Below are positions 1 to 64,000 of a stretch of DNA of 64,000 bases, one piece after another. The position numbers and the translations under genes are program-made. The DNA is taken from IMG/VR virus record IMGVR_UViG_3300012096_000007, positions 1-64,000 of that record. One strand, given 5' to 3'. The notes beneath the pieces are model-generated. The model had not been told where the DNA came from. It made no database searches and saw only the letters and a list, made by a program, of their open reading frames with translations. How positions within the stretch are numbered: the stretch's first letter is position 1; the number at the start of each line of letters is the position of its first letter. The DNA comes from a virus.

Positions 1-14
1 GTAAGACCCATGGC

Positions 15-401
15 TTATAACGATTTAGCAACTGGACCCCAATTATTTCCAGTTCCTGTGGTTAATTTTCTTAGAATGCAACCTTTTTCACTGACAACAA
101 TAAGATTATTATTTTCATCAAAAACCTTAATGCTGCCAAAACCACTGACAAGAGAAGCATCACTAAGATACACTTCAACTACATCTCCAATATTAAAAGT
201 AGAAGACAAAATGAAGCCTGAAGGCGTGCCAGAACCAGTAAAAGGCGTATTAGTACCAATTACAATTGTCACAGGTTTACCGGATGGAGATATCGTAGTT
301 GGGGCATCAACTCCTTCTTTTCCATCAGACAATGAAACTATAGCAAAAGAATCCTCATACTCAATTTCCGTAATTCTTCCTGCGATAGCAACAGTAGTCA
401 T
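15..401 (-). CDS. small virion-block protein, unknown
   Basis: Unrecognised 128-residue protein at the downstream end of the leftward virion block. The ATG at 401 is chosen because AAGGAGG lies just upstream; the longer frame reaching 497 would run into the preceding gene. The N-terminal part (TTVAIAGRITEIEYEDSF) and the many Val/Ile/Thr stretches suggest a small all-beta domain. Another leftward ATG lies at 11, so the block continues beyond the window. A structural role is inferred from position only. Confidence 0.75.
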   Translation of the reverse strand: MTTVAIAGRITEIEYEDSFAIVSLSDGKEGVDAPTTISPSGKPVTIVIGTNTPFTGSGTPSGFILSSTFNIGDVVEVYLSDASLVSGFGSIKVFDENNNLIVVSEKGCILRKLTTGTGNNWGPVAKSL

Positions 402-411
402 AGAAACCTCC

Positions 412-780
412 TTAGTTCGTAAGAATAGAAGCCCAGAACTTTGACTTATACTGCCAAAAGATTGCAGCTTTATTCGTTGCAATTGAAAGATTTGCATTAG
501 CTACATTATTAAGTGTGTGACCAACTGGACACCACACTCGGGCAGTTGTGCCACTAGGATTTACAGCAAAAACTGCCTCCGCAATCTGTTGAGTAGTGGG
601 GAGCACAAAATCAGTTTGGCTAGAAGCAGCACTAAGTTCTGCATTATCCCCTATAATAGCTTTAGCTCCAGCTTGTGCGGTACCTACACCAACAAGAAGA
701 GCGTAATCCGCGCCCATAATATCTGCCAACTCACCTTGCATACCCAAACCCATAAGGGTCAACGTACTTCCACCAATCAT
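412..780 (-). CDS. small virion protein, paralogue of the next upstream gene
   Basis: 122-residue protein of unknown name. Start at 780 has AAGGAG 7-8 nt upstream; an earlier in-frame ATG (816) would begin inside the preceding gene. The C-terminal half matches that of gene 792..1175: GHTLNN against GHTVNG, an N-K-A/S-A-I-[FI]-W-Q-Y-K segment, and a KFWAS ending in both. The two are therefore tandem duplicates. Position among capsid and tail genes suggests a minor structural protein; nothing shows a catalytic site. Confidence 0.75.
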   Translation of the reverse strand: MIGGSTLTLMGLGMQGELADIMGADYALLVGVGTAQAGAKAIIGDNAELSAASSQTDFVLPTTQQIAEAVFAVNPSGTTARVWCPVGHTLNNVANANLSIATNKAAIFWQYKSKFWASILTN

Positions 781-791
781 TTTAATTCTCC

Positions 792-1175
792 TTATGCGGA
801 TACGACAGAAGCCCAAAACTTAGGCTTATACTGCCATATAATAGCAGACTTATTCTGTGGGATGGTTACACTACCATTAAGCGAACCATTTACAGTATGA
901 CCAGATGGTACAAAAACAAGGCCAGAGTTGGCACCGGCTGCTGGATTGAAAACATTATAGGGAACCATAACATTAGCATTGTCTGGTGTAACTGGAAGAC
1001 TACAAGAAGTTTGACTAACGACAACTACCAATTCAGTATTCGTGCTTTTGATTATAGGTCCACTACCTTGTGTGGTACCAGCGCAAGTTATTTGAGATGG
1101 ATTACCACCCAACAATTGAGCCAATTGCGCAGGAAGGCCAAGCCCCATTAGCGCGTCAGCAGATGCTACAGGCAT
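792..1175 (-). CDS. small virion protein, tandem paralogue
   Basis: 127-residue partner of 412..780, with the same GHTVNG, KSAIIWQYKPKFWAS C-terminus and a similar N-terminal MGLG(L/M) segment. A GGAG ribosome binding site (taaggagtca) precedes the ATG. The shared C-terminus may be an assembly or particle-binding module while the N-terminal halves differ. Likely a minor virion component; function unknown. Confidence 0.75.
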   Translation of the reverse strand: MPVASADALMGLGLPAQLAQLLGGNPSQITCAGTTQGSGPIIKSTNTELVVVVSQTSCSLPVTPDNANVMVPYNVFNPAAGANSGLVFVPSGHTVNGSLNGSVTIPQNKSAIIWQYKPKFWASVVSA

Positions 1176-1187
1176 TAAAATGACTCC

Positions 1188-1946
1188 TTATTTGAGACGG
1201 GTTCGGGAACGCTTAGGCTCAGGTACAATACGGGTAGCATTAATTTGCGCAGTCTGAGCATCGAAATTACTATTGGGAACAAATACACCACGCTTCATTC
1301 CACCACCTTGATTGGCCAGCATTTGCTGAACATCAGCCATGGTGACAGAATTTTCCTGATTGGCTTGGATAGCCTTAAGTTGAGATTGAACCAAATCAAG
1401 TTTATTCTTGAGGCTGTGAATCTCTCTATCCTTTTCATCAAGAGCTTGTTTAAGCTGACTGGCCTTGACACCCTTGTTCGCTACCTCAAGGTAACGAACA
1501 GCTTCATTGACCCATTGCTGGCAACCCATTCCAATGGTTTCAATGGCGTGAGCAGAGAGTTTAGCTAGTTGTTCAACGGTATGAACGCCAGAAGCTTTCA
1601 GGGCACCAGCGGTAGCCGGGGAGGCAGGAAATAGCATTTCTACCGGGGTACCCTCGGATACCTGAGGGGCGTTCTGTTGAAATTGCTGCCACTGCAATGG
1701 ATAGCGGCGCTTTTCTAGGTCAGTTGCTTCCCTATCAACAATATTGAGACGTTCACCCGGAGGATGGATACGAACATAAATCTTGTCATCAAGCCATGGA
1801 CGGCCGACTTCAGCTGATTTGGCAGGATTGTGCACACCCTTCATATAAAACATCACAACCATCGAGGCATCCCCGCCTCCATAATTGACCACCCCACCCC
1901 ATTCACCGACACGACGAATACTAGTATGACTTGAAAGTTCGTCCAT
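1188..1946 (-). CDS. coiled-coil phage protein with helix-hairpin-helix-like segment
   Basis: 252-residue protein. Residues about 105-135 (PATAGALKASGVHTVEQLA) look like a helix-hairpin-helix or SAM-like element. Residues about 160-200 are heptad-rich (KEL/LKNKLDLVQSQLKAIQ) and likely coiled coil, followed by a basic tail (RIVPEPKRSRTRLK). The N-terminal 100 residues contain a conserved-looking DDKIYVRIHPPGE stretch. Similar proteins sit near capsid genes in phages; I infer a head or connector accessory role. It lies downstream of the glycosyltransferase gene, with a 41-nt gap. Confidence 0.75.
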   Translation of the reverse strand: MDELSSHTSIRRVGEWGGVVNYGGGDASMVVMFYMKGVHNPAKSAEVGRPWLDDKIYVRIHPPGERLNIVDREATDLEKRRYPLQWQQFQQNAPQVSEGTPVEMLFPASPATAGALKASGVHTVEQLAKLSAHAIETIGMGCQQWVNEAVRYLEVANKGVKASQLKQALDEKDREIHSLKNKLDLVQSQLKAIQANQENSVTMADVQQMLANQGGGMKRGVFVPNSNFDAQTAQINATRIVPEPKRSRTRLK

Positions 1947-1987
1947 AACTAAACTCCTGTTAAATTACGAAGATAGCGCAAATCGTA

Positions 1988-3433
1988 TTACTTAGCCAGT
2001 GTCAAGTCCAATTCTGGCTTACCATGAGATTCAACGAATACAGTCAATTCTTTTGCAACCTTTTGCAGCATCCCATCCCAGTCACCGGGGACCGGTTGGG
2101 TAAACTGACGCAAGCTTGGATACCACGGGCTATCTTCACGGGTACCGAACCAACGCCAACACCCATCCCAGCGGCTTAACAGCCACGTAGGCTTGCCTAA
2201 CGACGCAGCGGCGTGAACTACCGCCGTATCAACTGAAATAACCAGATCACAGTTTTCAATGGCGCAACATGTCTCATAAAAATCGTACATGTCTTCAGTC
2301 CAGTCCGCAATAGACATGCCAGCAGGTGGAGTTCTAACCTGCTCTGAAGGAACACCATGTTGAAGTGATACCCACATAATGCCGGGTATCTTAGCCAGTG
2401 GAGCCAAAACTTTTAAGTCAGTGGATCGAATGGCATCAACAGCAGCGGCGGCAACATTTGTCCTTCTACTCAAACCAGCCCAACAAAGACCAACTCTAAT
2501 ACCTTTAGGCAATTCTTTTAATCTTGCATCCCATGCATCAACATCACGATAATTCAGGTAGAACTCTCTTCCATTAGATGGAATAGACTCAATATCCGGG
2601 GTCAACATTCCTGCCAAAGTCAACATAGGCACAGCATAATCAAGTTCTGGGATCTTCTCGCCAACATTTATAACAGCATAAATATCAGGAATAGTTTCAA
2701 GAAGGCGTTTTAGTTGCGGCCTGCCCTCAACAATGACTTTTGATCGTGGATAACGATTAGCAAGAATATTTGCATAACGGGAGAATTGAATGATATCTCC
2801 CAAACCTTGCTCACCATACACAAGAATATTCTTGTTGGTCAGATCCTCACCATTCCATTGAGGGCATTTCATTTTGCGTGCGGGTAGTTGATTGGTTTTC
2901 CACCGCCATTCATACTCTTTCCAACCCTCCTGCAAATGCCCCGCACTAAGAAGTGCCATACCGTAGACAAAGTGACCGTCAGCATATTCGGGATCAACAG
3001 TTTTGCTTCTACGGTAATAAGAAAGAGCTTTTTGAATATTCCCTTCATGTTTATAAGCATTTCCTAAAGTCAATAACGCTTGGGGTATTTCTTCAAGTTC
3101 GATGGATTGAAAGAGACTTCCTTTTGCTTTGACTATATTACCCATGTCATAATATGCAGCGCCTCTGTTACAGAGAATTCGCGCTTTTAAAATTTTATTT
3201 TCTTCAGTTTCCAAAGCTTTATCGTAATTAATAATAGCATCCAAATAATGCCCTAACTGTTGAATACAGGTGACACGATTATCCCAAATACGTGAAAGAT
3301 ATTTCTCAGCTTGAAGGTTGTTTTCAAATCTTTCAAGAAGTTCAGTTGACCAAATAATTGCTTCAGACCAGTTTTGATTATGATATGCCATCACAAAAAG
3401 TTCTTTAACTTCTTCATACGTTTTACGCTGCAT
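1988..3433 (-). CDS. TPR protein with glycosyltransferase family 9-like domain
   Basis: 481 residues. Residues 1-165 carry four to five TPR-like helical pairs (for example YFNQALxx-type units such as GNIQKALSYYRRSKTVDPEY). From about 200 a GT-B, heptosyltransferase-like (GT9) domain begins: NILVYGEQGLGDIIQFSRY, later VGLCWAG, and the C-terminal ISVDTAVVHAAASLGKPTW segment that in this family contacts the nucleotide sugar. The ATG follows AGGAGC 5 nt upstream. The domain pair is known from bacterial protein and surface glycosylation; in this block it could glycosylate the virion or alter host LPS. Target unknown. Confidence 0.88.
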   Translation of the reverse strand: MQRKTYEEVKELFVMAYHNQNWSEAIIWSTELLERFENNLQAEKYLSRIWDNRVTCIQQLGHYLDAIINYDKALETEENKILKARILCNRGAAYYDMGNIVKAKGSLFQSIELEEIPQALLTLGNAYKHEGNIQKALSYYRRSKTVDPEYADGHFVYGMALLSAGHLQEGWKEYEWRWKTNQLPARKMKCPQWNGEDLTNKNILVYGEQGLGDIIQFSRYANILANRYPRSKVIVEGRPQLKRLLETIPDIYAVINVGEKIPELDYAVPMLTLAGMLTPDIESIPSNGREFYLNYRDVDAWDARLKELPKGIRVGLCWAGLSRRTNVAAAAVDAIRSTDLKVLAPLAKIPGIMWVSLQHGVPSEQVRTPPAGMSIADWTEDMYDFYETCCAIENCDLVISVDTAVVHAAASLGKPTWLLSRWDGCWRWFGTREDSPWYPSLRQFTQPVPGDWDGMLQKVAKELTVFVESHGKPELDLTLAK

Positions 3434-3439
3434 TTTGTG

Positions 3440-3490
3440 CTCCTGTTTACAAACTAAGGGGCCAGCTTTTTAAGACTGACCCCTGCTGAA
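3440..3490 (-). other. hairpin between two virion genes
   Basis: Read leftwards, this gap contains AGGGGTCAG, a short A/T-rich loop and CTGGCCCCTT, which can fold into an imperfect stem before the ribosome binding site of the glycosyltransferase gene. There is no terminal T-run, so it is more likely a processing or attenuation hairpin than a terminator. Confidence 0.35.
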
Positions 3491-3530
3491 AGGCTATCGC
3501 GTAAAGCGAGCAATCCAATCGCCTTCCAAA

Positions 3531-4103
3531 TTAGGTGTTAGCAAGAACCGTTGGGTTATTAAGAATAGCTGTGTTTGGGCCAGCAAGCGAACCGGTCGCT
3601 TGGCTGATAACCATACCAGTGATGCTAAAACCGCTACCAGTACCGGGGGATGTCGAGAATAAAGCACCAGCAGTTGCTGCAACGCTGAAAAGCGCGGCAT
3701 TTGCTGTAGTGGAAGCCAAAGTACGGACATTTGGGCAGTTACCAAATACCTGAGTCCAGAAAAAGGTAGCTGTTTGTGGAGCAGCCGGAGCAGGAACAAG
3801 CATGCTGCCCTGTGAACCACCAACGATACCAACAAATGCACCGACGTTTGAACCAGCAGTCGCGCCACCAGTTAAAGCAACAGACCAAGAACCGGGAACA
3901 ACACTTACCACAACAGCTGAACCAGCTGGGATGCTTACCGAAGAAGTACAATAAACCCACTCTGAACCATCTGTACCCCAAGCCAACTGACCAGTTGCAA
4001 ATGGAGGACGAGGAATTTCAGGGGTACCAACAGCATTCAGAATGAAGACTGCATTGATATCAACGCCTTCCATGTTAGAAGTATTATAAAGGGCGGCTGC
4101 CAT
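3531..4103 (-). CDS. Ala/Gly/Thr-rich putative virion protein
   Basis: 190 residues, low in charge and rich in Ala, Gly, Ser, Thr and Val, with no cysteine pair pattern or catalytic motif that I recognise. Ribosome binding site GAGGAG precedes the ATG at 4103. The composition and the repeating short hydrophobic beta segments fit a head-decoration or fibre-associated protein. A 124-residue open frame at 3494..3868 in another phase is a shadow. Function unknown. Confidence 0.7.
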   Translation of the reverse strand: MAAALYNTSNMEGVDINAVFILNAVGTPEIPRPPFATGQLAWGTDGSEWVYCTSSVSIPAGSAVVVSVVPGSWSVALTGGATAGSNVGAFVGIVGGSQGSMLVPAPAAPQTATFFWTQVFGNCPNVRTLASTTANAALFSVAATAGALFSTSPGTGSGFSITGMVISQATGSLAGPNTAILNNPTVLANT

Positions 4104-4230
4104 TTAAGGCTCCTCATGTGTGAGTTGGAATTCTAAAAACTGAAGTCCATGAATTGGTTTCCAAGGACACGCACGGGAAGTAGGTGATTGGTTTCACCAG
4201 TGTTACTTCTATGGGAAGTCAAGTAGTTCG

Positions 4231-4494
4231 TCAACTGACTAGCCAGTTTGTTCCGTTACAAACCACCAAAGCAGTTACAGCCCCACTACCAGCAACAATC
4301 GACCCAATAACTGGGGCCAAAGCATCTGTCACTTGACGAATAACCGCATTTTGACCCGTATTGCAGGGTGGAAGAGAAGCTACAGAGCTTTTTGACACAT
4401 TATTCGTACTAAAAAAATACCCATTCGTCGTACTATGCTGTGCCCAAGATGGGCTACACAGTAGTAAAAATGCTGCAATAAGGATAAACCTCAT
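4231..4494 (-). CDS. small secreted protein, unknown
   Basis: 87 residues with a clear signal peptide: MRFILIAAFLLLCSPSWAQ, predicted cleavage after Ala-Gln or WA. The mature part is short, with two cysteines (PPCNTGQ and VVCNGT) that could form a disulfide in the periplasm. The ATG at 4494 overlaps the TGA of the upstream gene (ATGA), which decides the start. The pair with 4491..4919 suggests two co-translated exported proteins. The role is unknown; host-surface or superinfection functions are only guesses. Confidence 0.75.
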   Translation of the reverse strand: MRFILIAAFLLLCSPSWAQHSTTNGYFFSTNNVSKSSVASLPPCNTGQNAVIRQVTDALAPVIGSIVAGSGAVTALVVCNGTNWLVS

Positions 4495-4919
4495 TGTGTA
4501 TCTCCACTGATAAAAGCATGCGCACCTACAGCCGCTGAATTCTGAGTAAAACAACTTGCATTCGTGGAAAGAACAATCACAATTCCAATAAGAAAAATTG
4601 GTGGTGTATTAAATGCTGCTGTAAATGAAGTTGTTCCAGAAGGAACTGTATAACATTTGGCTGGGGTAACAGCGCCATCACCGGGAACTGCTGTTGCATC
4701 AAAAATCAAAATAGTCCAAGGAGCAGCAGATAATGCACTATCTTGAGATACTTCAAAACTGGTCAGAACACAGTTTTGATTGCAAGTGGTTCTCAGAACC
4801 AAACTCGATGCCAATGCCGCAGTTTTCTTGACCACTGCACCGTTATTGGCACCAGAAGCTGCGGCATAAGCTTCCATAGGTACAAACAGCAAAAGAAGAG
4901 CTAGGAGAAGCTTTTTCAT
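4491..4919 (-). CDS. small secreted protein, unknown
   Basis: 142 residues. The signal peptide (MKKLLLALLLLFVPMEAYA) is cleaved probably after AYA. The mature domain has cysteine pairs in TTCNQNC and single cysteines in KCYT and SCFT, suggesting disulfides. I choose the ATG at 4919 because GAGG sits 7-10 nt before it; an ATG at 4931 overlapping the upstream stop (TAATG) is the alternative. Position after the repeat proteins suggests it belongs to the adsorption part of the block. Unknown family. Confidence 0.72.
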   Translation of the reverse strand: MKKLLLALLLLFVPMEAYAAASGANNGAVVKKTAALASSLVLRTTCNQNCVLTSFEVSQDSALSAAPWTILIFDATAVPGDGAVTPAKCYTVPSGTTSFTAAFNTPPIFLIGIVIVLSTNASCFTQNSAAVGAHAFISGDTQ

Positions 4920-4930
4920 CTCTATCCTCA

Positions 4931-7285
4931 TTATCGAATCATGAAGTGACCGACATTACCAATAAACTTAACAATGTGCGAGGTCGTACCTAGCGTGGCC
5001 GTATAAAGGTTCTGATTATAAGGCGGCACATGCGGAGGCCCTAACCTGACAGGACGCTGAGTTGGGTACTGATACTGATTAAACGGAAATGGGTTCTTAA
5101 ACAGGTTCGGATTGGTCTGAACTGAAAGATCAAACGGTGCATGCGGCACCCCAAATGGTTTACGCCAGTCATACTGAGAAAACGGAATAGGGTTAGTAAA
5201 CAAGTTGATATTGAGTGCCTGATCCTGTGTAGGAACAGATTTAGGTACAAATGCCTTTGACCAATCAGACTGATTAAACGGAACCTGTACAGTAACAACA
5301 CCATACAAATTAACATTATATGGCTGAGAAGTATCTACAAATCCTTTCAGTCTAACTGAAACAGATGTATCATAATTGAAAACAGGAATTGGATTCGTGA
5401 ACAAATTTATGTTCAACGCTTGATCGGGCGAAAACGGCGCTTGTGGCGTCCGCAATAACTTGAGGAAGTCATACTGATTGAACGGATAAGGGTTCGTGAA
5501 TAAATTAATGTTTAACGGTGGATCCAGCAGTGGTGAAGATACTGGCCTTCGAGAAATCAGGATCTCAGCAGCATAAAAAGGTGCTGTAACAGTCACCGTA
5601 TAAAGTGACTGATTATAAGCTTGATCCGGAAGTACAGACGCACGGCGCAAAGGCACAATTGAACTATCAATATTCAAAAATGGATAAGGATTCGTAAACA
5701 AGTTGATGTTAAGAGGTGGCGACGGCTGTGGCAGCGTCAAAGGTACTTTAAAAATAGGCAACTGATCCGTTGCCAAGATAGGGAACGGATTTGTAAAGAT
5801 ATTTGGATTTAACGATACTGACAAATCAAATGGGGCATGCGGTACTGTAAACGGCTTTGACCAATCAATCTGATTGAATGGCAAAATTGAGATAATAACA
5901 GTATAAAGCGGTTGATTATACGGTGTATCAACCTGCGGCAATCCTGCCAAACGGCCCGGACGTGAAGTATCAATGTTCAAGAATGGAAATGGATTTGTAA
6001 AGATATTAGGATTGAGTGATACCGACAAATCAAACGGCGCATGTGGCACGTTGAAAGGTTTCGACCAATCAGTCTGATTAAATGGAAAGAAATTCGTTAG
6101 ATTTTGATTAAACTGTACCGATAGATCAATCGGTGCCTGTGGAATCCTGACTGATTTCGCCCAATCATACTGATTGAACGGATAAGGGTTCGTGAATAAA
6201 TTAATATTAAGGGGTGGCGATGGTTGCGGCAATGATAACGGAATACGAAATGGTTTAGACCAATCAATTTGAGTGAATGGAATCGGATTGGTAAACAGAT
6301 TGATATTTAATGGATCAGTTGGAGAAAACGGTGCTTGTGGCACACGTATTGATTTCGACCAATCAATTTGATTGAACGGATAGGGGTTCGTGAAAACATT
6401 AGGATTAAGCGAATCAAAGTTAGGAGGCAGGCTTAATCGTTGAAATGGCTTCGACCAATCATATTGATTGAATGGAGTTTGAATTACAACCGTAGTATAA
6501 AGATTAAGATTATAAGCCTGTTGTGGCGTTGGCGGATAAACCCAAGATTTTAGCTTGGTTACGTGCGGTGGACGTGTTTGAGCCGCTGTACCTTGCAAAA
6601 CATGATAGAAGATGGCAGTAGCATTTGGAAAACCAGCAGCCATTCCAGAAAATTGAAGGCTGGTCGTAGGACCAATAGCGGGATTGTAAATGCTACCATA
6701 AGCAATGCCTGAAAGCGCATTATCCTCATTAATCAATATTCCAACATTTGCTGCCGGAATTGAAACGCTTGCCGTGTTCATAACGGCCAAAGCCATATCA
6801 CCAATAACAGTCGTCACCGCTTGAGGATTAATTGTATAAAGACCATTACTTCCAATTGTTGCAGCCGTTATAGTATCGGAAGAGGGAATGCAATTGGCAA
6901 TACTGGTAGTATCAGTACCAGTAAATGAAAAACAATCGATGTAAACTCTTTGATTTCCAGTACCTCCCGTAGTACCAGTAAAAGTAGCCGTTAACGTTTG
7001 ATTGCCACTGGCCGGATTTAACAACCCAAAGACGGCAACCTGAACCAAATTATCCGTTTCATTCAGAGGAGAACCAGGAAGCTCCGTCATCGGGACGTTG
7101 CCCCATTGCACCCCAGTACAGGCCGCACTAAGCGCAGCTGTATCACCAAGGGCCACCGCAGCAATGAGAAGAGTACCGTTCGGGCCAACAGTTAGCGTGG
7201 TGTTGGTCTGTGGGCTTGTAAAGCCAGAACCACCACCGCCAGCAGCAGTTACCGTTAAGGCTTTGGCATCAAAAAGAGCACCCAT
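4931..7285 (-). CDS. large repeat protein, probable tail fibre or surface appendage
   Basis: 784 residues. Residues 1-230 form a Gly/Thr/Asn-rich beta-type domain resembling phage lectin-like modules. From about 245 to the end there are about 16 imperfect repeats of 30-36 residues built on LNINLFTNPYPFNQYDWSKP, often followed by R(I/V)PxAPFDLSV, alternating with YNQNLYTV variants. The same repeat occurs in the next gene upstream (7287..8630). ATG at 7285 lies one base after the upstream TGA, so it is probably translationally coupled. Repeat-rich large proteins late in a virion operon are typically fibres; this one is not assigned to a known family. Confidence 0.75.
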   Translation of the reverse strand: MGALFDAKALTVTAAGGGGSGFTSPQTNTTLTVGPNGTLLIAAVALGDTAALSAACTGVQWGNVPMTELPGSPLNETDNLVQVAVFGLLNPASGNQTLTATFTGTTGGTGNQRVYIDCFSFTGTDTTSIANCIPSSDTITAATIGSNGLYTINPQAVTTVIGDMALAVMNTASVSIPAANVGILINEDNALSGIAYGSIYNPAIGPTTSLQFSGMAAGFPNATAIFYHVLQGTAAQTRPPHVTKLKSWVYPPTPQQAYNLNLYTTVVIQTPFNQYDWSKPFQRLSLPPNFDSLNPNVFTNPYPFNQIDWSKSIRVPQAPFSPTDPLNINLFTNPIPFTQIDWSKPFRIPLSLPQPSPPLNINLFTNPYPFNQYDWAKSVRIPQAPIDLSVQFNQNLTNFFPFNQTDWSKPFNVPHAPFDLSVSLNPNIFTNPFPFLNIDTSRPGRLAGLPQVDTPYNQPLYTVIISILPFNQIDWSKPFTVPHAPFDLSVSLNPNIFTNPFPILATDQLPIFKVPLTLPQPSPPLNINLFTNPYPFLNIDSSIVPLRRASVLPDQAYNQSLYTVTVTAPFYAAEILISRRPVSSPLLDPPLNINLFTNPYPFNQYDFLKLLRTPQAPFSPDQALNINLFTNPIPVFNYDTSVSVRLKGFVDTSQPYNVNLYGVVTVQVPFNQSDWSKAFVPKSVPTQDQALNINLFTNPIPFSQYDWRKPFGVPHAPFDLSVQTNPNLFKNPFPFNQYQYPTQRPVRLGPPHVPPYNQNLYTATLGTTSHIVKFIGNVGHFMIR

Positions 7286-7286
7286 A

Positions 7287-8630
7287 TCAGCACCATACCT
7301 GCCCCATCAGGGTATAAGTCACCTGATAGAGATTTTGATTGTAAGGAGCATCAAAAGATGGTGCACGTCGTACTGTAGTCGACTTCGACCAAGCAGTCTG
7401 ATTAAACGGCAACGTCGTCACGACGACACTATAAAGATTCTGATTATAAGGTTGCTGTGGTACAGGTAAATCAGTTACACCCCAACTACTTCCCCCTATA
7501 TTCAAGAATGGAATAGGGTTCTTAAATAGATTTGGATTAGTCTGAACTGAAAGATCAAATGGAGCTTCTGGTATTCGTAATGGTTTAGACCAATCAAACT
7601 GATTAAATGGGATAGGGTTCTTGAACAGATTTGGATTGATACCAATCTGTGGCTGAGGCAACCACTTAGGATTAATCTTGCTAGAACTCCCATCACCATT
7701 AAAAATTGGAATCGGATTCTTGAATAAATTAGGATTAAGCCCTACCGATACATCATAAGGTGCCTGTCGTATATCCCATACCTTTGGATACTCATAAGTA
7801 TTAAATGGCAACGCAACAGATGCCGTAACACCAACACGCTCTGCAAGCATATCCTCTTCTGGATAAATCAAAAAACAATAAGGCTCACTATGAAGAAGAG
7901 AAGCCTCTGCAGCAGTTAAAGTTCTATTCCATTGAGCGACATAATAGATAAACCCATTGATGCCACCACTACCGCTATTACCACCGACGAAAATGTGATT
8001 ATAAAGCAATTGATACGTCGATGAAGTAAAGATTGTAGTATTTCCTGAAAACGTACCGTCCTGCTTCCCATCTACATAAACACTTCCAGTGGTCGATGTA
8101 GCCGCATTGCCAATTACGGTATGATAAACACCAACGCTATTGGTATTTGCCGCTGTTATATAATCTTCAGGGGTAGCTGCAGAACCAGCATACTTGACCT
8201 CAAACAGAGTTGCTGTGCTTGGAACGTTAAGTTGAAAGCCAAAATTATTGGCTGGATCCATGATCGATATGATTGAAGTAGAAGCTGTCGGAGAACCTGT
8301 TGGCAACATTCCAACCGCAACAGCGTATGGGGCAGCAGTCATCAGCTTGGCTGCTTGCACAGTTGGAAGTGCTGCTTCAGCACCATCGCAGGAAGCGGTT
8401 CCTGCGTATTTATACCCATAACCTAATTTGGATTGTGCCCTACTAGCAAGAGTAGCAGTTCCGCCCGTTTCCACACCCATGCCACCATTGACTAAATCAA
8501 TGAGTTGGCCACCAAGATCATAATTATAGGAAACTAGATTCGCCGCAAGCGGATGTGTCCAGTCAATACGTGGAACACTGGCGTAAGGCTTGGCTTGCCC
8601 TCGCCTGATATTGGGGACAAGTACCGACAT
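7287..8630 (-). CDS. LamG/concanavalin-like domain protein with Asn-Pro-Phe repeats
   Basis: 447 residues. Residues about 30-260 look like a laminin-G/concanavalin-type jelly roll, ending in the characteristic W(N)RTLTAAEASLLHSEPY segment found in phage lectin domains. The C-terminal 180 residues carry five to six repeats (NPNLFKNPIPFNQFDWSKP, YNQNLYSVVV) shared with 4931..7285. It ends one base before the ATG of that gene. This is likely a carbohydrate-binding part of the adsorption apparatus. No strong ribosome binding site is visible, so coupling to the gene upstream (2 nt gap) is likely. Confidence 0.8.
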   Translation of the reverse strand: MSVLVPNIRRGQAKPYASVPRIDWTHPLAANLVSYNYDLGGQLIDLVNGGMGVETGGTATLASRAQSKLGYGYKYAGTASCDGAEAALPTVQAAKLMTAAPYAVAVGMLPTGSPTASTSIISIMDPANNFGFQLNVPSTATLFEVKYAGSAATPEDYITAANTNSVGVYHTVIGNAATSTTGSVYVDGKQDGTFSGNTTIFTSSTYQLLYNHIFVGGNSGSGGINGFIYYVAQWNRTLTAAEASLLHSEPYCFLIYPEEDMLAERVGVTASVALPFNTYEYPKVWDIRQAPYDVSVGLNPNLFKNPIPIFNGDGSSSKINPKWLPQPQIGINPNLFKNPIPFNQFDWSKPLRIPEAPFDLSVQTNPNLFKNPIPFLNIGGSSWGVTDLPVPQQPYNQNLYSVVVTTLPFNQTAWSKSTTVRRAPSFDAPYNQNLYQVTYTLMGQVWC

Positions 8631-8632
8631 TT

Positions 8633-9097
8633 TTAATACTGCGTTGGCGTCGGGTACAGATCGAGAGTATTACCAGAAGCAGCAAGTGCTTGACCAGAAT
8701 TATTAATAAGAATACATTTGAAAAAACCAAGCGGAATAATGACGCCCGGAAATACTTCATCAACCACAGCTGCTGCAGCAGCTTTTGGAAACAAATTTAT
8801 ATTTCCAACAAATCCATTTCCAGAATAAAGAGGAGTTGTACCAGAAGTATATGACGAGTAAGTTGCACCAGAAGCCGTTGTACTTGATGGCACCAAATAA
8901 ACACTGACATAAGAATTTGCTGTTAATGCTACAGAAAGTGACGCAAGATGCAAATAAAGCATGCCACGTTGAGCGCTAGTTGCGCCACCAACTTCAGGTC
9001 CATAAGCAGCACCGGCCCCGCTTGCAAGCGTGTTCAATTCCGTCGTCAACAAATGAATGACGGTACCAACTGGGCCCCAAAGGAAATTAGTGGCCAT
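8633..9097 (-). CDS. putative virion protein, unknown
   Basis: 154 residues, beta-rich and Ala/Ser/Thr-rich, starting MATNFLWGPVGTVIHLLTTE. It contains no cysteine-rich or catalytic motif. It follows 9100..9477 by 2 nt and precedes the LamG protein by 2 nt, so the three genes are probably one translational unit. In position and composition it resembles small tail-appendage proteins. Function unknown. Confidence 0.75.
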   Translation of the reverse strand: MATNFLWGPVGTVIHLLTTELNTLASGAGAAYGPEVGGATSAQRGMLYLHLASLSVALTANSYVSVYLVPSSTTASGATYSSYTSGTTPLYSGNGFVGNINLFPKAAAAAVVDEVFPGVIIPLGFFKCILINNSGQALAASGNTLDLYPTPTQY

Positions 9098-9099
9098 AT

Positions 9100-9477
9100 C
9101 TAGCCACCAACAGTTGTATTAAGTATGGCTCTTGCACTGGCCGTGGCACTCACCGCACTACCATTCACATAAGTAACAATATTATCCAATACAGTTTTAA
9201 GCGATGTAATCTGGTTTGCAGACAACGATCGCGATAATGTCGGGTACTTAGCAGGATCAAGTGGATGTGTAACATTTGGTGTACCATCCACTGCGCCATT
9301 CGAGCCATCCGTGTTCAATGCTACGGTGCCCATCGCATTAAGCACATTAGCTACACCCTGATCCGTCCATGCTGCATCAAGCACGACCATTTGAGTGTAG
9401 ATCGACATCAATGCTGACGATAAACCAATCAACTGATTAGCAATTGCAATGGCTTGAGTTTGTTGTGTTGCAGCCAT
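9100..9477 (-). CDS. small virion-block protein, mostly helical
   Basis: 125 residues, with long helical segments at the N-terminus (QTQAIAIANQLIGLSSALMS) and a second helix near 85-110. The middle is Gly/Asn-rich. ATG at 9477 follows an AAGGGAA-type ribosome binding site. Set between two beta-rich small proteins, it may be a chaperone or connector of the appendage, but I do not recognise the family. Confidence 0.72.
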   Translation of the reverse strand: MAATQQTQAIAIANQLIGLSSALMSIYTQMVVLDAAWTDQGVANVLNAMGTVALNTDGSNGAVDGTPNVTHPLDPAKYPTLSRSLSANQITSLKTVLDNIVTYVNGSAVSATASARAILNTTVGG

Positions 9478-9488
9478 TTATTGTTCCC

Positions 9489-10007
9489 TTACAGGACTTC
9501 ATAGAAGAACTCACCTGACATCGCACCGGGTGCACCGACGTTAAAAGCCGACAGCAAAGTTTCTGAATTTGAAGTAGTTGCGGTACCAACTGATGTCCAT
9601 TCCTCTTCAGAACCGGGGTTAGTCTGCCAAGTCATAATGCCACCAAAAGCATTAAAAACCAGATTGAGACGAGCAACGGTTACCGCAGTATTACGAACAG
9701 GAGCGGTAGCAGCCGCAACAAAAGCCACTGGAACAGTAGTTACTGCAGTAGCCGCAATATTAGCTGGACCATCAGAATTCGGTACAGCCAAAGCTGTTGG
9801 AGTAATACCAAGCGTGGACGAACGCGCTAAGCACATGGCATTAATGGCCGAAGACGCAGCCTGCCCCGCAAGAACTACCTTACCGATCTTTAAAATATCA
9901 GTGGCCGAACCTGCTTTGAGAGCCATAAATGAACCAGTAAGTGCAGAAGCACTATCCGCCTGTTGAGTAGGGGTAAACGTAGACTGTTGGAAAATGCGCT
10001 TAGACAT
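9489..10007 (-). CDS. putative virion protein, unknown
   Basis: 172 residues, Ala/Thr/Val-rich, with acidic patch GSEEEWTSVG near residue 130 and a hydrophobic end (GEFFYEVL). Ribosome binding site AGGAAT lies upstream of the ATG at 10007. The protein has no transmembrane segment or catalytic signature. It belongs to the series of small beta-rich proteins between the capsid and the repeat proteins. Function unknown. Confidence 0.75.
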   Translation of the reverse strand: MSKRIFQQSTFTPTQQADSASALTGSFMALKAGSATDILKIGKVVLAGQAASSAINAMCLARSSTLGITPTALAVPNSDGPANIAATAVTTVPVAFVAAATAPVRNTAVTVARLNLVFNAFGGIMTWQTNPGSEEEWTSVGTATTSNSETLLSAFNVGAPGAMSGEFFYEVL

Positions 10008-10030
10008 GGCTACCTATTCCTTTCAATTTG

Positions 10031-10318
10031 TTATGGGGCCATAAAGATTGCTAAAAGCTGCTTACCCGAATTATTAAATCCGGGCTTTTGAAGCAACCCA
10101 TAGGTAACTACTTTTTCGGTCGTATCCTGCCAATCTTGGACTAGGGCAAATTGCTGTGTAATGTCCCCACTAATGGAAAGGTCAAGCACCTGACCTATAA
10201 CCATCCCCATTTCATGAGCATTTGGCCCCGCAGGCGACCTATTACATGACACAAATCCTGTAGCAGTTGAGGTATCAATTCCAGGAACTGCAACAATAGA
10301 AACAACCCTTAGTGCCAC
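10031..10318 (-). CDS. small virion-block protein, unknown
   Basis: 95 residues. The start at 10318 is two bases from the stop of 10320..10679, so the genes are tightly linked. The sequence (ALRVVSIVAVPGIDTST; KVVTYGLLQKPGFNNSGKQL) looks like a compact alpha/beta or beta domain. I do not recognise it. Expected to be structural or an assembly factor from context. Confidence 0.7.
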   Translation of the reverse strand: MALRVVSIVAVPGIDTSTATGFVSCNRSPAGPNAHEMGMVIGQVLDLSISGDITQQFALVQDWQDTTEKVVTYGLLQKPGFNNSGKQLLAIFMAP

Positions 10319-10319
10319 A

Positions 10320-10679
10320 TTAGCCTCCTATTAACAGTTTCATCGGTGAACCCTCTTGAAACTGCCGCAACTCAGTGAGCATAATTTGTTCAGCTATTTT
10401 CTCAAATGGAGCATGTATATAATCAGGCATAGATGCTTTAAAAGCACACATATCACAGATATAATGGCCTGAACATTTTACACAAAAAATACGCTCACGA
10501 ACTCTGAACGGGTTTTTTACCACACTGCACTTACAATGACTACAGGTCATCGTATCAGCTTCATAGACCTTGCCTTCACGACACCATTTTGGATCATATC
10601 CCGCTTGACGTGCAATATCCTCAGGAAGCCCCGGTGATGCCCGGTGGTCTACCATCAAATATCCCATTTGCTTCGCCAT
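10320..10679 (-). CDS. zinc-ribbon protein, unknown
   Basis: 119 residues with a dense cysteine pattern in the centre: CSHCKC, then CVKC and CDMC, which could bind two zinc ions (about residues 47-82). The N-terminal part (DHRASPGLPEDIARQAGYDP) and helical C-terminus flank it. Adjacent to the coiled-coil gene with no gap. Zinc-ribbon proteins of this size occur in virion operons of several phages; a role in protein-protein contacts is more likely than DNA binding, but this is inference. Confidence 0.75.
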   Translation of the reverse strand: MAKQMGYLMVDHRASPGLPEDIARQAGYDPKWCREGKVYEADTMTCSHCKCSVVKNPFRVRERIFCVKCSGHYICDMCAFKASMPDYIHAPFEKIAEQIMLTELRQFQEGSPMKLLIGG

Positions 10680-11360
10680 TTAACCCTCTTGCATCAATTG
10701 CTTGAGTGAAGCCATACGTCCTTCATAAAGCTTCTTCTTTTCTTCAGCAATAGCTAAAGCTTCCGCAGCAGCCTTATCCTTTTCAGCAGCACTAGCTACT
10801 TTAGAACTATATTCGTTCTTCAATGAAGCAAATTCAGCTTCAAGTGCGACTCTACGGGCTGCAAGAACCTTTTCCGTATCAGCAACCAAATTAGTCAATT
10901 TGGCTGTGTTCTCAGCTTCAGCCTTGGCCAATACTGCGACGCGGTCTTCATGTTCTATTTGTTTCTTCTTTTTTAATTGATCAAAATCATGCTTGGCCTT
11001 CAAGAATGAATCTTCACGCCCTGAAATCGAACTGAGTTTTTCAAAAACATCAGCCTCACGCACCCGCAAATCATTATCTTTGGCATCCAATGCCTTGATA
11101 CCAGAATTAACTTTTTCCTGTTTTGCACTCACTTCCTTATGTATAGATTCAATAGCCTGATATTGATTCTTAACTTGCTCAAGCAAAGCTTGAATTTCAA
11201 CACTTTTTGAATTGAGTTCCTTGAGTGCAGCTTTAGCGGATGCTGGATTGGATACAATCTCAAGCAATGATGCCAAAGCACTTAGCGCCGCCGCCCCTTG
11301 TGCAAGGTTGGTTGTATCAGAAGTACTGGAAGCACTTGGACCACCACTAGTCCCCATCAT
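10680..11360 (-). CDS. long coiled-coil protein
   Basis: 226 residues, almost entirely predicted coiled coil from about 60 to 220 (Ala/Glu/Lys/Leu heptads such as KALDAKDNDLRVREADVFEK and a basic KKKKQ centre). A Gly/Ser-rich N-terminus precedes it. Read directly after 11372..11677 and abutting the zinc-ribbon gene. Possible scaffold, inner-head or tail-tube component; the sequence alone does not decide. Confidence 0.75.
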   Translation of the reverse strand: MMGTSGGPSASSTSDTTNLAQGAAALSALASLLEIVSNPASAKAALKELNSKSVEIQALLEQVKNQYQAIESIHKEVSAKQEKVNSGIKALDAKDNDLRVREADVFEKLSSISGREDSFLKAKHDFDQLKKKKQIEHEDRVAVLAKAEAENTAKLTNLVADTEKVLAARRVALEAEFASLKNEYSSKVASAAEKDKAAAEALAIAEEKKKLYEGRMASLKQLMQEG

Positions 11361-11371
11361 GTTGCTGCCCC

Positions 11372-11677
11372 TTAGACATTTGCGATCACAGCCAGTTTAT
11401 AGTTAGAATTTGGTGGAATAGAAAAATATTCAGTTTGATTAGATGCTAAACGAGCAGTAGTTAATGTCGCTGTTGGAGTTAAACCAATTGCAATTGAACA
11501 TGCAGTATCCACGTTAACTCGAAGCAACGTAGTATTTTTATTCACAATAACCGATTGAACAGAAGCACCAGTAATATTGATCACTTGTTCTGCAACAGGG
11601 GGCCATTGCGCACCTGAAATAGGATGATTGCCCCCACCACCAATGGCATTCAATTCAGCTAAATAAAGAACACTCAT
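11372..11677 (-). CDS. small virion protein, unknown
   Basis: 101 residues. The beta-rich middle (NITGASVQSVIVNKNTTLLR) and C-terminus (EYFSIPPNSNYKLAVIANV) resemble small capsid-surface proteins with an accessible-strand fold. Its ATG overlaps the TGA of the HNH gene (ATGA), so the HNH gene was inserted into a pre-existing translational chain. Unknown family. Confidence 0.7.
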   Translation of the reverse strand: MSVLYLAELNAIGGGGNHPISGAQWPPVAEQVINITGASVQSVIVNKNTTLLRVNVDTACSIAIGLTPTATLTTARLASNQTEYFSIPPNSNYKLAVIANV

Positions 11678-12117
11678 AGATACAATCCTTTAACAGCTTT
11701 ATTACGCAAATAATTAACTCTTGAAGCACACTTCTTTGAACAAAATCTTTTTCTCAATTTACCCAAATGAAAAGATTTACGTGGGCCTAATGCATCTTTT
11801 CCACATGCTTCGCATTTAAAAGCTACATCAATAATATTGCCAATTGACCGAACTCGATCAAGCGTGGCACGCATCCTTAAAACATTTTCCGGTTCACGCA
11901 TATGAAAACTCGTATGTTCATTTCTAGTTAACAAAGCTAAATTTTCAATTTCATTATTTGAAGGATCATTATCAATATGATGAATTATCATCCCATCTGG
12001 AATAATACCATTATACTCTTCCCAAACCCGCCTATGTAGGCTAGAATTAGGATTTCTATAATGACCACCCTTTTTAAGATAAAAACGTTCTCCTTTATAT
12101 TCACGTACAACAGCCAT
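11674..12117 (-). CDS. HNH homing endonuclease
   Basis: 147 residues. HNH motif: HHIDNDPSNNEIENLALLTR at 46-65 with a later His in NEHTSFH; the first His-His and Asn match the catalytic ββα-metal fold. A C-terminal treble-clef-like zinc site (CEACGK and CSKKC) is probably for DNA binding. Its start overlaps the stop of 12117..12605 (TAATG) and its end overlaps the start of the next gene (ATGA). Free-standing homing endonucleases cleave related phages lacking the gene. No intron boundaries are visible. Confidence 0.92.
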   Translation of the reverse strand: MAVVREYKGERFYLKKGGHYRNPNSSLHRRVWEEYNGIIPDGMIIHHIDNDPSNNEIENLALLTRNEHTSFHMREPENVLRMRATLDRVRSIGNIIDVAFKCEACGKDALGPRKSFHLGKLRKRFCSKKCASRVNYLRNKAVKGLYL

Positions 12118-12605
12118 TATACTTCCTCATTTATAGTAACACCATTAGGCAATGTGCGGCTACGCGGATACGTATGTTCAATTGTTCTCTTTTCGCCAAC
12201 TACAGGCGGGGTATTTAAGACCTCTGAGGGAGGGAAATTTGAACCTGACTCCCCAAGGAAATCCTCGACCTCCTTATTTGCATCACTCAACTCAGTAGCA
12301 AGCGACATGGCCTTTTGAGCATTAACCTGTGCACGGGTGACTTCAGAGGTAAGCTTATTTTTAGCGTCAACATTTAATTTTCTCAAGTCCGCCATCAACC
12401 CCCGCATGCCAGCAGCTAGGTCCTTCACTTCTTGCATGTTGTCCTCTACTGACTCTGCGAGTATTAACGAGTATCCTTGGTTTAGTAAGTTTACACCGAC
12501 ATCCATATGCCTTTCTAACTGGCTCAGGATGAGTAATTGCAGAGATAGGTCTTGTGTTAAGCGATTCCCAATAACCAAATCTGTTGTCAAATGTTGCTGG
12601 TCCAT
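12117..12605 (-). CDS. helical virion-block protein, start uncertain
   Basis: 162 residues from the ATG at 12605 (a TTG at 12617 is the only earlier start before an in-frame stop). It is mostly helical: QHLTTDLVIGNRLTQDL, then a coiled-coil-like region KDLAAGMRGLMADLRKL, and a proline-rich C-terminus. No ribosome binding site is visible, which is odd in this block; the upstream homing endonuclease may have replaced the original 5' region. A second frame starting at 12656 could supply a different N-terminus. Function unknown. Confidence 0.6.
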   Translation of the reverse strand: MDQQHLTTDLVIGNRLTQDLSLQLLILSQLERHMDVGVNLLNQGYSLILAESVEDNMQEVKDLAAGMRGLMADLRKLNVDAKNKLTSEVTRAQVNAQKAMSLATELSDANKEVEDFLGESGSNFPPSEVLNTPPVVGEKRTIEHTYPRSRTLPNGVTINEEV

Positions 12606-12658
12606 AGATAGCCGCAAAGAATATTAACATTGCATGCATGTGCGCGTAGAAATCCATT

Positions 12659-13291
12659 TTAAACGCCACGCTGTTTCTGATACAGAGATGCTCGTAACGC
12701 ATCTTCTGGTTTCATTTTTGCACGGTACAAACGATTCTTCAAGGTAGTGATTGGGAGATTATATTCGGTACACCATTGAGTTAAATTTTGAGTTTTACCA
12801 AACGCTGTAATTACATGATTATTTCTTCGATTATTAAGCTGCTCTGTGTAAGTCGCCCATTTACAATTATCAAAACTGTAACCTTTATCATTATCTTTAC
12901 GTTCAAGTGTCAGACCATCTGGGGGATCACCCATATCTTTGTAGAAATTCTCAAACTTCTGCCAACGCTTACAAACTTTAATGCCTCGATCGAAGTAATT
13001 TGCATGATTACGACTATTAGGACGACAACGTGATTTCATCCCACGCCAAATTACATATACTCTACTGTCAGTTTTACCGTGAGTTGTCCTTGCTTCAAGA
13101 GCAGCACACCCACACGACGTAGTTGTCCCTTTAATCAAATTATAAGATCTTACCAATGTGATAACACCACACTCACATTGACATTCTAAAACTGAACCCG
13201 CTCCTTCATACCGTTTGACATCAATTACTCTTAAACGGCTAAATTCACGTCCTATCCATACGCTACGCTTTAGTACCACTAAGGCCTCCAT
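12659..13291 (-). CDS. HNH/AP2-type homing endonuclease
   Basis: 210 residues. N-terminal zinc segment CECGVITLVRSYNLIKG ending SCGCAALEAR, then HGKTDSRVYVIWRGMKSRC and the family signature LTLERKDNDKGYSFDNCKWA. These are typical of phage AP2/HNH endonucleases with an N-terminal double CxC/CxxC site. C-terminal residues 160-205 form a helix-turn-helix-like module (TQWCTEYNLPITTLKNRLYR). It lies just downstream of the major capsid gene. Likely selfish; no role in particle assembly expected. Confidence 0.9.
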   Translation of the reverse strand: MEALVVLKRSVWIGREFSRLRVIDVKRYEGAGSVLECQCECGVITLVRSYNLIKGTTTSCGCAALEARTTHGKTDSRVYVIWRGMKSRCRPNSRNHANYFDRGIKVCKRWQKFENFYKDMGDPPDGLTLERKDNDKGYSFDNCKWATYTEQLNNRRNNHVITAFGKTQNLTQWCTEYNLPITTLKNRLYRAKMKPEDALRASLYQKQRGV

Positions 13292-13359
13292 TTTTGTTGA
13301 AGACCTTAGTTAACATTTTTTGGGTGAGCAAAGCAAATATTTTTAAGAACGCGTTTTTA

Positions 13360-14397
13360 CTATGCCGTAAGGACGCCCTGTAGGAAGGCATTCGAGAGAG
13401 TCATATTCCCCGCCCAGCCAATCAAACGAACCATGGCATCTTGGTTGACCGAAAAACGGTCAGGATCAAGGGGAACCATGTTACGCCGAGCGTGAGGCCG
13501 CCACATAAGGTACTTGGTATTAAGGAAGTACATTGTGGTCGATGGAGCACCACCGAGTGCCGAGGTTGAAGAACTGATCTGAGGCGGCAGAGGATCCGCA
13601 GCAAAGCCTTGGAAGCCACCATCCAGCACCACGTCAGCATTCAGATACTTGAGAGTCTGGAAACCAGAATCAGCCATATCCGGTGCGCCACCTTCGATCT
13701 GAATACGTTGAATTGCTTGCAGCGCGTTCAAGTAATAACGATACGTAGTATTATCAGCAATGATCAGGTCCGGGAAATCCCGGCCACGGATCAACTGCAC
13801 CCAAAGTGCATCCATTTGCTGCATAATGGAAGCAGATGAAAGAACAGTATTACCGTTAGTAGCAGCCGACCAAGTCTGGTTCTGCCAGAAAGTCCACTGC
13901 GAACGGTCAATACCGCCTACGGTGCCGGTAGTAGGAGACGCTGCAACAAGCAACTGCAAACCGCCTACCGAACCAGTAACGGTACCATCACCATAGATAC
14001 CCTGTGACAGGCCGTTCATGAAAGTATCTTCCGCATTCATGATGCGGGACTCAAGAAGGTCAATGATTGCCTCTTCACCAGAGTTCTGGAGTTCTTCCAG
14101 ACCGCTGATTGAAACAGCAACCGCTGACTGCCGAATGGGATATTCCGCAGCCGTGAAGACTTGGCTGGGTGCAATATTCAAAGTCTGATAACCCGAATAC
14201 CATTGATAAGTCTGGTTATCAGCATAATTAAGTTCTTGAACGATGGTACGACCACCGCTGAAGGTTTTAACATTACCACGACGGCTAAGACGCAACAGCG
14301 CAGCGTTGTTACGGGACATATTGTCCGCAAGCTCGCCAGTACGGTTGCGTAGGGTCGTAGTAACAATTTCAGACAGGTTTGGAAAACCTACTGGCAT
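13360..14397 (-). CDS. major capsid protein
   Basis: 345 residues. HK97-fold major capsid family: N-terminal TTTLRNRTGELADNMSRNNA and FSGGRTIVQELNYADNQTYQ, followed by the repeated SISGLEELQNSGEEAIIDLL motif seen in this capsid family, a glycine-rich middle, and a C-terminus ending in WAGNMTLSNAFLQG. Ribosome binding site GGAGAT precedes the ATG. It follows the scaffold gene, the usual portal-scaffold-capsid order. The length fits a T=7-like podovirus or siphovirus capsid. No insertion domain is obvious. Confidence 0.93.
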   Translation of the reverse strand: MPVGFPNLSEIVTTTLRNRTGELADNMSRNNAALLRLSRRGNVKTFSGGRTIVQELNYADNQTYQWYSGYQTLNIAPSQVFTAAEYPIRQSAVAVSISGLEELQNSGEEAIIDLLESRIMNAEDTFMNGLSQGIYGDGTVTGSVGGLQLLVAASPTTGTVGGIDRSQWTFWQNQTWSAATNGNTVLSSASIMQQMDALWVQLIRGRDFPDLIIADNTTYRYYLNALQAIQRIQIEGGAPDMADSGFQTLKYLNADVVLDGGFQGFAADPLPPQISSSTSALGGAPSTTMYFLNTKYLMWRPHARRNMVPLDPDRFSVNQDAMVRLIGWAGNMTLSNAFLQGVLTA

Positions 14398-14524
14398 TGT
14401 TATATCTCCGGGTTATGGTTGAAAACGCTACGCTCAACCTAATGGTAACCGCTGGAGGATGAGGCGGAGCTTCTTGTAGAAGCCCCAGCTTTCATATTCT
14501 TAGCACGTCGTGACCACTCTACGC

Positions 14525-15790
14525 TTACTGGTCCCTCAATTGCTGAATAGCTTCTCTGAGGGATTCTCGAACTGGCGTTTTTTGACCGGGCTTCTTGTTC
14601 ACCGCTGCCCTATTGCCTTGTGTGGCTCCGGGAGTGGATGAAGCAGGAAGCGAAACAGCGGCCTTACGGGCTTTCCCAACTTGCGTCTGCTGAGCGGTTG
14701 TAGCCGCATCTTGCGTCTGCTGTCGGGCGGCTTGGTCTGCTTGCTGTTGTTCAGCAAGAACCTTCTTCCGTACCTCAGGGTTAAAATAGATAGCACGTTC
14801 GTAGGCAGTGTCCAGATCAACTTCACCATTTGCCTGCAAAGGCACTACCTGTGTCTCTATCAACTTCGCCATATCCTGACGGACTGCTTCAAAGTGAGGC
14901 TTATCTTTTGCCCAAATATTAAGGTTTTCTCTAGTCTTGGCTTCACTTTGTGACTGAAATGATTGCTGCATATTTCCAAATTGACCACCAATTTGGTTCA
15001 CAACACCAGATAATTGCTGAAGCTGCTGCTCAAGATTACCAATATATTCTTTAACAGGTGCAGGTATCTCAGTGGTCGGAGGTGCTACACCCGTACCCTC
15101 AGGAGGTGCTGCTGTACTGCCGGGGACAGGAGCCGCAACCGGGGGACCAGCCAATTTGACCCAATCAATGCCCATACTCTTTGCAAGTGCTGGGAAGGAT
15201 TGTGCGGGGTTTCCTGCCAATGCCTTGAACCACAGGAACATACGGTTAACAGCATCTGCCGGGGTAGCGTTCATTTGCCGCAACGCATCGGTATGCGGGG
15301 CAATAGCCTGATCAATCAGGCTATAGCGCTGCTTTAGCTGTTCGACCCCGGCAGCCATATCCTGACCACGTTTGATGAAAGCCGCTTGCATAGCAGGTGG
15401 GGTTTTATCCCACTCAGCCTTTGCTTCTGGAGGCAAATCCACAGGGGCGGCCACAGTAGGAGCAGGCGGCTCTATGGGAGGAACAACTTCACCGGACTTA
15501 AGGGCTGCTTGAAACTTTCCAGTTTTAGCATCCTTTTTGGGTTTGGCTTTACTCTCTTCGTCAGCTCTTACTTCTTCAATCGATGCTTTAAGTTGTTCCC
15601 GCACCGAAAGCGGCTTTTGCGATTCGCCCTCACCATCACCAACAACACCATCTGTGCCACCAACATCACCCCCGTCAGACCCAACATCACCACCAGTGTC
15701 AAGAACATTTTCCACATCACCGCCACCACCTTCATTATCGGGGCCACGGAATACGGTTTCATTAAAATGGCGTGCAAAAGAACTCAACAT
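14525..15790 (-). CDS. capsid scaffolding protein
   Basis: 421 residues between portal and capsid genes, the usual place of the scaffold. The N-terminus is Gly/Asp-rich and acidic, the centre Pro/Ala-rich with DLPPEAKAEWDKTPPAMQAA, the C-terminal half Gln-rich and helical (about 230-350), and the extreme C-terminus basic (KKPGQKTPVRESLREAIQQL), as expected for the part that binds the capsid protein. The scaffold would guide procapsid assembly and then be lost. No protease gene was seen nearby. Confidence 0.85.
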   Translation of the reverse strand: MLSSFARHFNETVFRGPDNEGGGGDVENVLDTGGDVGSDGGDVGGTDGVVGDGEGESQKPLSVREQLKASIEEVRADEESKAKPKKDAKTGKFQAALKSGEVVPPIEPPAPTVAAPVDLPPEAKAEWDKTPPAMQAAFIKRGQDMAAGVEQLKQRYSLIDQAIAPHTDALRQMNATPADAVNRMFLWFKALAGNPAQSFPALAKSMGIDWVKLAGPPVAAPVPGSTAAPPEGTGVAPPTTEIPAPVKEYIGNLEQQLQQLSGVVNQIGGQFGNMQQSFQSQSEAKTRENLNIWAKDKPHFEAVRQDMAKLIETQVVPLQANGEVDLDTAYERAIYFNPEVRKKVLAEQQQADQAARQQTQDAATTAQQTQVGKARKAAVSLPASSTPGATQGNRAAVNKKPGQKTPVRESLREAIQQLRDQ

Positions 15791-15825
15791 ATTACTCTCC
15801 TTTTGGGCAGCTTGTGCGACCCTAA

Positions 15826-16128
15826 TTAACGATTACGTAACTCATAGACTGCACGCTGAATCGACTCACGTCGAGCCCCACGATCAAGTTCAACTTTTTG
15901 ACGAGGTTTTAGAAGGGTAGATGTTTCGTTGCCGACTTCTAGGCATCCAGCAGCCTTAGTAGCAGCTCGAAAAGCTGATTTACTCTCATAAAATTGACCA
16001 TTAGCCATGTGTTTCGTGGATGGCATAATGTCACTAATGACATAAGATGCCTTACCAAGCTTCTCATTCTTTGGCCCTGCTTTGTTTTTATTAACAAGCA
16101 CGCCGTTACGGTATACAAAGATTGTCAT
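15826..16128 (-). CDS. small conserved phage protein next to scaffold
   Basis: 100 residues, basic, with GKASYVISDIMPSTKHMANG in the middle and GCLEVGNET before a charged C-terminus. Small proteins of this kind are common between portal and scaffold genes in P22-like phages. Its ATG overlaps the stop of the Tat-signal gene (ATGA). No catalytic residues are obvious; a head-assembly role is inferred. Confidence 0.75.
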   Translation of the reverse strand: MTIFVYRNGVLVNKNKAGPKNEKLGKASYVISDIMPSTKHMANGQFYESKSAFRAATKAAGCLEVGNETSTLLKPRQKVELDRGARRESIQRAVYELRNR

Positions 16129-16469
16129 GTCTTAAGCTCCGACACATATATAGGATGATAAGCTCCAGCCAACATCAATTTCCCATTGGGACGAGCAAGA
16201 TTTTTGTAAGACATAATAGTTTCAACACCATCAGAAGATTTATAAGTTGGAACTACCAAAGGTAGTCTCATATGCTGGTACATAGCATAAAGATCTGGAT
16301 AAAATTTCCTGCTTATTTCACGCCCATCAAGTGGAAGCCAACCTTCAGGACACCACGCAGGCACCGCAGGCATGTATTCCTTGATTGGCATCAGGTTCTC
16401 AGCCCTAATAATTGCCGGAGCAATAAACAAAGCACCCATCCCTTTAAGAAAACTACGCCGGTAAATCAT
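16125..16469 (-). CDS. Tat-signal protein with tail-collar-like segment
   Basis: 114 residues. The N-terminus MIYRRSFLKGMGALFIAPAI carries a textbook twin-arginine motif (R4-R5-S-F-L-K) followed by a hydrophobic stretch, with likely cleavage after IRA. The mature part has VPAWCPEGWLPLDGREISR, which matches the start of phage tail-collar domains (P-x-GW-x-x-x-DG). ATGA overlaps link it to both neighbours. A folded protein exported by the Tat system could be a periplasmic or surface decoy. Alternatively the motif is a membrane or particle anchor. Confidence 0.82.
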   Translation of the reverse strand: MIYRRSFLKGMGALFIAPAIIRAENLMPIKEYMPAVPAWCPEGWLPLDGREISRKFYPDLYAMYQHMRLPLVVPTYKSSDGVETIMSYKNLARPNGKLMLAGAYHPIYVSELKT

Positions 16470-16756
16470 TTAATGTACTCCAGATAAAGTTCCCATGTTT
16501 TCATTGCTTGATTGAATCGAATATCAAGCAGTTTTTTGATTTCATCATCATCTTTAGCTTGCAACTGTTCAAGGCTAGAAACTGACAAACAAGTCACGTT
16601 GCTATTGTCATACCTTCCAATTATAACTGCAACAGCATCAAAATTATCATCCCAAAAATAGATTCCGGACGGAGTAGCAAGCCCATTCCCCATAACAAGC
16701 TTAAAAGGGGAGATGAGTTTTGATTCTATATAGTTCCTGATCTCGCTTCTGGTCAT
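16466..16756 (-). CDS. small virion-block protein, unknown
   Basis: 96 residues, alpha/beta, with YFWDDNFDAVAVIIGRYDNS in the middle and a helical C-terminus (FNQAMKTWELYLEYIK). ATGA overlaps join it to the portal gene upstream and the Tat-signal gene downstream. Location between portal and scaffold suggests a head-completion or chaperone role, but I do not recognise the family. Confidence 0.7.
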   Translation of the reverse strand: MTRSEIRNYIESKLISPFKLVMGNGLATPSGIYFWDDNFDAVAVIIGRYDNSNVTCLSVSSLEQLQAKDDDEIKKLLDIRFNQAMKTWELYLEYIK

Positions 16757-19350
16757 GCCGCACCTGATGTTGGTTTAGGGGCAGCTGCTGCTTTTTTGGC
16801 AGCAGTCGCATTTGCCTCAGCAACTTCAATAGATGCCTCTGCTTTCTTCATTTCAGTTTCATTTTTATTCTTTTCAGCCATAATATGCATTTGCTCAATT
16901 TGCATTTCCATCCCACGCATACGCACTTCCATTTGCTTCATCATCATATCAGCTTGATTATTCTGTTGCTCACCAGCACTTTCCTGTTGCTGACGCGCGA
17001 CCTCGGCTTGAGCCTGCTGTTGACTTGCTTGTGCTTCAATACCTGAGGTCTTAATAGCATCCTGAGATTTAGCAATATCGGCCTGAGAACGTACGTCAGC
17101 CGCATGTGACATGGCTTGTGCCTTTTGAGCCTCTGCATTCGCCTTGATTTGCTCCGGATTTGGTTGCGCAGCAGCCTGTGCTTGCTTCTGTTTGGCAATT
17201 TTAACTGCCGAATCGCAGAATTCCTCAATGGTAGACTCAAGATCACGGCCAACCCGGAAACCACGCACGCCAAATTGCAATAATTTGCCTAGAAGAGGCA
17301 GAATCTCAGGTACTTGAGCCGCCATTGCCATCGAAGTTTGAAGATACTTCGTAACTTCCGAGATAAATTCAGTACGATCACCCTTTTCTTGAGCCGCATC
17401 ACCGTAAATCGTCGAATCGACCTCAATATCAACCCGGAATCCACGAAAACGTTCGTCCCGGATCAACTGAATAGCCTGCTGAATGCGCTGTGAAGCCTGC
17501 TGAAGTGCCATTTGCATCGGATCAGGCGGAGGAGGCATAGGCAAGCCGGGCGCTACCGGCGAGGCTGTCACGGGCATGCCGGAGGGACCGCTTGGGGGGA
17601 CCGATATAGGCGGTTTGGGGAACGGAACGATGTTTGGACCTGCCTGCGGCGGCATCTGGGAAGTGGCCGGTACCGCCGCAGGCGGCATGCCCGAAGCCGG
17701 GACGGGCATAGGAGATGGAGGTGGTGCTGAGCCACCCATAGGTGGAGCTGGCAAAGCTGGAGCCGATTGCTGAACTTGCAATTGTTGCATCAGGTCTTGG
17801 TCTATACCAAGGCCTTCTTCATATATTGCACCTGAAGCTTCAACAAGTGATTGAGACGAAAAATGCTGTGCCATAATATCTGCCATGATCCGTACAGTAT
17901 CACGGGCAAAGCGTGCAACCTCATTTTGACGAGCAGTCAACCGCGTCCCTGTATTATTGGACTTCAGCCTTTGACCACCCAATGTTTCTCGTGCATCCGT
18001 TGTACCCCGCATCAAATCGTTGATGCCGGTCAACCGGTCCATTTCCTCAATTTGCTTTTGCTTCAAGGCCATTAACTCATTAAGAACACCAATGATCTCC
18101 TTCAAAGGCATAAACGACATTTGACCAGCAACACCACCTTTATCCCCAGCAAACATTGCCCAATCATCAACTGGAATAAGTTCGTTTTCAACAGACTCAT
18201 TAAGAAGCCTTTGAATACCTTTAGCAGCAGCATTGTAAGTACCAACAACTTTACAAGCCCTAGTAAGCATAGCTATACGTTGGCTCAGTTCGTCTATTTG
18301 AGTAGCCTGATCCTGATATTGGATATAGTCAGCTACTGGAAGTAATGTCCCAGTAGTTTGATTGGCTATAATGGGTCGTGGTACTGGGAAAAAGTTTTCC
18401 AAATTCAGTGGGTCGTCCTTACGATCAAGAAGATAATCATACCCAGTAGCCACCCAATAGACAGTGCGATCCTGCTTGTTCCAAATTTCAAATATTTCAC
18501 CTTTGACTTCATGTTCTGGACTTGAATTTTCATAGCGATCTTTTTGTCGATCGTCCTTTTCCAAAGGAATTTTCTTTGCAATTTCCTTGCCAAAACGATC
18601 ACGCATTTGCTCATAAGTAAGAAATACACGCTTGCCTATAGCTACTACTTCAGCCCAAGTTCGTGCCTCAATTGGGAACACAAGAAAATCTTCCCAATGA
18701 ATATAATCCACTGGAGTAGATTCACGTACAATTTGATCACCCGTAGACTCAAGCTTCTCTTCAACTGGATCTTCAGGTTGTTTAGTATCAAGTTCTGAAT
18801 TATCAGTTTCAAGTTCTTCACCATCAGCAGCGTCCGCATCAGAATTTATTTGACCCGGACGATCCTTCATATCCATGCTGTCTTCATTGGGCAATGAAAC
18901 ACCTTCACTGATCTGAGGCTCATAACGAACCCACAAGGTGCCACGTCCCGGCAGCAAGTAATCACTAACAGCTTGGTTCATGGCTTCGTTAAAACCACAA
19001 ATTTCTATTTCATTACGCAAAGCACGCTCAAGTATCTGAGCAGCACCACGCGCCACTGGGTCTTTGTCGCCAAACTTGCGTTCAGCAAGAGGTGTAGGGG
19101 TTTTGCCATAAATAGCTGGCTTGAGGATTTCTACGTTAGACCAAAGTGAATTATATCGACGTCGTGACTCTTCATCAACACGGTTACGTTCATCACGATA
19201 ACGGGCCTCAATTTTGTGACCACGCTTAATAAAATTAAGATAACCTTTATGCTTACCCATCTTTTCAATTTGATCACGCCAAAAGAAGGCCTTGCGCTCA
19301 GACTTACGTCCACCATCAGGCCCAGCTAGTGGATCAAGTTCAATATCCAT
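16753..19350 (-). CDS. portal protein (P22-like)
   Basis: 865 residues. N-terminal RHKI/ARYRDERN-type region and YNSLWSNVEILKPAIYGKTP, then NEAMNQAVSDYLLPGRGTLW, match the P22-type portal family. Residues about 545-620 are Pro/Gly/Met-rich, and 720-865 are Gln/Ala-rich, likely the barrel helix. It forms the dodecameric DNA gate that docks terminase. TerL ends directly before its ATG (no gap). The protein is longer than P22 gp1 (725), mainly through the proline-rich insert and barrel. Confidence 0.92.
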   Translation of the reverse strand: MDIELDPLAGPDGGRKSERKAFFWRDQIEKMGKHKGYLNFIKRGHKIEARYRDERNRVDEESRRRYNSLWSNVEILKPAIYGKTPTPLAERKFGDKDPVARGAAQILERALRNEIEICGFNEAMNQAVSDYLLPGRGTLWVRYEPQISEGVSLPNEDSMDMKDRPGQINSDADAADGEELETDNSELDTKQPEDPVEEKLESTGDQIVRESTPVDYIHWEDFLVFPIEARTWAEVVAIGKRVFLTYEQMRDRFGKEIAKKIPLEKDDRQKDRYENSSPEHEVKGEIFEIWNKQDRTVYWVATGYDYLLDRKDDPLNLENFFPVPRPIIANQTTGTLLPVADYIQYQDQATQIDELSQRIAMLTRACKVVGTYNAAAKGIQRLLNESVENELIPVDDWAMFAGDKGGVAGQMSFMPLKEIIGVLNELMALKQKQIEEMDRLTGINDLMRGTTDARETLGGQRLKSNNTGTRLTARQNEVARFARDTVRIMADIMAQHFSSQSLVEASGAIYEEGLGIDQDLMQQLQVQQSAPALPAPPMGGSAPPPSPMPVPASGMPPAAVPATSQMPPQAGPNIVPFPKPPISVPPSGPSGMPVTASPVAPGLPMPPPPDPMQMALQQASQRIQQAIQLIRDERFRGFRVDIEVDSTIYGDAAQEKGDRTEFISEVTKYLQTSMAMAAQVPEILPLLGKLLQFGVRGFRVGRDLESTIEEFCDSAVKIAKQKQAQAAAQPNPEQIKANAEAQKAQAMSHAADVRSQADIAKSQDAIKTSGIEAQASQQQAQAEVARQQQESAGEQQNNQADMMMKQMEVRMRGMEMQIEQMHIMAEKNKNETEMKKAEASIEVAEANATAAKKAAAAPKPTSGAA

Positions 19351-21024
19351 TTAATGTATCCGTAAAATACCAGTCCTAGTGCTACGCTGTTCATTGGCTT
19401 CAAACATATCTTCCAAAGTAACTGTACACAAACTGGGAATAGTAGAAAACACTTTTGGCTCTTCTTTGAATTGAGAAGAACTATCAGCCGAGATCATTCT
19501 ATCTAGCACCATCCCTATTAAACTTAAAGCGTCCACTTGATCATCAAAAGTACCTGCATCAAACAGAAGCAATTCCCTTCTAAATTCAGCAAACCAAGAT
19601 GCGCCAAAAGGACAATAAAGTCCATTTTGTGCCATACGACCAATGATGCTCTGAGCACGTTGAACTTTTGACTTGGTAGCTGGAAACTGCGCGCGAGCAA
19701 CATAAGCCTGCCGCTCCCGCATACGCTTCACAAGGAACGGGCCAACGCCTTTATTGATCTGACCTACTTCTTCAGCCCACCCAATAGGCTTCCAAAACTT
19801 GACCAAATCACAAAATTCCTCAACCCAAACATCTGAAGATTCCTGCTTACGCCAAAGGTCCAGCACATAAATATTACTTTTGTTATCTACCCCTACTACA
19901 ATATGAACCGTGTAATTTTCACGATCCTTAGTCACCGCATAATCACTGGCACCATAAATATTCAGATCACCGGGCTCAAAATTGGTTGGATATCCCGTAC
20001 TTGGATTTTGCTCATAAGATTTCAACCATTCAGATTTAAACAACATACCCGTATCAGGAGAGGGGCGTTGTTGATACAATGATGACCAAGTACGTGGAAT
20101 ACGTTTAGGTGCTCTAAACATTTCCTCCGTAAACCATTCAGGCCAAAGGATCTCACCTATCTTGCGTCCAAGAATGTCATCTTTACGTTCACATTCGGCA
20201 GGCAAGCATACAACATACCATTCATTACCATCACGGCACTGCAATAACCCACTTTTGCCGTCATAATTTTCGGGTAAGATACGACCCGCAGGATCGTCCT
20301 CGTGCCATCTGGTAGTAACTCCAATTTCCCAAGCTTGAGGTTTTTTACGTGTGAGGAGATCATCACCATAAGCCTCCCATGTTTTTTGTCTGATGACTTC
20401 AGAATCAGCCTGTTCACGTCCCTTAATCAAATCGTCCCACACAATACCATCAGCACGATTACCTGTAATACCAGTCAAAATACCGGCCCCCATCCATTCA
20501 CTACTATTCTTAAGTGCCCACTCGTCAGCTGCTTTGCTTTCATCAGAAAGCAAAGTGCTAAAAATACGATTATAAATTGGCTGCTGAACTATTGAACGAG
20601 CTCGTCTGCCAAACTTACGTGGCAGTTCTGAACCATAGCTCGCTACAATGATGGATGAACCTTTAAAACGCCCCATGACGTGTGTTGGAAAAACAACTGA
20701 AGTATAAATTGACTTACCACTACCGGGAGGCAACAACCCCATCAGCCGTTTTATTTTTCCATCTTCAACTTGCTGAAGACAATCAAGCCAAAGCAAATGA
20801 TGCGCACCAAACAAATGCTTACGAGGCCGAAACTGTTCGACCTCGTCTTCATTCTCCTCACGCAGCGGGCCGCTTGGGATATTAATTATACTTGCGTAGG
20901 TCAACAGGTCGTTTTTGGCCCGTTCCCGCTTTTGGCGTTCGGTTTGTAAGATCCTCAACTCTCTTGAGAGCTCGGCTAATTCGTTTGTCGAGTTCAGTTG
21001 AGTCGATGTTATCAGCTTTGCCAT
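19351..21024 (-). CDS. terL: terminase large subunit
   Basis: 557 residues. ATPase domain: adenine-side region around FGAHHLLWLDCL, Walker A GLLPPGSGKS at about 96-105, and Walker B GIVWDDL near 193-199. Nuclease domain: GASDYAVTKD near 360, then IGWAEEVGQINKGV, and a closing FDDQVDALSLIG acid cluster near 515, as in RNase H-fold packaging nucleases. The start at 21024 lies inside the preceding gene; the next Met (just before Walker A) would remove the conserved N-terminus, so the long overlap is real. It cuts and pumps DNA into the head. Confidence 0.93.
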   Translation of the reverse strand: MAKLITSTQLNSTNELAELSRELRILQTERQKRERAKNDLLTYASIINIPSGPLREENEDEVEQFRPRKHLFGAHHLLWLDCLQQVEDGKIKRLMGLLPPGSGKSIYTSVVFPTHVMGRFKGSSIIVASYGSELPRKFGRRARSIVQQPIYNRIFSTLLSDESKAADEWALKNSSEWMGAGILTGITGNRADGIVWDDLIKGREQADSEVIRQKTWEAYGDDLLTRKKPQAWEIGVTTRWHEDDPAGRILPENYDGKSGLLQCRDGNEWYVVCLPAECERKDDILGRKIGEILWPEWFTEEMFRAPKRIPRTWSSLYQQRPSPDTGMLFKSEWLKSYEQNPSTGYPTNFEPGDLNIYGASDYAVTKDRENYTVHIVVGVDNKSNIYVLDLWRKQESSDVWVEEFCDLVKFWKPIGWAEEVGQINKGVGPFLVKRMRERQAYVARAQFPATKSKVQRAQSIIGRMAQNGLYCPFGASWFAEFRRELLLFDAGTFDDQVDALSLIGMVLDRMISADSSSQFKEEPKVFSTIPSLCTVTLEDMFEANEQRSTRTGILRIH

Positions 21025-21478
21025 TGCTCACATTCGCAGTGATGGTCATTTGAGAAGATTTACCATAACCGCGATCAAGAATAACGGCTGATGCGGCAAT
21101 TCGGTTTGCCTCGGGTGCACGCTTATTCTTTGCAATTTCAATAAGAGTATGCATAGCCGCTGTAGCATTTTCTCGAGCCAAAGCCTGCAACTCATGCAAT
21201 TCAAGCTGAATTGCTTTCTTTTGTTGCATTTTAATTCTATTCCGTTTCAATGCTTCCTCCCTGAGAGCAGGCTTGAGTTTCAAGCCAAACCACGTGATCC
21301 TATAACGCTGCTTGCGTGTGTTGCCAAAACACCCATAAGGATTTAAAACCCCACCGGGTGGAACCGCATATTGACGCAAAGCTTTCAATCTACTTGCGCT
21401 CCGTACTGGATTAGTACTTTTATAATTTCCAACACGAGCAACAACTTCAGGCAAACGTAATGGAATTATCTTGCTCAT
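20882..21478 (-). CDS. putative terminase small subunit
   Basis: 198 residues directly upstream of TerL and overlapping it by 143 nt in another frame. The basic N-terminus holds YRITWFGLKLKPALREEALK. The centre, ARENATAAMHTLIEIAKNKR followed by a RIAASAVILDRGYGK segment, is typical of small phage proteins of terminase-small type. The C-terminus is basic. The role (DNA recognition for packaging) is inferred from position and the helical centre; no helix-turn-helix is certain. Confidence 0.7.
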   Translation of the reverse strand: MSKIIPLRLPEVVARVGNYKSTNPVRSASRLKALRQYAVPPGGVLNPYGCFGNTRKQRYRITWFGLKLKPALREEALKRNRIKMQQKKAIQLELHELQALARENATAAMHTLIEIAKNKRAPEANRIAASAVILDRGYGKSSQMTITANVSNGKADNIDSTELDKRISRALKRVEDLTNRTPKAGTGQKRPVDLRKYN

Positions 21479-22005
21479 TACTCAAATTCCGGTAGTTGCC
21501 AACTGTCTATGGTTTGCTCCGTCAAATCTTCAATAGCTGCTTCTGCCTTGGCAGCAATCAATGCATATTGATTACGAACACCCTGAACGGTGACAATTAA
21601 TGCAATGTCCTTTTCATGCTCAGCAGTACGTATAGTTTCGTCAAGTGACAAAGCATCATTATATTTGATATGCGCTAAACGTATCTTACGTGCAGGAAGT
21701 ATTTTCTCCATTGCTGCATTTTCAGCAAATCTTAAATCAGTCATCAACTTGATTTTCTTATCCTCAAGAGAAGGAGGTGGTGGTTTATCATCAATAACCA
21801 CATAATCAGCTACATATTTATCTGGCTGCCCTTGAGTCTGAATCTTTTTAATTGCCCTCTCAACAAGAGGATGAGCCGTTGGCCGAGGCTTGCCAACTAC
21901 CTTATTAAAATCATGCAATGTATCAATATAGTTTTTGACAGCATCATCAAAAGCGTTCTGATCCGCCCCATTCCAAAATTGTGATGTATGAATTTCAAAA
22001 GCCAT
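21478..22005 (-). CDS. phage protein upstream of terminase, unknown
   Basis: 175 residues. An N-terminal aromatic/acidic part (SQFWNGADQNAFDDAVKNY) precedes an alpha-helical C-terminal half with DDKPPPPSLEDKKIKL as hinge. Its stop abuts the ATG of the small-terminase-like gene. The C-terminal part (EDKKIKLMTDLRFAENAAME) resembles DUF4376-type tail-fibre-assembly helices only loosely. Function unknown. Confidence 0.7.
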   Translation of the reverse strand: MAFEIHTSQFWNGADQNAFDDAVKNYIDTLHDFNKVVGKPRPTAHPLVERAIKKIQTQGQPDKYVADYVVIDDKPPPPSLEDKKIKLMTDLRFAENAAMEKILPARKIRLAHIKYNDALSLDETIRTAEHEKDIALIVTVQGVRNQYALIAAKAEAAIEDLTEQTIDSWQLPEFE

Positions 22006-22014
22006 TACACTTCC

Positions 22015-22317
22015 TCACTTGAACTTTGCACCAAGTCGATGAGCATTGGCATTTCCACTCATACGAAGTTTAGCCGGTTGTTTAGCTTGAGTACCAAACT
22101 TTGGAACCTTGGCATGAGTTCCAGTAGGCGGTTTAGACTTACTAGTGAAGCCAGCAAGACCTGACAATCTGCCCGGCTTTTTATCAACAATCTTATTAGG
22201 TTGATTGGCAAGAGAGCCACTAGGAACAGGAGCCTTACCAGCAATCAAACCCCGAGCTACGGCCGGTTCATTACTGTAATAAGGATTACTTGGCTGTGTC
22301 CTGATGCGCCTCTTCAT
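22015..22317 (-). CDS. basic low-complexity protein with C-terminal AHRLG tag
   Basis: 100 residues, strongly basic, rich in Lys, Pro, Gly, Ala and Asn, with no predicted fold. It ends in SGNANAHRLGAKFK. The next two genes upstream end in almost the same motif (NSGVSGAHRLGCKKK and LSGHSGAHRIGKKR). Its ATG overlaps the stop of 22314..22613 (ATGA). A conserved C-terminus on otherwise divergent disordered proteins suggests a recognition tag, for example for incorporation into the head or for DNA binding. Confidence 0.72.
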   Translation of the reverse strand: MKRRIRTQPSNPYYSNEPAVARGLIAGKAPVPSGSLANQPNKIVDKKPGRLSGLAGFTSKSKPPTGTHAKVPKFGTQAKQPAKLRMSGNANAHRLGAKFK

Positions 22318-22613
22318 TTTTTCTTACATCCGAGTCGATGTGCACCGGATACACCTGAATTGCGCAACACAGGACCTCTAGTTTTAAAAATACCACCACT
22401 ACTGTCAGGACCATGGATTCCCATATTCTTCACAGAATAACTTCTGTTAGGAATTCCAATGCCGTGACCCTGTGGTTGAGATTCATGCTTCCCAGCACCG
22501 CCGCCCCTAGGCATATTAGGACTTGGATCTTTGGGAACACCAATACTAGAACCATTAGGCTGATTCTTATGGCCATCTTTAGTTGGTAGTGGAGCTTTAA
22601 TTTGTGTAGTCAT
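22314..22613 (-). CDS. basic low-complexity protein with C-terminal AHRLG tag
   Basis: 99 residues, disordered, rich in Gly, Pro, Ser, Asn, His and Lys, ending in NSGVSGAHRLGCKKK. It is the middle member of the three tagged proteins. It contains no transmembrane or catalytic features. The overlap with the following gene suggests coupled translation. The proteins may be ejected with DNA or serve as head-internal basic proteins; this is speculation from charge and position. Confidence 0.72.
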   Translation of the reverse strand: MTTQIKAPLPTKDGHKNQPNGSSIGVPKDPSPNMPRGGGAGKHESQPQGHGIGIPNRSYSVKNMGIHGPDSSGGIFKTRGPVLRNSGVSGAHRLGCKKK

Positions 22614-22631
22614 GCTTTGTTCCTTTTAAAG

Positions 22632-23177
22632 TTAACGCTTTTTGCCAATTCGATGTGCTCCAGAATGACCGCTTAAACGATGATGCCCATCATTCTGGAT
22701 TGCGGTATGACCAAAACCATGAGAAGTTTTTGGTTTGTTATCAAAAGCGCTAACACCTTGCTTGTAACCAGATACTTCTTTTTCTGGTTCGGCAGCTTTC
22801 ATTTTGCGTTCACCAGCATTATCTGAAAGCCTGTCAGCTGCACTACCTTCCCACTGATCAGTTGAAATGCCTTTGCGCTTGGCTTGCCGATAATCACTTG
22901 ACCAATCTTCAGATGAACCTTCCCAAGTTTTAGCCCCAGCTTCAGGGGTGCTCTTGCCAGTTTCTACTGGCAGTTTAGCTACCACAGCGAGACTACCCTT
23001 TTCAGGCTTGCCGGTTCCAGCTGCTTTAGTTTCTTTCTTCTTTGTATTGAAATCCTTTTCAGGAACATGCGTACCGCTCTTATGAACATCAGCAGCAGCT
23101 TTTGCACCAAGCTTCTTATCCATTTTCCTGTTCCTGAAAGTTGTTGTGCTGATTTCGTTCAAGCCGGGTACAGCCAT
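22632..23177 (-). CDS. basic low-complexity protein with C-terminal AHRIG tag
   Basis: 181 residues, rich in Lys, Glu, Ala, Gly and Ser. It has two related segments (TWEGSSEDWSSDYRQAKRKG and DQWEGSAADRLSDNAGERK) and ends in LSGHSGAHRIGKKR, shared with the next two genes. The N-terminus (AVPGLNEISTTTFRNRK) resembles the first residues of the major capsid protein (FPNLSEIVTTTLRNR), perhaps a shared interaction peptide. GGAGAAATTC precedes the ATG. Confidence 0.72.
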   Translation of the reverse strand: MAVPGLNEISTTTFRNRKMDKKLGAKAAADVHKSGTHVPEKDFNTKKKETKAAGTGKPEKGSLAVVAKLPVETGKSTPEAGAKTWEGSSEDWSSDYRQAKRKGISTDQWEGSAADRLSDNAGERKMKAAEPEKEVSGYKQGVSAFDNKPKTSHGFGHTAIQNDGHHRLSGHSGAHRIGKKR

Positions 23178-23186
23178 GAATTTCTC

Positions 23187-23285
23187 CTACACCAGCAAAT
23201 ACACAGTTATTGGAATAATTGCCAGTACGATAATAACGCCAAAACAACCCGCTCCAAAATCATCAATGTGAAGGAATTTCTTCAT
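23187..23285 (-). CDS. single-pass membrane microprotein
   Basis: 32 residues: MKKFLHIDDFGAGCFGVIIV then a hydrophobic stretch ending YLLV. The short charged N-terminus followed by about 20 hydrophobic residues suggests a single transmembrane helix. GGGG/GGTAG lies before the ATG at 23285. The stop is 10 nt before the next ATG. Could be a phage membrane effector or pinholin-like protein; too short for certainty. Confidence 0.6.
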   Translation of the reverse strand: MKKFLHIDDFGAGCFGVIIVLAIIPITVYLLV

Positions 23286-23288
23286 GAT

Positions 23289-23516
23289 CTACCCCTTTGA
23301 AATTTCAGTAGCAAAAGCTCCTTTTGGCCCAGATTCAATTTTGAACTTCAGCTTGTCACCCGGATCTAAAATGACACTGGTTATATCCTTGCAAAAGCCA
23401 GATTCTCTTAAACGCTTGCTATGAATGAAAATATCTTTTCCATCAACAAGAACAAAGCCATAGCCTTTTTCAGAACTGAACCACTTCACTTCACCCGTAA
23501 CAAAATCACTGGACAT
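23289..23516 (-). CDS. cold-shock domain protein
   Basis: 75 residues from the ATG at 23516 (an earlier ATG at 23558 would add 14 residues that do not fit the family; both have a purine-rich upstream site). It has a CSD beta-barrel with GEVKWFSSEKGYGFVLV (RNP1 KGYGFV at 17-22) and DIFIHS (RNP2). Single-strand nucleic-acid binder acting as RNA chaperone or antiterminator. It is slightly divergent after the second motif (RLRESGFCKD). It precedes the microprotein gene by 3 nt. Confidence 0.88.
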   Translation of the reverse strand: MSSDFVTGEVKWFSSEKGYGFVLVDGKDIFIHSKRLRESGFCKDITSVILDPGDKLKFKIESGPKGAFATEISKG

Positions 23517-23590
23517 TTTAAGAAGCCTCAACTCACCTATGAACAAGGCTGGCAACATAATTGTTCTTCCTTGTCCAAGTCAAGGGTAGC

Positions 23591-23665
23591 TGGTGCCGAT
23601 TGTAGGGCTCGAACCCACGACCTTCTCGTTACAAATGGGATGCACTTCCGCTGTGCTAAACCGGC
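23591..23665 (-). tRNA. tRNA-Thr(TGT), weak anticodon stem
   Basis: 75 nt including an encoded CCA. The acceptor stem GCCGGTT/AATCGGC is complete (one wobble), D-stem GCAC/GTGC, T-arm GTGGG-TTCGAGC-CCTAC with one wobble. The anticodon loop is TTTGTAA, anticodon TGT (codon ACA). The anticodon stem TCCCA/CGAGA has two mismatches (positions 29-41 and 31-39), unusual for a working tRNA. The first base lies in the TAG stop of the gene upstream, so it is probably cut from the operon transcript. Confidence 0.8.
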
Positions 23666-23823
23666 TATTTAGCTTTTGTCTTGGGCTTATGTCCGTATTT
23701 TCCTTTATCAGCATTATGAAATTCTTTTGCCACCTTAACTGGGATATCAGCCTTCTTGGCAAAAGCAGGTGAATGGGCAGCCGCTGACATGAATTTTTTC
23801 TGTTTCAAGGATTTGCTAGGCAT
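23665..23823 (-). CDS. small basic conserved phage protein
   Basis: 52 residues beginning MPSKSLKQKKFMSAAAHSPA and continuing with a KKADIPVKVAKEFHNADKGK segment; this pattern of short proteins (MPSKS..Q..FM.A....P.FAKK..IP..V..EF..ADKG) is familiar from many tailed phages near the terminase genes. Ribosome binding site AAGGGAAG precedes the ATG at 23823; the earlier frame start is unsupported. Its TAG overlaps the tRNA. Function unknown, probably DNA- or capsid-binding. Confidence 0.8.
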   Translation of the reverse strand: MPSKSLKQKKFMSAAAHSPAFAKKADIPVKVAKEFHNADKGKYGHKPKTKAK

Positions 23824-23876
23824 GTTACTTCCCTTTAACCTTGTTTGACATAAGGTAATATTATATACTCTGTAAC

Positions 23877-24449
23877 ATGAAAAGAGCAGGAAAACCACTC
23901 TATTTTAAAAACTGTGAATTCTGTGACAAACCTTTCATGAGAACGACTACAAGTCGACGAAAACAAACTTGTAATAAAGTTTGTGGCATGAAGCTTGCTG
24001 GATTGCATAATAAAATTAAAATTTCTAAAGAAGAAATTCTCAACGCAATAAACAAAACCTCAACATTTCGTGAATGTTGTGATGAACTAAAAATTGGCGC
24101 ATGGACTTTAATGCGACGAATGAAAAATTACGATATTAAAAGACCTAAAACTTATAAAAAAAGAAATGATGGCTATTGGCACTATAAGTCAAAACTAAAT
24201 CACAGGAGAAAAATGGAAAAACATTTAAGACGCAAACTACAAGCACATGAACAAGTACATCATATTGATGGAGACAAAGATAATAATAATCCCAGAACCA
24301 ATCTAATAATTGTCAATGGTCCCGGTGAGCATGGCCTTGTACATCAATCATTACAAGAAATAGGTTATGCCCTCTATAAAAAGGGCATAATCAAATTTGA
24401 TCATAAAACAAAAAGATATTATTTATTTCTTTCCGGAGACACGATTTAG
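23877..24449 (+). CDS. HNH homing endonuclease
   Basis: 190 residues on the strand opposite its neighbours. N-terminal zinc site CEFCDKPF, later CNKVCGMK, a central helix-turn-helix-like part (TFRECCDELKIGAWTLMRRM) and HNH motif VHHIDGDKDNNNPRTNLIIV with a later GEHGLVHQ. AT-rich composition unlike neighbours suggests recent arrival. Its 3' end overlaps the convergent gene 24423..24599 by 27 nt. Probably free-standing homing gene; promoter not clear. Confidence 0.92.
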   Translation: MKRAGKPLYFKNCEFCDKPFMRTTTSRRKQTCNKVCGMKLAGLHNKIKISKEEILNAINKTSTFRECCDELKIGAWTLMRRMKNYDIKRPKTYKKRNDGYWHYKSKLNHRRKMEKHLRRKLQAHEQVHHIDGDKDNNNPRTNLIIVNGPGEHGLVHQSLQEIGYALYKKGIIKFDHKTKRYYLFLSGDTI

Positions 24450-24599
24450 TCTTGGATTTGCCTTATGGGCTGCCTTGGAGGCCCCACGGCTGGCAGCTGC
24501 CAGCACTGCACCGGGATTTTTGATCTTTGGATTTTGACCTATCTTTTTCTCAACTGCTGCAAATCCGGGATGAGCTTTACTATGCTTGGCCATTGACAT
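24423..24599 (-). CDS. small basic conserved phage protein
   Basis: 58 residues: MSMAKHSKAHPGFAAVEKKI then a GAVLAAASRGASKAAHKANP segment and RLNRVSGKK. Short proteins with KxHPGFxAVxxKI and GAxLAxASRxAxxxAxKxNP occur widely in tailed phages near packaging genes. Starts at 24599 or 24593 are both possible after GGTAG. First gene of the leftward block; divergent from 24696..25004. Confidence 0.75.
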   Translation of the reverse strand: MSMAKHSKAHPGFAAVEKKIGQNPKIKNPGAVLAAASRGASKAAHKANPRLNRVSGKK

Positions 24600-24695
24600 T
24601 CTACCTTTCATGTCAAGATTAAATAACTTCCAGCTGAAGAATATACAAAGTGCCGGTATGTTACCCGGTGAAACCTGCGCCATCAAGGGGCAAAC
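24593..24695. promoter_or_regulatory. divergent promoter region between leftward and rightward blocks
   Basis: The only point in the window where the virion block and the rightward block diverge. On the plus strand TTGACA (24593-24598) stands 17 nt before AGATTA, a weak sigma-70-like pair. On the minus strand TTGATG and TAACAT are separated by 17 nt. Neither is convincing alone, but position makes promoters in both directions likely. No long inverted repeat is present. Confidence 0.35.
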
Positions 24696-25004
24696 ATGAC
24701 AGACATAAGAGAATACACCATAATTTTGGATGATGTTATGCAAAAGTGGCTTGGAGAATTTAAGACCCTTGAACCATTGGATTATCGAATGCTGGCCATA
24801 CTGCTTGATGACCCCATGAGTGTAAAGGAAGAAGGCATACGATTCGTGGTTGACATCAACAAGCCTGAAATTCAACGAAAACTGGACATGCTGAATGGAC
24901 CCTACTTTAACACCATCATGAAAATGCTAGAACTAAGGATGTACAATGAAGACAGTAAGCGTAACAGCAAGGGAATTGAAAATAGCTGCCGAACATTGGT
25001 ATGA
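24696..25004 (+). CDS. GPH-motif family protein (member 1)
   Basis: 102 residues. It ends in the motif that unites 15 small proteins of this window: KLDMLNGPYFNTIMKMLELR at about 69-88. The N-terminal part is helical with VMQKWLGEFKTLEPLDYRML. The ATG follows AAGGGGC. The next gene overlaps it by 59 nt. The family motif is L-x-[GS]-P-[HY]-x-x-T-[LIM] plus a basic helical end; function unknown. Confidence 0.75.
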   Translation: MTDIREYTIILDDVMQKWLGEFKTLEPLDYRMLAILLDDPMSVKEEGIRFVVDINKPEIQRKLDMLNGPYFNTIMKMLELRMYNEDSKRNSKGIENSCRTLV

Positions 25005-25215
25005 GCTTCACGGGTTAAAATCTATCTCAATGTGGCATTACCTGGAATACCTTGGTGAAAAAGATCAAGCTGAAAAACTAAAAACAGCTATGTGGGGAAG
25101 AGCTGCATGGGACATTGAAGTATCTGAAGAGTCAGCCCGCAAAATCAAAGCGCTCAATGGGCCACACTACAAAACCCTGTTGGCCATCTATAAAGCCCAG
25201 AACATGATTAAGTAA
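24946..25215 (+). CDS. GPH-motif family protein (member 2)
   Basis: 89 residues with motif KIKALNGPHYKTLLAIYKAQ near the C-terminus. The N-terminal half has HWYELHGLKSISMWHYLEYL, which recurs as aromatic HW/YW plus F.xYLG in other members. AAGGATGTACA in the upstream gene serves as ribosome binding site. Tandem and overlapping with member 1. No catalytic residues are apparent. Confidence 0.75.
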   Translation: MKTVSVTARELKIAAEHWYELHGLKSISMWHYLEYLGEKDQAEKLKTAMWGRAAWDIEVSEESARKIKALNGPHYKTLLAIYKAQNMIK

Positions 25216-25220
25216 GCAAA

Positions 25221-25550
25221 ATGAAACAACCTAAGCAAGACCCCGGTGTAGAAATAGACAGTAGCAAATACTTCAGGGCACAATCACATTGGGTTGCCTT
25301 TTGGAGACAACAAGACCTAAACATACCAAGCTTTGGCAATTTCCTTGGCTTGACAAAAGGTGTCGTCATTCACGGACGAAAACATACAATGATGCTCAGA
25401 GCCAGCGCTGTAAGAAAAGTAGAAAAACTAGCAAGCCCATACTGGTACGCCATCCTCAAAGCCTATCAAGTCAGGCACTCCCGCACCAAACAAGAACGTG
25501 AATTCGATGACAATGACAGAAAAACAAATGACATTCATAGACGCGTTTGA
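25221..25550 (+). CDS. GPH-motif family protein (member 3)
   Basis: 109 residues. N-terminal aromatic stretch HWVAFWRQQDLNIPSFGNFL and family motif KVEKLASPYWYAILKAYQVR, here with Ser-Pro-Tyr in place of Gly-Pro-His. A basic, polar tail of about 25 residues follows. It overlaps member 4. Function unknown. Confidence 0.72.
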   Translation: MKQPKQDPGVEIDSSKYFRAQSHWVAFWRQQDLNIPSFGNFLGLTKGVVIHGRKHTMMLRASAVRKVEKLASPYWYAILKAYQVRHSRTKQEREFDDNDRKTNDIHRRV

Positions 25551-25758
25551 GTTCATTGATGCTGTGACAGCTTGGTACACCTACAAGCATGATGACCCCA
25601 GCAAACGCTTCATGGATTATCTAGGCATTCACCACTATAGCACCTACGCCGATAGATTCCTGATGCCGGAACACGCTGCCCATAAACTCAGGATGCTTCT
25701 ATCCCCTCACGCACAAACTATCATCAGGATGTATTATGCAAAACAGACCAAAACCTGA
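25507..25758 (+). CDS. GPH-motif family protein (member 4)
   Basis: 83 residues from the ATG at 25507; the earlier GTG is less likely. Contains AVTAWYTYKHDDPSKRFMDY and the closing motif KLRMLLSPHAQTIIRMYYAK. It overlaps member 3 by 44 nt and member 5 by 23 nt, so the series is translated as a chain. Unknown function. Confidence 0.7.
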   Translation: MTMTEKQMTFIDAFEFIDAVTAWYTYKHDDPSKRFMDYLGIHHYSTYADRFLMPEHAAHKLRMLLSPHAQTIIRMYYAKQTKT

Positions 25759-26014
25759 CATTCATATTCCCAACAACAAAATGCAGCAGTCGTATTACAA
25801 CTGGTGCCAAATCCCCATTGTTAACAAAAAGGAGGACTGGGCGATGTATTGGGATTATGTTGGAGCCTACAAACAATCAAATGAAGGTAGATGGATACTG
25901 ACCCAAGATGGCGCACGCTGAGTTGACTACCTGCTAGGCCCGCATGCTGAAACCATGGTGATGGCATGGTTCAAAACCAATAAACCGAAAATCAAACGAT
26001 TCAAATTCAAATGA
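25736..26014 (+). pseudogene. GPH-motif family protein (member 5), interrupted by in-frame TGA
   Basis: The first 61 codons (YYNWCQIPIVNKKEDWAMYW and following) end at a TGA at 25919-25921. Reading on in the same frame for 30 codons gives VDYLLGPHAETMVMAWFKTN and a basic tail, that is, the missing family motif, then a TGA that overlaps the next ATG as ATGA. So either one nonsense mutation has broken the gene, or TGA is read through. TGA is used as normal stop throughout the phage. The truncated product lacks the family motif. Confidence 0.75.
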
Positions 26015-26442
26015 GAGATATCATCAACATCAAAAATCTATGCATCAGCTGGCGCAGCTATGCCAGCCCCAGCTTTTTCTACTATCACCGCTATCATATT
26101 CATCACCAGAATGGAGACGATTACTTCCTGTTCATAGGCCCGTTACAGTTCAGATGGTGGAAAATGAAAGACTACAGCCGCATGATCAGCCGCCTAGATT
26201 ATTTCAAGGCGATGGAAACCTATAACAAGATGGCTGAGAAGCTAAGGCTGGAAGCACCTGACTTCAGATTGTTCGTATCCCCTGTGCCCAAGGTAGACCG
26301 CCAACCCATACCGTTCAGGGCAATCTCAGAATCAGAACTGATTGAACTGACCCCAGAAGGATACCAGCATTACAAGATGCTATCCAACCAACATGCCACC
26401 ACCTTGTTAGCAGTATGGATCATCAAACATGCAAATCACTAG
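26011..26442 (+). CDS. GPH-motif family protein (member 6), divergent
   Basis: 143 residues, the longest tight-array member so far. The motif is degenerate: HYKMLSNQHATTLLAVWIIK. The N-terminal two thirds are rich in Tyr, Phe and Trp (FFYYHRYHIHHQNGDDYFLF). Its ATG overlaps the TGA of member 5 and the end overlaps member 7 by 14 nt. Function unknown. Confidence 0.7.
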   Translation: MRDIINIKNLCISWRSYASPSFFYYHRYHIHHQNGDDYFLFIGPLQFRWWKMKDYSRMISRLDYFKAMETYNKMAEKLRLEAPDFRLFVSPVPKVDRQPIPFRAISESELIELTPEGYQHYKMLSNQHATTLLAVWIIKHANH

Positions 26443-26704
26443 GGTTGAATTGCGGGTAGCTTCTGACAAATACTGGAGGACGGTATTCAAGCTGCCATGG
26501 TATTTGCAGAAAGTGTGTCCTGCTTTCAAGGAGTATTTGGCACCGGACAAATACCCGTATTTGTACCAGAGGGATCAGGTTGAACTATCCATCAAAGGGG
26601 TGCAGCGCTATCAAAACCTGTTCTCACCCCATGTCGTCACCTTGCTAACCATGTATGCCTTGCAGCGGATAGAAGCTTCCACAGGAGAAATCCAAGATGA
26701 ATGA
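26429..26704 (+). CDS. GPH-motif family protein (member 7)
   Basis: 91 residues. KYWRTVFKLPWYLQKVCPAF in the N-terminal half and RYQNLFSPHVVTLLTMYALQ near the end. The ending is acidic (STGEIQDE), unlike the basic tails of its relatives. Overlaps the next small gene by 8 nt. Function unknown. Confidence 0.72.
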   Translation: MQITRVELRVASDKYWRTVFKLPWYLQKVCPAFKEYLAPDKYPYLYQRDQVELSIKGVQRYQNLFSPHVVTLLTMYALQRIEASTGEIQDE

Positions 26705-26876
26705 TCATCAGCATGTGTGGGCCGAAACAGGCAAGCAAGCCAAACACGTGGAAGGAAGCCTGTTCAAGTACGGGACACCTGTTGTGACCTATGTCTTATG
26801 TGTAGTCTGTGGACAAACAGGCTATACCAGACCACCTAGCAAGATCATTTATACGTGGAAGCTTCCTGAGAAGTAG
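26697..26876 (+). CDS. small CxxC protein
   Basis: 59 residues: MNDHQHVWAETGKQAKHVEG then a VVTYVLCVVCGQTG segment with one CxxC pair and a basic end. AGGAGAAATCC precedes the ATG inside the previous gene. Probably a small zinc-binding or dimeric protein; with only two cysteines and several histidines, metal binding is not certain. Last gene of the first array; a long noncoding stretch follows. Confidence 0.6.
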   Translation: MNDHQHVWAETGKQAKHVEGSLFKYGTPVVTYVLCVVCGQTGYTRPPSKIIYTWKLPEK

Positions 26877-27563
26877 TCTGATTTTTTCATATCTATCCTA
26901 TAGGGAAGATAGAAGCTTCTTTGTATCCGTGGAAGTATCGAGATTTTTTACTATATATTGCAGGGGAAGGTAAGAAGCTTCAACTATCCATAGAAGTAAC
27001 CTAAATAATTAATATGTATCCCACGGGGAGAATTCATATTTTTATCATCCGTGGAAGCATCCTAGAAAAATCGACTGCATACCATGGGTACATTATGCCC
27101 TTAACAGGGGGGAGGGGGTACCATTTTGTCATCCTGTGACAAAATCAGCTTTGTCAGTCAAGTAATATAGTCACCTGACTTCCACTGGTAAGCAACTCAC
27201 CTGACTAACTCACCGGACGAAGACAACTAATACAAACAACAAAACAAATCACTTGAGTTGGTCAAGGATGATATTCACCTTGGCGTGCATACTGGTAACA
27301 TACACGTGACACAAATTTGTATAATTATTTGTATTATTTTTGTTTGCATCATTAACATGCCACAATTGAATACTATGTTTGCATTGTTGACCGGGCCATA
27401 TAGGCGCGGTGGTTCACCACTTAGGCCTTGCGGCCCAAACGCAAGGTGCGGCCCAAAAAGCCATAGCAACCTGAGCGCGCCCTAGCCAAGGCCTTTGATG
27501 GCCAGTGCTACGCAATGGGTAAATCAGCCACCCTATGAGGCTGATATTTGAAGGGTCAAAACT
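26877..27563. promoter_or_regulatory. 687-nt noncoding regulatory region with repeats
   Basis: No supported gene. The left part (from about 26850) has four irregular copies of a core like CCGTGGAAG at 26853, 26937, 26988 and 27049, and GAAGCTTC palindromes near 26858, 26912 and 26973. Around 27102-27120 a run of G precedes an inverted repeat at 27123-27145. Three CACCTGAC/CACCGGAC boxes follow at about 27173-27220, and a TATAAT-like box at 27320. Suggests a promoter or replication-origin region; a 75-codon TTG frame here has no support. Confidence 0.5.
27123..27145. promoter_or_regulatory. perfect 9-bp inverted repeat, operator-like
   Basis: ATTTTGTCA, five bases, TGACAAAAT. The symmetry, the short spacer and its place in a long noncoding region point to a dimeric repressor site; the phage encodes several helix-turn-helix proteins. 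It could also form a weak hairpin but lacks a T-run. A half-site-like TTTGTCAG follows 12 bases later. Confidence 0.5.
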
Positions 27564-28166
27564 ATGTCAAATACAAACGCAAATGATGCAAGTGCACTTT
27601 ACCCGCTGTTTTTCAAAAAATGGCAACCGGCTGGCATGGCCAAGCTGTTAGGCCCCAAACCTACAGCTGATCAGCTGGCCAAGGTGCACGCGTTGGGGCC
27701 ACGCCATGGCAAACAATGCTTTATCATTGCCATGTCACTGCGTGACTGTGGCGTGACCCCCGCGCAAATGGTGCTGATCACTGGTACCAAGCACCTCAAC
27801 AAAATGGGTGACTTGACCACTGACGCCTACTTGCGTGAGGTGCTGATGCCGCAAGTTGACAGCATGAAATGCTACAAGCGTGTAATCACCCCCAAAGGTG
27901 AGCAGCGCATTGAGCGGTTTGTTAAGGCACAAGCCGCTGCGGTGGCAGCGGGTGAGGCTGAAGTGGTCAAGGCACCCAAGGTGAAGGCGGCAGCAAAAAA
28001 GCGCACCAGCGCACCGCGCAAGCCCAAGGCAACGGTTGCTGAGCCGCAGCCGCACGTGACACCGGTACCGGCCAATGAAATGCCTAACACTGACAAGGTG
28101 GTTAGCATTGAAATTGACCACCATGACAATGACGGCACAACGCCGTTGCCCGTCAATCAGCTGTAA
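27564..28166 (+). CDS. unknown protein with Lys/Ala-rich C-terminus
   Basis: 200 residues. The N-terminal half has a compact helical domain (LAKVHALGPRHGKQCFIIAM, then SLRDCGVTPAQMVLITG); the pattern GxRxGxxxxxAxAxRxxGxT occurs in some rhizobial phage proteins. Residues 120-160 are rich in Lys, Ala and Pro and look disordered and nucleic-acid-binding. Codon use is more GC-rich than neighbours. Ribosome binding site is weak (gaagggtc). Function unknown. Confidence 0.78.
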   Translation: MSNTNANDASALYPLFFKKWQPAGMAKLLGPKPTADQLAKVHALGPRHGKQCFIIAMSLRDCGVTPAQMVLITGTKHLNKMGDLTTDAYLREVLMPQVDSMKCYKRVITPKGEQRIERFVKAQAAAVAAGEAEVVKAPKVKAAAKKRTSAPRKPKATVAEPQPHVTPVPANEMPNTDKVVSIEIDHHDNDGTTPLPVNQL

Positions 28167-28174
28167 CTTCACAA

Positions 28175-28198
28175 TGGCCGGGCGCAAATGCCCGGCCA
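28175..28198 (+). promoter_or_regulatory. strong hairpin before GPH-motif gene 8
   Basis: TGGCCGGGC, six-base loop, GCCCGGCCA: a perfect 9-bp GC stem between 27564..28166 and the next gene. No long T-run follows (aaactttt), so it could be a weak terminator, an RNA stability element or a separator of cistrons. It lies 20 nt before the ATG at 28218. Confidence 0.55.
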
Positions 28199-28217
28199 AA
28201 CTTTTGAGGTTACGGTC

Positions 28218-28532
28218 ATGAATGATGAACAATGGCAATATTGGCAAGGCCTATGGTTTAGGGCTTGGCAACTCATGCCACGGCATAGCGCAACCATGCT
28301 GTGCAAGCTGCTAGGTTACAGCGTGGCCAAGCCACCTAAGCTGATCAATAGGTTTAATGGTAAAGCCTATTATGCCAGCAATGGCGCCAATAGCCGCATA
28401 TACAGCAATTACAGGCGTGGCAGTAAGCCACGCTTGCCGGGCCAGCAACGTTTACTAAAAATGCTGGCTGGGCCTCACGGTGAAACAGTTGCTAAGGCAA
28501 TTGCCTTGCAACGCGGGTTTGAATTCAAGTAA
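28218..28532 (+). CDS. GPH-motif family protein (member 8)
   Basis: 104 residues from the ATG at 28218; GAGGTTACGG is the ribosome binding site. N-terminal EQWQYWQGLWFRAWQLMPRH, central lysine/arginine-rich part, closing motif RLLKMLAGPHGETVAKAIAL, which is close to the family consensus. It resembles member 14 (47344..47736), including an R(F/Y)-rich middle and RLL(K/R)xLAGPHG. More GC-rich than the members at 25 kb. Confidence 0.78.
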   Translation: MNDEQWQYWQGLWFRAWQLMPRHSATMLCKLLGYSVAKPPKLINRFNGKAYYASNGANSRIYSNYRRGSKPRLPGQQRLLKMLAGPHGETVAKAIALQRGFEFK

Positions 28533-28543
28533 GGGCAGGCAAA

Positions 28544-28615
28544 ATGCAACATGACGCACACGTTACCAGCTGGCGCAACTGGCTGGCTGATTTAGTCAAA
28601 GCGTTGCGTAAATGA
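28544..28615 (+). CDS. possible microprotein
   Basis: 23 residues: MQHDAHVTSWRNWLADLVKA plus LRK. AGGGCAGG lies upstream of the ATG, 11 nt after the preceding stop, and a terminator follows directly. An amphipathic helix is likely. Too short to be sure it is translated. Confidence 0.4.
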   Translation: MQHDAHVTSWRNWLADLVKALRK

Positions 28616-28621
28616 AATTGA

Positions 28622-28655
28622 ACGGGCAGGGTCAAACCTTGCCCGTTTTATTTTG
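28622..28655 (+). terminator. rho-independent terminator
   Basis: ACGGGCAGGG, short loop, CCTTGCCCGT forms a 10-bp stem with one G-T pair, followed by TTTTATTTT. Ends the short transcription unit 27564-28615. Confidence 0.8.
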
Positions 28656-28929
28656 CCCAGCTGAATTCGTCTTCTACGCTGTCTTATTCTTGCTTCCATT
28701 TAAACTGTGAAGAAGACTATTGGTGCAAAGAAGACTATACCTAGGAAGAAACTCATCTGGACGAAATGGCTCATCTGTCGAAGAAGTATAATTTTAAGAC
28801 GACGACTTAATTCGCACTCATATTAATCCTCCTCCTCATCTGTCGAAGAAATCATTGTTATCTTCGTCGTATCCTTCGTTTCCCATGTCGGTAACCTATT
28901 CCATTGGTCTTATTAAGTCCCTATATGGC
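28656..28929. other. noncoding stretch with GAAGA-rich direct repeats
   Basis: No supported gene. A 16-bp sequence CTCATCTGTCGAAGAA occurs at 28770-28785 and again at 28835-28850. GAAGAAGACTAT/AAGAAGACTAT is repeated near 28711 and 28729. On the minus strand GAGGAGGAGG stands 8 nt before an ATG of a four-codon frame near 28820. The stretch may hold downstream debris of the endonuclease gene that follows. Confidence 0.4.
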
Positions 28930-29394
28930 TCATCCAGCATCCACCAAACTCAATTTGTTTGCAGATGCATCCACTGCATCAGTTATCTTCCTATAATAAT
29001 GCTTCCTCTTGATACATTGAATCTTGTGCTTAGTAATCTTATACTTCTTGGCAATACTAGAATAATCATTTAGATCAAGATAAATGCTTTTCACTACCTC
29101 ATCTGGCAACCTCATCCAACCTTTGGTACTGACTGACTCACGTCGTCTATTATAACGCGTGGTATTTTCCTCAATAGTGATAGCTTTTACATTTCCACGC
29201 CTATATGAACCTTGATCACGATTGCGGGCCATTACATATTGTCCCTTCTTGCATCCACGCTTCTCAAGCAAATTTTCACCTAATTGCTCTACCCACCATT
29301 GACACCAATCTTCATATTCAAATTGAAATTTAATCCCACGATTCTTGGCAGTGTGCTTCTGGCCATCATAAGCAGTCTTTGATCTTGAACTCAT
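28930..29394 (-). CDS. homing endonuclease-like protein (HNH family, AP2-like)
   Basis: 154 residues on the minus strand. The segment KNRGIKFQFEYEDWCQWW, then KGQYVMARNRDQGSYRRGNV and AITIEENTTRYNRR, matches phage endonucleases of the xxYVMARxxDxGxYxxxNV type. The C-terminal part (DEVVKSIYLDLNDYSSIAKK) is a helix-turn-helix recognition module. It opposes the flanking transcription and is AT-rich, typical of a mobile gene. Intron boundaries not seen. Confidence 0.82.
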   Translation of the reverse strand: MSSRSKTAYDGQKHTAKNRGIKFQFEYEDWCQWWVEQLGENLLEKRGCKKGQYVMARNRDQGSYRRGNVKAITIEENTTRYNRRRESVSTKGWMRLPDEVVKSIYLDLNDYSSIAKKYKITKHKIQCIKRKHYYRKITDAVDASANKLSLVDAG

Positions 29395-29496
29395 TTCATC
29401 CTCACATTTTCGACTTCCACATATTATACACTTCCACCTTGAAAATCATTTGTGGGTTAGGCCATAATAATCATTTCAGGGTTAAGGGTCTGTTTC

Positions 29497-29973
29497 ATGA
29501 GCTATGTACGCTGGTCCCCATCATCTGACGTCTACTGCTATGAACACATTGATGGCTACTACATCACCCATGTCACGGATGGACGAAACATCAAAGATAG
29601 CTCACGAGAAGACTTGATATTGACCTTGCAAATCTTGGCTGCATCTGGCCTCAAAATACCTGACTCCACTATTGCCTCAATTGAGGATGAAATCATGCAG
29701 GACAAACACCGGCTGTTCTACCGGGCCTATCATTATTTACGGGATCAATACCCTGCTTTGCATTTTCAATTGGATGGTGCATCCGTGGATGAACTTGATA
29801 GCTTGATCTGGTCTGCCTTAGGCTACCCTACCCCCTTTAAATTAAATACCCATGATCTCACTGAATATGATTGTTCACGGTTACAATTACTATGCGGAGA
29901 GCATGGCTTGAGTTTATTCAAGATGATGCTGGCAAGGCGATCTAGTGAGAATCGTGCCTATTGGGAAAAATAA
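29497..29973 (+). CDS. GPH-motif family protein (member 9)
   Basis: 158 residues, larger than its relatives through an N-terminal extension with WSPSSDVYCYEHIDGYYITH. The family part begins around 70 (LFYRAYHYLRDQYPALHFQL) and ends in RLQLLCGEHGLSLFKMMLAR, with Gly-Glu-His replacing Gly-Pro-His. The TAA overlaps the ATG of member 10. Function unknown. Confidence 0.78.
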   Translation: MSYVRWSPSSDVYCYEHIDGYYITHVTDGRNIKDSSREDLILTLQILAASGLKIPDSTIASIEDEIMQDKHRLFYRAYHYLRDQYPALHFQLDGASVDELDSLIWSALGYPTPFKLNTHDLTEYDCSRLQLLCGEHGLSLFKMMLARRSSENRAYWEK

Positions 29974-30233
29974 TGCTAGATTGGGAACTACGGATACAGG
30001 CCGGAAGTAAGCTGATTGAATGGGGCATTATCTCTCCTTCCAAGGATGATTTTTGTAGTTTGGGAGATAGAGATGATCCGGTCTATGCGCATCTAGCTTG
30101 GTTATTGGATTACTCAGATGGGCAGCAATTCATGTTTAGCTTCCGTGAATCTGATAGGGTAAAACTGCAATGGCTGTTGTCGCCTTATGGTTTCACCATC
30201 TACAAGATGCTGGTGTTGCGTAAAAATGTGTAG
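29973..30233 (+). CDS. GPH-motif family protein (member 10)
   Basis: 86 residues. ATG at 29973 overlaps the stop of member 9 (TAATG) and follows GGGAAAAATA; the TTG at 29961 is not needed. It contains QFMFSFRESDRVKLQWLLSP and ends YGFTIYKMLVLRKNV. The IYKM/LYK-type ending is shared by members 10-13, which form a subgroup. Confidence 0.75.
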   Translation: MLDWELRIQAGSKLIEWGIISPSKDDFCSLGDRDDPVYAHLAWLLDYSDGQQFMFSFRESDRVKLQWLLSPYGFTIYKMLVLRKNV

Positions 30234-30240
30234 GCTCAGC

Positions 30241-30450
30241 ATGTGTGATTGCAGTGGTTGCCTTCAAATACGAGTCATTAAAAATCTGATGCAGGGTGGA
30301 TTAGCAGTTGATGAACAACAAGCATTCAACCTATTAACGAAACTACTGCCAATCAGCATGAACATGACCGATCAATACGCACGGATGAAACTGTTGGCAG
30401 GCCCAAATAGCTATGCCATCTACAAAATGATAGAGGCGCGAAATGGATGA
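30241..30450 (+). CDS. GPH-motif family protein (member 11), cysteine-rich start
   Basis: 69 residues from the ATG at 30241 (30226 is possible). N-terminal MCDCSGCLQIRVIKNLMQGG aligns with MGCGCAICQAIDKACIRLLE of member 13, so these two are close paralogues and the cysteines may bind metal. Ends RMKLLAGPNSYAIYKMIEAR. The ribosome binding site is weak. Confidence 0.68.
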   Translation: MCDCSGCLQIRVIKNLMQGGLAVDEQQAFNLLTKLLPISMNMTDQYARMKLLAGPNSYAIYKMIEARNG

Positions 30451-30482
30451 ATATGTGGTAATAAGATAAAGGGAAAACCTGG

Positions 30483-31136
30483 ATGATGCATCTCACCCAA
30501 TTGCTGAGCGGAGTCAAAGCTGGGGTTTGCCTGTTGCAAAACCTGCCTGATTTTGATGCGGATCAGGTGGCGTTTTTGTTGCGACGACGGTTGGTTGCTA
30601 CCAGTGGCCAGCCTTATGCCATTGCCCAGCACAAGGCTGACCCATCTGATTGCTCGGACCGTACCGAATACTTTGATTGGCATTCAGATGGCCTGTATGT
30701 GATGCGACCACCGCATTATGTGTTGCTGCATTGCCTTGACCCCGGCGCTGGTCTGATTTCCACTGATCTATGCAGTGTCACAAAGGTTTTAAATAAGTTA
30801 AGCGAAGATAGCCTTTATACATTAGGCAAACTACGCTCACATTACATTGGACATGATGGGACCTTCAATCATCCTATCTTGAGCCTTAAGGGAATGCTAT
30901 TGGCTTCACGTGGCTTTGTTGAACCTTTGCCCGGTTTATCCCTCGAAGAACAACCTTCCATTCGTGATATTACTGCTGCATTGTCAGAGCTGTATCATCA
31001 ATTGGATGCAAATGCAGTTCCATATCATTGGATGATTGGTGATACATTGATTTTTGACCAATACAAATATCTGCATCGACGTAACAGTTCTATCATCGAT
31101 AAGGATAGAAAACTGATCAGGATGTGGTTTACATGA
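30483..31136 (+). CDS. Fe(II)/2-oxoglutarate dioxygenase-like protein
   Basis: 217 residues. TauD/clavaminate-synthase type signature: H67-x-D69 in YFDWHSDGLYVMRPPHYVLL; distal His198 in GDTLIFDQYKYLHRRN; and Arg (209 or 213) in DRKLIRMW for 2-oxoglutarate. The fold therefore looks complete. Such enzymes hydroxylate small molecules, amino acids or nucleobases. It sits inside the GPH-motif array, overlapping the following start region. Substrate unknown; modification of phage DNA, protein or a host metabolite are all possible. Confidence 0.82.
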   Translation: MMHLTQLLSGVKAGVCLLQNLPDFDADQVAFLLRRRLVATSGQPYAIAQHKADPSDCSDRTEYFDWHSDGLYVMRPPHYVLLHCLDPGAGLISTDLCSVTKVLNKLSEDSLYTLGKLRSHYIGHDGTFNHPILSLKGMLLASRGFVEPLPGLSLEEQPSIRDITAALSELYHQLDANAVPYHWMIGDTLIFDQYKYLHRRNSSIIDKDRKLIRMWFT

Positions 31137-31162
31137 GCACATCTTTTCAATCAGGGAAAATA

Positions 31163-31483
31163 ATGATGGCCCCATTTCTCAAGGAAGATTGGTTTTTGCT
31201 TGGCAGCATTGCCTACGCTGAATTAAATAGTCAACTTTGGCAATGGAAATCCAAAGGTTTGATTGATTCCATATTGATCAACCCATACCCACAACCTTCA
31301 CATCGGCACATAGCTGACATACTTGGCTATAAGAATACCAAAGATATGACAGAAAACTGGAATGAGAAATCAACTAACACCTTGAAGTTGTTATGTGGGC
31401 CATATGGCTACACTGTTTACAAAATGCTTGTGATCAAATGGGAGGATAAAATCAATCATGATTCCGGCGAAACGAGTGATTAG
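31163..31483 (+). CDS. GPH-motif family protein (member 12)
   Basis: 106 residues from ATG 31163, preceded by AGGGAAAATA as in member 10; ATG 31133 overlapping the dioxygenase stop is the alternative. It contains QLWQWKSKGLIDSILINPYP, HRHIADILGYKN and the motif TLKLLCGPYGYTVYKMLVIK. Polar tail DKINHDSGETSD. Unknown function. Confidence 0.75.
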   Translation: MMAPFLKEDWFLLGSIAYAELNSQLWQWKSKGLIDSILINPYPQPSHRHIADILGYKNTKDMTENWNEKSTNTLKLLCGPYGYTVYKMLVIKWEDKINHDSGETSD

Positions 31484-31490
31484 ATTTACC

Positions 31491-31721
31491 ATGGGATGTG
31501 GCTGTGCTATTTGTCAGGCTATAGATAAAGCCTGTATTCGTTTGCTAGAAGCTGGAATCTGTTTAACAAACAAAGATGCCAAACACGCTATCAAAAATGT
31601 TATACCTTGTTCAATTAATGCTCCTCTTTCAGAAGAACAATTAAAAACTTTGTATCGCTTAGGAAGCGAACATGGCGCTACGCTGTATCGAGTTCTGTTG
31701 GCTAGAAAAGCAGCTCCATAA
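31491..31721 (+). CDS. GPH-motif family protein (member 13), cysteine-rich start
   Basis: 76 residues from ATG 31491 (31458 possible). MGCGCAICQAIDKACIRLLE aligns with member 11. Motif is QLKTLYRLGSEHGATLYRVL. It closes the 29.5-31.7 kb array, followed by a probable terminator. Unknown function. Confidence 0.7.
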   Translation: MGCGCAICQAIDKACIRLLEAGICLTNKDAKHAIKNVIPCSINAPLSEEQLKTLYRLGSEHGATLYRVLLARKAAP

Positions 31722-31729
31722 AAACTGTG

Positions 31730-31754
31730 CAGAACCACAACTTCTGGCTTTTTT
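31730..31754 (+). terminator. probable rho-independent terminator
   Basis: CAGAA, loop of ten bases, TTCTG followed by gcTTTTTT. The stem is short (5 bp), so strength is uncertain. Placed 9 nt after the last GPH-motif gene of this array. Confidence 0.5.
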
Positions 31755-32259
31755 GACCTTTTGATTGCGGTACCGTTGGCTACTGTGCCTGATTTGCGCC
31801 TAAGGCGGCATAACTCAGGTACGCAAAAAGTTCAGTTAAGTCAAAAGCTTAGCTGAGCGCGGTCAAGCCCAACTGCAAAGCTATAAAGGGCCAAAAAACG
31901 CAGCAACTCAGGGTCACTATAAATAACAAAAATCTACGCTGGTTTATACGTTAGGGTTTATGTCACCTTGGTTTAGCCTAGCTAAACCATTGAAACTCAT
32001 ACGGTTTCACTGGCAATAGTGATGAAAGCACAGCTGCCCTGCTGGTACCCGCGCTGAAAGGCGCAAGTTCGCATGAGGCCGCCATATGCGGCGCAAGGTG
32101 TAAGGCCATAGGCGCATAATAAAAGGCGCTAACGGCTGACAAGCCCGCACATGCCAACATGGGGCCACAGTACCCATGCAATCATATATGCCTCAAGTAA
32201 AGCAGCTGAAGAATTAGTATTCATGATAGATCACTCACAGTTCAAAATGAGATGTGTTC
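31755..32259. other. noncoding stretch, about 500 nt
   Basis: No supported gene. The left half is moderately rich in AAGC/CAAAG words. Around 32040-32150 GGCGC-rich words recur (GGCGCAAG, GGCGCATA, GGCGCTAA, CGGCGCAAGG), a base composition unlike the coding neighbours. A 67-codon minus-strand frame has no ribosome binding site. Likely carries the promoter for the genes from 32.26 kb; no hexamer pair is convincing. Confidence 0.4.
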
Positions 32260-32691
32260 ATGGATACCGGAAATAAAGGCGCTTATAATGAGATAATAGC
32301 AACTGCGTGGTTACTTGATAAAGGTTATCACGTATTCAGGAATATATCAGCCTACGGGCCGGTTGACCTTGTTGCTATAAAAAACTCTGAGGTTACCTTG
32401 ATTGATGTCAAAGCGGGCCAAATCTATGATGGTAAACGGCTGCGCAGGCAATTGACTGAGGAACAAATAGCTTTGGGTGTCAAAATCATAAGCGTATACC
32501 CTGATACCACTTGCATTTTGGATGCAAGCCCGGCGTCAACTCAATACGGCGCTAAGCTAATTCAACGTACCTGTGCATCATGTGCAAACCCGTTTGAAAC
32601 TAAATTCGGCAGGTTTTGTACATCAAAATGTAAGTCACGGTATTACAACGCTAAAACAGCCCTCAAACGGGTCACAAATGGCTCACAGTGA
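32260..32691 (+). CDS. PD-(D/E)XK nuclease-like protein with C-terminal zinc finger
   Basis: 143 residues from the ATG at 32260. N-terminal KGAYNEIIATAWLLDKGYHV gives the Glu of helix 1; YGPVDLVAIKNSEVTLIDVK gives the PD (here V-D) and the D-V-K active-site strand, as in Holliday-junction-resolvase-like and homing PD-(D/E)XK enzymes. C-terminal CASCANPF plus CTSKC is a zinc site. Its solitary position between long noncoding stretches fits a homing or resolvase gene. Confidence 0.8.
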   Translation: MDTGNKGAYNEIIATAWLLDKGYHVFRNISAYGPVDLVAIKNSEVTLIDVKAGQIYDGKRLRRQLTEEQIALGVKIISVYPDTTCILDASPASTQYGAKLIQRTCASCANPFETKFGRFCTSKCKSRYYNAKTALKRVTNGSQ

Positions 32692-33138
32692 GTTATTTTA
32701 GTTTTGGCTAGGGGTACCTAGCCCTTTCAGCAGGGGCCACACTTGAGGCTGCTAGGGCGTTTAATGAGCCATTGGCTTGAACACACGCTTACTGACCTAA
32801 AATGTAAAAACCTCTCAGGGTTCCACACCTGAAGCCGCTGAAGCCCAGCGCGGGTACTTAGGCAGCACACCCAAAGTAAATAAATCATGAGGTACTAAAA
32901 CTTTGGCGCGGCGCAAAAGCTGATCAAAACTCAAAACGTGAAACATCACCCCAAACAATTCCCTTCAACCCTAACCAATGCAGCCCGCCGTAAAGCTTTG
33001 CTTTGTGGCATATATGAGCATGGGTAAATATCTCCTCCTTCTGTTTACAAAGGTGAAGGGGGTTGGCCTACGGGCCAGCCCTTTTCATCACCTTGATTAT
33101 TAGCAGGGGCATCCTCTCAAACCTGAAAGGTCAAGCCC
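32692..33138. other. noncoding stretch upstream of the leader-controlled operon
   Basis: No supported gene. A 7-bp hairpin GGCTAGG/CCTAGCC lies at 32706-32723 just after the nuclease gene, followed by CTTTC. At 33031-33046 TCTCCTCCTTCTGTTT is nearly complementary to the constant ribosome-binding leader of the following genes. 33050-33094 folds into the first two-tier hairpin. A promoter for the operon is expected here but I cannot point to it. Confidence 0.5.
33050..33094 (+). promoter_or_regulatory. two-tier leader hairpin with TACG loop
   Basis: Outer AAGGTG/CACCTT with additional GAA/TTC, inner GGTTGGCC, loop TACG, GGCCAGCC. It has the same layout and cTACGg loop as the intercistronic leaders of the genes downstream. 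Stands 44 nt before the ATG of 33139..33399. Confidence 0.6.
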
Positions 33139-33428
33139 ATGTTTATCATCACTGAAGATGACACTGACAAAACTGAAACCGCGCTGTATGCCAGCCAGTA
33201 TGAGTGGATCAAAACTCATTACGGTGAACAAGCCGCTGAAAACGCCAACTATGGCTGGGCCGTTATCAGCAATGGTGAGTCGCCATTCCTTGAAGTGGCC
33301 ACCAAAGTTTACGGCCATGGTCTCCTCATGAGTGACGCGCTCAACATAATAGAAGATGGCGGTGAGTTGCAAGTAACTCACCAATTTGAAGCCTCTTAAA
33401 CATCCCTGATGCCCCTACTAATAATCAA
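33093..33428 (+). repeat. long inverted repeat enclosing one gene
   Basis: The arms are 33093-33113 (TTGATTATTAGCAGGGGCAT plus C) and 33408-33428, the reverse complement except for one position (20 of 21 pair). They enclose the whole gene 33139..33399, and the 3' arm ends directly before the ribosome binding site (AAAAGGAGG) of the next gene. This is the same idea as the intercistronic leaders, but with a gene inside the stem. Confidence 0.75.
33139..33399 (+). CDS. small acidic protein, unknown
   Basis: 86 residues: MFIITEDDTDKTETALYASQ, then YGWAVISNGESPFLEVATKV and an acidic end. GAAAGG precedes the ATG. The gene lies entirely inside a 21-nt inverted repeat. Compact alpha/beta fold expected; not recognised. 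First gene of the 33-45 kb leader-controlled series. Confidence 0.75.
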   Translation: MFIITEDDTDKTETALYASQYEWIKTHYGEQAAENANYGWAVISNGESPFLEVATKVYGHGLLMSDALNIIEDGGELQVTHQFEAS

Positions 33429-33441
33429 AAGGAGGCCAACA

Positions 33442-33726
33442 ATGTTTTGTTACAGTGAAGGCCGTCAAGAACCACCAGCGTTCTTTACGCCCTACAGCAA
33501 GCAGGATGCCAACAAGGCATACCTGCGCCATTATGATAACCTGCTTTACTTACAGTTTATCCTCTACAACCCCAAAAGCACACCAAAAGATCGCAAGCAA
33601 GCCAACAGTGAGTTGGTGATTTGTGATCGCAAACTCAATTGGTGGTTCAAACATCGTAACATCAATATGGTTGCAATAGCTGAAGGTAAAAAACTTCTTA
33701 ATGCCCGTTGGGGCAAAAAATCCTGA
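33442..33726 (+). CDS. small basic protein, unknown
   Basis: 94 residues from ATG 33442, preceded by AAAAGGAGGCCAAC; the longer frame from 33409 is unsupported. Helical, aromatic and basic (PYSKQDANKAYLRHYDNLLY; KLNWWFKHRNINMVAIAEGK). The stop TGA begins the large leader of the next gene. No recognised domain. Confidence 0.75.
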   Translation: MFCYSEGRQEPPAFFTPYSKQDANKAYLRHYDNLLYLQFILYNPKSTPKDRKQANSELVICDRKLNWWFKHRNINMVAIAEGKKLLNARWGKKS

Positions 33727-33893
33727 TTATCGGTGGTGAACAGTGCTGAGGCAACTACCTCTTCAAAGCCCCCGCAAGAGGATAGGGAAAAGGCTGCAAC
33801 GGCCACTCATTCCCCCAAATGAGCGCAGCTGAATGTCTTTGTTGCTGTTCACCTCCGATGATCATGTGATCATCAAACAGGAGGAGAAAAGTC
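33725..33893 (+). promoter_or_regulatory. intercistronic leader, long form
   Basis: Outer arms 33725-33743 and 33845-33863 pair in 18 of 19 positions. The 5' arm starts inside the TGA stop of the previous gene. The 3' arm overlaps a second perfect hairpin GATGATCA-tg-TGATCATC (33857-33874), so the two folds exclude each other. AAACAGGAGGAGAAAA then ATG. The enclosed 100 nt can form further hairpins. Confidence 0.75.
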
Positions 33894-34295
33894 ATGACTG
33901 AAAAAATCACAATAGTCATTACTACTTGGCAAGTACCATTCGATCAAATGGTCAAAGGTGTATTTGAGTTTGACGATGTTCAAGCCGCCACATCTTTCAT
34001 CAATGACGCCAGCCACAAGTGGTGGGATGAAAACCATGGTGAAAGAGGCAATGCGCCTTACAAACCCATCACTGAGCTTGGCTATGACATGGCCCACTAC
34101 GAATTGTGGGGCGGTGAAACCGGCTTCCATGCCATGCTGGATGACGCAAGTGCTTGGCGTTTGCATAATGCCCACTACAAGCTCGAATTCGATGATAAAG
34201 GAATCAAACGCCCCGGCTACTTACGCGTGGCATATGGTGAAAACGTAGATACCGAATTAGCTGAATTATACGCCTTTTATTCCCCCAAACACTGA
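33894..34295 (+). CDS. unknown protein
   Basis: 133 residues. Begins with a beta-rich stretch (EKITIVITTWQVPFDQMVKG) and has HKWWDENHGERGN and DMAHYELWGGETGFHAMLDD. Acidic overall. The start is fixed by AGGAGGAG at 7-14 nt upstream. Likely cytoplasmic. I do not recognise the family. Confidence 0.78.
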   Translation: MTEKITIVITTWQVPFDQMVKGVFEFDDVQAATSFINDASHKWWDENHGERGNAPYKPITELGYDMAHYELWGGETGFHAMLDDASAWRLHNAHYKLEFDDKGIKRPGYLRVAYGENVDTELAELYAFYSPKH

Positions 34296-34358
34296 ATGTT
34301 TCGGCAAAGGCCCTACGGGGCCTTTAGCGAAGCAATCAGCTTCAAACAGGAGGAGAAT
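34294..34358 (+). promoter_or_regulatory. intercistronic leader
   Basis: Outer stem GAATGTTTCG/CGAAGCAATC (starts in the TGA stop), inner AAAGGCCC-TACG-GGGCCTTT, alternative hairpin GAAGC-aatca-GCTTC, then AAACAGGAGGAGAAT and ATG. Confidence 0.75.
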
Positions 34359-34844
34359 ATGCCAACTATCATCTTTGATGACAATTTCAATAACAAAGAA
34401 AAAGTCATCCTCTCAAAAACATTCAAGGCAAACTGTGAACACCTTGATATCACTAATCATGATTGCACAGTCATTGTGCATCGCCAGCATCTTGGCAAAA
34501 AGGGCCATCAAGGATCAATGTCACGTTTGGCATCTGATCATTTCTTGGTGCTGCTCAATTCAAATGGTTTCAACCTGTTTGAAGGCATCTCGGTGCTGGG
34601 GCATGAAGCGGTTCACATCGCCCAATACCTGCGCGGTGATTTGGGTGATGATCACAATGGATGCAATTGGCGTGGCCAACATTTTCCACGGTTCATCTGT
34701 GAAGCTAGTGCCGCTTATCAGCACCTTCCATGGGAAAAAGAAGCTTTAGGGCTACAACACCAACTGCATAAGCATGCCATCGATACATTACCTCGTACTG
34801 AATTAGGGCACGTGCTTGATGCTTCACGTTTCGCATTTGAATGA
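34359..34844 (+). CDS. putative zinc metallopeptidase
   Basis: 161 residues. HExxH motif GHEAVHIAQYLRGDLG (His-Glu at about 84-85, third His +4), then a Glu downstream in FICEASAAYQHLPWEKEA that could be the third zinc ligand (gluzincin-type order HExxH...E). The N-terminal part has an alpha/beta look (TVIVHRQHLGKKGHQG). No signal peptide, so a cytoplasmic target or processing of phage proteins is likely. Leader-controlled. Confidence 0.72.
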   Translation: MPTIIFDDNFNNKEKVILSKTFKANCEHLDITNHDCTVIVHRQHLGKKGHQGSMSRLASDHFLVLLNSNGFNLFEGISVLGHEAVHIAQYLRGDLGDDHNGCNWRGQHFPRFICEASAAYQHLPWEKEALGLQHQLHKHAIDTLPRTELGHVLDASRFAFE

Positions 34845-34907
34845 ATATTTCGGCAAGGGCTAGGCTTAGCCCTTAGCGAAGCATTCAGCTTCAACAGGAG
34901 GAGAAAA
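34843..34907 (+). promoter_or_regulatory. intercistronic leader
   Basis: Outer GAATATTTCG/CGAAGCATTC (one mismatch), inner AAGGGCTA-GGCT-TAGCCCTT, alternative GAAGC-attca-GCTTC, then AACAGGAGGAGAAAA and ATG. Begins in the TGA stop. Confidence 0.72.
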
Positions 34908-35342
34908 ATGGATGATCCTACTATGATGGAAATTGGTATCACAATTTTAAGGCTTGGCATGGGTACTTTCTTTTCCATCTCAGGTTATCTGAAATTGTTC
35001 AATCCCGTTCGTCATACCACCATAGCCCAAACCATGGTGGATGATCACATCCCCAAACCCAACTTCAATAGCTGGTTTGTACCGATAGCCGAGTTCATGG
35101 GCGGTTTTGCGTTGTTGATTGGCCTCTTTACACCAGCAGCAGCGCTTGGGCTCTTCGTCATCTGTTGTGGTGCAACGGTCACAGATGGCCTAAAACGCAT
35201 TGGCGGCTGGAAACCGCTTAACAAGGCTGACTATTTGGATGACATACTATACCTTCCTGAGGCACTGTACGCCCTCATCCTCATTGTATTAGTCTTGGCG
35301 GGCGGTGGGCCATACGGTTTAGATGCCTCAATCTTCAAATGA
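34908..35342 (+). CDS. DoxX-like membrane protein
   Basis: 144 residues with four predicted transmembrane helices: ITILRLGMGTFFSISGYLKL, then a WFVPIAEFMGGFALLIGLFT segment, a third helix through AALGLFVICCGATV, and a C-terminal one (ALYALILIVLVLAGGG). The order and the R-x-x-x-G....G-x-x-K-L and E-x-x-GG motifs fit the DoxX family of quinone/redox-linked membrane proteins. Rare in phages; a role in host respiration or redox protection is possible. Confidence 0.8.
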   Translation: MDDPTMMEIGITILRLGMGTFFSISGYLKLFNPVRHTTIAQTMVDDHIPKPNFNSWFVPIAEFMGGFALLIGLFTPAAALGLFVICCGATVTDGLKRIGGWKPLNKADYLDDILYLPEALYALILIVLVLAGGGPYGLDASIFK

Positions 35343-35497
35343 TCCGTATCACAGTCATCATCTGGTTGGTGACTGGGATAACCATTGAAATAGCAACTGC
35401 TGAAGAGCAGTTTGAAATGGAAGTGGCCAAGTCACAACGCAGCAATGTGTTCGATGATCGCATGAAGCTGCCCGTCATCCCATCAACTCATGACTAA
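35339..35497 (+). CDS. small protein with N-terminal hydrophobic helix
   Basis: 52 residues: MIRITVIIWLVTGITIEIAT then AEEQFEMEVAKSQRSN and a polar end. A signal peptide or anchor is likely, with a mature helical part. ATG overlaps the TGA of the DoxX gene (ATGA), so it is co-translated with it. Could be a partner in the membrane. Confidence 0.65.
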   Translation: MIRITVIIWLVTGITIEIATAEEQFEMEVAKSQRSNVFDDRMKLPVIPSTHD

Positions 35498-35508
35498 GGA
35501 GCAAAAAC

Positions 35509-35625
35509 ATGAAAGCTATCTATAATTTCCTATGGGGCGCTAACGATGAAATGCCGGGTTTAATCCCATGGATTGGATTGATTGGCTCAATCATTCTAAT
35601 CTTTTGGCTTTTAAGCCACACTTAA
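35509..35625 (+). CDS. membrane microprotein
   Basis: 38 residues: MKAIYNFLWGANDEMPGLIP followed by a hydrophobic helix (GLIGSIILIFWLL) and SHT. AAGGAGCAAAAAC precedes the ATG. Single-pass membrane protein likely. Its TAA is the first base group of the next leader. Confidence 0.65.
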   Translation: MKAIYNFLWGANDEMPGLIPWIGLIGSIILIFWLLSHT

Positions 35626-35689
35626 TGTTTCTGTCCGGTGCTGTACGCAGCACCGTGAGAAGCATTCAGCTTCAAACAGGAGGAGAAAA
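35623..35689 (+). promoter_or_regulatory. intercistronic leader
   Basis: Outer AATGTTTCT/AGAAGCATT starting in TAA, GTCC and GTG internal loop, inner GGTGCTG-TACG-CAGCACC, alternative GAAGC-attca-GCTTC, AAACAGGAGGAGAAAA, ATG. Confidence 0.75.
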
Positions 35690-35800
35690 ATGAGTGGAAT
35701 TTATAAATTTGATAACGGTAATGACGACAACCGACTTAACTGGGCTGGCATCGCGTTTTGGGCAGCATTTGCTGTCATATTTGCGTGCCTCTTCATCTAA
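35690..35800 (+). CDS. membrane microprotein
   Basis: 36 residues: MSGIYKFDNGNDDNRLNWAG then a hydrophobic helix (IAFWAAFAVIFACLFI) ending the protein. Typical tail-anchored single-pass layout. Start fixed by the leader ribosome binding site. Followed by another microprotein 10 nt later. Confidence 0.65.
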   Translation: MSGIYKFDNGNDDNRLNWAGIAFWAAFAVIFACLFI

Positions 35801-35810
35801 GGAAAGAAGA

Positions 35811-35927
35811 ATGCTCAAATATCACCGTTACATGCTGGTGCGCTGCTTACCAGCCTTTCTAGCCATTCAAAAACTGTACGCAGCCCATTGGCGTGCTCAA
35901 GATGAAGAGTTCATCATGGAAAGCTGA
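35811..35927 (+). CDS. microprotein
   Basis: 38 residues: MLKYHRYMLVRCLPAFLAIQ, then KLYAAHWRAQDEEFIMES. Amphipathic helix; GGAAAGAAG ribosome binding site. Ends in TGA that opens the next leader. Confidence 0.6.
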   Translation: MLKYHRYMLVRCLPAFLAIQKLYAAHWRAQDEEFIMES

Positions 35928-35994
35928 ATGTTTCTGTCCTGCATCCTATGGGGTGCAGTGAGAAGCATTCAGCTTCAAACAGGAGGAGAAAATC
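35926..35994 (+). promoter_or_regulatory. intercistronic leader
   Basis: Outer GAATGTTTCT/AGAAGCATTC, GTCC/GTG loop, inner TGCATCC-TATG-GGGTGCA, alternative GAAGC-attca-GCTTC, AAACAGGAGGAGAAAATC, ATG. Nearly identical to the leaders at 36394 and 37247. Confidence 0.78.
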
Positions 35995-36102
35995 ATGGAA
36001 ACATTTGCAAAGTGCGTAGCCGCTATCTTGATTACGGCTTTCGCATTGGCTGTGACATTCATGGTGCCTGCCGCGCATCTGCTCCGCAACTGTGGAGGCT
36101 AA
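35995..36102 (+). CDS. membrane microprotein
   Basis: 35 residues: METFAKCVAAILITAFALAV, then TFMVPAAHLLRNCGG. One hydrophobic helix. Stop is followed one base later by the next ATG, so the pair is coupled. Confidence 0.62.
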   Translation: METFAKCVAAILITAFALAVTFMVPAAHLLRNCGG

Positions 36103-36103
36103 C

Positions 36104-36211
36104 ATGGATGATGATGATCAAGATCAACTGAATAACAAGCCCCTTGTCTGGGGCTTCATTATTCTAGGCATCCTAGTGCTGTGGGTTGCTGCTGCCCATG
36201 GCCAATTGTAG
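36104..36211 (+). CDS. membrane microprotein
   Basis: 35 residues: MDDDDQDQLNNKPLVWGFII, then LGILVLWVAAAHGQL. Acidic N-terminus and one transmembrane helix. GTGGAGG upstream serves as ribosome binding site. Confidence 0.62.
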   Translation: MDDDDQDQLNNKPLVWGFIILGILVLWVAAAHGQL

Positions 36212-36221
36212 GAGGCCGCCC

Positions 36222-36395
36222 GTGAAGTACTTCATCATCAGTGGAAGCCCCATCTATGGCTTCCGCTACATTGGACCATTTGACTCACAGCAATTAGCTA
36301 TCCAATATCAAAAAAGAAATGCTAATTCAATGAGTCCTACTTGGTGGGTCGGTGAACTTTTAACCCCTACCGAATATAATCTCAAATTAAAATGA
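36222..36395 (+). CDS. small protein, GTG start
   Basis: 57 residues starting at GTG 36222, chosen because TAGGAGG lies 7-13 nt upstream. VKYFIISGSPIYGFRYIGPF and SMSPTWWVGELLTPTEYN; reads like a compact beta-rich domain with the pattern of small phage proteins of the xxFYVxxGxxxGPF type. Function unknown. Confidence 0.62.
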   Translation: MKYFIISGSPIYGFRYIGPFDSQQLAIQYQKRNANSMSPTWWVGELLTPTEYNLKLK

Positions 36396-36459
36396 ATGTT
36401 TCTGTCCTGCATCCTATGGGGTGCAGTGAGAAGCATTATGCTTCAACAGGAGGAGAAAA
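36394..36459 (+). promoter_or_regulatory. intercistronic leader
   Basis: Outer GAATGTTTCT/AGAAGCATT, inner TGCATCC-TATG-GGGTGCA, alternative GAAGC-attat-GCTTC, AACAGGAGGAGAAAA, ATG. Starts in TGA. Confidence 0.78.
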
Positions 36460-36636
36460 ATGGATGATCCATTCAAGCGACTGAAAACCGTTTTTGCGGT
36501 TGTGCTGATGGGCTTAATTTCACTCGTTGTCATCAAAACTGACATCGATGCTGAACTGAGCATCACCAAGAACTTCCGGGAGGGTGTCTACGCAGCTGCA
36601 ACGGCCAAGGCCGAAGCTGCTCAATTGGAGAAGTGA
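36460..36636 (+). CDS. small membrane protein, helical
   Basis: 58 residues: MDDPFKRLKTVFAVVLMGLI with a hydrophobic helix through SLVVIKTD, then a helical, Ala/Glu-rich part. Anchored with C-terminal helix outside, or the reverse. Coupled to the next gene (3 nt gap). Confidence 0.65.
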   Translation: MDDPFKRLKTVFAVVLMGLISLVVIKTDIDAELSITKNFREGVYAAATAKAEAAQLEK

Positions 36637-36639
36637 GCC

Positions 36640-36834
36640 ATGAAAGGCTTCAAACTTTCCAAAATTCAAATCCATTGTCCGATCCGCAAAGTCAAGGTCA
36701 AGCGGCATTATTACCGCACGATCTTAATCTGTTCGGCAATTGGTATCTGGGCCGTGCATGTTTATAATCCTGACTATGAAATGCATGCAACCCTTCTCAC
36801 CAACCTGTTGTTCGCACTCGACCCCACAGTATGA
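36640..36834 (+). CDS. small basic membrane protein
   Basis: 64 residues. Strongly basic first half (KLSKIQIHCPIRKVKVKRHY), then a hydrophobic helix (TILICSAIGIWAVHVY) and a second hydrophobic stretch (ATLLTNLLFALD). GGAGAAGTGAGCC precedes the ATG. TGA starts the next leader. Confidence 0.65.
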   Translation: MKGFKLSKIQIHCPIRKVKVKRHYYRTILICSAIGIWAVHVYNPDYEMHATLLTNLLFALDPTV

Positions 36835-36900
36835 AGTGCTTCTGTCCTGCTGCATACGTGCAGCAGTGAGAAGCATTCAGCTTCAACAGGAGGAGTTAAA
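36833..36900 (+). promoter_or_regulatory. intercistronic leader
   Basis: Outer AGTGCTTCT/AGAAGCATT, GTCC/GTG loop, inner TGCTGCA-TACG-TGCAGCA, alternative GAAGC-attca-GCTTC, AACAGGAGGAGTTAAA, ATG. Same as the leader at 38401 over its whole length. Confidence 0.8.
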
Positions 36901-37248
36901 ATGAAAGTTGAAAATGTAACCATGGCAGTAGGCTTCATCACATCCATTGTAACATTCGAAATCTACGAAGCCCCACTATGGATCGAAATCATCGGCGTTA
37001 CAGCAGCAACATTTGTCGGCTGGCAAATGGGTTGTTTGCTCAATATCATCTGGGATTACCGGCATGTTACCGACCCCGATCCGGAACGCAGTGATGTTGA
37101 CATTACTATGGCAGCCTTCCGCAAATACTCTGACCTGACCGCCGATGAACGAGCCTTCATTGCGGAACATGAAGCCCTGCACAACCGGCAGCGTCGCAAA
37201 CCATATATTGAAGACAACATCATGGATGATGACATCAAAAACACCTGA
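36901..37248 (+). CDS. membrane-anchored protein, unknown
   Basis: 115 residues. Two hydrophobic helices near the N-terminus (VGFITSIVTFEIYEAPLWIE and VTAATFVGWQMGCLLNIIW), then an acidic cytoplasmic-like tail with FRKYSDLTADERAFIAEHEA. Strong leader ribosome binding site. Could be a small phage membrane effector. Family unknown. Confidence 0.72.
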   Translation: MKVENVTMAVGFITSIVTFEIYEAPLWIEIIGVTAATFVGWQMGCLLNIIWDYRHVTDPDPERSDVDITMAAFRKYSDLTADERAFIAEHEALHNRQRRKPYIEDNIMDDDIKNT

Positions 37249-37311
37249 ATGTTTCTGTCCTGCATCCTATGGGGTGCAGTGAGAAGCATTATGCTTCAAC
37301 AGGAGGAGAAC
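37247..37311 (+). promoter_or_regulatory. intercistronic leader
   Basis: Outer GAATGTTTCT/AGAAGCATT, inner TGCATCC-TATG-GGGTGCA, alternative GAAGC-attat-GCTTC, AACAGGAGGAGAAC, ATG. Starts in TGA. Confidence 0.78.
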
Positions 37312-37488
37312 ATGAATAACAAAAACCAATGGTGGCTTGAAGGAGTACGTGCACGAGTTAACGGCTGGGGGCGCATTGCCAATCCTTATGCCACCTTGGC
37401 TGATTCCAAGCAGCCTGTGCAATGGTATGCCGGTTGGGATACGGCTGATATCATCCTCAGCATCAGCAACGTCAAGGAGCCTGCGTGA
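37312..37488 (+). CDS. small protein, unknown
   Basis: 58 residues from ATG 37312: KNQWWLEGVRARVNGWGRIA, then a QPVQWYAGWDTADIILSISN segment. Looks like a compact ribosome-modulation-factor-like fold (W-x-x-G..R...G), but this resemblance is weak. Its TGA overlaps the next ATG (TGATG). Confidence 0.65.
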   Translation: MNNKNQWWLEGVRARVNGWGRIANPYATLADSKQPVQWYAGWDTADIILSISNVKEPA

Positions 37489-37649
37489 TGGCTAGGAAAC
37501 ATCATTTGAAGTTGCTTCGCAAAAGCAGAGCCAAAATCATCAAGGCCCTGTCACCACCCAAAACAGCCAAAGAGTGGCGGCGTTGGCTCAAAGAAGGTGA
37601 AAAGTCTAAACTATCACCGCTTGAGCGGATCGCCAACACATGGGGGTAA
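37488..37649 (+). CDS. small basic protein
   Basis: 53 residues, very basic: KHHLKLLRKSRAKIIKALSP, KEWRRWLKEGEK. Possibly nucleic-acid binding. Starts by overlap with the stop of the previous gene; one base separates its stop from the next ATG. Confidence 0.62.
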   Translation: MARKHHLKLLRKSRAKIIKALSPPKTAKEWRRWLKEGEKSKLSPLERIANTWG

Positions 37650-37650
37650 C

Positions 37651-37728
37651 ATGAAACGACCTTTACGACGCTATATCAGACGCTTCTACCTAATATGCAT
37701 CATCTGGTATCATTACACAGATTCATGA
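37651..37728 (+). CDS. basic microprotein
   Basis: 25 residues: MKRPLRRYIRRFYLICIIWY plus HYTDS. A cationic first half with a hydrophobic second half, membrane-active in appearance. GGGGGTAAC is a plausible ribosome binding site; its TGA starts the next leader, which supports it as a true cistron. Confidence 0.55.
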   Translation: MKRPLRRYIRRFYLICIIWYHYTDS

Positions 37729-37795
37729 TTGCTGACGTCCAGAAGCCTACGGGCTTCTGTGGTGAGCAATCATGCTCAAACAGGAGGAGATGATT
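37727..37795 (+). promoter_or_regulatory. intercistronic leader
   Basis: Outer GATTGCT/AGCAATC, inner AGAAGCC-TACG-GGCTTCT, alternative GAGC-aatcat-GCTC, AAACAGGAGGAGATGATT, ATG. The outer and alternative stems both change in step compared with the GAATG type. Same as the leader at 45017. Confidence 0.8.
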
Positions 37796-38293
37796 ATGCG
37801 TACAGATCTAATGTTACGGGGCGCTGCGTTGCTTGAGGCAGATGCAGCCAATCCAAACGGCGTCAAATTCAATCTCGCCACATGGGCTGCCGATTCAAGA
37901 GTTGACTTTGAAATAATCTTCTTTGACGGTGAACGCGAATACAAATTCCCAGAAAATGAACCAGTCGCCGTCAACTGTGGAACACAAGCCTGCGCTTTTG
38001 GCTTGTTTGCCATCAGTGGAGCCTTCAAAAAGGAAGGCCTCGACTACGTACTTCTGGATGGCTTAGTAACTCCCAAGCTGACACTTGCTGCCGGCACGAT
38101 ATTCTTAGGCTGGGAAGCCGTGTACCAGCTCTTTGATATCACTGAGCAAGAAAGTATGCATCTTTTCAGTTCCGTAGCTTACAATAAACAAAAAGGAGCT
38201 ACTGCTGAGCTGGAAGTAGCTAAACGTATGCGAGAGATGGTCGTTGACCATCTCAACAAAAATGCTGGCGTGATCAATCAAAGCGATGAATGA
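37796..38293 (+). CDS. phage protein of the Trp-Cys motif type, unknown
   Basis: 165 residues. FNLATWAADSRVDFEIIFFD, then VNCGTQACAFGLFAISGAFK. The TW...C-GT-x-AC-x-x-G pattern is frequent in tailed-phage proteins of unknown role and recurs in 38467..38988. The C-terminal half is helical (ITEQESMHLFSSVAYNKQKG). ATG at 37796 or 37790 both fit the leader. Confidence 0.75.
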   Translation: MRTDLMLRGAALLEADAANPNGVKFNLATWAADSRVDFEIIFFDGEREYKFPENEPVAVNCGTQACAFGLFAISGAFKKEGLDYVLLDGLVTPKLTLAAGTIFLGWEAVYQLFDITEQESMHLFSSVAYNKQKGATAELEVAKRMREMVVDHLNKNAGVINQSDE

Positions 38294-38402
38294 TCAACCT
38301 CTCCAGCCTTGGTCCAGAATACAAAAGCTGAATTTTTTCAGCTGGGTTGACAAATGGTTGGCCAGAAGTGCGCGAGCACTTTACTATGATTGGTCCAGCT
38401 AA
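38286..38402 (+). CDS. aromatic microprotein
   Basis: 38 residues: MNDQPLQPWSRIQKLNFFSW, then VDKWLARSARALYYDWSS. Begins 8 nt before the previous stop and ends in a TAA that opens the next leader. Trp/Tyr-rich amphipathic helix. Confidence 0.55.
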   Translation: MNDQPLQPWSRIQKLNFFSWVDKWLARSARALYYDWSS

Positions 38403-38466
38403 GTGCTTCTGTCCTGCTGCATACGTGCAGCAGTGAGAAGCATTCAGCTTCAACAGGAGGAGTTAA
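38401..38466 (+). promoter_or_regulatory. intercistronic leader
   Basis: Outer AGTGCTTCT/AGAAGCATT, inner TGCTGCA-TACG-TGCAGCA, alternative GAAGC-attca-GCTTC, AACAGGAGGAGTTAA, ATG. Duplicate of 36833. Confidence 0.8.
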
Positions 38467-38988
38467 ATGGCAGTAACTAAAAAACGCACAGCAACTAAGA
38501 AACAAGTCATCCTTCCTATGGTGCCATCACAACTAATCGACATTGCCATCAAGGATATGCGTAAAGCTTTAGCAAAAAAATGGGTTATCAACATGAGTAC
38601 TTGGTATAACCCAAAAACTAAGGTCGAATGCAAAGTTGACGATGATACCATTATTGAAAGATATACCGTTTGCAGTGGCTGTGCCGCTGGAAGCGTAATG
38701 GCTTTCTCATTAGCCAATGCCAATCAATTAAAAGTAAAGTTGGAACCGGACAACTTTAAGAAAAATAGCCAACAACTTTTGGCAATTGACCACCTACGAC
38801 AAGGAGAAGCTGCAGAGGCAGCTGTTCAGCTGGGCTTAATTGATGGCCGCTACTCTGATTATGAAAAATACTTAGCTCTTAGTTCTCTAAACAATAAGAG
38901 CATCCCTTATTTCGACCAACAAAAGCCTGAGCCATTCTTCAAAGCCATGAAAGCTTTTTCAGCCAAACTAAAAAAGGCCGGTTATTGA
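38467..38988 (+). CDS. phage protein of the Trp-Cys motif type, unknown
   Basis: 173 residues, distant relative of 37796..38293: WVINMSTWYNPKTKVECKVD and YTVCSGCAAGSVMAFSLANA take the place of its TW and CGTQAC segments. Basic N-terminus (AVTKKRTATKKQ). C-terminal half helical. Function unknown. Confidence 0.75.
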   Translation: MAVTKKRTATKKQVILPMVPSQLIDIAIKDMRKALAKKWVINMSTWYNPKTKVECKVDDDTIIERYTVCSGCAAGSVMAFSLANANQLKVKLEPDNFKKNSQQLLAIDHLRQGEAAEAAVQLGLIDGRYSDYEKYLALSSLNNKSIPYFDQQKPEPFFKAMKAFSAKLKKAGY

Positions 38989-39055
38989 TCGCAACCCCAA
39001 ACCCATCAATTATGGTGGGTTTGACGATGCGATTTGCATCAAACAGGAGGAGAAC
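38987..39055 (+). promoter_or_regulatory. intercistronic leader
   Basis: Outer ATCGCA/TGCGAT, inner AAACCCA/TGGGTTT with a larger loop, alternative GATGC-gattt-GCATC, AAACAGGAGGAGAAC, ATG. All stem sequences differ from the common type, yet the layout is kept. Confidence 0.75.
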
Positions 39056-39928
39056 ATGAGTGGCAATTTAGCAGAACGTGCAATGCTAGTGACACTGCGC
39101 ATATCATCTTGGGCAGGGATGATGCTTGACAAGGAAATCACTGAAGATGTCAATCAAAGCTATAAGGCAGAAAAAGAAGCTGGGCGCTATAACAAGCGCC
39201 TCGTCGCTTCCAGCTTCCTCAGTGGTGTTTCACAAGCCCATTCCAAAGCTCGCAAAACCCACAAGCTTCTTACATTACCGTGGGAATATGACGGCACTGG
39301 GATTTTGGCCAGTGCTGGCTATATCAACTATGTAGGCTTGATGAAGGAATGCCGCCAGCAAACAGAGACTGAAGTCAAGCAGTTTCTGACCATGCGGGAT
39401 GATTACATCAAGGAAGCTTCGGTGCGCCTCGGCAAAATGTTTGATGCCGATGATTACCCCAGCAATGATGAAATCAAGGAGAAGTTCGACTTTGACGTGG
39501 AAATCAAAGCAGTGCCTGAGGCCAATGATTTCCGTGTCACCCTTGGTGATGAAGCCGTCAAAGCAATCATCAAGGGTATTCAGACCCGCACCAATCAGCG
39601 GCTCCAAAATGCCATGGATGACATCTTCAAACGGATTGAAGAACTGGTCAAGCACATGGTCGAACGGCTGCGCGCTTATCAACCTGAAGCAGGCAAGCGG
39701 ACGGATACTGTCATCCGGGATTCTATCGTACAGAACATCCTTGAACTAACCAAGGTATTGCCCATCCTTAATATCACTAATGACCCGCGCATCATTGAGC
39801 TAGAAAAGCGGTTAACCGCTGATCTGGTAACATCACCTGTGATGCTGCGCACCGATGCCAAACTGAGGGCAGTTACCATCAGCAAGGCCGACGCCATCCT
39901 CAAAAAAGTCCAGAGTTACATGAAATGA
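39056..39928 (+). CDS. DUF3150-like partner of MoxR ATPase
   Basis: 290 residues, mainly helical, with an N-terminal core around LVTLRISSWAGMMLDKEITE and a coiled-coil-like centre. Proteins of this type (I believe DUF3150) lie next to MoxR ATPase and VWA genes in phages, as here (40195 and 41799). They may be clients or adaptors of the ATPase. No catalytic residues. Overlaps the next gene by ATGA. Confidence 0.7.
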   Translation: MSGNLAERAMLVTLRISSWAGMMLDKEITEDVNQSYKAEKEAGRYNKRLVASSFLSGVSQAHSKARKTHKLLTLPWEYDGTGILASAGYINYVGLMKECRQQTETEVKQFLTMRDDYIKEASVRLGKMFDADDYPSNDEIKEKFDFDVEIKAVPEANDFRVTLGDEAVKAIIKGIQTRTNQRLQNAMDDIFKRIEELVKHMVERLRAYQPEAGKRTDTVIRDSIVQNILELTKVLPILNITNDPRIIELEKRLTADLVTSPVMLRTDAKLRAVTISKADAILKKVQSYMK

Positions 39929-40125
39929 CCCGGCTTCAAGAGGTAGCGCATGAATTTTCTACCGCTGATGAAGCCTTACGCAAAGCTTTACTATGTGCTG
40001 AAAAAACTGAGCGGATCATCAAGCAACTGAAGAAGATGATGCGCCCAGCACAACCAAAACGCATCGAAGTCATGGGACGCAATGGTCGGGAAATCTGGTC
40101 ATTGCCCATTGAAGAAGTAAAATAG
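39925..40125 (+). CDS. small basic helical protein
   Basis: 66 residues: TRLQEVAHEFSTADEALRKA, a KKMMRPAQPKRIEV basic hinge and MGRNGREIWSLPIEEVK. ATG overlaps the TGA of the previous gene, so its amount follows that protein. TAG is the start of the next leader. Likely a subunit of the same complex; no family known. Confidence 0.68.
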   Translation: MTRLQEVAHEFSTADEALRKALLCAEKTERIIKQLKKMMRPAQPKRIEVMGRNGREIWSLPIEEVK

Positions 40126-40194
40126 TGCAACTACGGAACACATCTACCAAGGTGTGTTCAAAGGTGCCCTAACGCGCCAAACAGGAGGAGAAAC
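40124..40194 (+). promoter_or_regulatory. intercistronic leader
   Basis: Starts in TAG. Inner AACACA/TGTGTT with a ten-base loop, alternative GGTGC-cctaac-GCGCC, AAACAGGAGGAGAAAC, ATG. The outer stem is the weakest of the set (about seven of ten pair). Confidence 0.62.
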
Positions 40195-41244
40195 ATGTCT
40201 AAAACTCAAACTACAACTGGGGTCACAGCAGTTCGCACTGAAACAATTGAAGGTGCGAAAGAGCTGGCCCGGTATTACAGGCAAGAAGATATTCCTCTTT
40301 ACTTACACGGTGCCCCCGGCGTCGGCAAATCAGACATCATGCATCAACTAGCTGATGAAGACAAAGATGAAGGCAAAAGTGGCTTCATTGATGTCCGTGT
40401 CAGCACCATGTTGCCTGAGGACCTGACAGGTATCCCCGTGCCTGACCTTGAAAACCGTGTCGCCGTTTGGCTCAGGGCTACCTTTTGGCCTGAAGAAAAA
40501 CGTGATGGTAAGCGGGGCATCATTGCATTTGACGAACTCAGTGATGCACCACGTAACCTGCAATCATGCATCTACCGTGTGATTTTGGATCGCCAAATTG
40601 GCGACTTCAAACTGCCATCCGGCTGGTGGCCTATGGCGGCAGGCAACCGCAGGGAAGACCGTGCAGCAGCACAGTCTATTTCCAGCGCACTAGCCAACCG
40701 ATTTGCCCACATTCACATTCGGCCTGATCATGAGGCTTGGCTGCGTTGGGCCAATCTCAACAACATCAATCCTCTATTGATAGGGTACATCAAATGGAGG
40801 CCTGATATGATCCACAACATGAGCGGTGCTGACCTACTAGCATTCCCAACAGCACGTTCTTGGACACAAGCTTCCAAAGTATTTGGCAAGGAAGGCAGCC
40901 TGCGGTTTAGATTGCTATCCGGTATCGTAGGTGAAGGAGCGGCGACAGACGTAGAGACCTTCTTCACCGCGTTAAACCTGCCTGACTTTGAAGACGTCAT
41001 CAAGGATCCCATGAGCACCTTGATTCCTGAAGAACCAGCTTCACGGTTTGCATTAAGCTCGTTGCTGGCAAGAAACATGACATCTGACAACATGGTCCAA
41101 ATCATGAAATACATCAACCGGGATGCCTTTGGTGCTGACTTTGGCACTGTTGTCATCTTGGACGCCACCAAGCGAGATCAATCACTGTGTGAAACACAGG
41201 CGTTCATCAAATGGGCACGAACCAACAAGACTTTGCGCATCTAA
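40195..41244 (+). CDS. MoxR-family AAA+ ATPase
   Basis: 349 residues. Walker A GAPGVGKS at 39-46, Walker B AFDELSDAP at 111-119, sensor-like NRREDRAAAQSISSALANRF with the arginine-rich loop. These are MoxR/CbbQ-type features. Together with the HExxH-VWA protein (41799..42992) it forms a MoxR-VWA pair, which acts in chaperone-like maturation or metal insertion. In a phage it could remodel a host complex or virion protein. Confidence 0.9.
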   Translation: MSKTQTTTGVTAVRTETIEGAKELARYYRQEDIPLYLHGAPGVGKSDIMHQLADEDKDEGKSGFIDVRVSTMLPEDLTGIPVPDLENRVAVWLRATFWPEEKRDGKRGIIAFDELSDAPRNLQSCIYRVILDRQIGDFKLPSGWWPMAAGNRREDRAAAQSISSALANRFAHIHIRPDHEAWLRWANLNNINPLLIGYIKWRPDMIHNMSGADLLAFPTARSWTQASKVFGKEGSLRFRLLSGIVGEGAATDVETFFTALNLPDFEDVIKDPMSTLIPEEPASRFALSSLLARNMTSDNMVQIMKYINRDAFGADFGTVVILDATKRDQSLCETQAFIKWARTNKTLRI

Positions 41245-41264
41245 TCAACAGGAGGAGGAGAACA
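41245..41264 (+). promoter_or_regulatory. shortened leader: ribosome binding site only
   Basis: TCAACAGGAGGAGGAGAACA stands directly between the stop of the ATPase gene and a TTG start. It keeps the constant ribosome-binding part but has no hairpin in front, so this gene escapes the structural control. Confidence 0.6.
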
Positions 41265-41630
41265 TTGAAACCATTTACTAAAAATGATCGAAAACAACTA
41301 GTTGAAGACCTCAACTATTTGTCAGACATCTTAGAAAACATCATGAAAATCACAGAACAACTAACACCCGCTGACAAGATAGACGTGGCAGCCCGATTTA
41401 GGGCTGCTCACAAAACCATTGAAAAATTTGACAAAGATGTAAAAACCTATGTCAAAGATCATCTCAGGCACGCTGCAGGCGAAGTACCCGGCTATCAATT
41501 CAAAGCTGTGCTACAGATCGTCCCCACTAATCGGCTTGATCAAGAAGCCTTGAAGATCGACAAACCTGCAATAGTCGCCGCATACATGAAGCCAAGTGAC
41601 GATGAACGTGTGAGTTACGAAATACGCTAG
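41265..41630 (+). CDS. small helical protein, TTG start
   Basis: 121 residues from TTG 41265, fixed by the ribosome binding site; the earlier frame reading to 41211 lies in the ATPase gene. Helical N-terminal half (QLVEDLNYLSDILENIMKIT), then a compact C-terminal part GYQFKAVLQIVPTNRLDQEA ending DDERVSYEIR. The latter pattern is common in phage proteins of Siphovirus Gp157 or nuclease-inhibitor type, but not decisive. Part of the MoxR-VWA gene set. Confidence 0.7.
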   Translation: MKPFTKNDRKQLVEDLNYLSDILENIMKITEQLTPADKIDVAARFRAAHKTIEKFDKDVKTYVKDHLRHAAGEVPGYQFKAVLQIVPTNRLDQEALKIDKPAIVAAYMKPSDDERVSYEIR

Positions 41631-41798
41631 TGTTGCTTCAAGAAATGCCAATGTCCCTGTAAGCCGTCACTTCAGGCAGTCCTGCTTCGCAGGCTGGCTT
41701 ACTGAAAGCGTAGGGGATCGGCTGGAGCACGTTTTTGACCTACCTCTACTCCAGCCTCATTTCTTGGTGAAGCACTACGCTTCAAACAGGAGGAGAAT
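41629..41798 (+). promoter_or_regulatory. intercistronic leader, long multi-branched form
   Basis: 170 nt. Outer arms around 41629-41647 and 41775-41793 pair nearly along their length, starting in TAG. They enclose several hairpins (around 41667-41707 and 41716-41750). Alternative GAAGC-actac-GCTTC, AAACAGGAGGAGAAT, ATG. Precedes the VWA-metallopeptidase gene. Confidence 0.72.
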
Positions 41799-42992
41799 AT
41801 GAAAATCAAAGATCGTGAGGCGCATGATTCCATCATCCACGCCCGCACCAATCTATTGGTCAGCAATGGCTTCTTTGGCTTTCTGGCCATGCAATTGCGG
41901 TTGATTGAAGACTACAACATGCCTACGGCTGCGGTAGATGGTATATCACTGTTCTACAATCCTGATTTCGTCAATCAACTAGACGACAGGCAATGTGAAT
42001 TCCTGATATGCCATGAAGTCATGCACTGTTGCCTGAAACACTTCTCAAGACGGCAAGGACGACAAATCAAGCCGTGGAATGCAGCTTGTGACTTTGTAAT
42101 CAATTTGGACTTGAAGGATTCAGGCTTCACCTTGATCCACGATGTCATGATCAGCGGCAAAAACTTCCAATGCTGTATTGATGAAAAATACAGAGGTATG
42201 ACCTCTGAAGAGATCTATGATTCGTTCCCCAAAGTTGAAATTAACTTCTATATATCTGGGGATGGATCAGAATGGGACATTGGTGGTGTCATTGATGCAC
42301 CAAATGGCCAAACAGGTGAAGAGCAAGCCAAACACACTTGGGATAAAGCCGTACGATCAGCCATAGCTGTTATGAAAGCTAGTGGTATTGGCAGCGTTCC
42401 CGGCATCCTACGTCACCTGATTGGTGAATTGAATAGACCAAAAGTTTCATGGAAAGATCTGACATGGAACTTCATTGATCAATCCATGTCCAAGGAACCA
42501 TCTTGGGCACGGATCAGCCGACGCAGCGTAGCCATGGGTACCCTATTACCCGGCGTCATATCTGACCGGCTCAATCATCTAGTGTTTGCCGTGGATGATT
42601 CTGGCAGCATCAACGATAAAATGTTCAAAGAAATGCTCAGTGAAGTAGCTGGCTCTTTGGATCAAGGTACTGCTGATCAATTGACTGTCATCTATGCTGA
42701 TACCCGTGCCCATGATATTTTCCATTACGTGATGGGCGACATTGTGAAGCCAGAACCTTTAAAAGGTGGAGGAGGTGGTACTGCTTTCAGTGATACCTTC
42801 AAATACATCAGTGAAAATATCCCCGATGCCAGCTGCATCATCTACCTCACCGACCTTGATGTTTATGATTTTGGTGACGACCCCGGTATTCCAACCTTAT
42901 GGGCGGTATACACCCATGAAAGCCAATTTCCACAGCTGGCCGAAAAAGTACCGTTTGGGGTTCCCATCCATGTCTCAACAAGCATAAGCTAA
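41799..42992 (+). CDS. DUF2201-like metallopeptidase/VWA protein
   Basis: 397 residues. N-terminal metallopeptidase-like domain with CHEVMHCCLKHFSRR (HExxH at 72-76) and a downstream AACDFVINLDL segment; C-terminal VWA-like domain with MIDAS FAVDDSGSI at about 263-271 and IIYLTDLDV near the end. This two-domain order is the DUF2201 type, which works with MoxR ATPases. Sits in a separate translational unit under a long leader. It may process or hold a client delivered by the ATPase. Confidence 0.88.
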   Translation: MKIKDREAHDSIIHARTNLLVSNGFFGFLAMQLRLIEDYNMPTAAVDGISLFYNPDFVNQLDDRQCEFLICHEVMHCCLKHFSRRQGRQIKPWNAACDFVINLDLKDSGFTLIHDVMISGKNFQCCIDEKYRGMTSEEIYDSFPKVEINFYISGDGSEWDIGGVIDAPNGQTGEEQAKHTWDKAVRSAIAVMKASGIGSVPGILRHLIGELNRPKVSWKDLTWNFIDQSMSKEPSWARISRRSVAMGTLLPGVISDRLNHLVFAVDDSGSINDKMFKEMLSEVAGSLDQGTADQLTVIYADTRAHDIFHYVMGDIVKPEPLKGGGGGTAFSDTFKYISENIPDASCIIYLTDLDVYDFGDDPGIPTLWAVYTHESQFPQLAEKVPFGVPIHVSTSIS

Positions 42993-43132
42993 GTGTTCAC
43001 GTCCTGCAGAGAGGAGCCCCGGTATTAGTAGGCCACTCACAACTCCGGTGAGGGTGATCCGTCAGTGATGACGGATTGTGCCGGGGCTCCACTCTGTAGT
43101 GGTGAGCATTTGTGCTCAAACAGGAGGAGAAT
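42991..43132 (+). promoter_or_regulatory. intercistronic leader, long multi-branched form
   Basis: Outer AAGTGTTCAC/GTGAGCATTT (starts in TAA), GTCC/GTG loop kept, then a stem TGCAGAG/CTCTGTA and inner GGAGCCCCGG/CCGGGGCTCC enclosing two more hairpins. Alternative GAGC-atttgt-GCTC, AAACAGGAGGAGAAT, ATG. Confidence 0.75.
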
Positions 43133-43336
43133 ATGAAAACACCACAGGCCAAGTTTGAATGGCCTAAAATACCTCATTCACATCTCAAACTTATCTATTT
43201 CTCCATCACATCCTTCTGTTGTGCCATCACAGCTTTTGCTGACGCAATAGGAGTAACTATATTTTTCGGATTAATGACCGCGTTTGTCTTTATCAGCGTG
43301 ATTGTTAATGATGATGATGACAAGGAGGAAGCATGA
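43133..43336 (+). CDS. small membrane protein
   Basis: 67 residues from ATG 43133. Two hydrophobic helices (LIYFSITSFCCAITAFADAI and FFGLMTAFVFISVIV) and an acidic end (NDDDDKEEA). ATGA overlap with the next gene. Function unknown. Confidence 0.68.
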   Translation: MKTPQAKFEWPKIPHSHLKLIYFSITSFCCAITAFADAIGVTIFFGLMTAFVFISVIVNDDDDKEEA

Positions 43337-43710
43337 ACTTCCAATTTGTACCGATGGATGTCTATCCATTGATTGATCGAAGCAAAATGCCACAGATCGA
43401 TGACAACAAATATCCCGACTTGTTTGTATTTCTTGGTGAACAGGGAATGACTTTCAGCGCAGGAATCATTGATCCCACCCTGCTCAAACTTCACCAAGAA
43501 ATAGATATTCAAAAAGCAATGAATATCCCTGACCACAGCCTTAGCAAACCATTGCTCATCACTCAAAATGAGTTTGTGTTGGATGGTGATCACAGAGCCT
43601 ACCGGCATTTCGTCAACAAAACCAAAGCACCTTTCATCCGCATCGAGGCTGAGTTTTATGTGGCCTATACCGCCATCATGAAATTTCCCGGAACTTTCGA
43701 GGTGATATAA
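43333..43710 (+). CDS. ParB/Srx-like domain protein
   Basis: 125 residues. SKPLLITQNEFVLDGDHRAY (DGDHR at 84-88) is the ParB/sulfiredoxin-fold core: strand, then D-G-x-H-R loop that in this family binds nucleotide. The N-terminal part gives the preceding strands. Overlaps 43710 start by one base. Likely a small nucleotide-binding regulator or nuclease; its role here is unknown. Confidence 0.75.
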   Translation: MNFQFVPMDVYPLIDRSKMPQIDDNKYPDLFVFLGEQGMTFSAGIIDPTLLKLHQEIDIQKAMNIPDHSLSKPLLITQNEFVLDGDHRAYRHFVNKTKAPFIRIEAEFYVAYTAIMKFPGTFEVI

Positions 43711-44249
43711 TGACTGCGGGAAAATCAAAAGCGCATTATCAAGCATCGATGAAAGCACTTGCAGCGGCAGAACTTTCGTTCAAAACTGGAATACATGCAA
43801 CTGCCGCTGCCAAAACACTTGGATCATCAAGATCAGCAGCTACTTACGCACGGCTCATTCTTGAGTTTGGATCTGATCAAGATATCGATGATGCACGTAC
43901 TGGTAAAACTGGCTTACGGACCTTGGCTGACAAGATAAGGCCAACCCTGACAGCTGAAATTAGGAAGGAGCTTAAAAAACGTACTGGAGGAAAATTCAGC
44001 GAAGGTCATCTTCACAACCTCAAAACTGAAAAAGATCTTTGGGTCAAATTGAAAGTAGTCTTAGAGAACCTTTCTGAGTTACCTCATCCTAAGGAAATGA
44101 TCCCAGTTGTGAAAAGCAATAACATGCGAGCACGAGCTATTCGCTTGCACTTACACAACGCAACCAAATGGATAGAGGATTTCAACAATGAGTGGAAGCG
44201 ATCTGAAGAGGATACTTCTAACACCGGAGGAAGCAACGAGGCTGCTTGA
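43710..44249 (+). CDS. helix-turn-helix-like partner of the ParB-like proteins
   Basis: 179 residues. The region ATAAAKTLGSSRSAATYARL and the following IDDARTGKTGLRTLADKIRP resemble the helical part that follows ParB N-domains. C-terminal half has FSEGHLHNLKTEKDLWVKLK. It overlaps the next ParB-like gene by 62 nt. It may provide DNA binding for the two nucleotide-binding neighbours. Confidence 0.65.
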   Translation: MTAGKSKAHYQASMKALAAAELSFKTGIHATAAAKTLGSSRSAATYARLILEFGSDQDIDDARTGKTGLRTLADKIRPTLTAEIRKELKKRTGGKFSEGHLHNLKTEKDLWVKLKVVLENLSELPHPKEMIPVVKSNNMRARAIRLHLHNATKWIEDFNNEWKRSEEDTSNTGGSNEAA

Positions 44250-45018
44250 ATACAATACACTCAATCGGCCTTTAAATGACCAACACGTCAAACGTCTTGC
44301 TACTCAAATCATCGATGGCAAATGGCGTTTCAATGGAGATACCATCAAGTTTTCAGCCAAAGGTGAAATTTTAGATGGCCAACACCGTTTATGGGCTGTT
44401 GTAGAAGCAAAAATCGCTATTGAAACAATCATAGTGCGTGGCGTTGAAAAAGATGCCTTTGCTACCATTGATACCCTACGCAAACCACGTTCCGGCGCTG
44501 ACATTTTAGCCCTCAATGGAGCAACCAAGCATCGAGCCATCACATCCGCCGCCCTTCAATGGCTACTACGTTGGCAGCGTGGTGTGCTTGAAAAATATGC
44601 GGCTCCCATCAACCGCATTGAAAATTCAGACATTGAAATAGCCTTTGAAAACAACCCCGGCATAGAACGGGCCGTAAGCCGTGTGATGGGATTACGTGGG
44701 TTAGCCAACCCATCATTGGTTGGATTTTTCTATTACATTCTAACCAACCGTTCACCAGAGCTTGCAGAGCGAATGGTTTTCACACTAGAAAACCCAGCAG
44801 GTGTTACCATCAATGATCCGTTCTTCAGACTCAGAATGTACTTCAGTTCAGACAAAGTAAAACGCAAAGACCCAGTGGTGACAATAGCTTTAATGATCAA
44901 GGCGGCAAATGCCGCCTACCACGGTACAGAAGTCAGAATGCTGAATTGGCGAAATCAAGGTGACCGGCCTGAACCATTTCCAAAACTTGAAGTATCTAGT
45001 TCAGGTAATGCCATTTAA
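44188..45018 (+). CDS. ParB-like domain protein
   Basis: 276 residues. N-terminal NRPLNDQHVKRLATQIIDGK and KGEILDGQHRLWAVVEAKIA (DGQHR at 63-67) form a ParB/Srx-like module, preceded by TPEEATRLLEYNTLNRPLND as in phage ParB-like proteins. A long helical C-terminal region follows (LRWQRGVLEKYAAPINRIEN). Start ATG 44188 has AGAGGA upstream. Such proteins often act as replication or transcription regulators in phages. Confidence 0.8.
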   Translation: MSGSDLKRILLTPEEATRLLEYNTLNRPLNDQHVKRLATQIIDGKWRFNGDTIKFSAKGEILDGQHRLWAVVEAKIAIETIIVRGVEKDAFATIDTLRKPRSGADILALNGATKHRAITSAALQWLLRWQRGVLEKYAAPINRIENSDIEIAFENNPGIERAVSRVMGLRGLANPSLVGFFYYILTNRSPELAERMVFTLENPAGVTINDPFFRLRMYFSSDKVKRKDPVVTIALMIKAANAAYHGTEVRMLNWRNQGDRPEPFPKLEVSSSGNAI

Positions 45019-45086
45019 TTGCTGACGTCCAGAAGCCTACGGGCTTCTGTGGTGAGCAATCATGCTCAAACAGGAGGAGAAATAAA
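45017..45086 (+). promoter_or_regulatory. intercistronic leader
   Basis: Outer ATTGCT/AGCAAT, inner AGAAGCC-TACG-GGCTTCT, alternative GAGC-aatcat-GCTC, AAACAGGAGGAGAAATAAA, ATG. Duplicate of 37727. Starts in TAA. Confidence 0.8.
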
Positions 45087-45440
45087 ATGAGTGATGATCT
45101 TTTTGTGATTACAAACGTATTTGTCGACGGCAAAAACCTGAGTAAACTGCTCCGGGCTTCCGCCGGACTTGTCGTTAAAATGGATGTGCCACGCCCCGTC
45201 GTCAACGCAGTAATGGAAAAAGGCACCATCAAACAAGCATCAGGAGCTCGTGGCATCAAAGAAAAATTCACTGAATTAGTACGTCAATTCAACAAAGGAA
45301 CGGATCTTCCCACAAGCCAACTCAGAACCCTAATGAAACAAGCAGGAGGATCTGAAGGGGGAATTGGATATTACACCCAAGCTCTAAAAACCGAGAAAAT
45401 CCTGAAATTGAAAGAACGGGGCTTGTGGACTGTCATCTAA
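45087..45440 (+). CDS. small basic protein, unknown
   Basis: 117 residues: SDDLFVITNVFVDGKNLSKL, then a basic central helix and KQAGGSEGGIGYYTQALKTE. No family recognised. Strong leader ribosome binding site. Its stop is followed by another leader. Confidence 0.72.
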   Translation: MSDDLFVITNVFVDGKNLSKLLRASAGLVVKMDVPRPVVNAVMEKGTIKQASGARGIKEKFTELVRQFNKGTDLPTSQLRTLMKQAGGSEGGIGYYTQALKTEKILKLKERGLWTVI

Positions 45441-45445
45441 TATGA

Positions 45446-45517
45446 GAGCATTTCTGTCCTGCCCCTTGTGAGGGGCAGTGAGAAGCGCTCATGCTTCAAA
45501 AGTGAGGAGAATCATTT
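45446..45517 (+). promoter_or_regulatory. intercistronic leader, last of the series
   Basis: Outer GAGCATTTCT/AGAAGCGCTC, GTCC/GTG loop, inner TGCCCCT-TGTG-AGGGGCA, alternative GAAGC-gctcat-GCTTC, then AAAAGTGAGGAGAATCATTT, ATG. The ribosome-binding part has diverged. Confidence 0.72.
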
Positions 45518-45784
45518 ATGGCTAAGCGTGGTTTCATCAAGTACTCAGGATACTTCTTCTCAGAGCAAGACCCCATCGTAGGCTACATTCTTGCTCTGAA
45601 ACGAGAAAAGAAACTGACCAATACCAAGCTATCTGCCAAAACCAAGGTTGCTACCAGCACTTATGGAAATTGGGAGTCAAAAAAGACCAAGAGACCTCAA
45701 TTCGCTACCATTGCAGCAACTGGCGTAGCCCTTGGCTTGACCAGCCTGCCTTTAACTTCTGAAGGGCGTAGAAACGGTGGCTGA
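45518..45784 (+). CDS. Xre-like helix-turn-helix regulator
   Basis: 88 residues. SEQDPIVGYILALKREKKLT followed by LSAKTKVATSTYGNWESKKT is a HTH_3/Xre-type fold: recognition helix about VATSTYGNWE. Basic. Last gene with the structured leader, so an autoregulatory or leader-binding role is possible, but not shown. Confidence 0.75.
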   Translation: MAKRGFIKYSGYFFSEQDPIVGYILALKREKKLTNTKLSAKTKVATSTYGNWESKKTKRPQFATIAATGVALGLTSLPLTSEGRRNGG

Positions 45785-45792
45785 GTAGCCCC

Positions 45793-45858
45793 ATGATTAG
45801 ACTTGACAACCAAGTTCCAGACTACTACGTCAAAAAAGAAGGAAAACTTAACAATTAA
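45793..45858 (+). CDS. possible microprotein
   Basis: 21 residues: MIRLDNQVPDYYVKKEGKLN plus N. No clear ribosome binding site. The first ten residues resemble the start of some phage tail proteins, so it may be a remnant. Low support. Confidence 0.25.
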   Translation: MIRLDNQVPDYYVKKEGKLNN

Positions 45859-45875
45859 CCCAACAGAGTATGTAC

Positions 45876-46322
45876 ATGGCAATAGATGACATTGAGGAAT
45901 CCCGTCCCGCCAAATCCGTGACCAAAGCCGAAAAAAGCAATGGTCAGGACAAAGCCCCTACAAAGGCCGCTGGTAAGTCCGTGAAAAAGGCTGCCAAAGC
46001 CAAGGTAAGGACTAAAACCGCACCCAAAACCGCCGCTCGGGCGACAAAGACGCCTCTCAAGGCAAAGGTCACCAAAGCCAAGGCTGCAAGCAAGGTTGAC
46101 AAGGACGGGTACGGCTTCCGTAAAGGAAGTGCCAAATCCAAGGCTATTGCCATGTACGCTCGCAAAAACGGTGCAACTCTGGAAGAGGTCAAGTCAGTGG
46201 TTGGCAGCATTCAGTTAAATGTTCTCAATTCACTTGAGGAGAATGGCGCACTGATTGAACGTGCCAAAGAGCAACGTAAAGGCCAGCGTGCCGTGACGAG
46301 GTATTTCCTCAAACATCTATAA
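45876..46322 (+). CDS. histone H1-like basic protein with C-terminal winged-helix-like part
   Basis: 148 residues from ATG 45876 (45870 possible). Residues 10-75 are Lys/Ala/Pro/Thr repeats (SVKKAAKAKVRTKTAPKTAA) like H1-type tails; the C-terminal 70 residues (SAKSKAIAMYARKNGATLEE, then SLEENGALIERAKEQ) look like a winged helix. Probably nucleoid-binding. Followed by two terminators. Confidence 0.72.
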   Translation: MAIDDIEESRPAKSVTKAEKSNGQDKAPTKAAGKSVKKAAKAKVRTKTAPKTAARATKTPLKAKVTKAKAASKVDKDGYGFRKGSAKSKAIAMYARKNGATLEEVKSVVGSIQLNVLNSLEENGALIERAKEQRKGQRAVTRYFLKHL

Positions 46323-46327
46323 GTGAT

Positions 46328-46366
46328 AGTCGGGAGTCCCCGAAGACGTTTCCTCCCCTCCCGACT
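46328..46366 (+). terminator. hairpin, probable terminator
   Basis: AGTCGGGAG, 21-base loop, CTCCCGACT followed by TT. Perfect 9-bp stem, short T-run. First of two consecutive terminator-like hairpins after the basic protein gene. Confidence 0.6.
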
Positions 46367-46372
46367 TTGACT

Positions 46373-46409
46373 GGCCCTCGCAGCTGTGATGCCTGCGGGG
46401 GCCTTTTTT
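46373..46409 (+). terminator. rho-independent terminator
   Basis: GGCCCTCGCAG paired with CTGCGGGGGCC, then TTTTTT. Strong; ends the transcript of the 33-46 kb series. Confidence 0.82.
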
Positions 46410-46435
46410 ATGTTTGTCCATTTTCAGGAGGTAAC

Positions 46436-46633
46436 ATGAAACATTCAGAATTCATGGTTGGGAACTTCTTCAGATGCGGTAACGATCAATGGATGGTGAC
46501 TGATATCGGAGCTCGAACCATCATTGCTATTCATTTCAAGGAGGGCTGGATGCTGGGACCACCATATGCCTTGGCTGAAATTGTCTTTGATGAAAACGAT
46601 CTGCCGGGGTGTACACCATGGCTCAATGGATAA
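46436..46633 (+). CDS. small protein, unknown
   Basis: 65 residues from ATG 46436, with CAGGAGGTAAC upstream. KHSEFMVGNFFRCGNDQWMV and a DIGARTIIAIHFKEGWMLGP segment; the pattern V-G-x-x-F-x-C-x-x-x-x-W-x-V-T-D-I-G-x-R-T-I is typical of small conserved bacterial and phage proteins. Cytoplasmic. Function unknown. Confidence 0.72.
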   Translation: MKHSEFMVGNFFRCGNDQWMVTDIGARTIIAIHFKEGWMLGPPYALAEIVFDENDLPGCTPWLNG

Positions 46634-46809
46634 ACTTTGATCTTCAAGAGATCAACATCGAACGCAACAGAAATGGAAAAATGTCCATCTCACAAATAGT
46701 GGCTGAAAGAATAATCAGGGATTATCTCTTGAGCCTCAAACCCGTACCAGCCCCAACTGAAGAGGAGATGAATATATCATGGCCAAATTCGACAACTGGG
46801 ACATCATAG
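46618..46809 (+). CDS. small protein, unknown
   Basis: 63 residues from ATG 46618: AQWINFDLQEINIERNRNGK and RIIRDYLLSLKPVPAPTEEE. Overlaps both neighbours; no strong ribosome binding site. Helical centre. Moderate support only. Confidence 0.5.
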   Translation: MAQWINFDLQEINIERNRNGKMSISQIVAERIIRDYLLSLKPVPAPTEEEMNISWPNSTTGTS

Positions 46810-46946
46810 CCGCAGCATCCTATGGCACAGCATGGTTAATACTCATGGGGATATTCGGTGGGCTTTTCCCCACCCCATGGGCGTGGATAGCTTTACTCCT
46901 TGGGGTCATCCCGGCCATCTACTACGTGAAAAGGCATATGCTATGA
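46779..46946 (+). CDS. membrane microprotein
   Basis: 55 residues: MAKFDNWDIIAAASYGTAWL, then two hydrophobic helices through a GLFPTPWAWIALLLGVIP segment and a basic end. GAGGAGATG lies upstream. Its TGA overlaps the next ATG. Confidence 0.62.
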   Translation: MAKFDNWDIIAAASYGTAWLILMGIFGGLFPTPWAWIALLLGVIPAIYYVKRHML

Positions 46947-47185
46947 AACCCAAATCCCTACCTGATTTCCAAACCTATCAGGAACGTGATGCGTGGTTCA
47001 CAGAGAACGCCGATTACTTCACCGTAGTCAAAAAAGATGGCGTAGGCCACGTGGCTCGCGATGAAGTACACACATTGGCAGATGCCGAAGCATTAGCCAA
47101 AACAAGACAAACCATCAGCGGTGGCCGATACCTGATTTTTGCCGTGGTCGGTGAACAGTCAGCGTTTGTCAAAACAGTCCCTTGA
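46943..47185 (+). CDS. small protein, unknown
   Basis: 80 residues from ATG 46943 (ATGA overlap). FQTYQERDAWFTENADYFTV then HTLADAEALAKTRQTISGGR, YLIFAVVGEQSAFVKTV. Compact alpha/beta fold, similar in style to small host-takeover proteins of other phages. Unknown. Confidence 0.68.
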   Translation: MKPKSLPDFQTYQERDAWFTENADYFTVVKKDGVGHVARDEVHTLADAEALAKTRQTISGGRYLIFAVVGEQSAFVKTVP

Positions 47186-47343
47186 AGCCTGTTTTGTTTT
47201 GCTCTAAACTTTGAATGAGTGACCATCATGCAGTTTGCGGTCAGTTTCCTCTAGGACTGACTTAGCAAGGGTGCGGGCTGGGTTTTTAGGATTCTCCTCC
47301 TGTTTTCCCGGTCCGCAGTCCCTTCTTCCCTTAGGAAATTCTC
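47186..47343 (+). ncRNA. candidate antisense RNA against the leader ribosome binding sites
   Basis: Noncoding 158 nt. GATTCTCCTCCTGTTTT (47290-47306) is the exact reverse complement of AAAACAGGAGGAGAATC, the constant part of the 33-45 kb leaders. Upstream, GTCAGT/ACTGAC forms a hairpin (47240-47261) with a TTCCTCTAGG loop, also pyrimidine-rich. It may be an sRNA or part of the 5' leader of the following gene. Transcription not shown. Confidence 0.5.
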
Positions 47344-47736
47344 ATGCGTTATCATGCCTCAAAGGAGTGGCGCGAGCTATGGAGGGATGCGCTGCTCAAT
47401 ATGCCAGCAATGGCCATCATTCCAAGACGAGAACGAATCGTTAAGAGTGCCATAAATGGATTGACCATGACATGGTATCGCTCTGGTTACCACCGTGGTG
47501 CCGCTATAGCTCTGCGGCTCTGCCTTGGATACCACACTTATAATGCGCAAGGCCGTAGCAATGCGGCGGGCTGTATTTACATGGCCATACAGCGCGGTAG
47601 CGCGCCCCGTGGTGCGGCTAGGCAAAGGTTGCTTAGGGTACTGGCTGGGCCGCATGGCGCTACCCTTGCCCGCGCTAGGCTCATACAGCTAGGGCAGGCT
47701 GACCGTTTCAAATTTTGGCCCAAACCGGGCCAGTAG
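47344..47736 (+). CDS. GPH-motif family protein (member 14)
   Basis: 130 residues. N-terminal ASKEWRELWRDALLNMPAMA, then YHRGAAIALRLCLGYHTYNA and the closing motif QRLLRVLAGPHGATLARARL. Basic, more GC-rich than members at 25 kb; closest to member 8 (28218..28532). AGGAAATTCTC is its ribosome binding site. Isolated from the main array by 16 kb. Confidence 0.78.
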   Translation: MRYHASKEWRELWRDALLNMPAMAIIPRRERIVKSAINGLTMTWYRSGYHRGAAIALRLCLGYHTYNAQGRSNAAGCIYMAIQRGSAPRGAARQRLLRVLAGPHGATLARARLIQLGQADRFKFWPKPGQ

Positions 47737-47738
47737 AA

Positions 47739-47790
47739 ATATGGCGGGTACCCGCCATATACAGAAGCGGGGTATGAGCGCCCCGCTTTT
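47739..47790 (+). terminator. palindrome and rho-independent terminator
   Basis: A perfect 22-bp palindrome ATATGGCGGG/CCCGCCATAT (47739-47760) is followed by AGCGGGG, eight-base loop, CCCCGCT, TTTT (47766-47790). The second hairpin is a clear terminator; the first could be a protein site or extra stem. Confidence 0.78.
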
Positions 47791-47827
47791 GCTAACTCAA
47801 GGAGCTCATAAACAGGAAGAGAACCAA

Positions 47828-48166
47828 ATGTCAAAGCTTCTCAAAAGGGTGATTGACAAGCATATGCCGCATCTGTCGCACAAGCTGACGGCTGAAAACG
47901 GCTATGACGAGGCCAAGCACCGCACCGTGGCTGACTTGCACAAGGCCAAGCTGATCAATGACGAAGAAAAGGCAGCCATTGACAGCTGCGTCGACGATCT
48001 GGCCAACCTCGATGATGACAGCTATAGCAGCAACGCAGCCAAGGTGCTGAAGGCAGTCAACAGCGGCGAGGTAAATCCGGACAGCCTGAATGATGACGCG
48101 TTTGCCAAAGCATTCATGGACACTACTGATGACAATGCTGACAGCGACGAGAACATTACCGCCTGA
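47828..48166 (+). CDS. acidic helical protein, unknown
   Basis: 112 residues from ATG 47828, after CAGGAAGAGAACC, a variant of the leader ribosome binding site. KLLKRVIDKHMPHLSHKLTA then a DLANLDDDSYSSNAAKVLKA segment and an acidic end. Bracketed by terminators, so it has its own transcript. Unknown function. Confidence 0.72.
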   Translation: MSKLLKRVIDKHMPHLSHKLTAENGYDEAKHRTVADLHKAKLINDEEKAAIDSCVDDLANLDDDSYSSNAAKVLKAVNSGEVNPDSLNDDAFAKAFMDTTDDNADSDENITA

Positions 48167-48189
48167 TTCGGCGGCTAACTGAAACTAGG

Positions 48190-48218
48190 GCCGGGGGCTT
48201 CATTGCCTCCGGCTTTTT
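48190..48218 (+). terminator. rho-independent terminator
   Basis: GCCGGGGGC, loop TTCATT, GCCTCCGGC, then TTTTT. Ends the transcript of 47828..48166. Confidence 0.8.
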
Positions 48219-48247
48219 ATTTGACTTCAAACATGAGGAAAAAGCTC

Positions 48248-48415
48248 ATGCTACCTGCCAAACTGCTATTCAACGCCAGCCTCGTGGTTGCCACCCTATC
48301 TATTATTCTAATGGTGGCCAGTATCATCTTCAACGAACCCTTCATGGTGTTGGCCAATGTGGCTATCTTGGCCATCAGTATCCTTTGTGCATTGCTTAAT
48401 TATAAGATGATATAA
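48248..48415 (+). CDS. small two-helix membrane protein
   Basis: 55 residues from ATG 48248, with GAGGAAAAAGCTC upstream; ATG 48233 lacks one. PAKLLFNASLVVATLSIILM and FMVLANVAILAISILCALLN are two transmembrane helices. Could be a small holin-like or antiholin-like protein; no lysis gene is next to it. Confidence 0.62.
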   Translation: MLPAKLLFNASLVVATLSIILMVASIIFNEPFMVLANVAILAISILCALLNYKMI

Positions 48416-48417
48416 TC

Positions 48418-48636
48418 ATGGTAGATGATATCGACAAGGCAAGCTTTGTCAAAAAGGGCGAAACCCTTGAAAGTATCAGAACCATGGTGGGCCTGAACAC
48501 CAAAGCTATGGCCGGTGAGTTAGGCCTCAGACACTATCACTATCTAAAACTTGAGGCAGGAGAATGGAAAACTCCATTTTATCATCTCAAGGCAGCCAAG
48601 AACGTGGTCAGGTGGATATATAGCCTGAACAAATAA
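48418..48636 (+). CDS. helix-turn-helix regulator
   Basis: 72 residues: KGETLESIRTMVGLNTKAMA then ELGLRHYHYLKLEAGEWK is an Xre/HTH-type arrangement, with TKAMAGELGL as helix 2 and RHYHYLKLE as recognition helix. Weakly spaced from the membrane protein (2 nt). Followed by the structured noncoding region. Confidence 0.72.
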   Translation: MVDDIDKASFVKKGETLESIRTMVGLNTKAMAGELGLRHYHYLKLEAGEWKTPFYHLKAAKNVVRWIYSLNK

Positions 48637-48649
48637 CCCGATTTGACAA

Positions 48650-49145
48650 CAATAATGAAGAGGGGTACGAAATGTGAAGCCGCCCAGTTAGAAGCTGGAC
48701 GGCTTCGTCAGATAACTTGCGTTACCAATTATCTGAGATTCGCTGCTCGCGGCAGCTAGGGTCTAAATAACCCAACCTCCGCCCCCGAGTCCAGACCCCT
48801 TCGGTAACAAGTTAGCTGGCCATAGCCAGCCCTCGGTTTGGGCCGACTCCATGGAAAACAAGACCGTGGGTGAATCTGTGGAAGGGCATCCATTACTAAT
48901 AAAAGTGCAATAGCAATGTTGCATGGGAGAGGGCTCTCCATCGCTGGAACCCTCAAGCAGGATACTTTTCTAACATGCCTGACTTCTTGGAAGTATCTTG
49001 CTGCGTTGAGCCTTCGAGGCTAAGTAAGAAGTAAAAGCTGACCGCACAACCCCAGCTTACCAAATCAAATGGTTTTCTAGGCATGTCCGTGCTTCCTGAT
49101 GGAGACACAGCTTTGTCGTTGCTAGGCAAAGCTGTATCTGATTGT
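48650..49145 (+). ncRNA. large structured noncoding RNA candidate
   Basis: About 460-490 nt without a gene and with eleven hairpins in series: 48676-48706, 48708-48736 (TCAGATAA/TTATCTGA), 48742-48756, 48759-48798, 48815-48830 (GCTGGC/GCCAGC), 48905-48924, 48926-48939, 48956-49002 (AGCAGGATACTT/AAGTATCTTGCT), 49009-49021, 49035-49058 and 49107-49135 (ACAGCTTTG/CAAAGCTGT). I could not find group I or II intron core sequences, nor tmRNA or RNase P features. Resembles the class of large ornate phage RNAs (GOLLD, ROOL) in style only. Confidence 0.72.
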
Positions 49146-49168
49146 AGGGTAGTAGGAGTTGTCTATAG

Positions 49169-49390
49169 ATGAAACAGTATAAAGACAAACAGAGAAATTC
49201 AATAGGACATGGAAATATCTGTAGAAAATGTAGAAGTAAGATGATTCGTTATCAACATAGTAAAAATTGGATTCCACAATCTAACTCTTATTATTTTAAA
49301 TATTGGGATAAATGTCGGAAATGTAAATATCTTCAACATTATGAAATTGCTAAAGTCTATGTTGGTGATGTTGAAATATGGGATGAGTAG
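49169..49390 (+). CDS. zinc-ribbon protein, unknown
   Basis: 73 residues. CRKCRSKMIRY and CRKCKYLQHYE are two CxxC knuckles. Basic and AT-rich, unlike neighbours, so it may belong to the structured RNA or to a mobile gene. The ATG follows AGGAGTTG. End overlaps the next frame. Function unknown. Confidence 0.68.
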   Translation: MKQYKDKQRNSIGHGNICRKCRSKMIRYQHSKNWIPQSNSYYFKYWDKCRKCKYLQHYEIAKVYVGDVEIWDE

Positions 49391-49406
49391 AAGGAAGCTT
49401 GTCAAG

Positions 49407-49784
49407 ATGACACATGAAGAATTCACTCTGTATTGGAAACCAGCAAGAGACACATTTGGTAAGGGGAAAAATGATGAAAACTTCAAGAGACATCCATCCT
49501 ACTTCTTAGCTAAAGCCATAGGAGTGGATTATCCGTGTCCAGGACACTGGGATCAGCTTGAATTGACAGAAGACCTCAAAAACAAACTTCTGGCTTTAGT
49601 TGGTCCTCACCGAGAGACCATGCTTAGAATCTATCAAATCAAAAGGGAGTACCATGAGCAACAAAAGCTTGCCATCAAGCAGAAGCGTCGAGCCGATTTA
49701 CGTCAAATTAAGCAAGATGATCGTGACGCAAAGGGTGAACTTGGGGATGACCCAAGTGCAATTGGCAGCCAAGACTGGGATTAG
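49407..49784 (+). CDS. GPH-motif family protein (member 15)
   Basis: 125 residues from ATG 49407 (49383 possible). THEEFTLYWKPARDTFGKGK, then a YFLAKAIGVDYPCPGHW segment and the motif KNKLLALVGPHRETMLRIYQ. A charged extension of about 45 residues follows, encoded in the part that overlaps the next gene by 131 nt. Function unknown. Confidence 0.72.
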   Translation: MTHEEFTLYWKPARDTFGKGKNDENFKRHPSYFLAKAIGVDYPCPGHWDQLELTEDLKNKLLALVGPHRETMLRIYQIKREYHEQQKLAIKQKRRADLRQIKQDDRDAKGELGDDPSAIGSQDWD

Positions 49785-49914
49785 CAGGCCTTACTTGGCT
49801 AGGATGGAAACGGGCAAGCAGCGTATTTACCTGCATCACCTGCTCAAGCTGGAAAAAGCACTGAACTATCCACTACTGCTTCAATTTATCAGGAGGTCTT
49901 ATGCCGAAGTTTAG
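49654..49914 (+). CDS. Xre-family helix-turn-helix regulator
   Basis: 86 residues from ATG 49654 (AAGGGAGT upstream). MIVTQRVNLGMTQVQLAAKT and GISRPYLARMETGKQR form a classic HTH_3 motif: helix 2 TQVQLAAKTG, recognition helix SRPYLARME. It overlaps member 15 by 131 nt in another frame. Likely a small transcription regulator. Confidence 0.85.
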   Translation: MSNKSLPSSRSVEPIYVKLSKMIVTQRVNLGMTQVQLAAKTGISRPYLARMETGKQRIYLHHLLKLEKALNYPLLLQFIRRSYAEV

Positions 49915-50170
49915 TCGACGTGCGTTATTCCCGCTATTTGCCGCTGGTGGCATTGCTGCTGCGGATGGAAGTCAAGGAGCTACCCTAGATACAACTTTGC
50001 CGGGGATAGTAGCCAGAATAGCCAAAGGTAGAGATGGATGGTCCATCTTGGTGCCTGACTTTGACTCGATGCAGGGCTGGTGGCTACCCGGTTTTGTAGT
50101 CCCCACCAAGTGGGTGCCAATTGCCGAATACCTAAAACTTTTAGATGAAACCTACAACATGGAGAGCTGA
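49901..50170 (+). CDS. small protein with Tat-like N-terminus
   Basis: 89 residues. MPKFSRRALFPLFAAGGIAA has a twin-arginine followed by a hydrophobic stretch, a Tat-like signal (S-R-R-A-L-F rather than S-R-R-x-F-L-K). The mature part is DTTLPGIVARIAKGRDGWSI with VPDFDSMQGWWLPG. CAGGAGGTC precedes the ATG. Export is possible but not certain. Confidence 0.65.
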   Translation: MPKFSRRALFPLFAAGGIAAADGSQGATLDTTLPGIVARIAKGRDGWSILVPDFDSMQGWWLPGFVVPTKWVPIAEYLKLLDETYNMES

Positions 50171-50171
50171 A

Positions 50172-50318
50172 ATGCTGACTGATGCCGAAATTGAGATCCT
50201 GATGATCTTGGTGCGTGCAAACAAGGAGTGGGCTAAGCTTGCCCACAATGATGACTTGGAGGAGAAGCTCAAGCAGATTTGTGCTAAGCTTGATGATATG
50301 GAAGACAACTACGGCTAA
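50172..50318 (+). CDS. small helical protein
   Basis: 48 residues: LTDAEIEILMILVRANKEWA and HNDDLEEKLKQICAKLDDME, predicted entirely helical and coiled-coil capable. GGAGAGCTGAA precedes the ATG. Function unknown. Confidence 0.6.
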   Translation: MLTDAEIEILMILVRANKEWAKLAHNDDLEEKLKQICAKLDDMEDNYG

Positions 50319-50329
50319 GGAGAGTAAAA

Positions 50330-50509
50330 ATGCCAACGCCTAGATTAACTCCTGCCATGATGACTGCCGGTGTTGCGGCGGCACGTATCATTCTTGAAGA
50401 ATATTCCAAAATTGCTTCAAGAGCAGTCAGTGATGACGAACTCTACACCATTGTCCAAACCGTAGGTATTGCCCTGCTGTCAGCACAAGAACCTGTCAAT
50501 GATCAGTGA
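50330..50509 (+). CDS. small helical protein
   Basis: 59 residues: PTPRLTPAMMTAGVAAARII, LEEYSKIASRAVSDDELYTI. GGAGAGTAAAA is the ribosome binding site. Overlaps the next start by 11 nt. Function unknown. Confidence 0.6.
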   Translation: MPTPRLTPAMMTAGVAAARIILEEYSKIASRAVSDDELYTIVQTVGIALLSAQEPVNDQ

Positions 50510-50753
50510 TCGGTTCTTTTTGAAGGGGGCTGATGCTCCCTATATCACCGCCTTGAAATTTGTTTCCATTCACCAGTATGAGGTTTTGCTTTATGTCAGG
50601 GATAACCCTGACACTTCCTATAAAAAAGGAGCCAAGGAATTGGGTATCCCTATTGGCACATTCAAAACACGTTTGCACCGTGCTCGTCAGAAAATTAAGA
50701 ACTGGCGTGAGGCACAGCTCCATAGTCCAGCTGGTCAAGACAACGGACTTTGA
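50499..50753 (+). CDS. sigma-70 region 4-like protein
   Basis: 84 residues from ATG 50499. TALKFVSIHQYEVLLYVRDN, then SYKKGAKELGIPIGTFKTRL and HRARQKI form the helix-turn-helix of sigma-factor region 4 (IPIGTFKTRLHRAR as recognition helix). No region 2 is present. Its last 13 codons lie in a tRNA gene. Could compete with host sigma factors or act as a co-regulator. Confidence 0.75.
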   Translation: MISDRFFLKGADAPYITALKFVSIHQYEVLLYVRDNPDTSYKKGAKELGIPIGTFKTRLHRARQKIKNWREAQLHSPAGQDNGL

Positions 50754-50791
50754 CTCCGTAGACATCTGTTCGAATCAGATTGGAGCTGCCA
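50716..50791 (+). tRNA. tRNA-Gln(TTG)
   Basis: 76 nt with encoded CCA. Acceptor AGCTCCA/TGGAGCT perfect; anticodon stem ACGGA/TCCGT perfect; loop CTTTGAC, anticodon TTG (codon CAA); T-arm ATCTG-TTCGAAT-CAGAT perfect; D-stem GTC/GAC. The 5' half overlaps the end of the sigma-like gene and the HNH gene starts 3 nt after its end. Confidence 0.9.
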
Positions 50792-50793
50792 AA

Positions 50794-51096
50794 ATGAGAA
50801 TCAATAAAGAGGGGAAAAGTGCACAAGAACTGGGTCGCGTCCGTGCCTTAAGGCATTATTATCGTAAAAGGACAGAACTACGAAATATATTAGGCGGTAA
50901 ATGCGTCATTTGTGGTTCAGATTCTAATTTAGAATTTCATCATAAAGACCCAAATATAAAAGAATTTGATATTACAAGAAGGTATACTCAACCAACGGCA
51001 AAGTTATTAACTGAATTACAAAAATGTGAACTTAGATGTGAAGAATGTCATAAACGAATCCATAGGCTGTTAGGAATAGCCAATGCCTCTAACTAA
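50794..51096 (+). CDS. HNH endonuclease
   Basis: 100 residues. Treble-clef HNH: CVICGSDSNLEFHHKDPNIK, later CELRCEECHKRIHRLLG. His-His and the four cysteines give a complete active site. Starts 3 nt after the tRNA-Gln, a typical insertion spot. AT-rich. Overlaps the next gene by 14 nt. Probably homing or defence-type nuclease. Confidence 0.85.
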   Translation: MRINKEGKSAQELGRVRALRHYYRKRTELRNILGGKCVICGSDSNLEFHHKDPNIKEFDITRRYTQPTAKLLTELQKCELRCEECHKRIHRLLGIANASN

Positions 51097-51556
51097 AGAT
51101 CAAATATTGGGGGCGCTTCCTAATCTGAGCCAAGCTGACCTAGCAATGGTGCATGCCATGTCAGGCCAGTTATTGGCCCCAACACAAGGCATGAGTGATA
51201 CTAAACAGGTTTTGTTTGACGCACTGGCAGCCACCATAAGCCACCCTATGCCCTATTCAAACATGCCCACTAACCTTGCCAGTCAGTTTGAAAGGCATTT
51301 TCCTGATTTACTGCTTTTTTTTGATAAACATTTCAAAGGCTGGGATAGCAACAAAATTGTTCAAACAGGTTTTTTAAGAATGATATTCAGTTTGATAGCT
51401 GATGACCTTAAACGACATGGGGTAACCCCATCCATAGGAATGCTGGTGCACAACCTGCCCCGTATATATGAAATAGTGGACAATGCTTTCCCCAACTATT
51501 TGAAAAACAATATGGGGCATATGATCCTGAAAATATTCAGCAAAAGGAATGCGTAG
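51083..51556 (+). CDS. unknown helical protein upstream of helicase
   Basis: 157 residues. N-terminal LTKDQILGALPNLSQADLAM is a SAP- or LEM-like helix pair; the C-terminal half has MIFSLIADDLKRHGVTPSIG and NAFPNYLKNNMGHMILK. May be a helicase loader or accessory by position just before the DnaB-like gene, but this is inference. Confidence 0.68.
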   Translation: MPLTKDQILGALPNLSQADLAMVHAMSGQLLAPTQGMSDTKQVLFDALAATISHPMPYSNMPTNLASQFERHFPDLLLFFDKHFKGWDSNKIVQTGFLRMIFSLIADDLKRHGVTPSIGMLVHNLPRIYEIVDNAFPNYLKNNMGHMILKIFSKRNA

Positions 51557-51741
51557 TGCACTTCAAACTTATCATTTATTGTCTGTCATTCGGCATGACG
51601 TGCCAAGTGGTGCCGGATCGGCCTATTACTATGCAGCTGAATGCTGCTTCGTCAGCCCATTGTGTTCAGTTAGCTACTCGAGTGGTTAAAATACGAGGCT
51701 ATAATCCTCGTATGCTAAGCATCAAATGTATCCCGCAATAA
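51556..51741 (+). CDS. small exported protein, GTG start
   Basis: 61 residues from GTG 51556 overlapping the previous stop: VHFKLIIYCLSFGMTCQVVP as probable signal peptide, then a short cysteine-containing part. Adjoins the helicase start without gap. Support is moderate because of the rare start and no ribosome binding site. Confidence 0.45.
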   Translation: MHFKLIIYCLSFGMTCQVVPDRPITMQLNAASSAHCVQLATRVVKIRGYNPRMLSIKCIPQ

Positions 51742-53172
51742 ATGACTGTCAATTTATCAGCCATACAAGAAAATCTAATTGTCTTACTGACATATTCTGA
51801 TGAACATTGTCACACAATTAGAAACTTAATTGAGCCAGAATGGTGGGGTGGCCCATTTAGGGAAATTTCACGTCGTGTTTATGATTATTGTGATCGTTAC
51901 AAGAAAGCCCCCAAGGATCACATTGCTGATCTGATGGCTGACAAGCTTGAAAACAAAAAGAACCCTCGTGAAGCCAGCCTTTACGAGGATATCTTAATGA
52001 GTATTCACGGACAATCTGAAAATATTAATGCTCCCTACGTCATGGGGCAGTTAGAAAATTTCATCAAGCGTCAATCCTTGCGCACCATAGCCATTGATCT
52101 GGCCAAGGCATTGCAGCGTGACACAGACGATTCACTTGAAGAAGCTGAAAAGCTGATTAATGCATCACGGCATCAAGTGGCGTCTGTGTTTGATCCCGGC
52201 CTGCGGCTATCAAATCGAGATCGGGTATTGGATTTCTTAGACCAAGGTAACCACTGTTTTCCCACAGGCATACCAGAGTTGGACAAACGAGGGTTTGGCC
52301 CCACCCGTAAAGAACTGTGGTTGTACATTGCAGCTGCAAAGCGTGGTAAGACATGGATGCTTATCCAACTGGCTAAAATGGCCATCTTGCACAGGTTACG
52401 TGTCGTGCATATCACGCTTGAGATGTCCGAGGATAGGTCAGCGCAGCGTTACATGCAAGCTTTGTTCGCCATGTCCAAGCGTAATGAGAAACAGCTGGTA
52501 ACCAAGTTTGAACGCGACCAGCTAGGTCGGTTAGTGGGGTTAGATGAGATCGAGATAAGACCCAAACTGTACATGAATGATCCTAATATCAGAAAAAGAC
52601 TGGAAAAGAAAATTGACAGATTTGGTCCTCGTCTACTCGATAATGTTATTGTCAAGCAGTTTCCAACTGGCAGCCTCAGCGTTCGTCAATTGGAAGCCTA
52701 TTTGGATAATCTGGAGTCTAATGAACGTTTTATTCCTGATTTACTTATTATTGATTATCCTGATCTTATGAATGTGGATAAAAACAACTATCGTCTGTCC
52801 ATAGATGAAATATACAAGGATATCCGTGGTCTGTTGGTATCCCGCAACATGGCGGGTGCCGTGGTCAGTCAAGGCAATAGGCTATCTGAAAAAGCCAAAA
52901 ATGTGGGTTCTGACCATGTGGCAGAGGCATGGAGCAAGATTGCCCATGCCGATTGCATCATTACGTATAATCAAACCGTAGCTGAACATAAAATGGGTTT
53001 GGCACGCCTCCACGTAGCAGGCGGTCGAAATGACGAAGATAAAATTACCTTGATTATCTCACAAAATTACGCAATGGGAACATTCGTTGTTGATTCTATA
53101 TTCATGAACGGTGCCAACTATTGGTCAAACTTGCCAACTGGAGGCCGTGACGGTGAAGAGGATCAGACTTAA
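51742..53172 (+). CDS. DnaB-like replicative helicase
   Basis: 476 residues. RecA-type core: Walker A-like AAAKRGKTW at about 198-206 (Arg-Gly-Lys-Thr), VVHITLEMSEDRSAQRY (DnaB motif 1a), Walker B-like DLLIIDYPDLMNV and a final motif around HVAGGRNDEDKITLIISQNY. The N-terminal domain is compact and helical. Forms the ring helicase of the phage fork; partners are the primase (56915) and clamp (62653). Confidence 0.9.
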   Translation: MTVNLSAIQENLIVLLTYSDEHCHTIRNLIEPEWWGGPFREISRRVYDYCDRYKKAPKDHIADLMADKLENKKNPREASLYEDILMSIHGQSENINAPYVMGQLENFIKRQSLRTIAIDLAKALQRDTDDSLEEAEKLINASRHQVASVFDPGLRLSNRDRVLDFLDQGNHCFPTGIPELDKRGFGPTRKELWLYIAAAKRGKTWMLIQLAKMAILHRLRVVHITLEMSEDRSAQRYMQALFAMSKRNEKQLVTKFERDQLGRLVGLDEIEIRPKLYMNDPNIRKRLEKKIDRFGPRLLDNVIVKQFPTGSLSVRQLEAYLDNLESNERFIPDLLIIDYPDLMNVDKNNYRLSIDEIYKDIRGLLVSRNMAGAVVSQGNRLSEKAKNVGSDHVAEAWSKIAHADCIITYNQTVAEHKMGLARLHVAGGRNDEDKITLIISQNYAMGTFVVDSIFMNGANYWSNLPTGGRDGEEDQT

Positions 53173-53335
53173 ACTATCTACACCTACACCAGAATACTTT
53201 AGACTACGCTATTGGTGGCTGCATGAGTTGCGCACTTTACGTGCCAAACGCCGTATAGCTGGTTTGAATACTTCAAGAGAAATTAAAACTGCACAACGTG
53301 CATTAGCTAAAATTAGGAAAGAGGAACATGTCTAG
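53153..53335 (+). CDS. small basic protein, GTG start
   Basis: 60 residues from GTG 53153 with GGAGGCCGTGAC upstream, overlapping the helicase end. KRIRLKLSTPTPEYFRLRYW, then HELRTLRAKRRIAGLNTSRE; strongly basic and helical. Possibly binds DNA with the helicase. Confidence 0.6.
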   Translation: MKRIRLKLSTPTPEYFRLRYWWLHELRTLRAKRRIAGLNTSREIKTAQRALAKIRKEEHV

Positions 53336-53582
53336 AATGCTAAATGAAGTTGACGCTGTTAAACTGAGGGAAGCTGATGAAGATGTACCTGCTCAGAAAC
53401 TGGCATTGGCTCTTCTGTTAATTGATGCTGATGGTCGTCTTGAACAATTTCAAGGTACACCATGGACTGATCTTCCTCCTATGTTCAGATGGATGGCGCA
53501 TAAATTATTAGCCAATGACGAATTACGCGTCCGTATCGTCAAAGTTCTAAGGATGAATGACAAATGGCCAATGACGGGCTGA
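53328..53582 (+). CDS. small protein, unknown
   Basis: 84 residues: SRMLNEVDAVKLREADEDVP, LALALLLIDADGRLEQFQGT. GGAACATG region with GAGG upstream. Overlaps both neighbours slightly. Helical; function unknown. Confidence 0.7.
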   Translation: MSRMLNEVDAVKLREADEDVPAQKLALALLLIDADGRLEQFQGTPWTDLPPMFRWMAHKLLANDELRVRIVKVLRMNDKWPMTG

Positions 53583-53836
53583 AACCTAAAAAACTGACAG
53601 CTCGCGATAAAGCTGAACTTTTGGTTCAAATGACCAAAGAAGCCAAGCAAATCACTCGGAAGCTCCATGCTTCCGCTTGCATTGTAGTTTGCATGTTTGA
53701 AGAAGAGGGGAAAATTCTGGTGCAGGATGCAGGCCTGTTTCCGATGCCCCCGACTGATTTCTATGAATTGTTGCAAAACGCTCACAAGAACGGTCAAATG
53801 GGAGATACGGCCAAGAAAATTCTCAGACCCAACTGA
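53564..53836 (+). CDS. small protein, unknown
   Basis: 90 residues: NDGLKPKKLTARDKAELLVQ, then ACIVVCMFEEEGKILVQDAG. Alpha/beta appearance with a KLTARDKAELL helix. Overlaps 53328..53582 by 19 nt. Function unknown. Confidence 0.7.
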   Translation: MANDGLKPKKLTARDKAELLVQMTKEAKQITRKLHASACIVVCMFEEEGKILVQDAGLFPMPPTDFYELLQNAHKNGQMGDTAKKILRPN

Positions 53837-53847
53837 AGGAGAGTGCC

Positions 53848-54084
53848 ATGATTAAGCTAGTAGCTTTGTTGTTCTTAGTAACGAATGGAGTTCCAGCCAG
53901 TGAACCCTATCACACTATCTCAAATAACAAAGAGTTCATGTCCAAGGATGATTGCCTTGAGTACCTCAAAACCGATCAAGGTAAAGCAGCTACCCAATAT
54001 ATGGAAAACTGGGCAGCAAACCAAAATGGCAAGATAGCTGTAAAATTTGACTGTGTGAATGTCAGCAAAGGCGAGAGTTTGTAA
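53848..54084 (+). CDS. small secreted protein
   Basis: 78 residues with signal peptide MIKLVALLFLVTNGVPASEP (cleavage after PAS). Mature part has one cysteine pair (DDCLEYLK and KFDCVNV), probably disulfide-bonded in the periplasm. AAGGAGAGTGCC upstream. Its TAA is directly before the TTG start of the next gene. Confidence 0.75.
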   Translation: MIKLVALLFLVTNGVPASEPYHTISNNKEFMSKDDCLEYLKTDQGKAATQYMENWAANQNGKIAVKFDCVNVSKGESL

Positions 54085-55626
54085 TTGATCAATAAGAAGG
54101 TCGTAAAACAGTTCCTTGAACGTCAACTTGATAACCATGATTGGCTCAAGGGTTGCAAACGATCGATTTTAATAGAAGACTTAACGGCAGACATCAAGTA
54201 TTTGCCGGGTTTTGAAAATTTATGGACCCACCAACTAGTCTGCCTCCTGCTTGTCATTGAATTGAAGCGATTTATGCTTCACATAGACATGGGCGGCGGC
54301 AAGACACTGATAGCCTTGTATTCTATCCTCAGGCGCAAGCTGATGAATGAGCACCCCCTAGCCATTGTCTTTGTGCCATATGTGTCCGCCGTGGATACAT
54401 GGATTGAAGAGTGTAAGAAGCACACCCCAACTTTGAAATTAGTGCCTCTGATAGGTACCACAACACAAAACCTTCGCGTTCTTGAAGAACGTGAGGGAGA
54501 TCTTTTTGTCATAGCTTATCAAAGTGCCGTAGCCATGCTCTCAGAAGAGCACCCTAAGAAAAAAGGCTGGACCATTGACCCAAACAACACCCGAAAAGTC
54601 TTTGAAGGTTTCAATACCTTTGTGGCGGATGAAATACATAAGTGTTCAAATCTCAACTCTCTTACCTACCGAATGTGTCGTACTATCAGTGCTCAATGCG
54701 AATACGGTATGGGGTTGTCAGGTACGCCCTTTGGCAAGGATGTGGGGGACATCTGGGCACAGTTCCACTTGATTGATTTTGGTAAAACACTAGGGGAAAC
54801 TAAAGGGCTGTTTCAGGAAGCTTTTTTCAAGAAGCAGCTAGGTCACTTTTCAGGCTTCCCCGAATACGTGTTTGAGAAGGCAAAAATGCCACTTCTTAAC
54901 AAGATCATCAAACATAGTTCCATCCACTATGCGGCCAGTGAAATGCATGATCTGCCTGCCAAACGGTACATCAAGCGTAAGGTACCACTTCCTACCGCCA
55001 TGGCAGGCTACATCAGCAAGGCTGCTGAAGAGTTCATCATTGCCTTGAAAGCAGGTGGTACCCGACAAGCAGAAGCCAGCTACATGCAACTAAGGCAATT
55101 GGCGTCAGGCTTTATGACCGTGGACGGTCAAAATAACACCAAAATCAAAGTGGCATTTGACACCAACCCCAAACTTGACTTGCTTGAGGAGTACATTGAT
55201 GCAATGGCGTATGCGTCCAAAATGGTGGTTTTTCATCATTTCGTGCACACTAATCACCTTATCAGTGAGCGTCTTAAAACCCGGAAAATCAGACACGCAA
55301 GAATCTGGTCAGGTCAAAAAGACGTACTCGGGGAACTTAGACGGTTTAGGGATGATGACAACTGCCGGGTCTTGGTTCTTAACGACCAATCTGGTTCCAC
55401 CTCCCTCAACCTTCAACACGCGAATTATATGTTCTTTTTTGAAGAACCAGATTCACCGATCAACCGTCAACAAGGCGAAAAGAGGATCTATCGTGCGGGG
55501 CAAACCAAACCAGTCTGGATCATAGATCCATTCATGGAGGGTACTGTTGATGAACGTATCTTCTATGCAAACATGCAAGGCAAAAGATTGCTTGATCAAC
55601 TTCTAAAGGGCGTACAAAAGCTATGA
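54085..55626 (+). CDS. SNF2-type DNA helicase
   Basis: 513 residues, TTG start at 54085 directly after the previous stop. Superfamily 2 motifs: I DMGGGKT at 68-74, II ADEIHK, III MGLSGTPFG, and in the second domain SGSTSLNLQHANYMFFFEEP followed by QQGEKRIYRAGQT (motif VI with arginine fingers). Translocates on double-stranded DNA to remodel protein-DNA complexes; in phages such enzymes act in replication start or recombination. Confidence 0.9.
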   Translation: MINKKVVKQFLERQLDNHDWLKGCKRSILIEDLTADIKYLPGFENLWTHQLVCLLLVIELKRFMLHIDMGGGKTLIALYSILRRKLMNEHPLAIVFVPYVSAVDTWIEECKKHTPTLKLVPLIGTTTQNLRVLEEREGDLFVIAYQSAVAMLSEEHPKKKGWTIDPNNTRKVFEGFNTFVADEIHKCSNLNSLTYRMCRTISAQCEYGMGLSGTPFGKDVGDIWAQFHLIDFGKTLGETKGLFQEAFFKKQLGHFSGFPEYVFEKAKMPLLNKIIKHSSIHYAASEMHDLPAKRYIKRKVPLPTAMAGYISKAAEEFIIALKAGGTRQAEASYMQLRQLASGFMTVDGQNNTKIKVAFDTNPKLDLLEEYIDAMAYASKMVVFHHFVHTNHLISERLKTRKIRHARIWSGQKDVLGELRRFRDDDNCRVLVLNDQSGSTSLNLQHANYMFFFEEPDSPINRQQGEKRIYRAGQTKPVWIIDPFMEGTVDERIFYANMQGKRLLDQLLKGVQKL

Positions 55627-56714
55627 AGAATATGTATGAAATGCAACATACTGTCATACAAGATGCGAACTTATGGCAGCAAATCAGTCAGCAGTTTATT
55701 GCTGACAATGAAGGGGATTTCTTCTTTAGCAAATATGAAGTAGCATTGAGTACTCAAACAAACTCAAAACGAAGTGTGATACTCAAGCTTAAATCCTATC
55801 TCACTGAAGCAAGAATAACAATGCCTCTTGATAGCCGTACCGTTGTTATCACTGGGCATTGGAAAGCAATGCCAATATTGATTTGGACTTATATTGAAGA
55901 TTACGGAGATGTTTGTAAATATAAGATAGATATCACAGGTCACCCTGACTATCTTGATGGGTTACTTTATCAAATTGGAAAGGATTTTTCCCGTGATCAC
56001 TTGCCAGTCATCAAATGGTGGTTCATTGGCAAGCATGGTGAAGATACCCGTGAATTTTATCTACCTCCTACAGGTGACAAAATACTGAAGGAGTACTATC
56101 CCGGTTTGGAAGACCCTGAGCAGTATCTTGAAGATTACATGCATTCCAATGAATCTGTACTCTTGATTACAGGACCGCCGGGAACTGGCAAAACCACGCT
56201 GCTGCGGCATCTTATTACTAAATATAAGCTGAGCGCCCATATCATTTACGATGAGCGTTTAATGGAGCGTGATAGTCCATTTCAGGCTTTTTTGTTTGGG
56301 GAAAATGATGGCGTGCCGACCATGAATGGAGAAGCTGATCATATGGGTGGCGACATTATGATTGTTGAGGATGCTGATACAGTCTTGACCACCCGTGAAC
56401 GGGATGGGAACAGACTGATGTCTAGGTTCCTCAATATTTCAGATGGCCTTATCAAGATACCAAACAAGAAAATGGTATTCACCACCAATATCTTGGATTT
56501 TCAAAATGTGGATGATGCCTTGATGCGCCCCGGCAGGTGCTTTGGTATCCTGCATACACGGTTGCTTAATTATACCGAAGCACAAGCCGCTGCTCAAGCG
56601 GGTGGAATGTCACCCCCTGCCAAAAAACCTGACCCTAGCTATAGCTTGGCTGAATTGTTCAATCAGGGTAAAACAAGCGAAGTGAGGAAAGTTGGTTTTG
56701 GTGTGAGGCATTAA
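55623..56714 (+). CDS. AAA+ ATPase of the replication region
   Basis: 363 residues. Walker A GPPGTGKTTLL at 184-194, Walker B-like GGDIMIVEDADTVL, sensor 1 MVFTTNILDF and an arginine in DALMRPGRCF (typical second-region-of-homology segment). The N-terminal 170 residues are specific to this protein. Overlaps the helicase stop by ATGA. It may load the helicase or clamp, as no separate clamp-loader gene is seen here. Confidence 0.86.
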   Translation: MKNMYEMQHTVIQDANLWQQISQQFIADNEGDFFFSKYEVALSTQTNSKRSVILKLKSYLTEARITMPLDSRTVVITGHWKAMPILIWTYIEDYGDVCKYKIDITGHPDYLDGLLYQIGKDFSRDHLPVIKWWFIGKHGEDTREFYLPPTGDKILKEYYPGLEDPEQYLEDYMHSNESVLLITGPPGTGKTTLLRHLITKYKLSAHIIYDERLMERDSPFQAFLFGENDGVPTMNGEADHMGGDIMIVEDADTVLTTRERDGNRLMSRFLNISDGLIKIPNKKMVFTTNILDFQNVDDALMRPGRCFGILHTRLLNYTEAQAAAQAGGMSPPAKKPDPSYSLAELFNQGKTSEVRKVGFGVRH

Positions 56715-56715
56715 A

Positions 56716-56940
56716 ATGGATCGTTGTAAAAGAGGGCATCCTTTCATTGCCAGTAATGTGCAATGGATTAAGGTTAAAAAGGGAAAATATCGTGCGTGTA
56801 AAATTTGTAAAGCTGCACGAATACGGTTCCGCTATAAAAACGATCCTGAATTTAGAGCTAGGCTAATCAACACAGCATTAAAATTCTACTATAAGAAAAA
56901 AGCGGAGAAACAAAATGGAGTGGCAAAGGTTTCTGGATGA
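56716..56940 (+). CDS. small HNH-like zinc protein
   Basis: 74 residues: DRCKRGHPFIASNVQWIKVK then YRACKICKAARIRFRYK with GH plus CxxC, as in small free-standing HNH-type proteins (CxxGHxx.....C..C...R). The helical end is basic. Inserted between ATPase and primase genes and overlapping the primase start. AT-rich, probably mobile. Confidence 0.72.
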   Translation: MDRCKRGHPFIASNVQWIKVKKGKYRACKICKAARIRFRYKNDPEFRARLINTALKFYYKKKAEKQNGVAKVSG

Positions 56941-57994
56941 AAATAACATTCACTATGTCACTCGCGGGCCTAACACCAAACGAGGTGAAGTCTCTATTCA
57001 GTGCCCAATGTGCGCCGATGAGGACCCCTCCGAGCACTTGGGCATTAACCTTCAAAGTGAAAAATGGGGCTGTCACCGAGATAGCAACCACCGTGGGAAA
57101 TCATCTCGTACCCTTGTCAAAGCCATCCTTGGCTGCTCAAACCCACAAGCTGGATTTATCGTCAAGCAATACAGCCATAGTGACCCTGATACGCTAGAAG
57201 CGGCATTGGCTGTTCTTGAAGCTGACAACAGAGGTGTCATTGAGCATGACGAGGATATAGTCAAGCAAACTAGACGTCAGCAAGACGGACCACAATTCAA
57301 GGATTTTAATCTCATTAAGTCACGTGGCATCACGCAACGTTTCTTTAAATACTTACAAAACCGTGGTTATGAAAATCCTCAAGATATCATTGATAGGTAT
57401 GATCTCCGTTGTGCTCTTACAGGCAAATACAAGGATAGGATCATCATGCCTATCAAACACAGTGAAGAGCTAATTGGCTGGACTAGCCGTGCCATAGGGA
57501 CGCCTAAAAATGCCCCTCGGTATCTTGCCAGTTCTGAGAATGTCAAAGCTTTTATATTCAATTATGATCAATTAAAATATGGGGGCCATCGACTAATTGT
57601 TACTGAAGGCCCATTTGATGCCATTAGAATAGATAGTCACAGGCAACTGAGCACTCTATTAGTTAGAGCCACATGCACTTTTGGAACCTCTGTAACAATC
57701 AGTCAAATAGCGTTACTTCGAACATTAAAGAAAAACTTTGATGAAACATGGATTTTGTTTGACCGAGGAGCAGATAGACCAGCTGTTGATTTAGCCGAAT
57801 GGCTTGGTGCCAAGGTAGCCCACTTACCTGATGGCTATGATGATCCGGGTGAATTAGAATCTGAAGATTTAGATTATCTAGCAACTAAAATATTTCAAGG
57901 TTGGTGGGGTGATGGTGGATTATCTAATCTTCTCCGAAGATACGGCCATCCCTCCATTAAAGGTATAGCCAAGCAAAAAACACACAAGTTCTAG
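56915..57994 (+). CDS. DNA primase with TOPRIM domain
   Basis: 359 residues. N-terminal zinc site C30-P-M-C33 and GCHRDSNHRG near 52-61. TOPRIM: RLIVTEGPFDAIRIDSHRQL (E-G-P-F-D-A) and later ETWILFDRGADRPAVDLAEW (Asp). Family like the phage P4/T7-type primase-helicase N-terminal half but without a helicase domain, so it works with the DnaB-like helicase. AGGCGGAGA-type ribosome binding site inside the previous gene. Confidence 0.9.
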   Translation: MEWQRFLDENNIHYVTRGPNTKRGEVSIQCPMCADEDPSEHLGINLQSEKWGCHRDSNHRGKSSRTLVKAILGCSNPQAGFIVKQYSHSDPDTLEAALAVLEADNRGVIEHDEDIVKQTRRQQDGPQFKDFNLIKSRGITQRFFKYLQNRGYENPQDIIDRYDLRCALTGKYKDRIIMPIKHSEELIGWTSRAIGTPKNAPRYLASSENVKAFIFNYDQLKYGGHRLIVTEGPFDAIRIDSHRQLSTLLVRATCTFGTSVTISQIALLRTLKKNFDETWILFDRGADRPAVDLAEWLGAKVAHLPDGYDDPGELESEDLDYLATKIFQGWWGDGGLSNLLRRYGHPSIKGIAKQKTHKF

Positions 57995-58059
57995 TGGCAT
58001 TGACTTCTAGGCTTACTCTTTGACAATTTTACCGCCCCACTTCCCAAGGGGCATTACAA

Positions 58060-58599
58060 ATGAAGAAACGTTCCCAGTTATCATGGCACCCTGTTTGGTC
58101 GAAACAAGTTGAATATTGGACCATAAAACAGGTTCATAAAAATCTCTGGCGTTTTGATAGAATGGAGGAATTCAGCGACATCATGCAGGATGCAAGAGTA
58201 TTATTTTTTACCCTTGAAAAGAAATATCCTATTGTAAATGATATGCGGCATTTTTTTGCCTTGTATAGAACCTCGTTGAATAGGATGTTCCTTGATAAGA
58301 CTAAGATAAAGCAAAGATCAGTCATTGACCAAAATGTTTTCCTTGATGACATTCTTGATGCATTGCACTTAGAAGGCACCCCTAATTATGGGCATCTGTC
58401 ATTGCTCCTAGATGAATTGCCAGATGAGCTAAAAACTGTTCTGCAGGCCTTGACGACCGGTAGAGTTAGGCTCAAGCTGGATAGACCAACTAGGACAATG
58501 CACCAGAGAGAAAATCATAATATGCGCTTGAAAAGGCGCTTTTCTTTGTCACTGTCCAACCCTGTTGGTGAATTGCGAAACTACTTCGCCAACTCCTAA
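58060..58599 (+). CDS. sigma factor-like protein
   Basis: 179 residues. KNLWRFDRMEEFSDIMQDAR followed by FFALYRTSLNRMFLDKTKIK resembles sigma-70 region 2 of phage ECF-like proteins; residues near 125-160 (LLDELPDELKTVLQALTTGR) resemble the start of region 4. A second sigma-like gene is at 50499. AAGGGG upstream. May redirect host RNA polymerase. Divergent, so called with care. Confidence 0.62.
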   Translation: MKKRSQLSWHPVWSKQVEYWTIKQVHKNLWRFDRMEEFSDIMQDARVLFFTLEKKYPIVNDMRHFFALYRTSLNRMFLDKTKIKQRSVIDQNVFLDDILDALHLEGTPNYGHLSLLLDELPDELKTVLQALTTGRVRLKLDRPTRTMHQRENHNMRLKRRFSLSLSNPVGELRNYFANS

Positions 58600-58613
58600 T
58601 TTCCGAGGGTAAA

Positions 58614-59420
58614 ATGCACGACATTGAACGTGAGCTAATAGAAGCTACCGGGTACAAGGCACGTCAAAAATATGCCAATCGGCAAGATTACCTCAAATCC
58701 ATCCTGAACGCTGTAGCTAAACTAACTGACGATGATTTTGACGCATTGACAGATGAAACTGCCTTTTGGGTAAATGCAGCAGTCGAAGCTCATAATTCAA
58801 AGAATGAAGAAATAGTTGACTTCGACGAGCTAGATCCTACCACAGGTGAGGCTGATCCTGACACCCCTGATGTAGATTATGAAGATAATATTGATCCTGA
58901 AACAGGTGAAGTTCTTGAAAACGGTGATGAATCTGAAGATGATAATGAACTTCCTCACGATGAAAATACTGACGCTGAGGATGAAGAAGTTGAGGCTGAA
59001 GAACCGCCTTTGCTAAAGAGTATTACCACCATGGTCTTAAAGAAAGACAAAGCAGCTCGTAAACCTCAAAAAAACCAGAAGTTTGCCAAACAAATTCCAA
59101 GCCCAGAACGTAAAAAACCTCAAAAATCAGCCCCCAATAGAGTTCATCCACTCCATAGTGATGAGGACGTTATCCTTGATAAATGGGGTTGCATGGAGGG
59201 CAGTAAAAATTCTCAAGCTTTGGTCTTATTTGAACAAGGTGCCACCGCAGCTGAAGTCAAGCGAAAGCTAGGGGGCACTTACTACAACATCTTAAGCCGT
59301 TGCGCTGCTCAAGGCCATAAGATGGAAAAAGAAGGTCATATTATCAAGCTTACTCACAAAGATGATCTTGGTAAAAAAGCCACTGGAAAAGCAGTATCAG
59401 CAAAAAAGAAAGCGAAGTAA
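58614..59420 (+). CDS. acidic protein with C-terminal helix-turn-helix-like part
   Basis: 268 residues. N-terminal ARQKYANRQDYLKSILNAVA as folded part; 80-125 very acidic (DPETGEVLENGDESEDDNEL); C-terminal NSQALVLFEQGATAAEVKRK and LGGTYYNILSRCAAQGHKME look like a helix-turn-helix, then a basic end. Likely a DNA-binding or DNA-mimic-like protein. Function unknown. Confidence 0.7.
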   Translation: MHDIERELIEATGYKARQKYANRQDYLKSILNAVAKLTDDDFDALTDETAFWVNAAVEAHNSKNEEIVDFDELDPTTGEADPDTPDVDYEDNIDPETGEVLENGDESEDDNELPHDENTDAEDEEVEAEEPPLLKSITTMVLKKDKAARKPQKNQKFAKQIPSPERKKPQKSAPNRVHPLHSDEDVILDKWGCMEGSKNSQALVLFEQGATAAEVKRKLGGTYYNILSRCAAQGHKMEKEGHIIKLTHKDDLGKKATGKAVSAKKKAK

Positions 59421-59422
59421 CA

Positions 59423-60046
59423 ATGACGTATCAGCATGATTTTATTCTGCTCGACCGATCTGGCTCCATGGCATCTCAATGGGATGAAGCCCTTGGGTCC
59501 ATCAACACCTATGTCAAGGATTTGGCAACTAAAAAGGTGGATACCGGCGTTACTCTGGCAACCTTTGACGGAGGTGACAGGCTACAATTTGACATTATTC
59601 GTGACCGCATTACTCCCGAGACTTGGCGGCCTGTCAGTAACAAAGATGCTGAGCCTCGTGGCATGACACCCCTCAATGATGCAACAGCCAAAATCGTAGA
59701 CTTGGCAACAGCTGGCAAATACGACAAACTAGCCCTTATCATCATGACGGATGGTGCAGAAAATAACAGTAAGGAACTACCGGGTCAGCAAGGTACCATT
59801 GCCGTTAAGAAAATGCTGGATGGTTGCCGTGCCAAAGGTTGGCAGGTGATTTTCCTCGGTGCCAATTTCGACAATGCAGCACAAGCAGCTTCCTATGGTG
59901 GACTTGCAGGACAAACCGTGAATTCCTCAACAAGGAACTTAAGAAATACCATGGGTAAAATGAGCCAGAAGCGTGCTGACTATGCTGCTACTGGTACCAC
60001 CATGGATTGGTCTTCTGAAGAGAAAGATGAAGCTAAAAAACAGTAA
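59423..60046 (+). CDS. von Willebrand factor A domain protein
   Basis: 207 residues. MIDAS DRSGSM in HDFILLDRSGSMASQWDEAL, then a Thr (GMTPLNDATA) and Asp (LIIMTDGAENNS) that complete the metal site. Single VWA domain with a helical C-terminus. It is the second VWA protein of the window; it follows the acidic protein by 2 nt and is directly followed by a tRNA-like gene. Partner unknown; may work with the MoxR ATPase. Confidence 0.88.
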   Translation: MTYQHDFILLDRSGSMASQWDEALGSINTYVKDLATKKVDTGVTLATFDGGDRLQFDIIRDRITPETWRPVSNKDAEPRGMTPLNDATAKIVDLATAGKYDKLALIIMTDGAENNSKELPGQQGTIAVKKMLDGCRAKGWQVIFLGANFDNAAQAASYGGLAGQTVNSSTRNLRNTMGKMSQKRADYAATGTTMDWSSEEKDEAKKQ

Positions 60047-60113
60047 GCAGGGCCTTGGCGGACCATAGGGCTTCTAACCCCGCGTGGTGGGGGTTCAATT
60101 CCCCTACTCTGCA
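60047..60113 (+). tRNA. tRNA-Arg(TCT)-like, short D-arm
   Basis: 67 nt, starting directly after the TAA of the VWA gene. Acceptor GCAGGGC/ACTCTGC with one wobble and one mismatch; anticodon loop CTTCTAA (anticodon TCT, codon AGA); T-arm GGGGG-TTCAATT-CCCCT; D-arm only TGG-CGGA-CCA, about six nt shorter than usual. 3' TCA replaces encoded CCA. May be functional with end repair, or a decayed tRNA. Confidence 0.65.
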
Positions 60114-60127
60114 TCAATGGAGAATAC

Positions 60128-60271
60128 ATGGGTAAAATACTGCGTAAAAGACAAAAAGTTCTGAATGAACGGAAAATTGCTCATTCAAACACGCTAAAAT
60201 CGCTTCCACACGGAAGCAATCCAGCAGCGTACCGGCAACCCGGTTCGATGAACCGCAAGGCAAAGAGGTAG
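60128..60271 (+). CDS. small basic protein
   Basis: 47 residues: GKILRKRQKVLNERKIAHSN, HGSNPAAYRQPGSMNRKAKR. Very basic. GGAGAATAC upstream. Near a tRNA, so a role in tRNA use or RNA binding can be imagined, but nothing shows it. Confidence 0.6.
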   Translation: MGKILRKRQKVLNERKIAHSNTLKSLPHGSNPAAYRQPGSMNRKAKR

Positions 60272-60303
60272 GCCATGATCCATTTTTGGTAGATTACCAA
60301 GAG

Positions 60304-60318
60304 GGCCTCCTAGAGGCC
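60304..60318 (+). promoter_or_regulatory. leader hairpin
   Basis: GGCCTC-CTA-GAGGCC, 40 nt before the ATG at 60360. A later CCTCTAGG (60345-60352) near the ribosome binding site could pair with CCTAGAGG at 60309-60316, so two folds are possible, as in the 33-45 kb leaders. Confidence 0.5.
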
Positions 60319-60359
60319 TAAGAATAGTTCCCATAAACCCAAACCTCTAGGAACAGAAA

Positions 60360-60932
60360 ATGAAATCACATCTTAAAGTCAAAGTGTTCACTCTTGCTGC
60401 CGAAATGACGTACATCAGGCGTCAGGAAGAAAAATGGAAAAACAAGGCAAGGTATGCCCGACAAAAACAATCAGTTGATATTAGGGCAATCCATCACAGT
60501 GATCGTTCTCAAGCTTATGCTGAAAGAGCTTTTTGGTCACACCGATGGCACCGTGAGGGTTTGAAGACAGATGCCCGTACCAGCCACCTTGCCTACGGCT
60601 GCATGCGGGGTGTCCCCTACGCACAAATGGAAACCATGTGCTATGGCCCCCTTAAAGGTTATGGCGGCTCTGAACCAGACTGGAAATCTATCGAGAGCAT
60701 GGTGGAGCGTTTCTCAAAGGATGAAACTTCACCGCAAGACTTCATGCAGGCATATGCACAATGGCTGGAAGCTGCCAAAGTTTGGTATGATGGCAACCCC
60801 GAACGTATTAAAGCTTGGCAAGCACAATGCCAATACGTTCAGCAAGTGAAACTCGCTGATCCTGACTATCAAAAGAAAATCCAAAATTACAAAGCCAGAA
60901 TGAAAGAACTTCATTCTCCTTTTAAGGCTTAA
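60360..60932 (+). CDS. conserved phage protein, unknown
   Basis: 190 residues. MTYIRRQEEKWKNKARYARQ and HLAYGCMRGVPYAQMETMCY (H-x-A-Y-G-x-x-R-G-x-P-Y-x-x-x-E pattern), the latter familiar from rhizobial phage proteins. Helical and basic. C-terminal helix rich in Gln/Lys. Function unknown; a single cistron with its own leader hairpin. Confidence 0.75.
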   Translation: MKSHLKVKVFTLAAEMTYIRRQEEKWKNKARYARQKQSVDIRAIHHSDRSQAYAERAFWSHRWHREGLKTDARTSHLAYGCMRGVPYAQMETMCYGPLKGYGGSEPDWKSIESMVERFSKDETSPQDFMQAYAQWLEAAKVWYDGNPERIKAWQAQCQYVQQVKLADPDYQKKIQNYKARMKELHSPFKA

Positions 60933-60970
60933 ACTGAATTGGCCCGTTTCCCCCGAGGCGGGCTAATAAG

Positions 60971-61011
60971 AGGGGGGTTGGTTAGTTTCTATCTCGACCA
61001 GCCAGCCTCCC
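60971..61011 (+). promoter_or_regulatory. hairpin between genes
   Basis: GGGGGGTTGG pairs with CCAGCCTCCC around an A/T-rich loop, 24 nt before the next ATG. No T-run. Could be a processing or leader hairpin. Confidence 0.45.
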
Positions 61012-61034
61012 TACTTTAACGAAAAGGAAACTAA

Positions 61035-61313
61035 ATGAAGCGCTATACCTTAGCTCTAACAATGTTGATAATCCTGACTGTACCTGCACAGGCGCAATAT
61101 GATTATGATTATCCTGGTCCGCCAATGTGGAACAGAAATCGCAGGGATTATGAACCACGCCCACGTCGCTATGGTCCTCAAATGGTGCCTTGTATTTATT
61201 ATGGTGATTGTGGAGGACCTAAATGGGGTGACCCATATGATAGAAGTACACCCGGTATGCCCCCCTTCCGATTACCGCCGCCCCCTTCACGCCGCTACTA
61301 TTGGGATGACTAA
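61035..61313 (+). CDS. secreted Tyr/Pro/Arg-rich protein
   Basis: 92 residues. Signal peptide MKRYTLALTMLIILTVPAQA, cleaved after AQA. The mature part is low-complexity, with YDYDYPGPP, RPRRYGP and PPPPSRRYYWDD. Such Y/P/R-rich periplasmic proteins often bind the cell envelope. AAAAGGAAAC ribosome binding site. Confidence 0.72.
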   Translation: MKRYTLALTMLIILTVPAQAQYDYDYPGPPMWNRNRRDYEPRPRRYGPQMVPCIYYGDCGGPKWGDPYDRSTPGMPPFRLPPPPSRRYYWDD

Positions 61314-61314
61314 T

Positions 61315-61461
61315 ATGGCCAGCAAGAGAAATGTCCGACGTAAATCATGTACAGGTAAAATTCGTCATCGAAATGTATATGACGCCATTCGTCACGCGAA
61401 AAGGCATCATATACACCCCTATCGCTGCAAGTTTTGTGGCGGATTTCATGTGGGGCATTAA
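61315..61461 (+). CDS. small zinc-binding protein
   Basis: 48 residues: ASKRNVRRKSCTGKIRHRNV, then AKRHHIHPYRCKFCGGFHVG plus H. The YRCxFCGGxHxGH ending is widespread in bacterial and phage microproteins and binds zinc (CxxC plus His). The start is 2 nt after the previous stop. It ends directly before the methyltransferase start. Confidence 0.78.
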   Translation: MASKRNVRRKSCTGKIRHRNVYDAIRHAKRHHIHPYRCKFCGGFHVGH

Positions 61462-62355
61462 ATGCTGTTTAAGCGTTTAGACAAGGCCAGCGGTAAGGTT
61501 TTGAAACATAGCCGTCCTTTGCTCATAACGCCACAGCAGGCCTATGTCAGGCCCTCACAGGGCCGGGATTGGTTCAGCACCACTACTACTATCTGGCAAG
61601 TGGATGAAATTATCAAACGCCGGGTCCGTGACTGGCGCAGGTTGACAGATGAAACTGGCCATAGTGGTACCCGTAATCAGTCCTTCCGGGCTGATCACAA
61701 CTCAATTTACACAGGAACACATAGTGTGTTCCCAGCCCCATTGATGGAGATGATTATTGTCAGATATGCTGGCCCTAGAGGTTCTCATATACTCGATTCC
61801 TTTGCTGGCGGTCCTCCCCGTGGCCTTGTGTCTGCTATTATGGGTCATTTATATACAGGTTTTGAAATTCGTCAGGAACAAATCAACGAAAATGAAGCCC
61901 TCCTCAAAAGATTGGAACTTAAAGGAGTAACCTATGTCAAAGGGGATGGCTGCCTTTTACGCACTCCTCAGTATTTCGATTGCGCTATTACCTGCCCTCC
62001 TTATTTTAATTTGGAAAAATACAGTGATCAGTCTGACGATCTCAGCAATCTTGATAATTACACAGAGTTCAATGCTCGCATGTGGTTATGCGCTCAAGCG
62101 CATCGAGAAAGAATGAAACCCGGTGCTTTTGTATGTATCATTGTGGGATTGTTCAGGGACAAAAACGGTGAGTTGGTTGATTTTCCTTCTGATACAGTTG
62201 AAAACTTCCGTGAAGCAGGCTTCCTATATTGGCAGAATATCATCCTGTCCAAAAACTTCGCATCAGCAGCAGTGAGAGCTTCCAATGCTTGGAAAGGCCA
62301 AAAACTGGTACCACGCCACGAAAATCTACTCATATTTAAAACGCCGGAAAGCTGA
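61462..62355 (+). CDS. DNA methyltransferase (N4/N6 type)
   Basis: 297 residues. Motif X-like HSVFPAPLMEMIIVRY, motif I DSFAGGPPRG at 112-121 (AdoMet), motif IV TCPPYFN at 177-183 (catalytic D/N/S-PPY replaced by C-P-P-Y, found in some phage enzymes), and EAGFLYWQNIILSKN near the end. Protects phage DNA or marks it. Adenine or cytosine-N4 target not decided. Adjacent to small genes only, no restriction endonuclease. Confidence 0.87.
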   Translation: MLFKRLDKASGKVLKHSRPLLITPQQAYVRPSQGRDWFSTTTTIWQVDEIIKRRVRDWRRLTDETGHSGTRNQSFRADHNSIYTGTHSVFPAPLMEMIIVRYAGPRGSHILDSFAGGPPRGLVSAIMGHLYTGFEIRQEQINENEALLKRLELKGVTYVKGDGCLLRTPQYFDCAITCPPYFNLEKYSDQSDDLSNLDNYTEFNARMWLCAQAHRERMKPGAFVCIIVGLFRDKNGELVDFPSDTVENFREAGFLYWQNIILSKNFASAAVRASNAWKGQKLVPRHENLLIFKTPES

Positions 62356-62656
62356 AAGACAGCAATTTGAATATGACAAGTGGAGATTACTAGTAAGTTT
62401 AAAGTTCCGCCCTAGAAATTGGAACTGTCTTGTCCATTCCAGTGGTGAAATTTTTCAATTAACAAATAACACTGAAAAAATGTTAATATGGATAGCCAAT
62501 AAAGAATGGGGTTTGTATTTTACAGTTGAAGGCAGAAAATACGGAAATCCTATCAACATTCATGGTCGTTTTGTACCATGGAGACGTGAAGTTCTGAAAC
62601 ATGGATTAAGAGCCTCAAAAAGCCCATGGATAAACAGAGTAGGCCCAAACAAATGA
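62285..62656 (+). CDS. basic protein overlapping methyltransferase
   Basis: 123 residues. It overlaps the end of the methyltransferase by 71 nt and its TGA overlaps the clamp start (ATGA), which supports it. Very basic: KNWYHATKIYSYLKRRKAER, RPRNWNCLVHSSGEIFQLTN. Ends in RASKSPWINRVGPNK. No domain recognised. Confidence 0.6.
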   Translation: MLGKAKNWYHATKIYSYLKRRKAERQQFEYDKWRLLVSLKFRPRNWNCLVHSSGEIFQLTNNTEKMLIWIANKEWGLYFTVEGRKYGNPINIHGRFVPWRREVLKHGLRASKSPWINRVGPNK

Positions 62657-63675
62657 ACAGAGCTGAGCTAGTCCAAACACTTGAACTTGTAAAATCTGCT
62701 TTAGCTCCCACCAACATGATTCCAATCTTTCAATGCTTCACTTTTGATGGAGGATTTGTATCAGCCTATAATGATACCATAGCCATTATAGGACCAGCAG
62801 AGATTGAGGAAACATTTGGTATTCATGGCAATACGTTGCTTGGGCTTCTATCCAATAGTAAAGCTGAGACAATAACATTGTCGCTTGAACGTGATACCGC
62901 CATTTTCAAGCTTGAAAAAACCATCAGTAAACTCCCATTTCAGCCTGAAGAGAATTTCTTGTTCAATGAACCTGAGGATAAATGGAATTTTAGTATTCCC
63001 TACACTGAAAGCTTCAATGAAGCCATCAGACTATGTTTGGAAACTGTTTCATCAGATACCACACAAGCTGCTTTGTTAGGCATTACCCTTGAAAATGATC
63101 TGATGTATTCCTGCAATGGTGACTGCCTGACCCGTATCAAATTGAAGAACAAAGTCAAAGTAAAAAGCAGAGTGCTGATGCCAACAGCATTTTGTGAAGC
63201 TGCTATCAAACTATGGTCAACATTGGAAATGACATCAGGTACCCTTTATTTCAATGATGAATGGATAATGGTTAATTTTGGAGAATGGACTGTGTATGGG
63301 CGTATACTTGAAATCAAGGAACCTATTGATTTTGTGAAATTGATCAAAGACACTATCAATCGTAAGGCTACACCTGATCTGCCTATACCTAATGGTTTTT
63401 CAGAAGCATTGTCTCGTGCCCGTGTATTGGCTGATCCTGAAAGCCAAAAGACCGTCGTCACGATTGTTAATAGCAAGATGACGTTGCTGACCGAAACCCA
63501 TATGGGTGAAATCAAAGATGATTTCAAACTAGAAGGGCATTCAGATGTGGTAGCCAATATTAACGCTAGTCATCTACAAAACGCCCTTAAATCTTGTAAG
63601 CAAATATCTTTCCATGAAAAATGTGTTATCCTTGAAGCCCCTGACGTATTTAAGCTCGTGAGCAATATGTCATGA
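62653..63675 (+). CDS. DNA polymerase sliding clamp (DnaN-like)
   Basis: 340 residues from ATG 62653 (ATGA overlap with the previous gene; ATG 62626 would be nine codons longer). N-terminal NRAELVQTLELVKSALAPTN and IFQCFTFDGGFVSAYNDTIA match the first clamp domain; RILEIKEPIDFVKLIKDTIN and VVTIVNSKMTLLTETHMGEI are later domains. Similar length to bacterial beta clamps (about 366). Encircles DNA behind the polymerase. Confidence 0.87.
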   Translation: MNRAELVQTLELVKSALAPTNMIPIFQCFTFDGGFVSAYNDTIAIIGPAEIEETFGIHGNTLLGLLSNSKAETITLSLERDTAIFKLEKTISKLPFQPEENFLFNEPEDKWNFSIPYTESFNEAIRLCLETVSSDTTQAALLGITLENDLMYSCNGDCLTRIKLKNKVKVKSRVLMPTAFCEAAIKLWSTLEMTSGTLYFNDEWIMVNFGEWTVYGRILEIKEPIDFVKLIKDTINRKATPDLPIPNGFSEALSRARVLADPESQKTVVTIVNSKMTLLTETHMGEIKDDFKLEGHSDVVANINASHLQNALKSCKQISFHEKCVILEAPDVFKLVSNMS

Positions 63676-63685
63676 GGCTAAATTA

Positions 63686-64000
63686 GTGAGTTTTTTCTTC
63701 ACCAAGGAACAAGCCAAACCTGCAAGACGTGGAGGCACACCGGCCAAGCTAACACAGGCCGGTCAAGCGTCTAAAGACAGCCTTAACCGACTAGGCTGCA
63801 AGGCATGCCCTTTAGATAAAGTTGATAATCACACGCCAAAGATGGCACCTGTTTTACCTGATCAAGCCAATATCTACTTCTTAGGAGATCAACCTAATCA
63901 TGAAGATGATGAAAAAGGGAAGCCGTTTTCGAGTGCAGCTGGAAAAATCCTTGTTCGAGTGCTTCGCGATGTTAGTGATGATGTTGATGGTATTGGGTTT
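63686..64000 (+). CDS. uracil-DNA glycosylase-like protein (partial)
   Basis: 105 codons visible, GTG start at 63686 with GAGGCTAAATTA upstream; runs off the window. LGCKACPLDKVDNHTPKMAP, then a NIYFLGDQPNHEDDEKGKPF segment and SAAGKILVRVLRDV are the signature of family 4 UDG-superfamily proteins (C..C-P-L, x-x-LGxxPxxxEDexGxPFxxxAGxxL). The usual four-cysteine iron-sulfur pattern may be partly kept. In some phages it is fused to a DNA polymerase; the end must be seen. Confidence 0.82.
   Translation, partial: MSFFFTKEQAKPARRGGTPAKLTQAGQASKDSLNRLGCKACPLDKVDNHTPKMAPVLPDQANIYFLGDQPNHEDDEKGKPFSSAAGKILVRVLRDVSDDVDGIGF

What the first reader, a model, noticed from the sequence alone, without database searches (positions are those of the whole stretch)
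48650..49145. Large highly structured noncoding RNA of unknown class
Eleven strong hairpins follow one another in about 460 nt, with perfect stems of 8-12 bp and no coding potential. No core elements of introns, tmRNA or RNase P were found. Large ornate phage RNAs such as GOLLD or ROOL have this size and genomic setting, but I cannot align it to them by eye.
Basis: partly seen in the sequence, partly recalled or inferred. Interest (0 to 1): 0.85.

Follow-up and report, generated by a model that had tools for sequence, protein, structure and literature searches.

The report
New large structured phage noncoding RNA
Two related uncultivated phages carry, at the same place in their genomes, a roughly 510-nucleotide RNA-coding stretch that matches no known RNA family and whose folded shape has been kept by evolution while much of its sequence changed, so it is probably a new kind of large phage RNA whose job is still unknown.

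Summary
The locus is real, noncoding and, on the present evidence, a conserved structured RNA. Its conserved unit is 48627-49139 on the + strand, about 510 nt. It matches nothing in Rfam 15, even at E<=10. A homologue lies at the syntenic site in a second phage lineage (L004; L005 carries the same RNA).

The 5' half (48627-48898) is 93% identical between the lineages, against 69-87% in flanking genes. The 3' half has drifted to 59% identity but keeps its shape. Joint folding beats all 600 nulls (z 3-4.2), and six coding control segments do not exceed z 2.6. A loop-to-downstream pseudoknot is rebuilt with new letters (ACAUGCCU/AGGCAUGU versus ACAGUUU/AAACUGU). A GNRA-capped stem is almost completely rewritten.

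Two cautions apply. The folding z-score alone is not special here, since five of 128 genome windows fold as well. Also, only two distinct sequences exist in everything I could search.

It resembles GOLLD/ROOL in size and phage setting but shows no homology to them. Most likely it is a trans-acting structured phage RNA with an invariant 5' core and a shape-conserved 3' scaffold. Function, expression and oligomerisation are untested.

The parts
48627..49139 (+). Whole conserved RNA unit (about 510 nt)
   Evidence: Alignment with L004 4858-5376 begins sharply at 48627-48630 and ends with the last shared hairpin
48627..48898 (+). 5' half: 93% identical between the two phage lineages, 17 substitutions and 3 one-base indels
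   Evidence: blastn; alignment
48630..48645 (+). Small first hairpin CAAAU-AACCCG-AUUUG; contains the stop codon of ORF 48418-48636. TTTGACA overlapping its 3' end could instead be part of a promoter (-35-like), which would put the RNA 5' end near 48675
   Evidence: promoter reading is inference
48676..48706 (+). Hairpin GAAGCCG/CGGCUUC with inner stem CCAGUU/AGCUGG
48708..48736 (+). Hairpin UCAGAUAA/UUAUCUGA
48736..48877 (+). Invariant core multibranch domain closed by AGAUUC/GAAUCU; holds a block of about 59 nt identical in both lineages (starting about 48737)
48742..48756 (+). Hairpin GCUGC-UCGCG-GCAGC, loop with self-complementary CGCG
48759..48773 (+). Hairpin GGGU-CUAAAUA-ACCC
48789..48843 (+). 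Stem GUCCAGACC/GGUUUGGGC enclosing hairpin GCUGGC-CAUA-GCCAGC (48815-48830)
48849..48869 (+). Hairpin CCAUGG/CCGUGG
48899..49139 (+). 3' half: about 59% identical in aligned columns, structure conserved
48905..48924 (+). GNRA-capped hairpin GUGCAAUA-GCAA-UGUUGCAU; in L004 GGUCCCGCC-GUGA-GGCGUGAUC (5137-5158)
48929..48954 (+). Hairpin GAGGG..UCCA-UCGC-UGGA..CCCUC; in L004 GAAGG..UGCA-CCGC-UGCA..CCUUC
48957..49004 (+). Long hairpin GCAG/CUGC plus GAUACUU/AAGUAUC; in L004 GGAA/UUCC plus UACUUCCA/UGGAAGUA
48973..48980 (+). Pseudoknot strand 1, ACAUGCCU, in the loop of the preceding hairpin (L004: ACAGUUU 5208-5214)
49079..49086 (+). Pseudoknot strand 2, AGGCAUGU (L004: AAACUGU 5315-5321)
49035..49058 (+). 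Hairpin AAGCUG/CAGCUU with shared loop letters GCACAA; in L004 AAGCCG/CGGCUU
49107..49135 (+). 3'-terminal hairpin ACAGCUUUGUC/GGCAAAGCUGU; in L004 UAGCUUUGUC/GGCAAAGCUA
48187..48216 (+). Terminator-like hairpin of the upstream gene; an equivalent lies directly before the RNA in L004 (4800-4813)

Best explanation
A new family of large structured phage noncoding RNA, about 510 nt, transcribed on the + strand from the early/replication gene region and acting in trans as a folded molecule. Shown: it is conserved at the same site in two phage lineages, is noncoding, has an almost invariant 5' core, and has a 3' half whose sequence drifts while helices and a pseudoknot persist. Inferred: that it is transcribed as one unit; that the invariant core carries the interaction or active surface, perhaps meeting a conserved host molecule such as the ribosome or RNA polymerase, or a copy of itself; that the 3' half is a rigid scaffold; and that the RNA folds with little or no dedicated protein, as GOLLD and ROOL do.
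For: Syntenic homologue with a 93%-identical 5' half amid 69-87% flanks. Joint-fold score of the 3' half above all 600 null pairs, z 4.1-4.7 against -2.1 to 2.6 for six coding control segments. Pseudoknot rebuilt by compensatory change: 1, 12 and 11 of 300 nulls reach it. Four 6-bp-or-longer Watson-Crick helices shared, reached by 0, 6 and 12 of 300 nulls. In the 3' half the + strand scores far above the - strand (21761 against 15728). Flanking genes differ on both sides in the two phages (48418 and 49169 ORFs absent in L004), so the RNA behaves as its own module. No Rfam match.
Against: Only two distinct sequences; L004 and L005 share one RNA sequence. The pseudoknot reaches only p about 0.003-0.04. 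The number of double changes alone does not exceed nulls, because joint folding inflates it. The folding z-score is not unusual for this phage. No clear promoter or terminator for an independent transcript. No expression data. The 93% identity of the 5' half could partly reflect recent recombination.
Confidence: 0.62

Rival explanations
1. Cis-acting leader: a large 5' untranslated regulatory RNA controlling the genes downstream (zinc-ribbon, HTH, sigma-like ORFs).
For: It lies directly upstream of an operon on the same strand; the next start codon is about 30-80 nt away.
Against: The first downstream gene differs between the two phages (ORF 49169 is absent in L004). About 510 nt is large for a leader. 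No expression-platform-like terminator was found at the 3' end.
Confidence: 0.2
2. Two adjacent elements rather than one: a conserved 5' RNA or DNA element (about 270 nt, perhaps including a promoter) and a separate structured 3' RNA.
For: Abrupt change of conservation near 48898; TTTGACA conserved near 48641; no covariation-supported pairing joins the halves.
Against: Both halves occur together and in the same order in both lineages. Single-sequence folds place long-range pairs between the halves, but not the same ones in both phages.
Confidence: 0.12
3. Degenerate self-splicing intron or other known ribozyme too divergent for Rfam.
For: Size and complexity fit; HNH genes occur in the phage.
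Against: No Rfam match at E<=10. It sits between genes, downstream of a terminator in both phages, and interrupts no conserved gene.
Confidence: 0.03
4. DNA-level element, such as a replication origin rich in hairpins, or sequence homogenised by recombination rather than RNA constraint.
For: Lies in the replication gene region; the 5' half alone could be a recombination tract.
Against: Strand asymmetry of the 3' half, G-U pairs turning into G-C pairs, GNRA loops kept with different letters (GCAA and GUGA), and a rebuilt pseudoknot all point to RNA.
Confidence: 0.05

Closest known systems
GOLLD RNA
   Same: Large, ornate, phage-borne, noncoding RNA with pseudoknots, one highly conserved and one variable part; function unknown (PMC12286853)
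   Different: No match to the Rfam model; about 510 nt instead of often more than 800; here the 5' part, not the 3' part, is the conserved one; nearby tRNA not conserved
ROOL RNA
   Same: Similar size (a 659-nt example), phage setting, complex fold with pseudoknots, no known protein partner (PMC12286853)
   Different: No match to the Rfam model; no conserved tRNA neighbourhood; oligomeric cage formation untested here
OLE RNA
   Same: About 600-nt, highly conserved, elaborate noncoding RNA (PMC12054373, PMC12286853)
   Different: OLE is found in Gram-positive bacterial genomes; no Rfam match here

Membership tests
GOLLD | Match to the GOLLD covariance model | tested here: not met
   cmscan of all Rfam families with gathering cut-offs and with E<=10
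GOLLD | Conserved 3' region and less conserved 5' region | tested here: not met
   Here the 5' half is the conserved one
ROOL | Match to the ROOL covariance model | tested here: not met
GOLLD/ROOL | Frequent location near tRNA genes | tested here: inconclusive
   tRNA-Gln at 50716 in the window, none in L004 or L005
GOLLD/ROOL | Homo-oligomeric nanocage | not testable with these tools
   Needs cryo-EM or mass photometry
Group I / group II intron | Catalytic core matching Rfam and interruption of a gene | tested here: not met
   No Rfam match; intergenic in both phages
tmRNA / RNase P RNA | ARAGORN or Rfam match | tested here: not met
Conserved structured RNA (any class) | Structure conserved despite sequence change, beyond nulls and coding controls | tested here: met

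The most novel reading that the evidence does not exclude
A new class of self-sufficient phage RNA machine (an RNA-only assembly like the GOLLD/ROOL cages, or a ribozyme) with an unrelated fold, in which the invariant 5' core makes intermolecular or catalytic contacts.
Probability: 0.15. Interest if true: 0.88.

Novelty: new variant of a known kind. Interest (0 to 1): 0.62.

Why it matters
Very few large ornate RNAs are known, and those from phages (GOLLD, ROOL) turned out to build RNA-only cages without a known purpose. An unrelated RNA of similar size in another phage group, with an invariant core and a compensating scaffold, gives an independent case for asking what such RNAs do. It also suggests that phage metagenomes hold RNA classes absent from Rfam.

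Tried and rejected
Exact-pattern scans of viral contigs (two motifs) and of GTDB genome contigs (one motif), walks from the helicase, terminase and two neighbour genes, INPHARED, PLSDB, and 398 genomes of one phylum with a covariance model gave no third RNA sequence. Chance pattern hits (for example L040, E 0.03) lie in sequence otherwise unlike the RNA and were discarded.

RNAalifold on a MAFFT alignment underestimates the structure because MAFFT misaligns parts of the 3' half. A first helix-coincidence test counted helices out of register and was replaced. The raw count of double changes in joint folding is not evidence, since nulls reach it. The folding z-score alone was rejected as evidence.

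Coding on the - strand (ORF 48756-48956) was rejected: no ORF of at least 60 aa there in L004. Literature searches found no description of this RNA.

Full report
What the locus is. The window is part of a 64.8-kb IMG/VR virus record with a phage terminase, portal, major head protein, helicases, primase and polymerase clamp. The reported stretch lies between small genes, 2.6 kb upstream of a DnaB-like helicase. Rfam 15 finds only two tRNAs in the window and nothing at this locus, even at E<=10; ARAGORN sees no tmRNA.

Is the observation sound? The + strand folds at -178.7 kcal/mol, z -5.05, and the - strand at z -3.67. However, 496-nt windows of this phage have a mean z of about -1.8, and five of 128 are lower than this one. 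The folding energy therefore does not single the locus out. About a dozen hairpins are present, but most have 4-7 bp stems and only about three reach 8 bp.

A homologue at the same place. Walking from the helicase gave two contigs that cover the site, L004 and L005, carrying the same RNA. Window 48627-48898 is 93% identical to L004 4858-5130, while flanking coding stretches are 69-87% identical. The match begins sharply at 48627. Differences include single-base indels, and L004 has no ORF of at least 60 aa on either strand across 4909-5454, which is all of the RNA except its first 50 nt, so it does not encode a conserved protein. The neighbouring ORFs 48418-48636 and 49169-49390 are missing in L004, while genes further out are shared. 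The RNA is therefore constant while its immediate neighbours change.

Structure kept while letters change. The 3' half is only about 59% identical. I wrote a joint align-and-fold program. Its score for the real pair exceeds all 600 control pairs made by three null procedures, z 3.0-4.2. Six coding segments from the same two phages, given the same treatment, lie between z -2.1 and 2.6, while the RNA half gives 4.1 and 4.7. The + strand scores far better than the - strand in this half (21761 against 15728); over the full length the two strands are close, because the 5' half is nearly identical.

Particular elements: a GNRA-capped stem with the loop changed from GCAA to GUGA and most stem letters replaced; GAGGG/CCCUC against GAAGG/CCUUC with UCCA/UGGA against UGCA/UGCA; AAGCUG/CAGCUU against AAGCCG/CGGCUU; and a 3'-terminal stem with one compensatory pair. 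Most telling is a pseudoknot between the loop at 48973-48980 and 49079-49086: ACAUGCCU/AGGCAUGU here, ACAGUUU/AAACUGU in L004. It is fully Watson-Crick in both, with at least four pairs changed on both sides. Nulls reach a comparable case in 1, 12 and 11 of 300 trials, so it is well supported but not beyond doubt. The raw number of double changes is not evidence, because the method creates them in nulls too.

The 5' half. A multibranch core closed by AGAUUC/GAAUCU (48736-48877) contains a block of about 59 nt identical in both lineages. Because it hardly varies, its pairing cannot be tested by covariation. Its constancy suggests a sequence-dependent role, but recent recombination between the phages could also contribute.

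How it probably works (inference). A free-standing phage RNA with an invariant functional core and a shape-conserved scaffold, acting in trans on a host or phage partner or on copies of itself. The main rival is a large leader of the downstream operon. Upstream terminators in both phages fit a transcription unit starting at or before the RNA, but no convincing promoter was found.

Comparison with the known. GOLLD and ROOL are phage RNAs of similar or larger size, with unknown function, that form RNA-only cages (PMC12286853). This RNA shares setting and complexity, but it fails the model matches and has the reverse polarity of conservation compared with GOLLD. It is not a member of either family; whether it works like them is open.

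Limits. All permitted collections gave only two distinct sequences. The joint-folding program and its nulls are my own and simplified. There is no expression evidence.

Noticed in passing
L020:2001-4466 (terminase gene of the homologous phage record IMGVR_UViG_3300027903_000007): The large terminase gene carries an in-frame insertion of about 265 aa that begins with CMAGDTQVLMGNG and ends with IDGTENFIANGLISHN before Thr, the look of an intein; the window's terminase lacks it.
   Followed up: partly
window 27322-28809, 34266-34761, 38234-38729, 42698-43689: Several other 496-nt stretches of this phage fold about as stably relative to shuffles as the reported RNA (z -4.6 to -5.9); not checked for coding or conservation.
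   Followed up: no
window 50716-50791: A tRNA-Gln (TTG) gene overlaps predicted ORFs and is absent from the homologous phage L004.
   Followed up: partly
window 49341-49784 and L004 5455-5969: A small conserved protein of unknown family (MTHEEFTLYW / MTDDEFTQYW, with GPHRETMLRIYQIKR / GPHRETMLKIYQIKR) follows the RNA; L004 has two copies in tandem.
   Followed up: no
window 51742-57991 and 62626-63672: Replication genes (DnaB-like helicase, second helicase, primase, clamp) resemble the order in Edwardsiella phage vB_EpM_ZHS, while the terminase is closest to phages of the cyanobacteria Microcystis and Pseudanabaena: probably a mosaic genome.
   Followed up: partly
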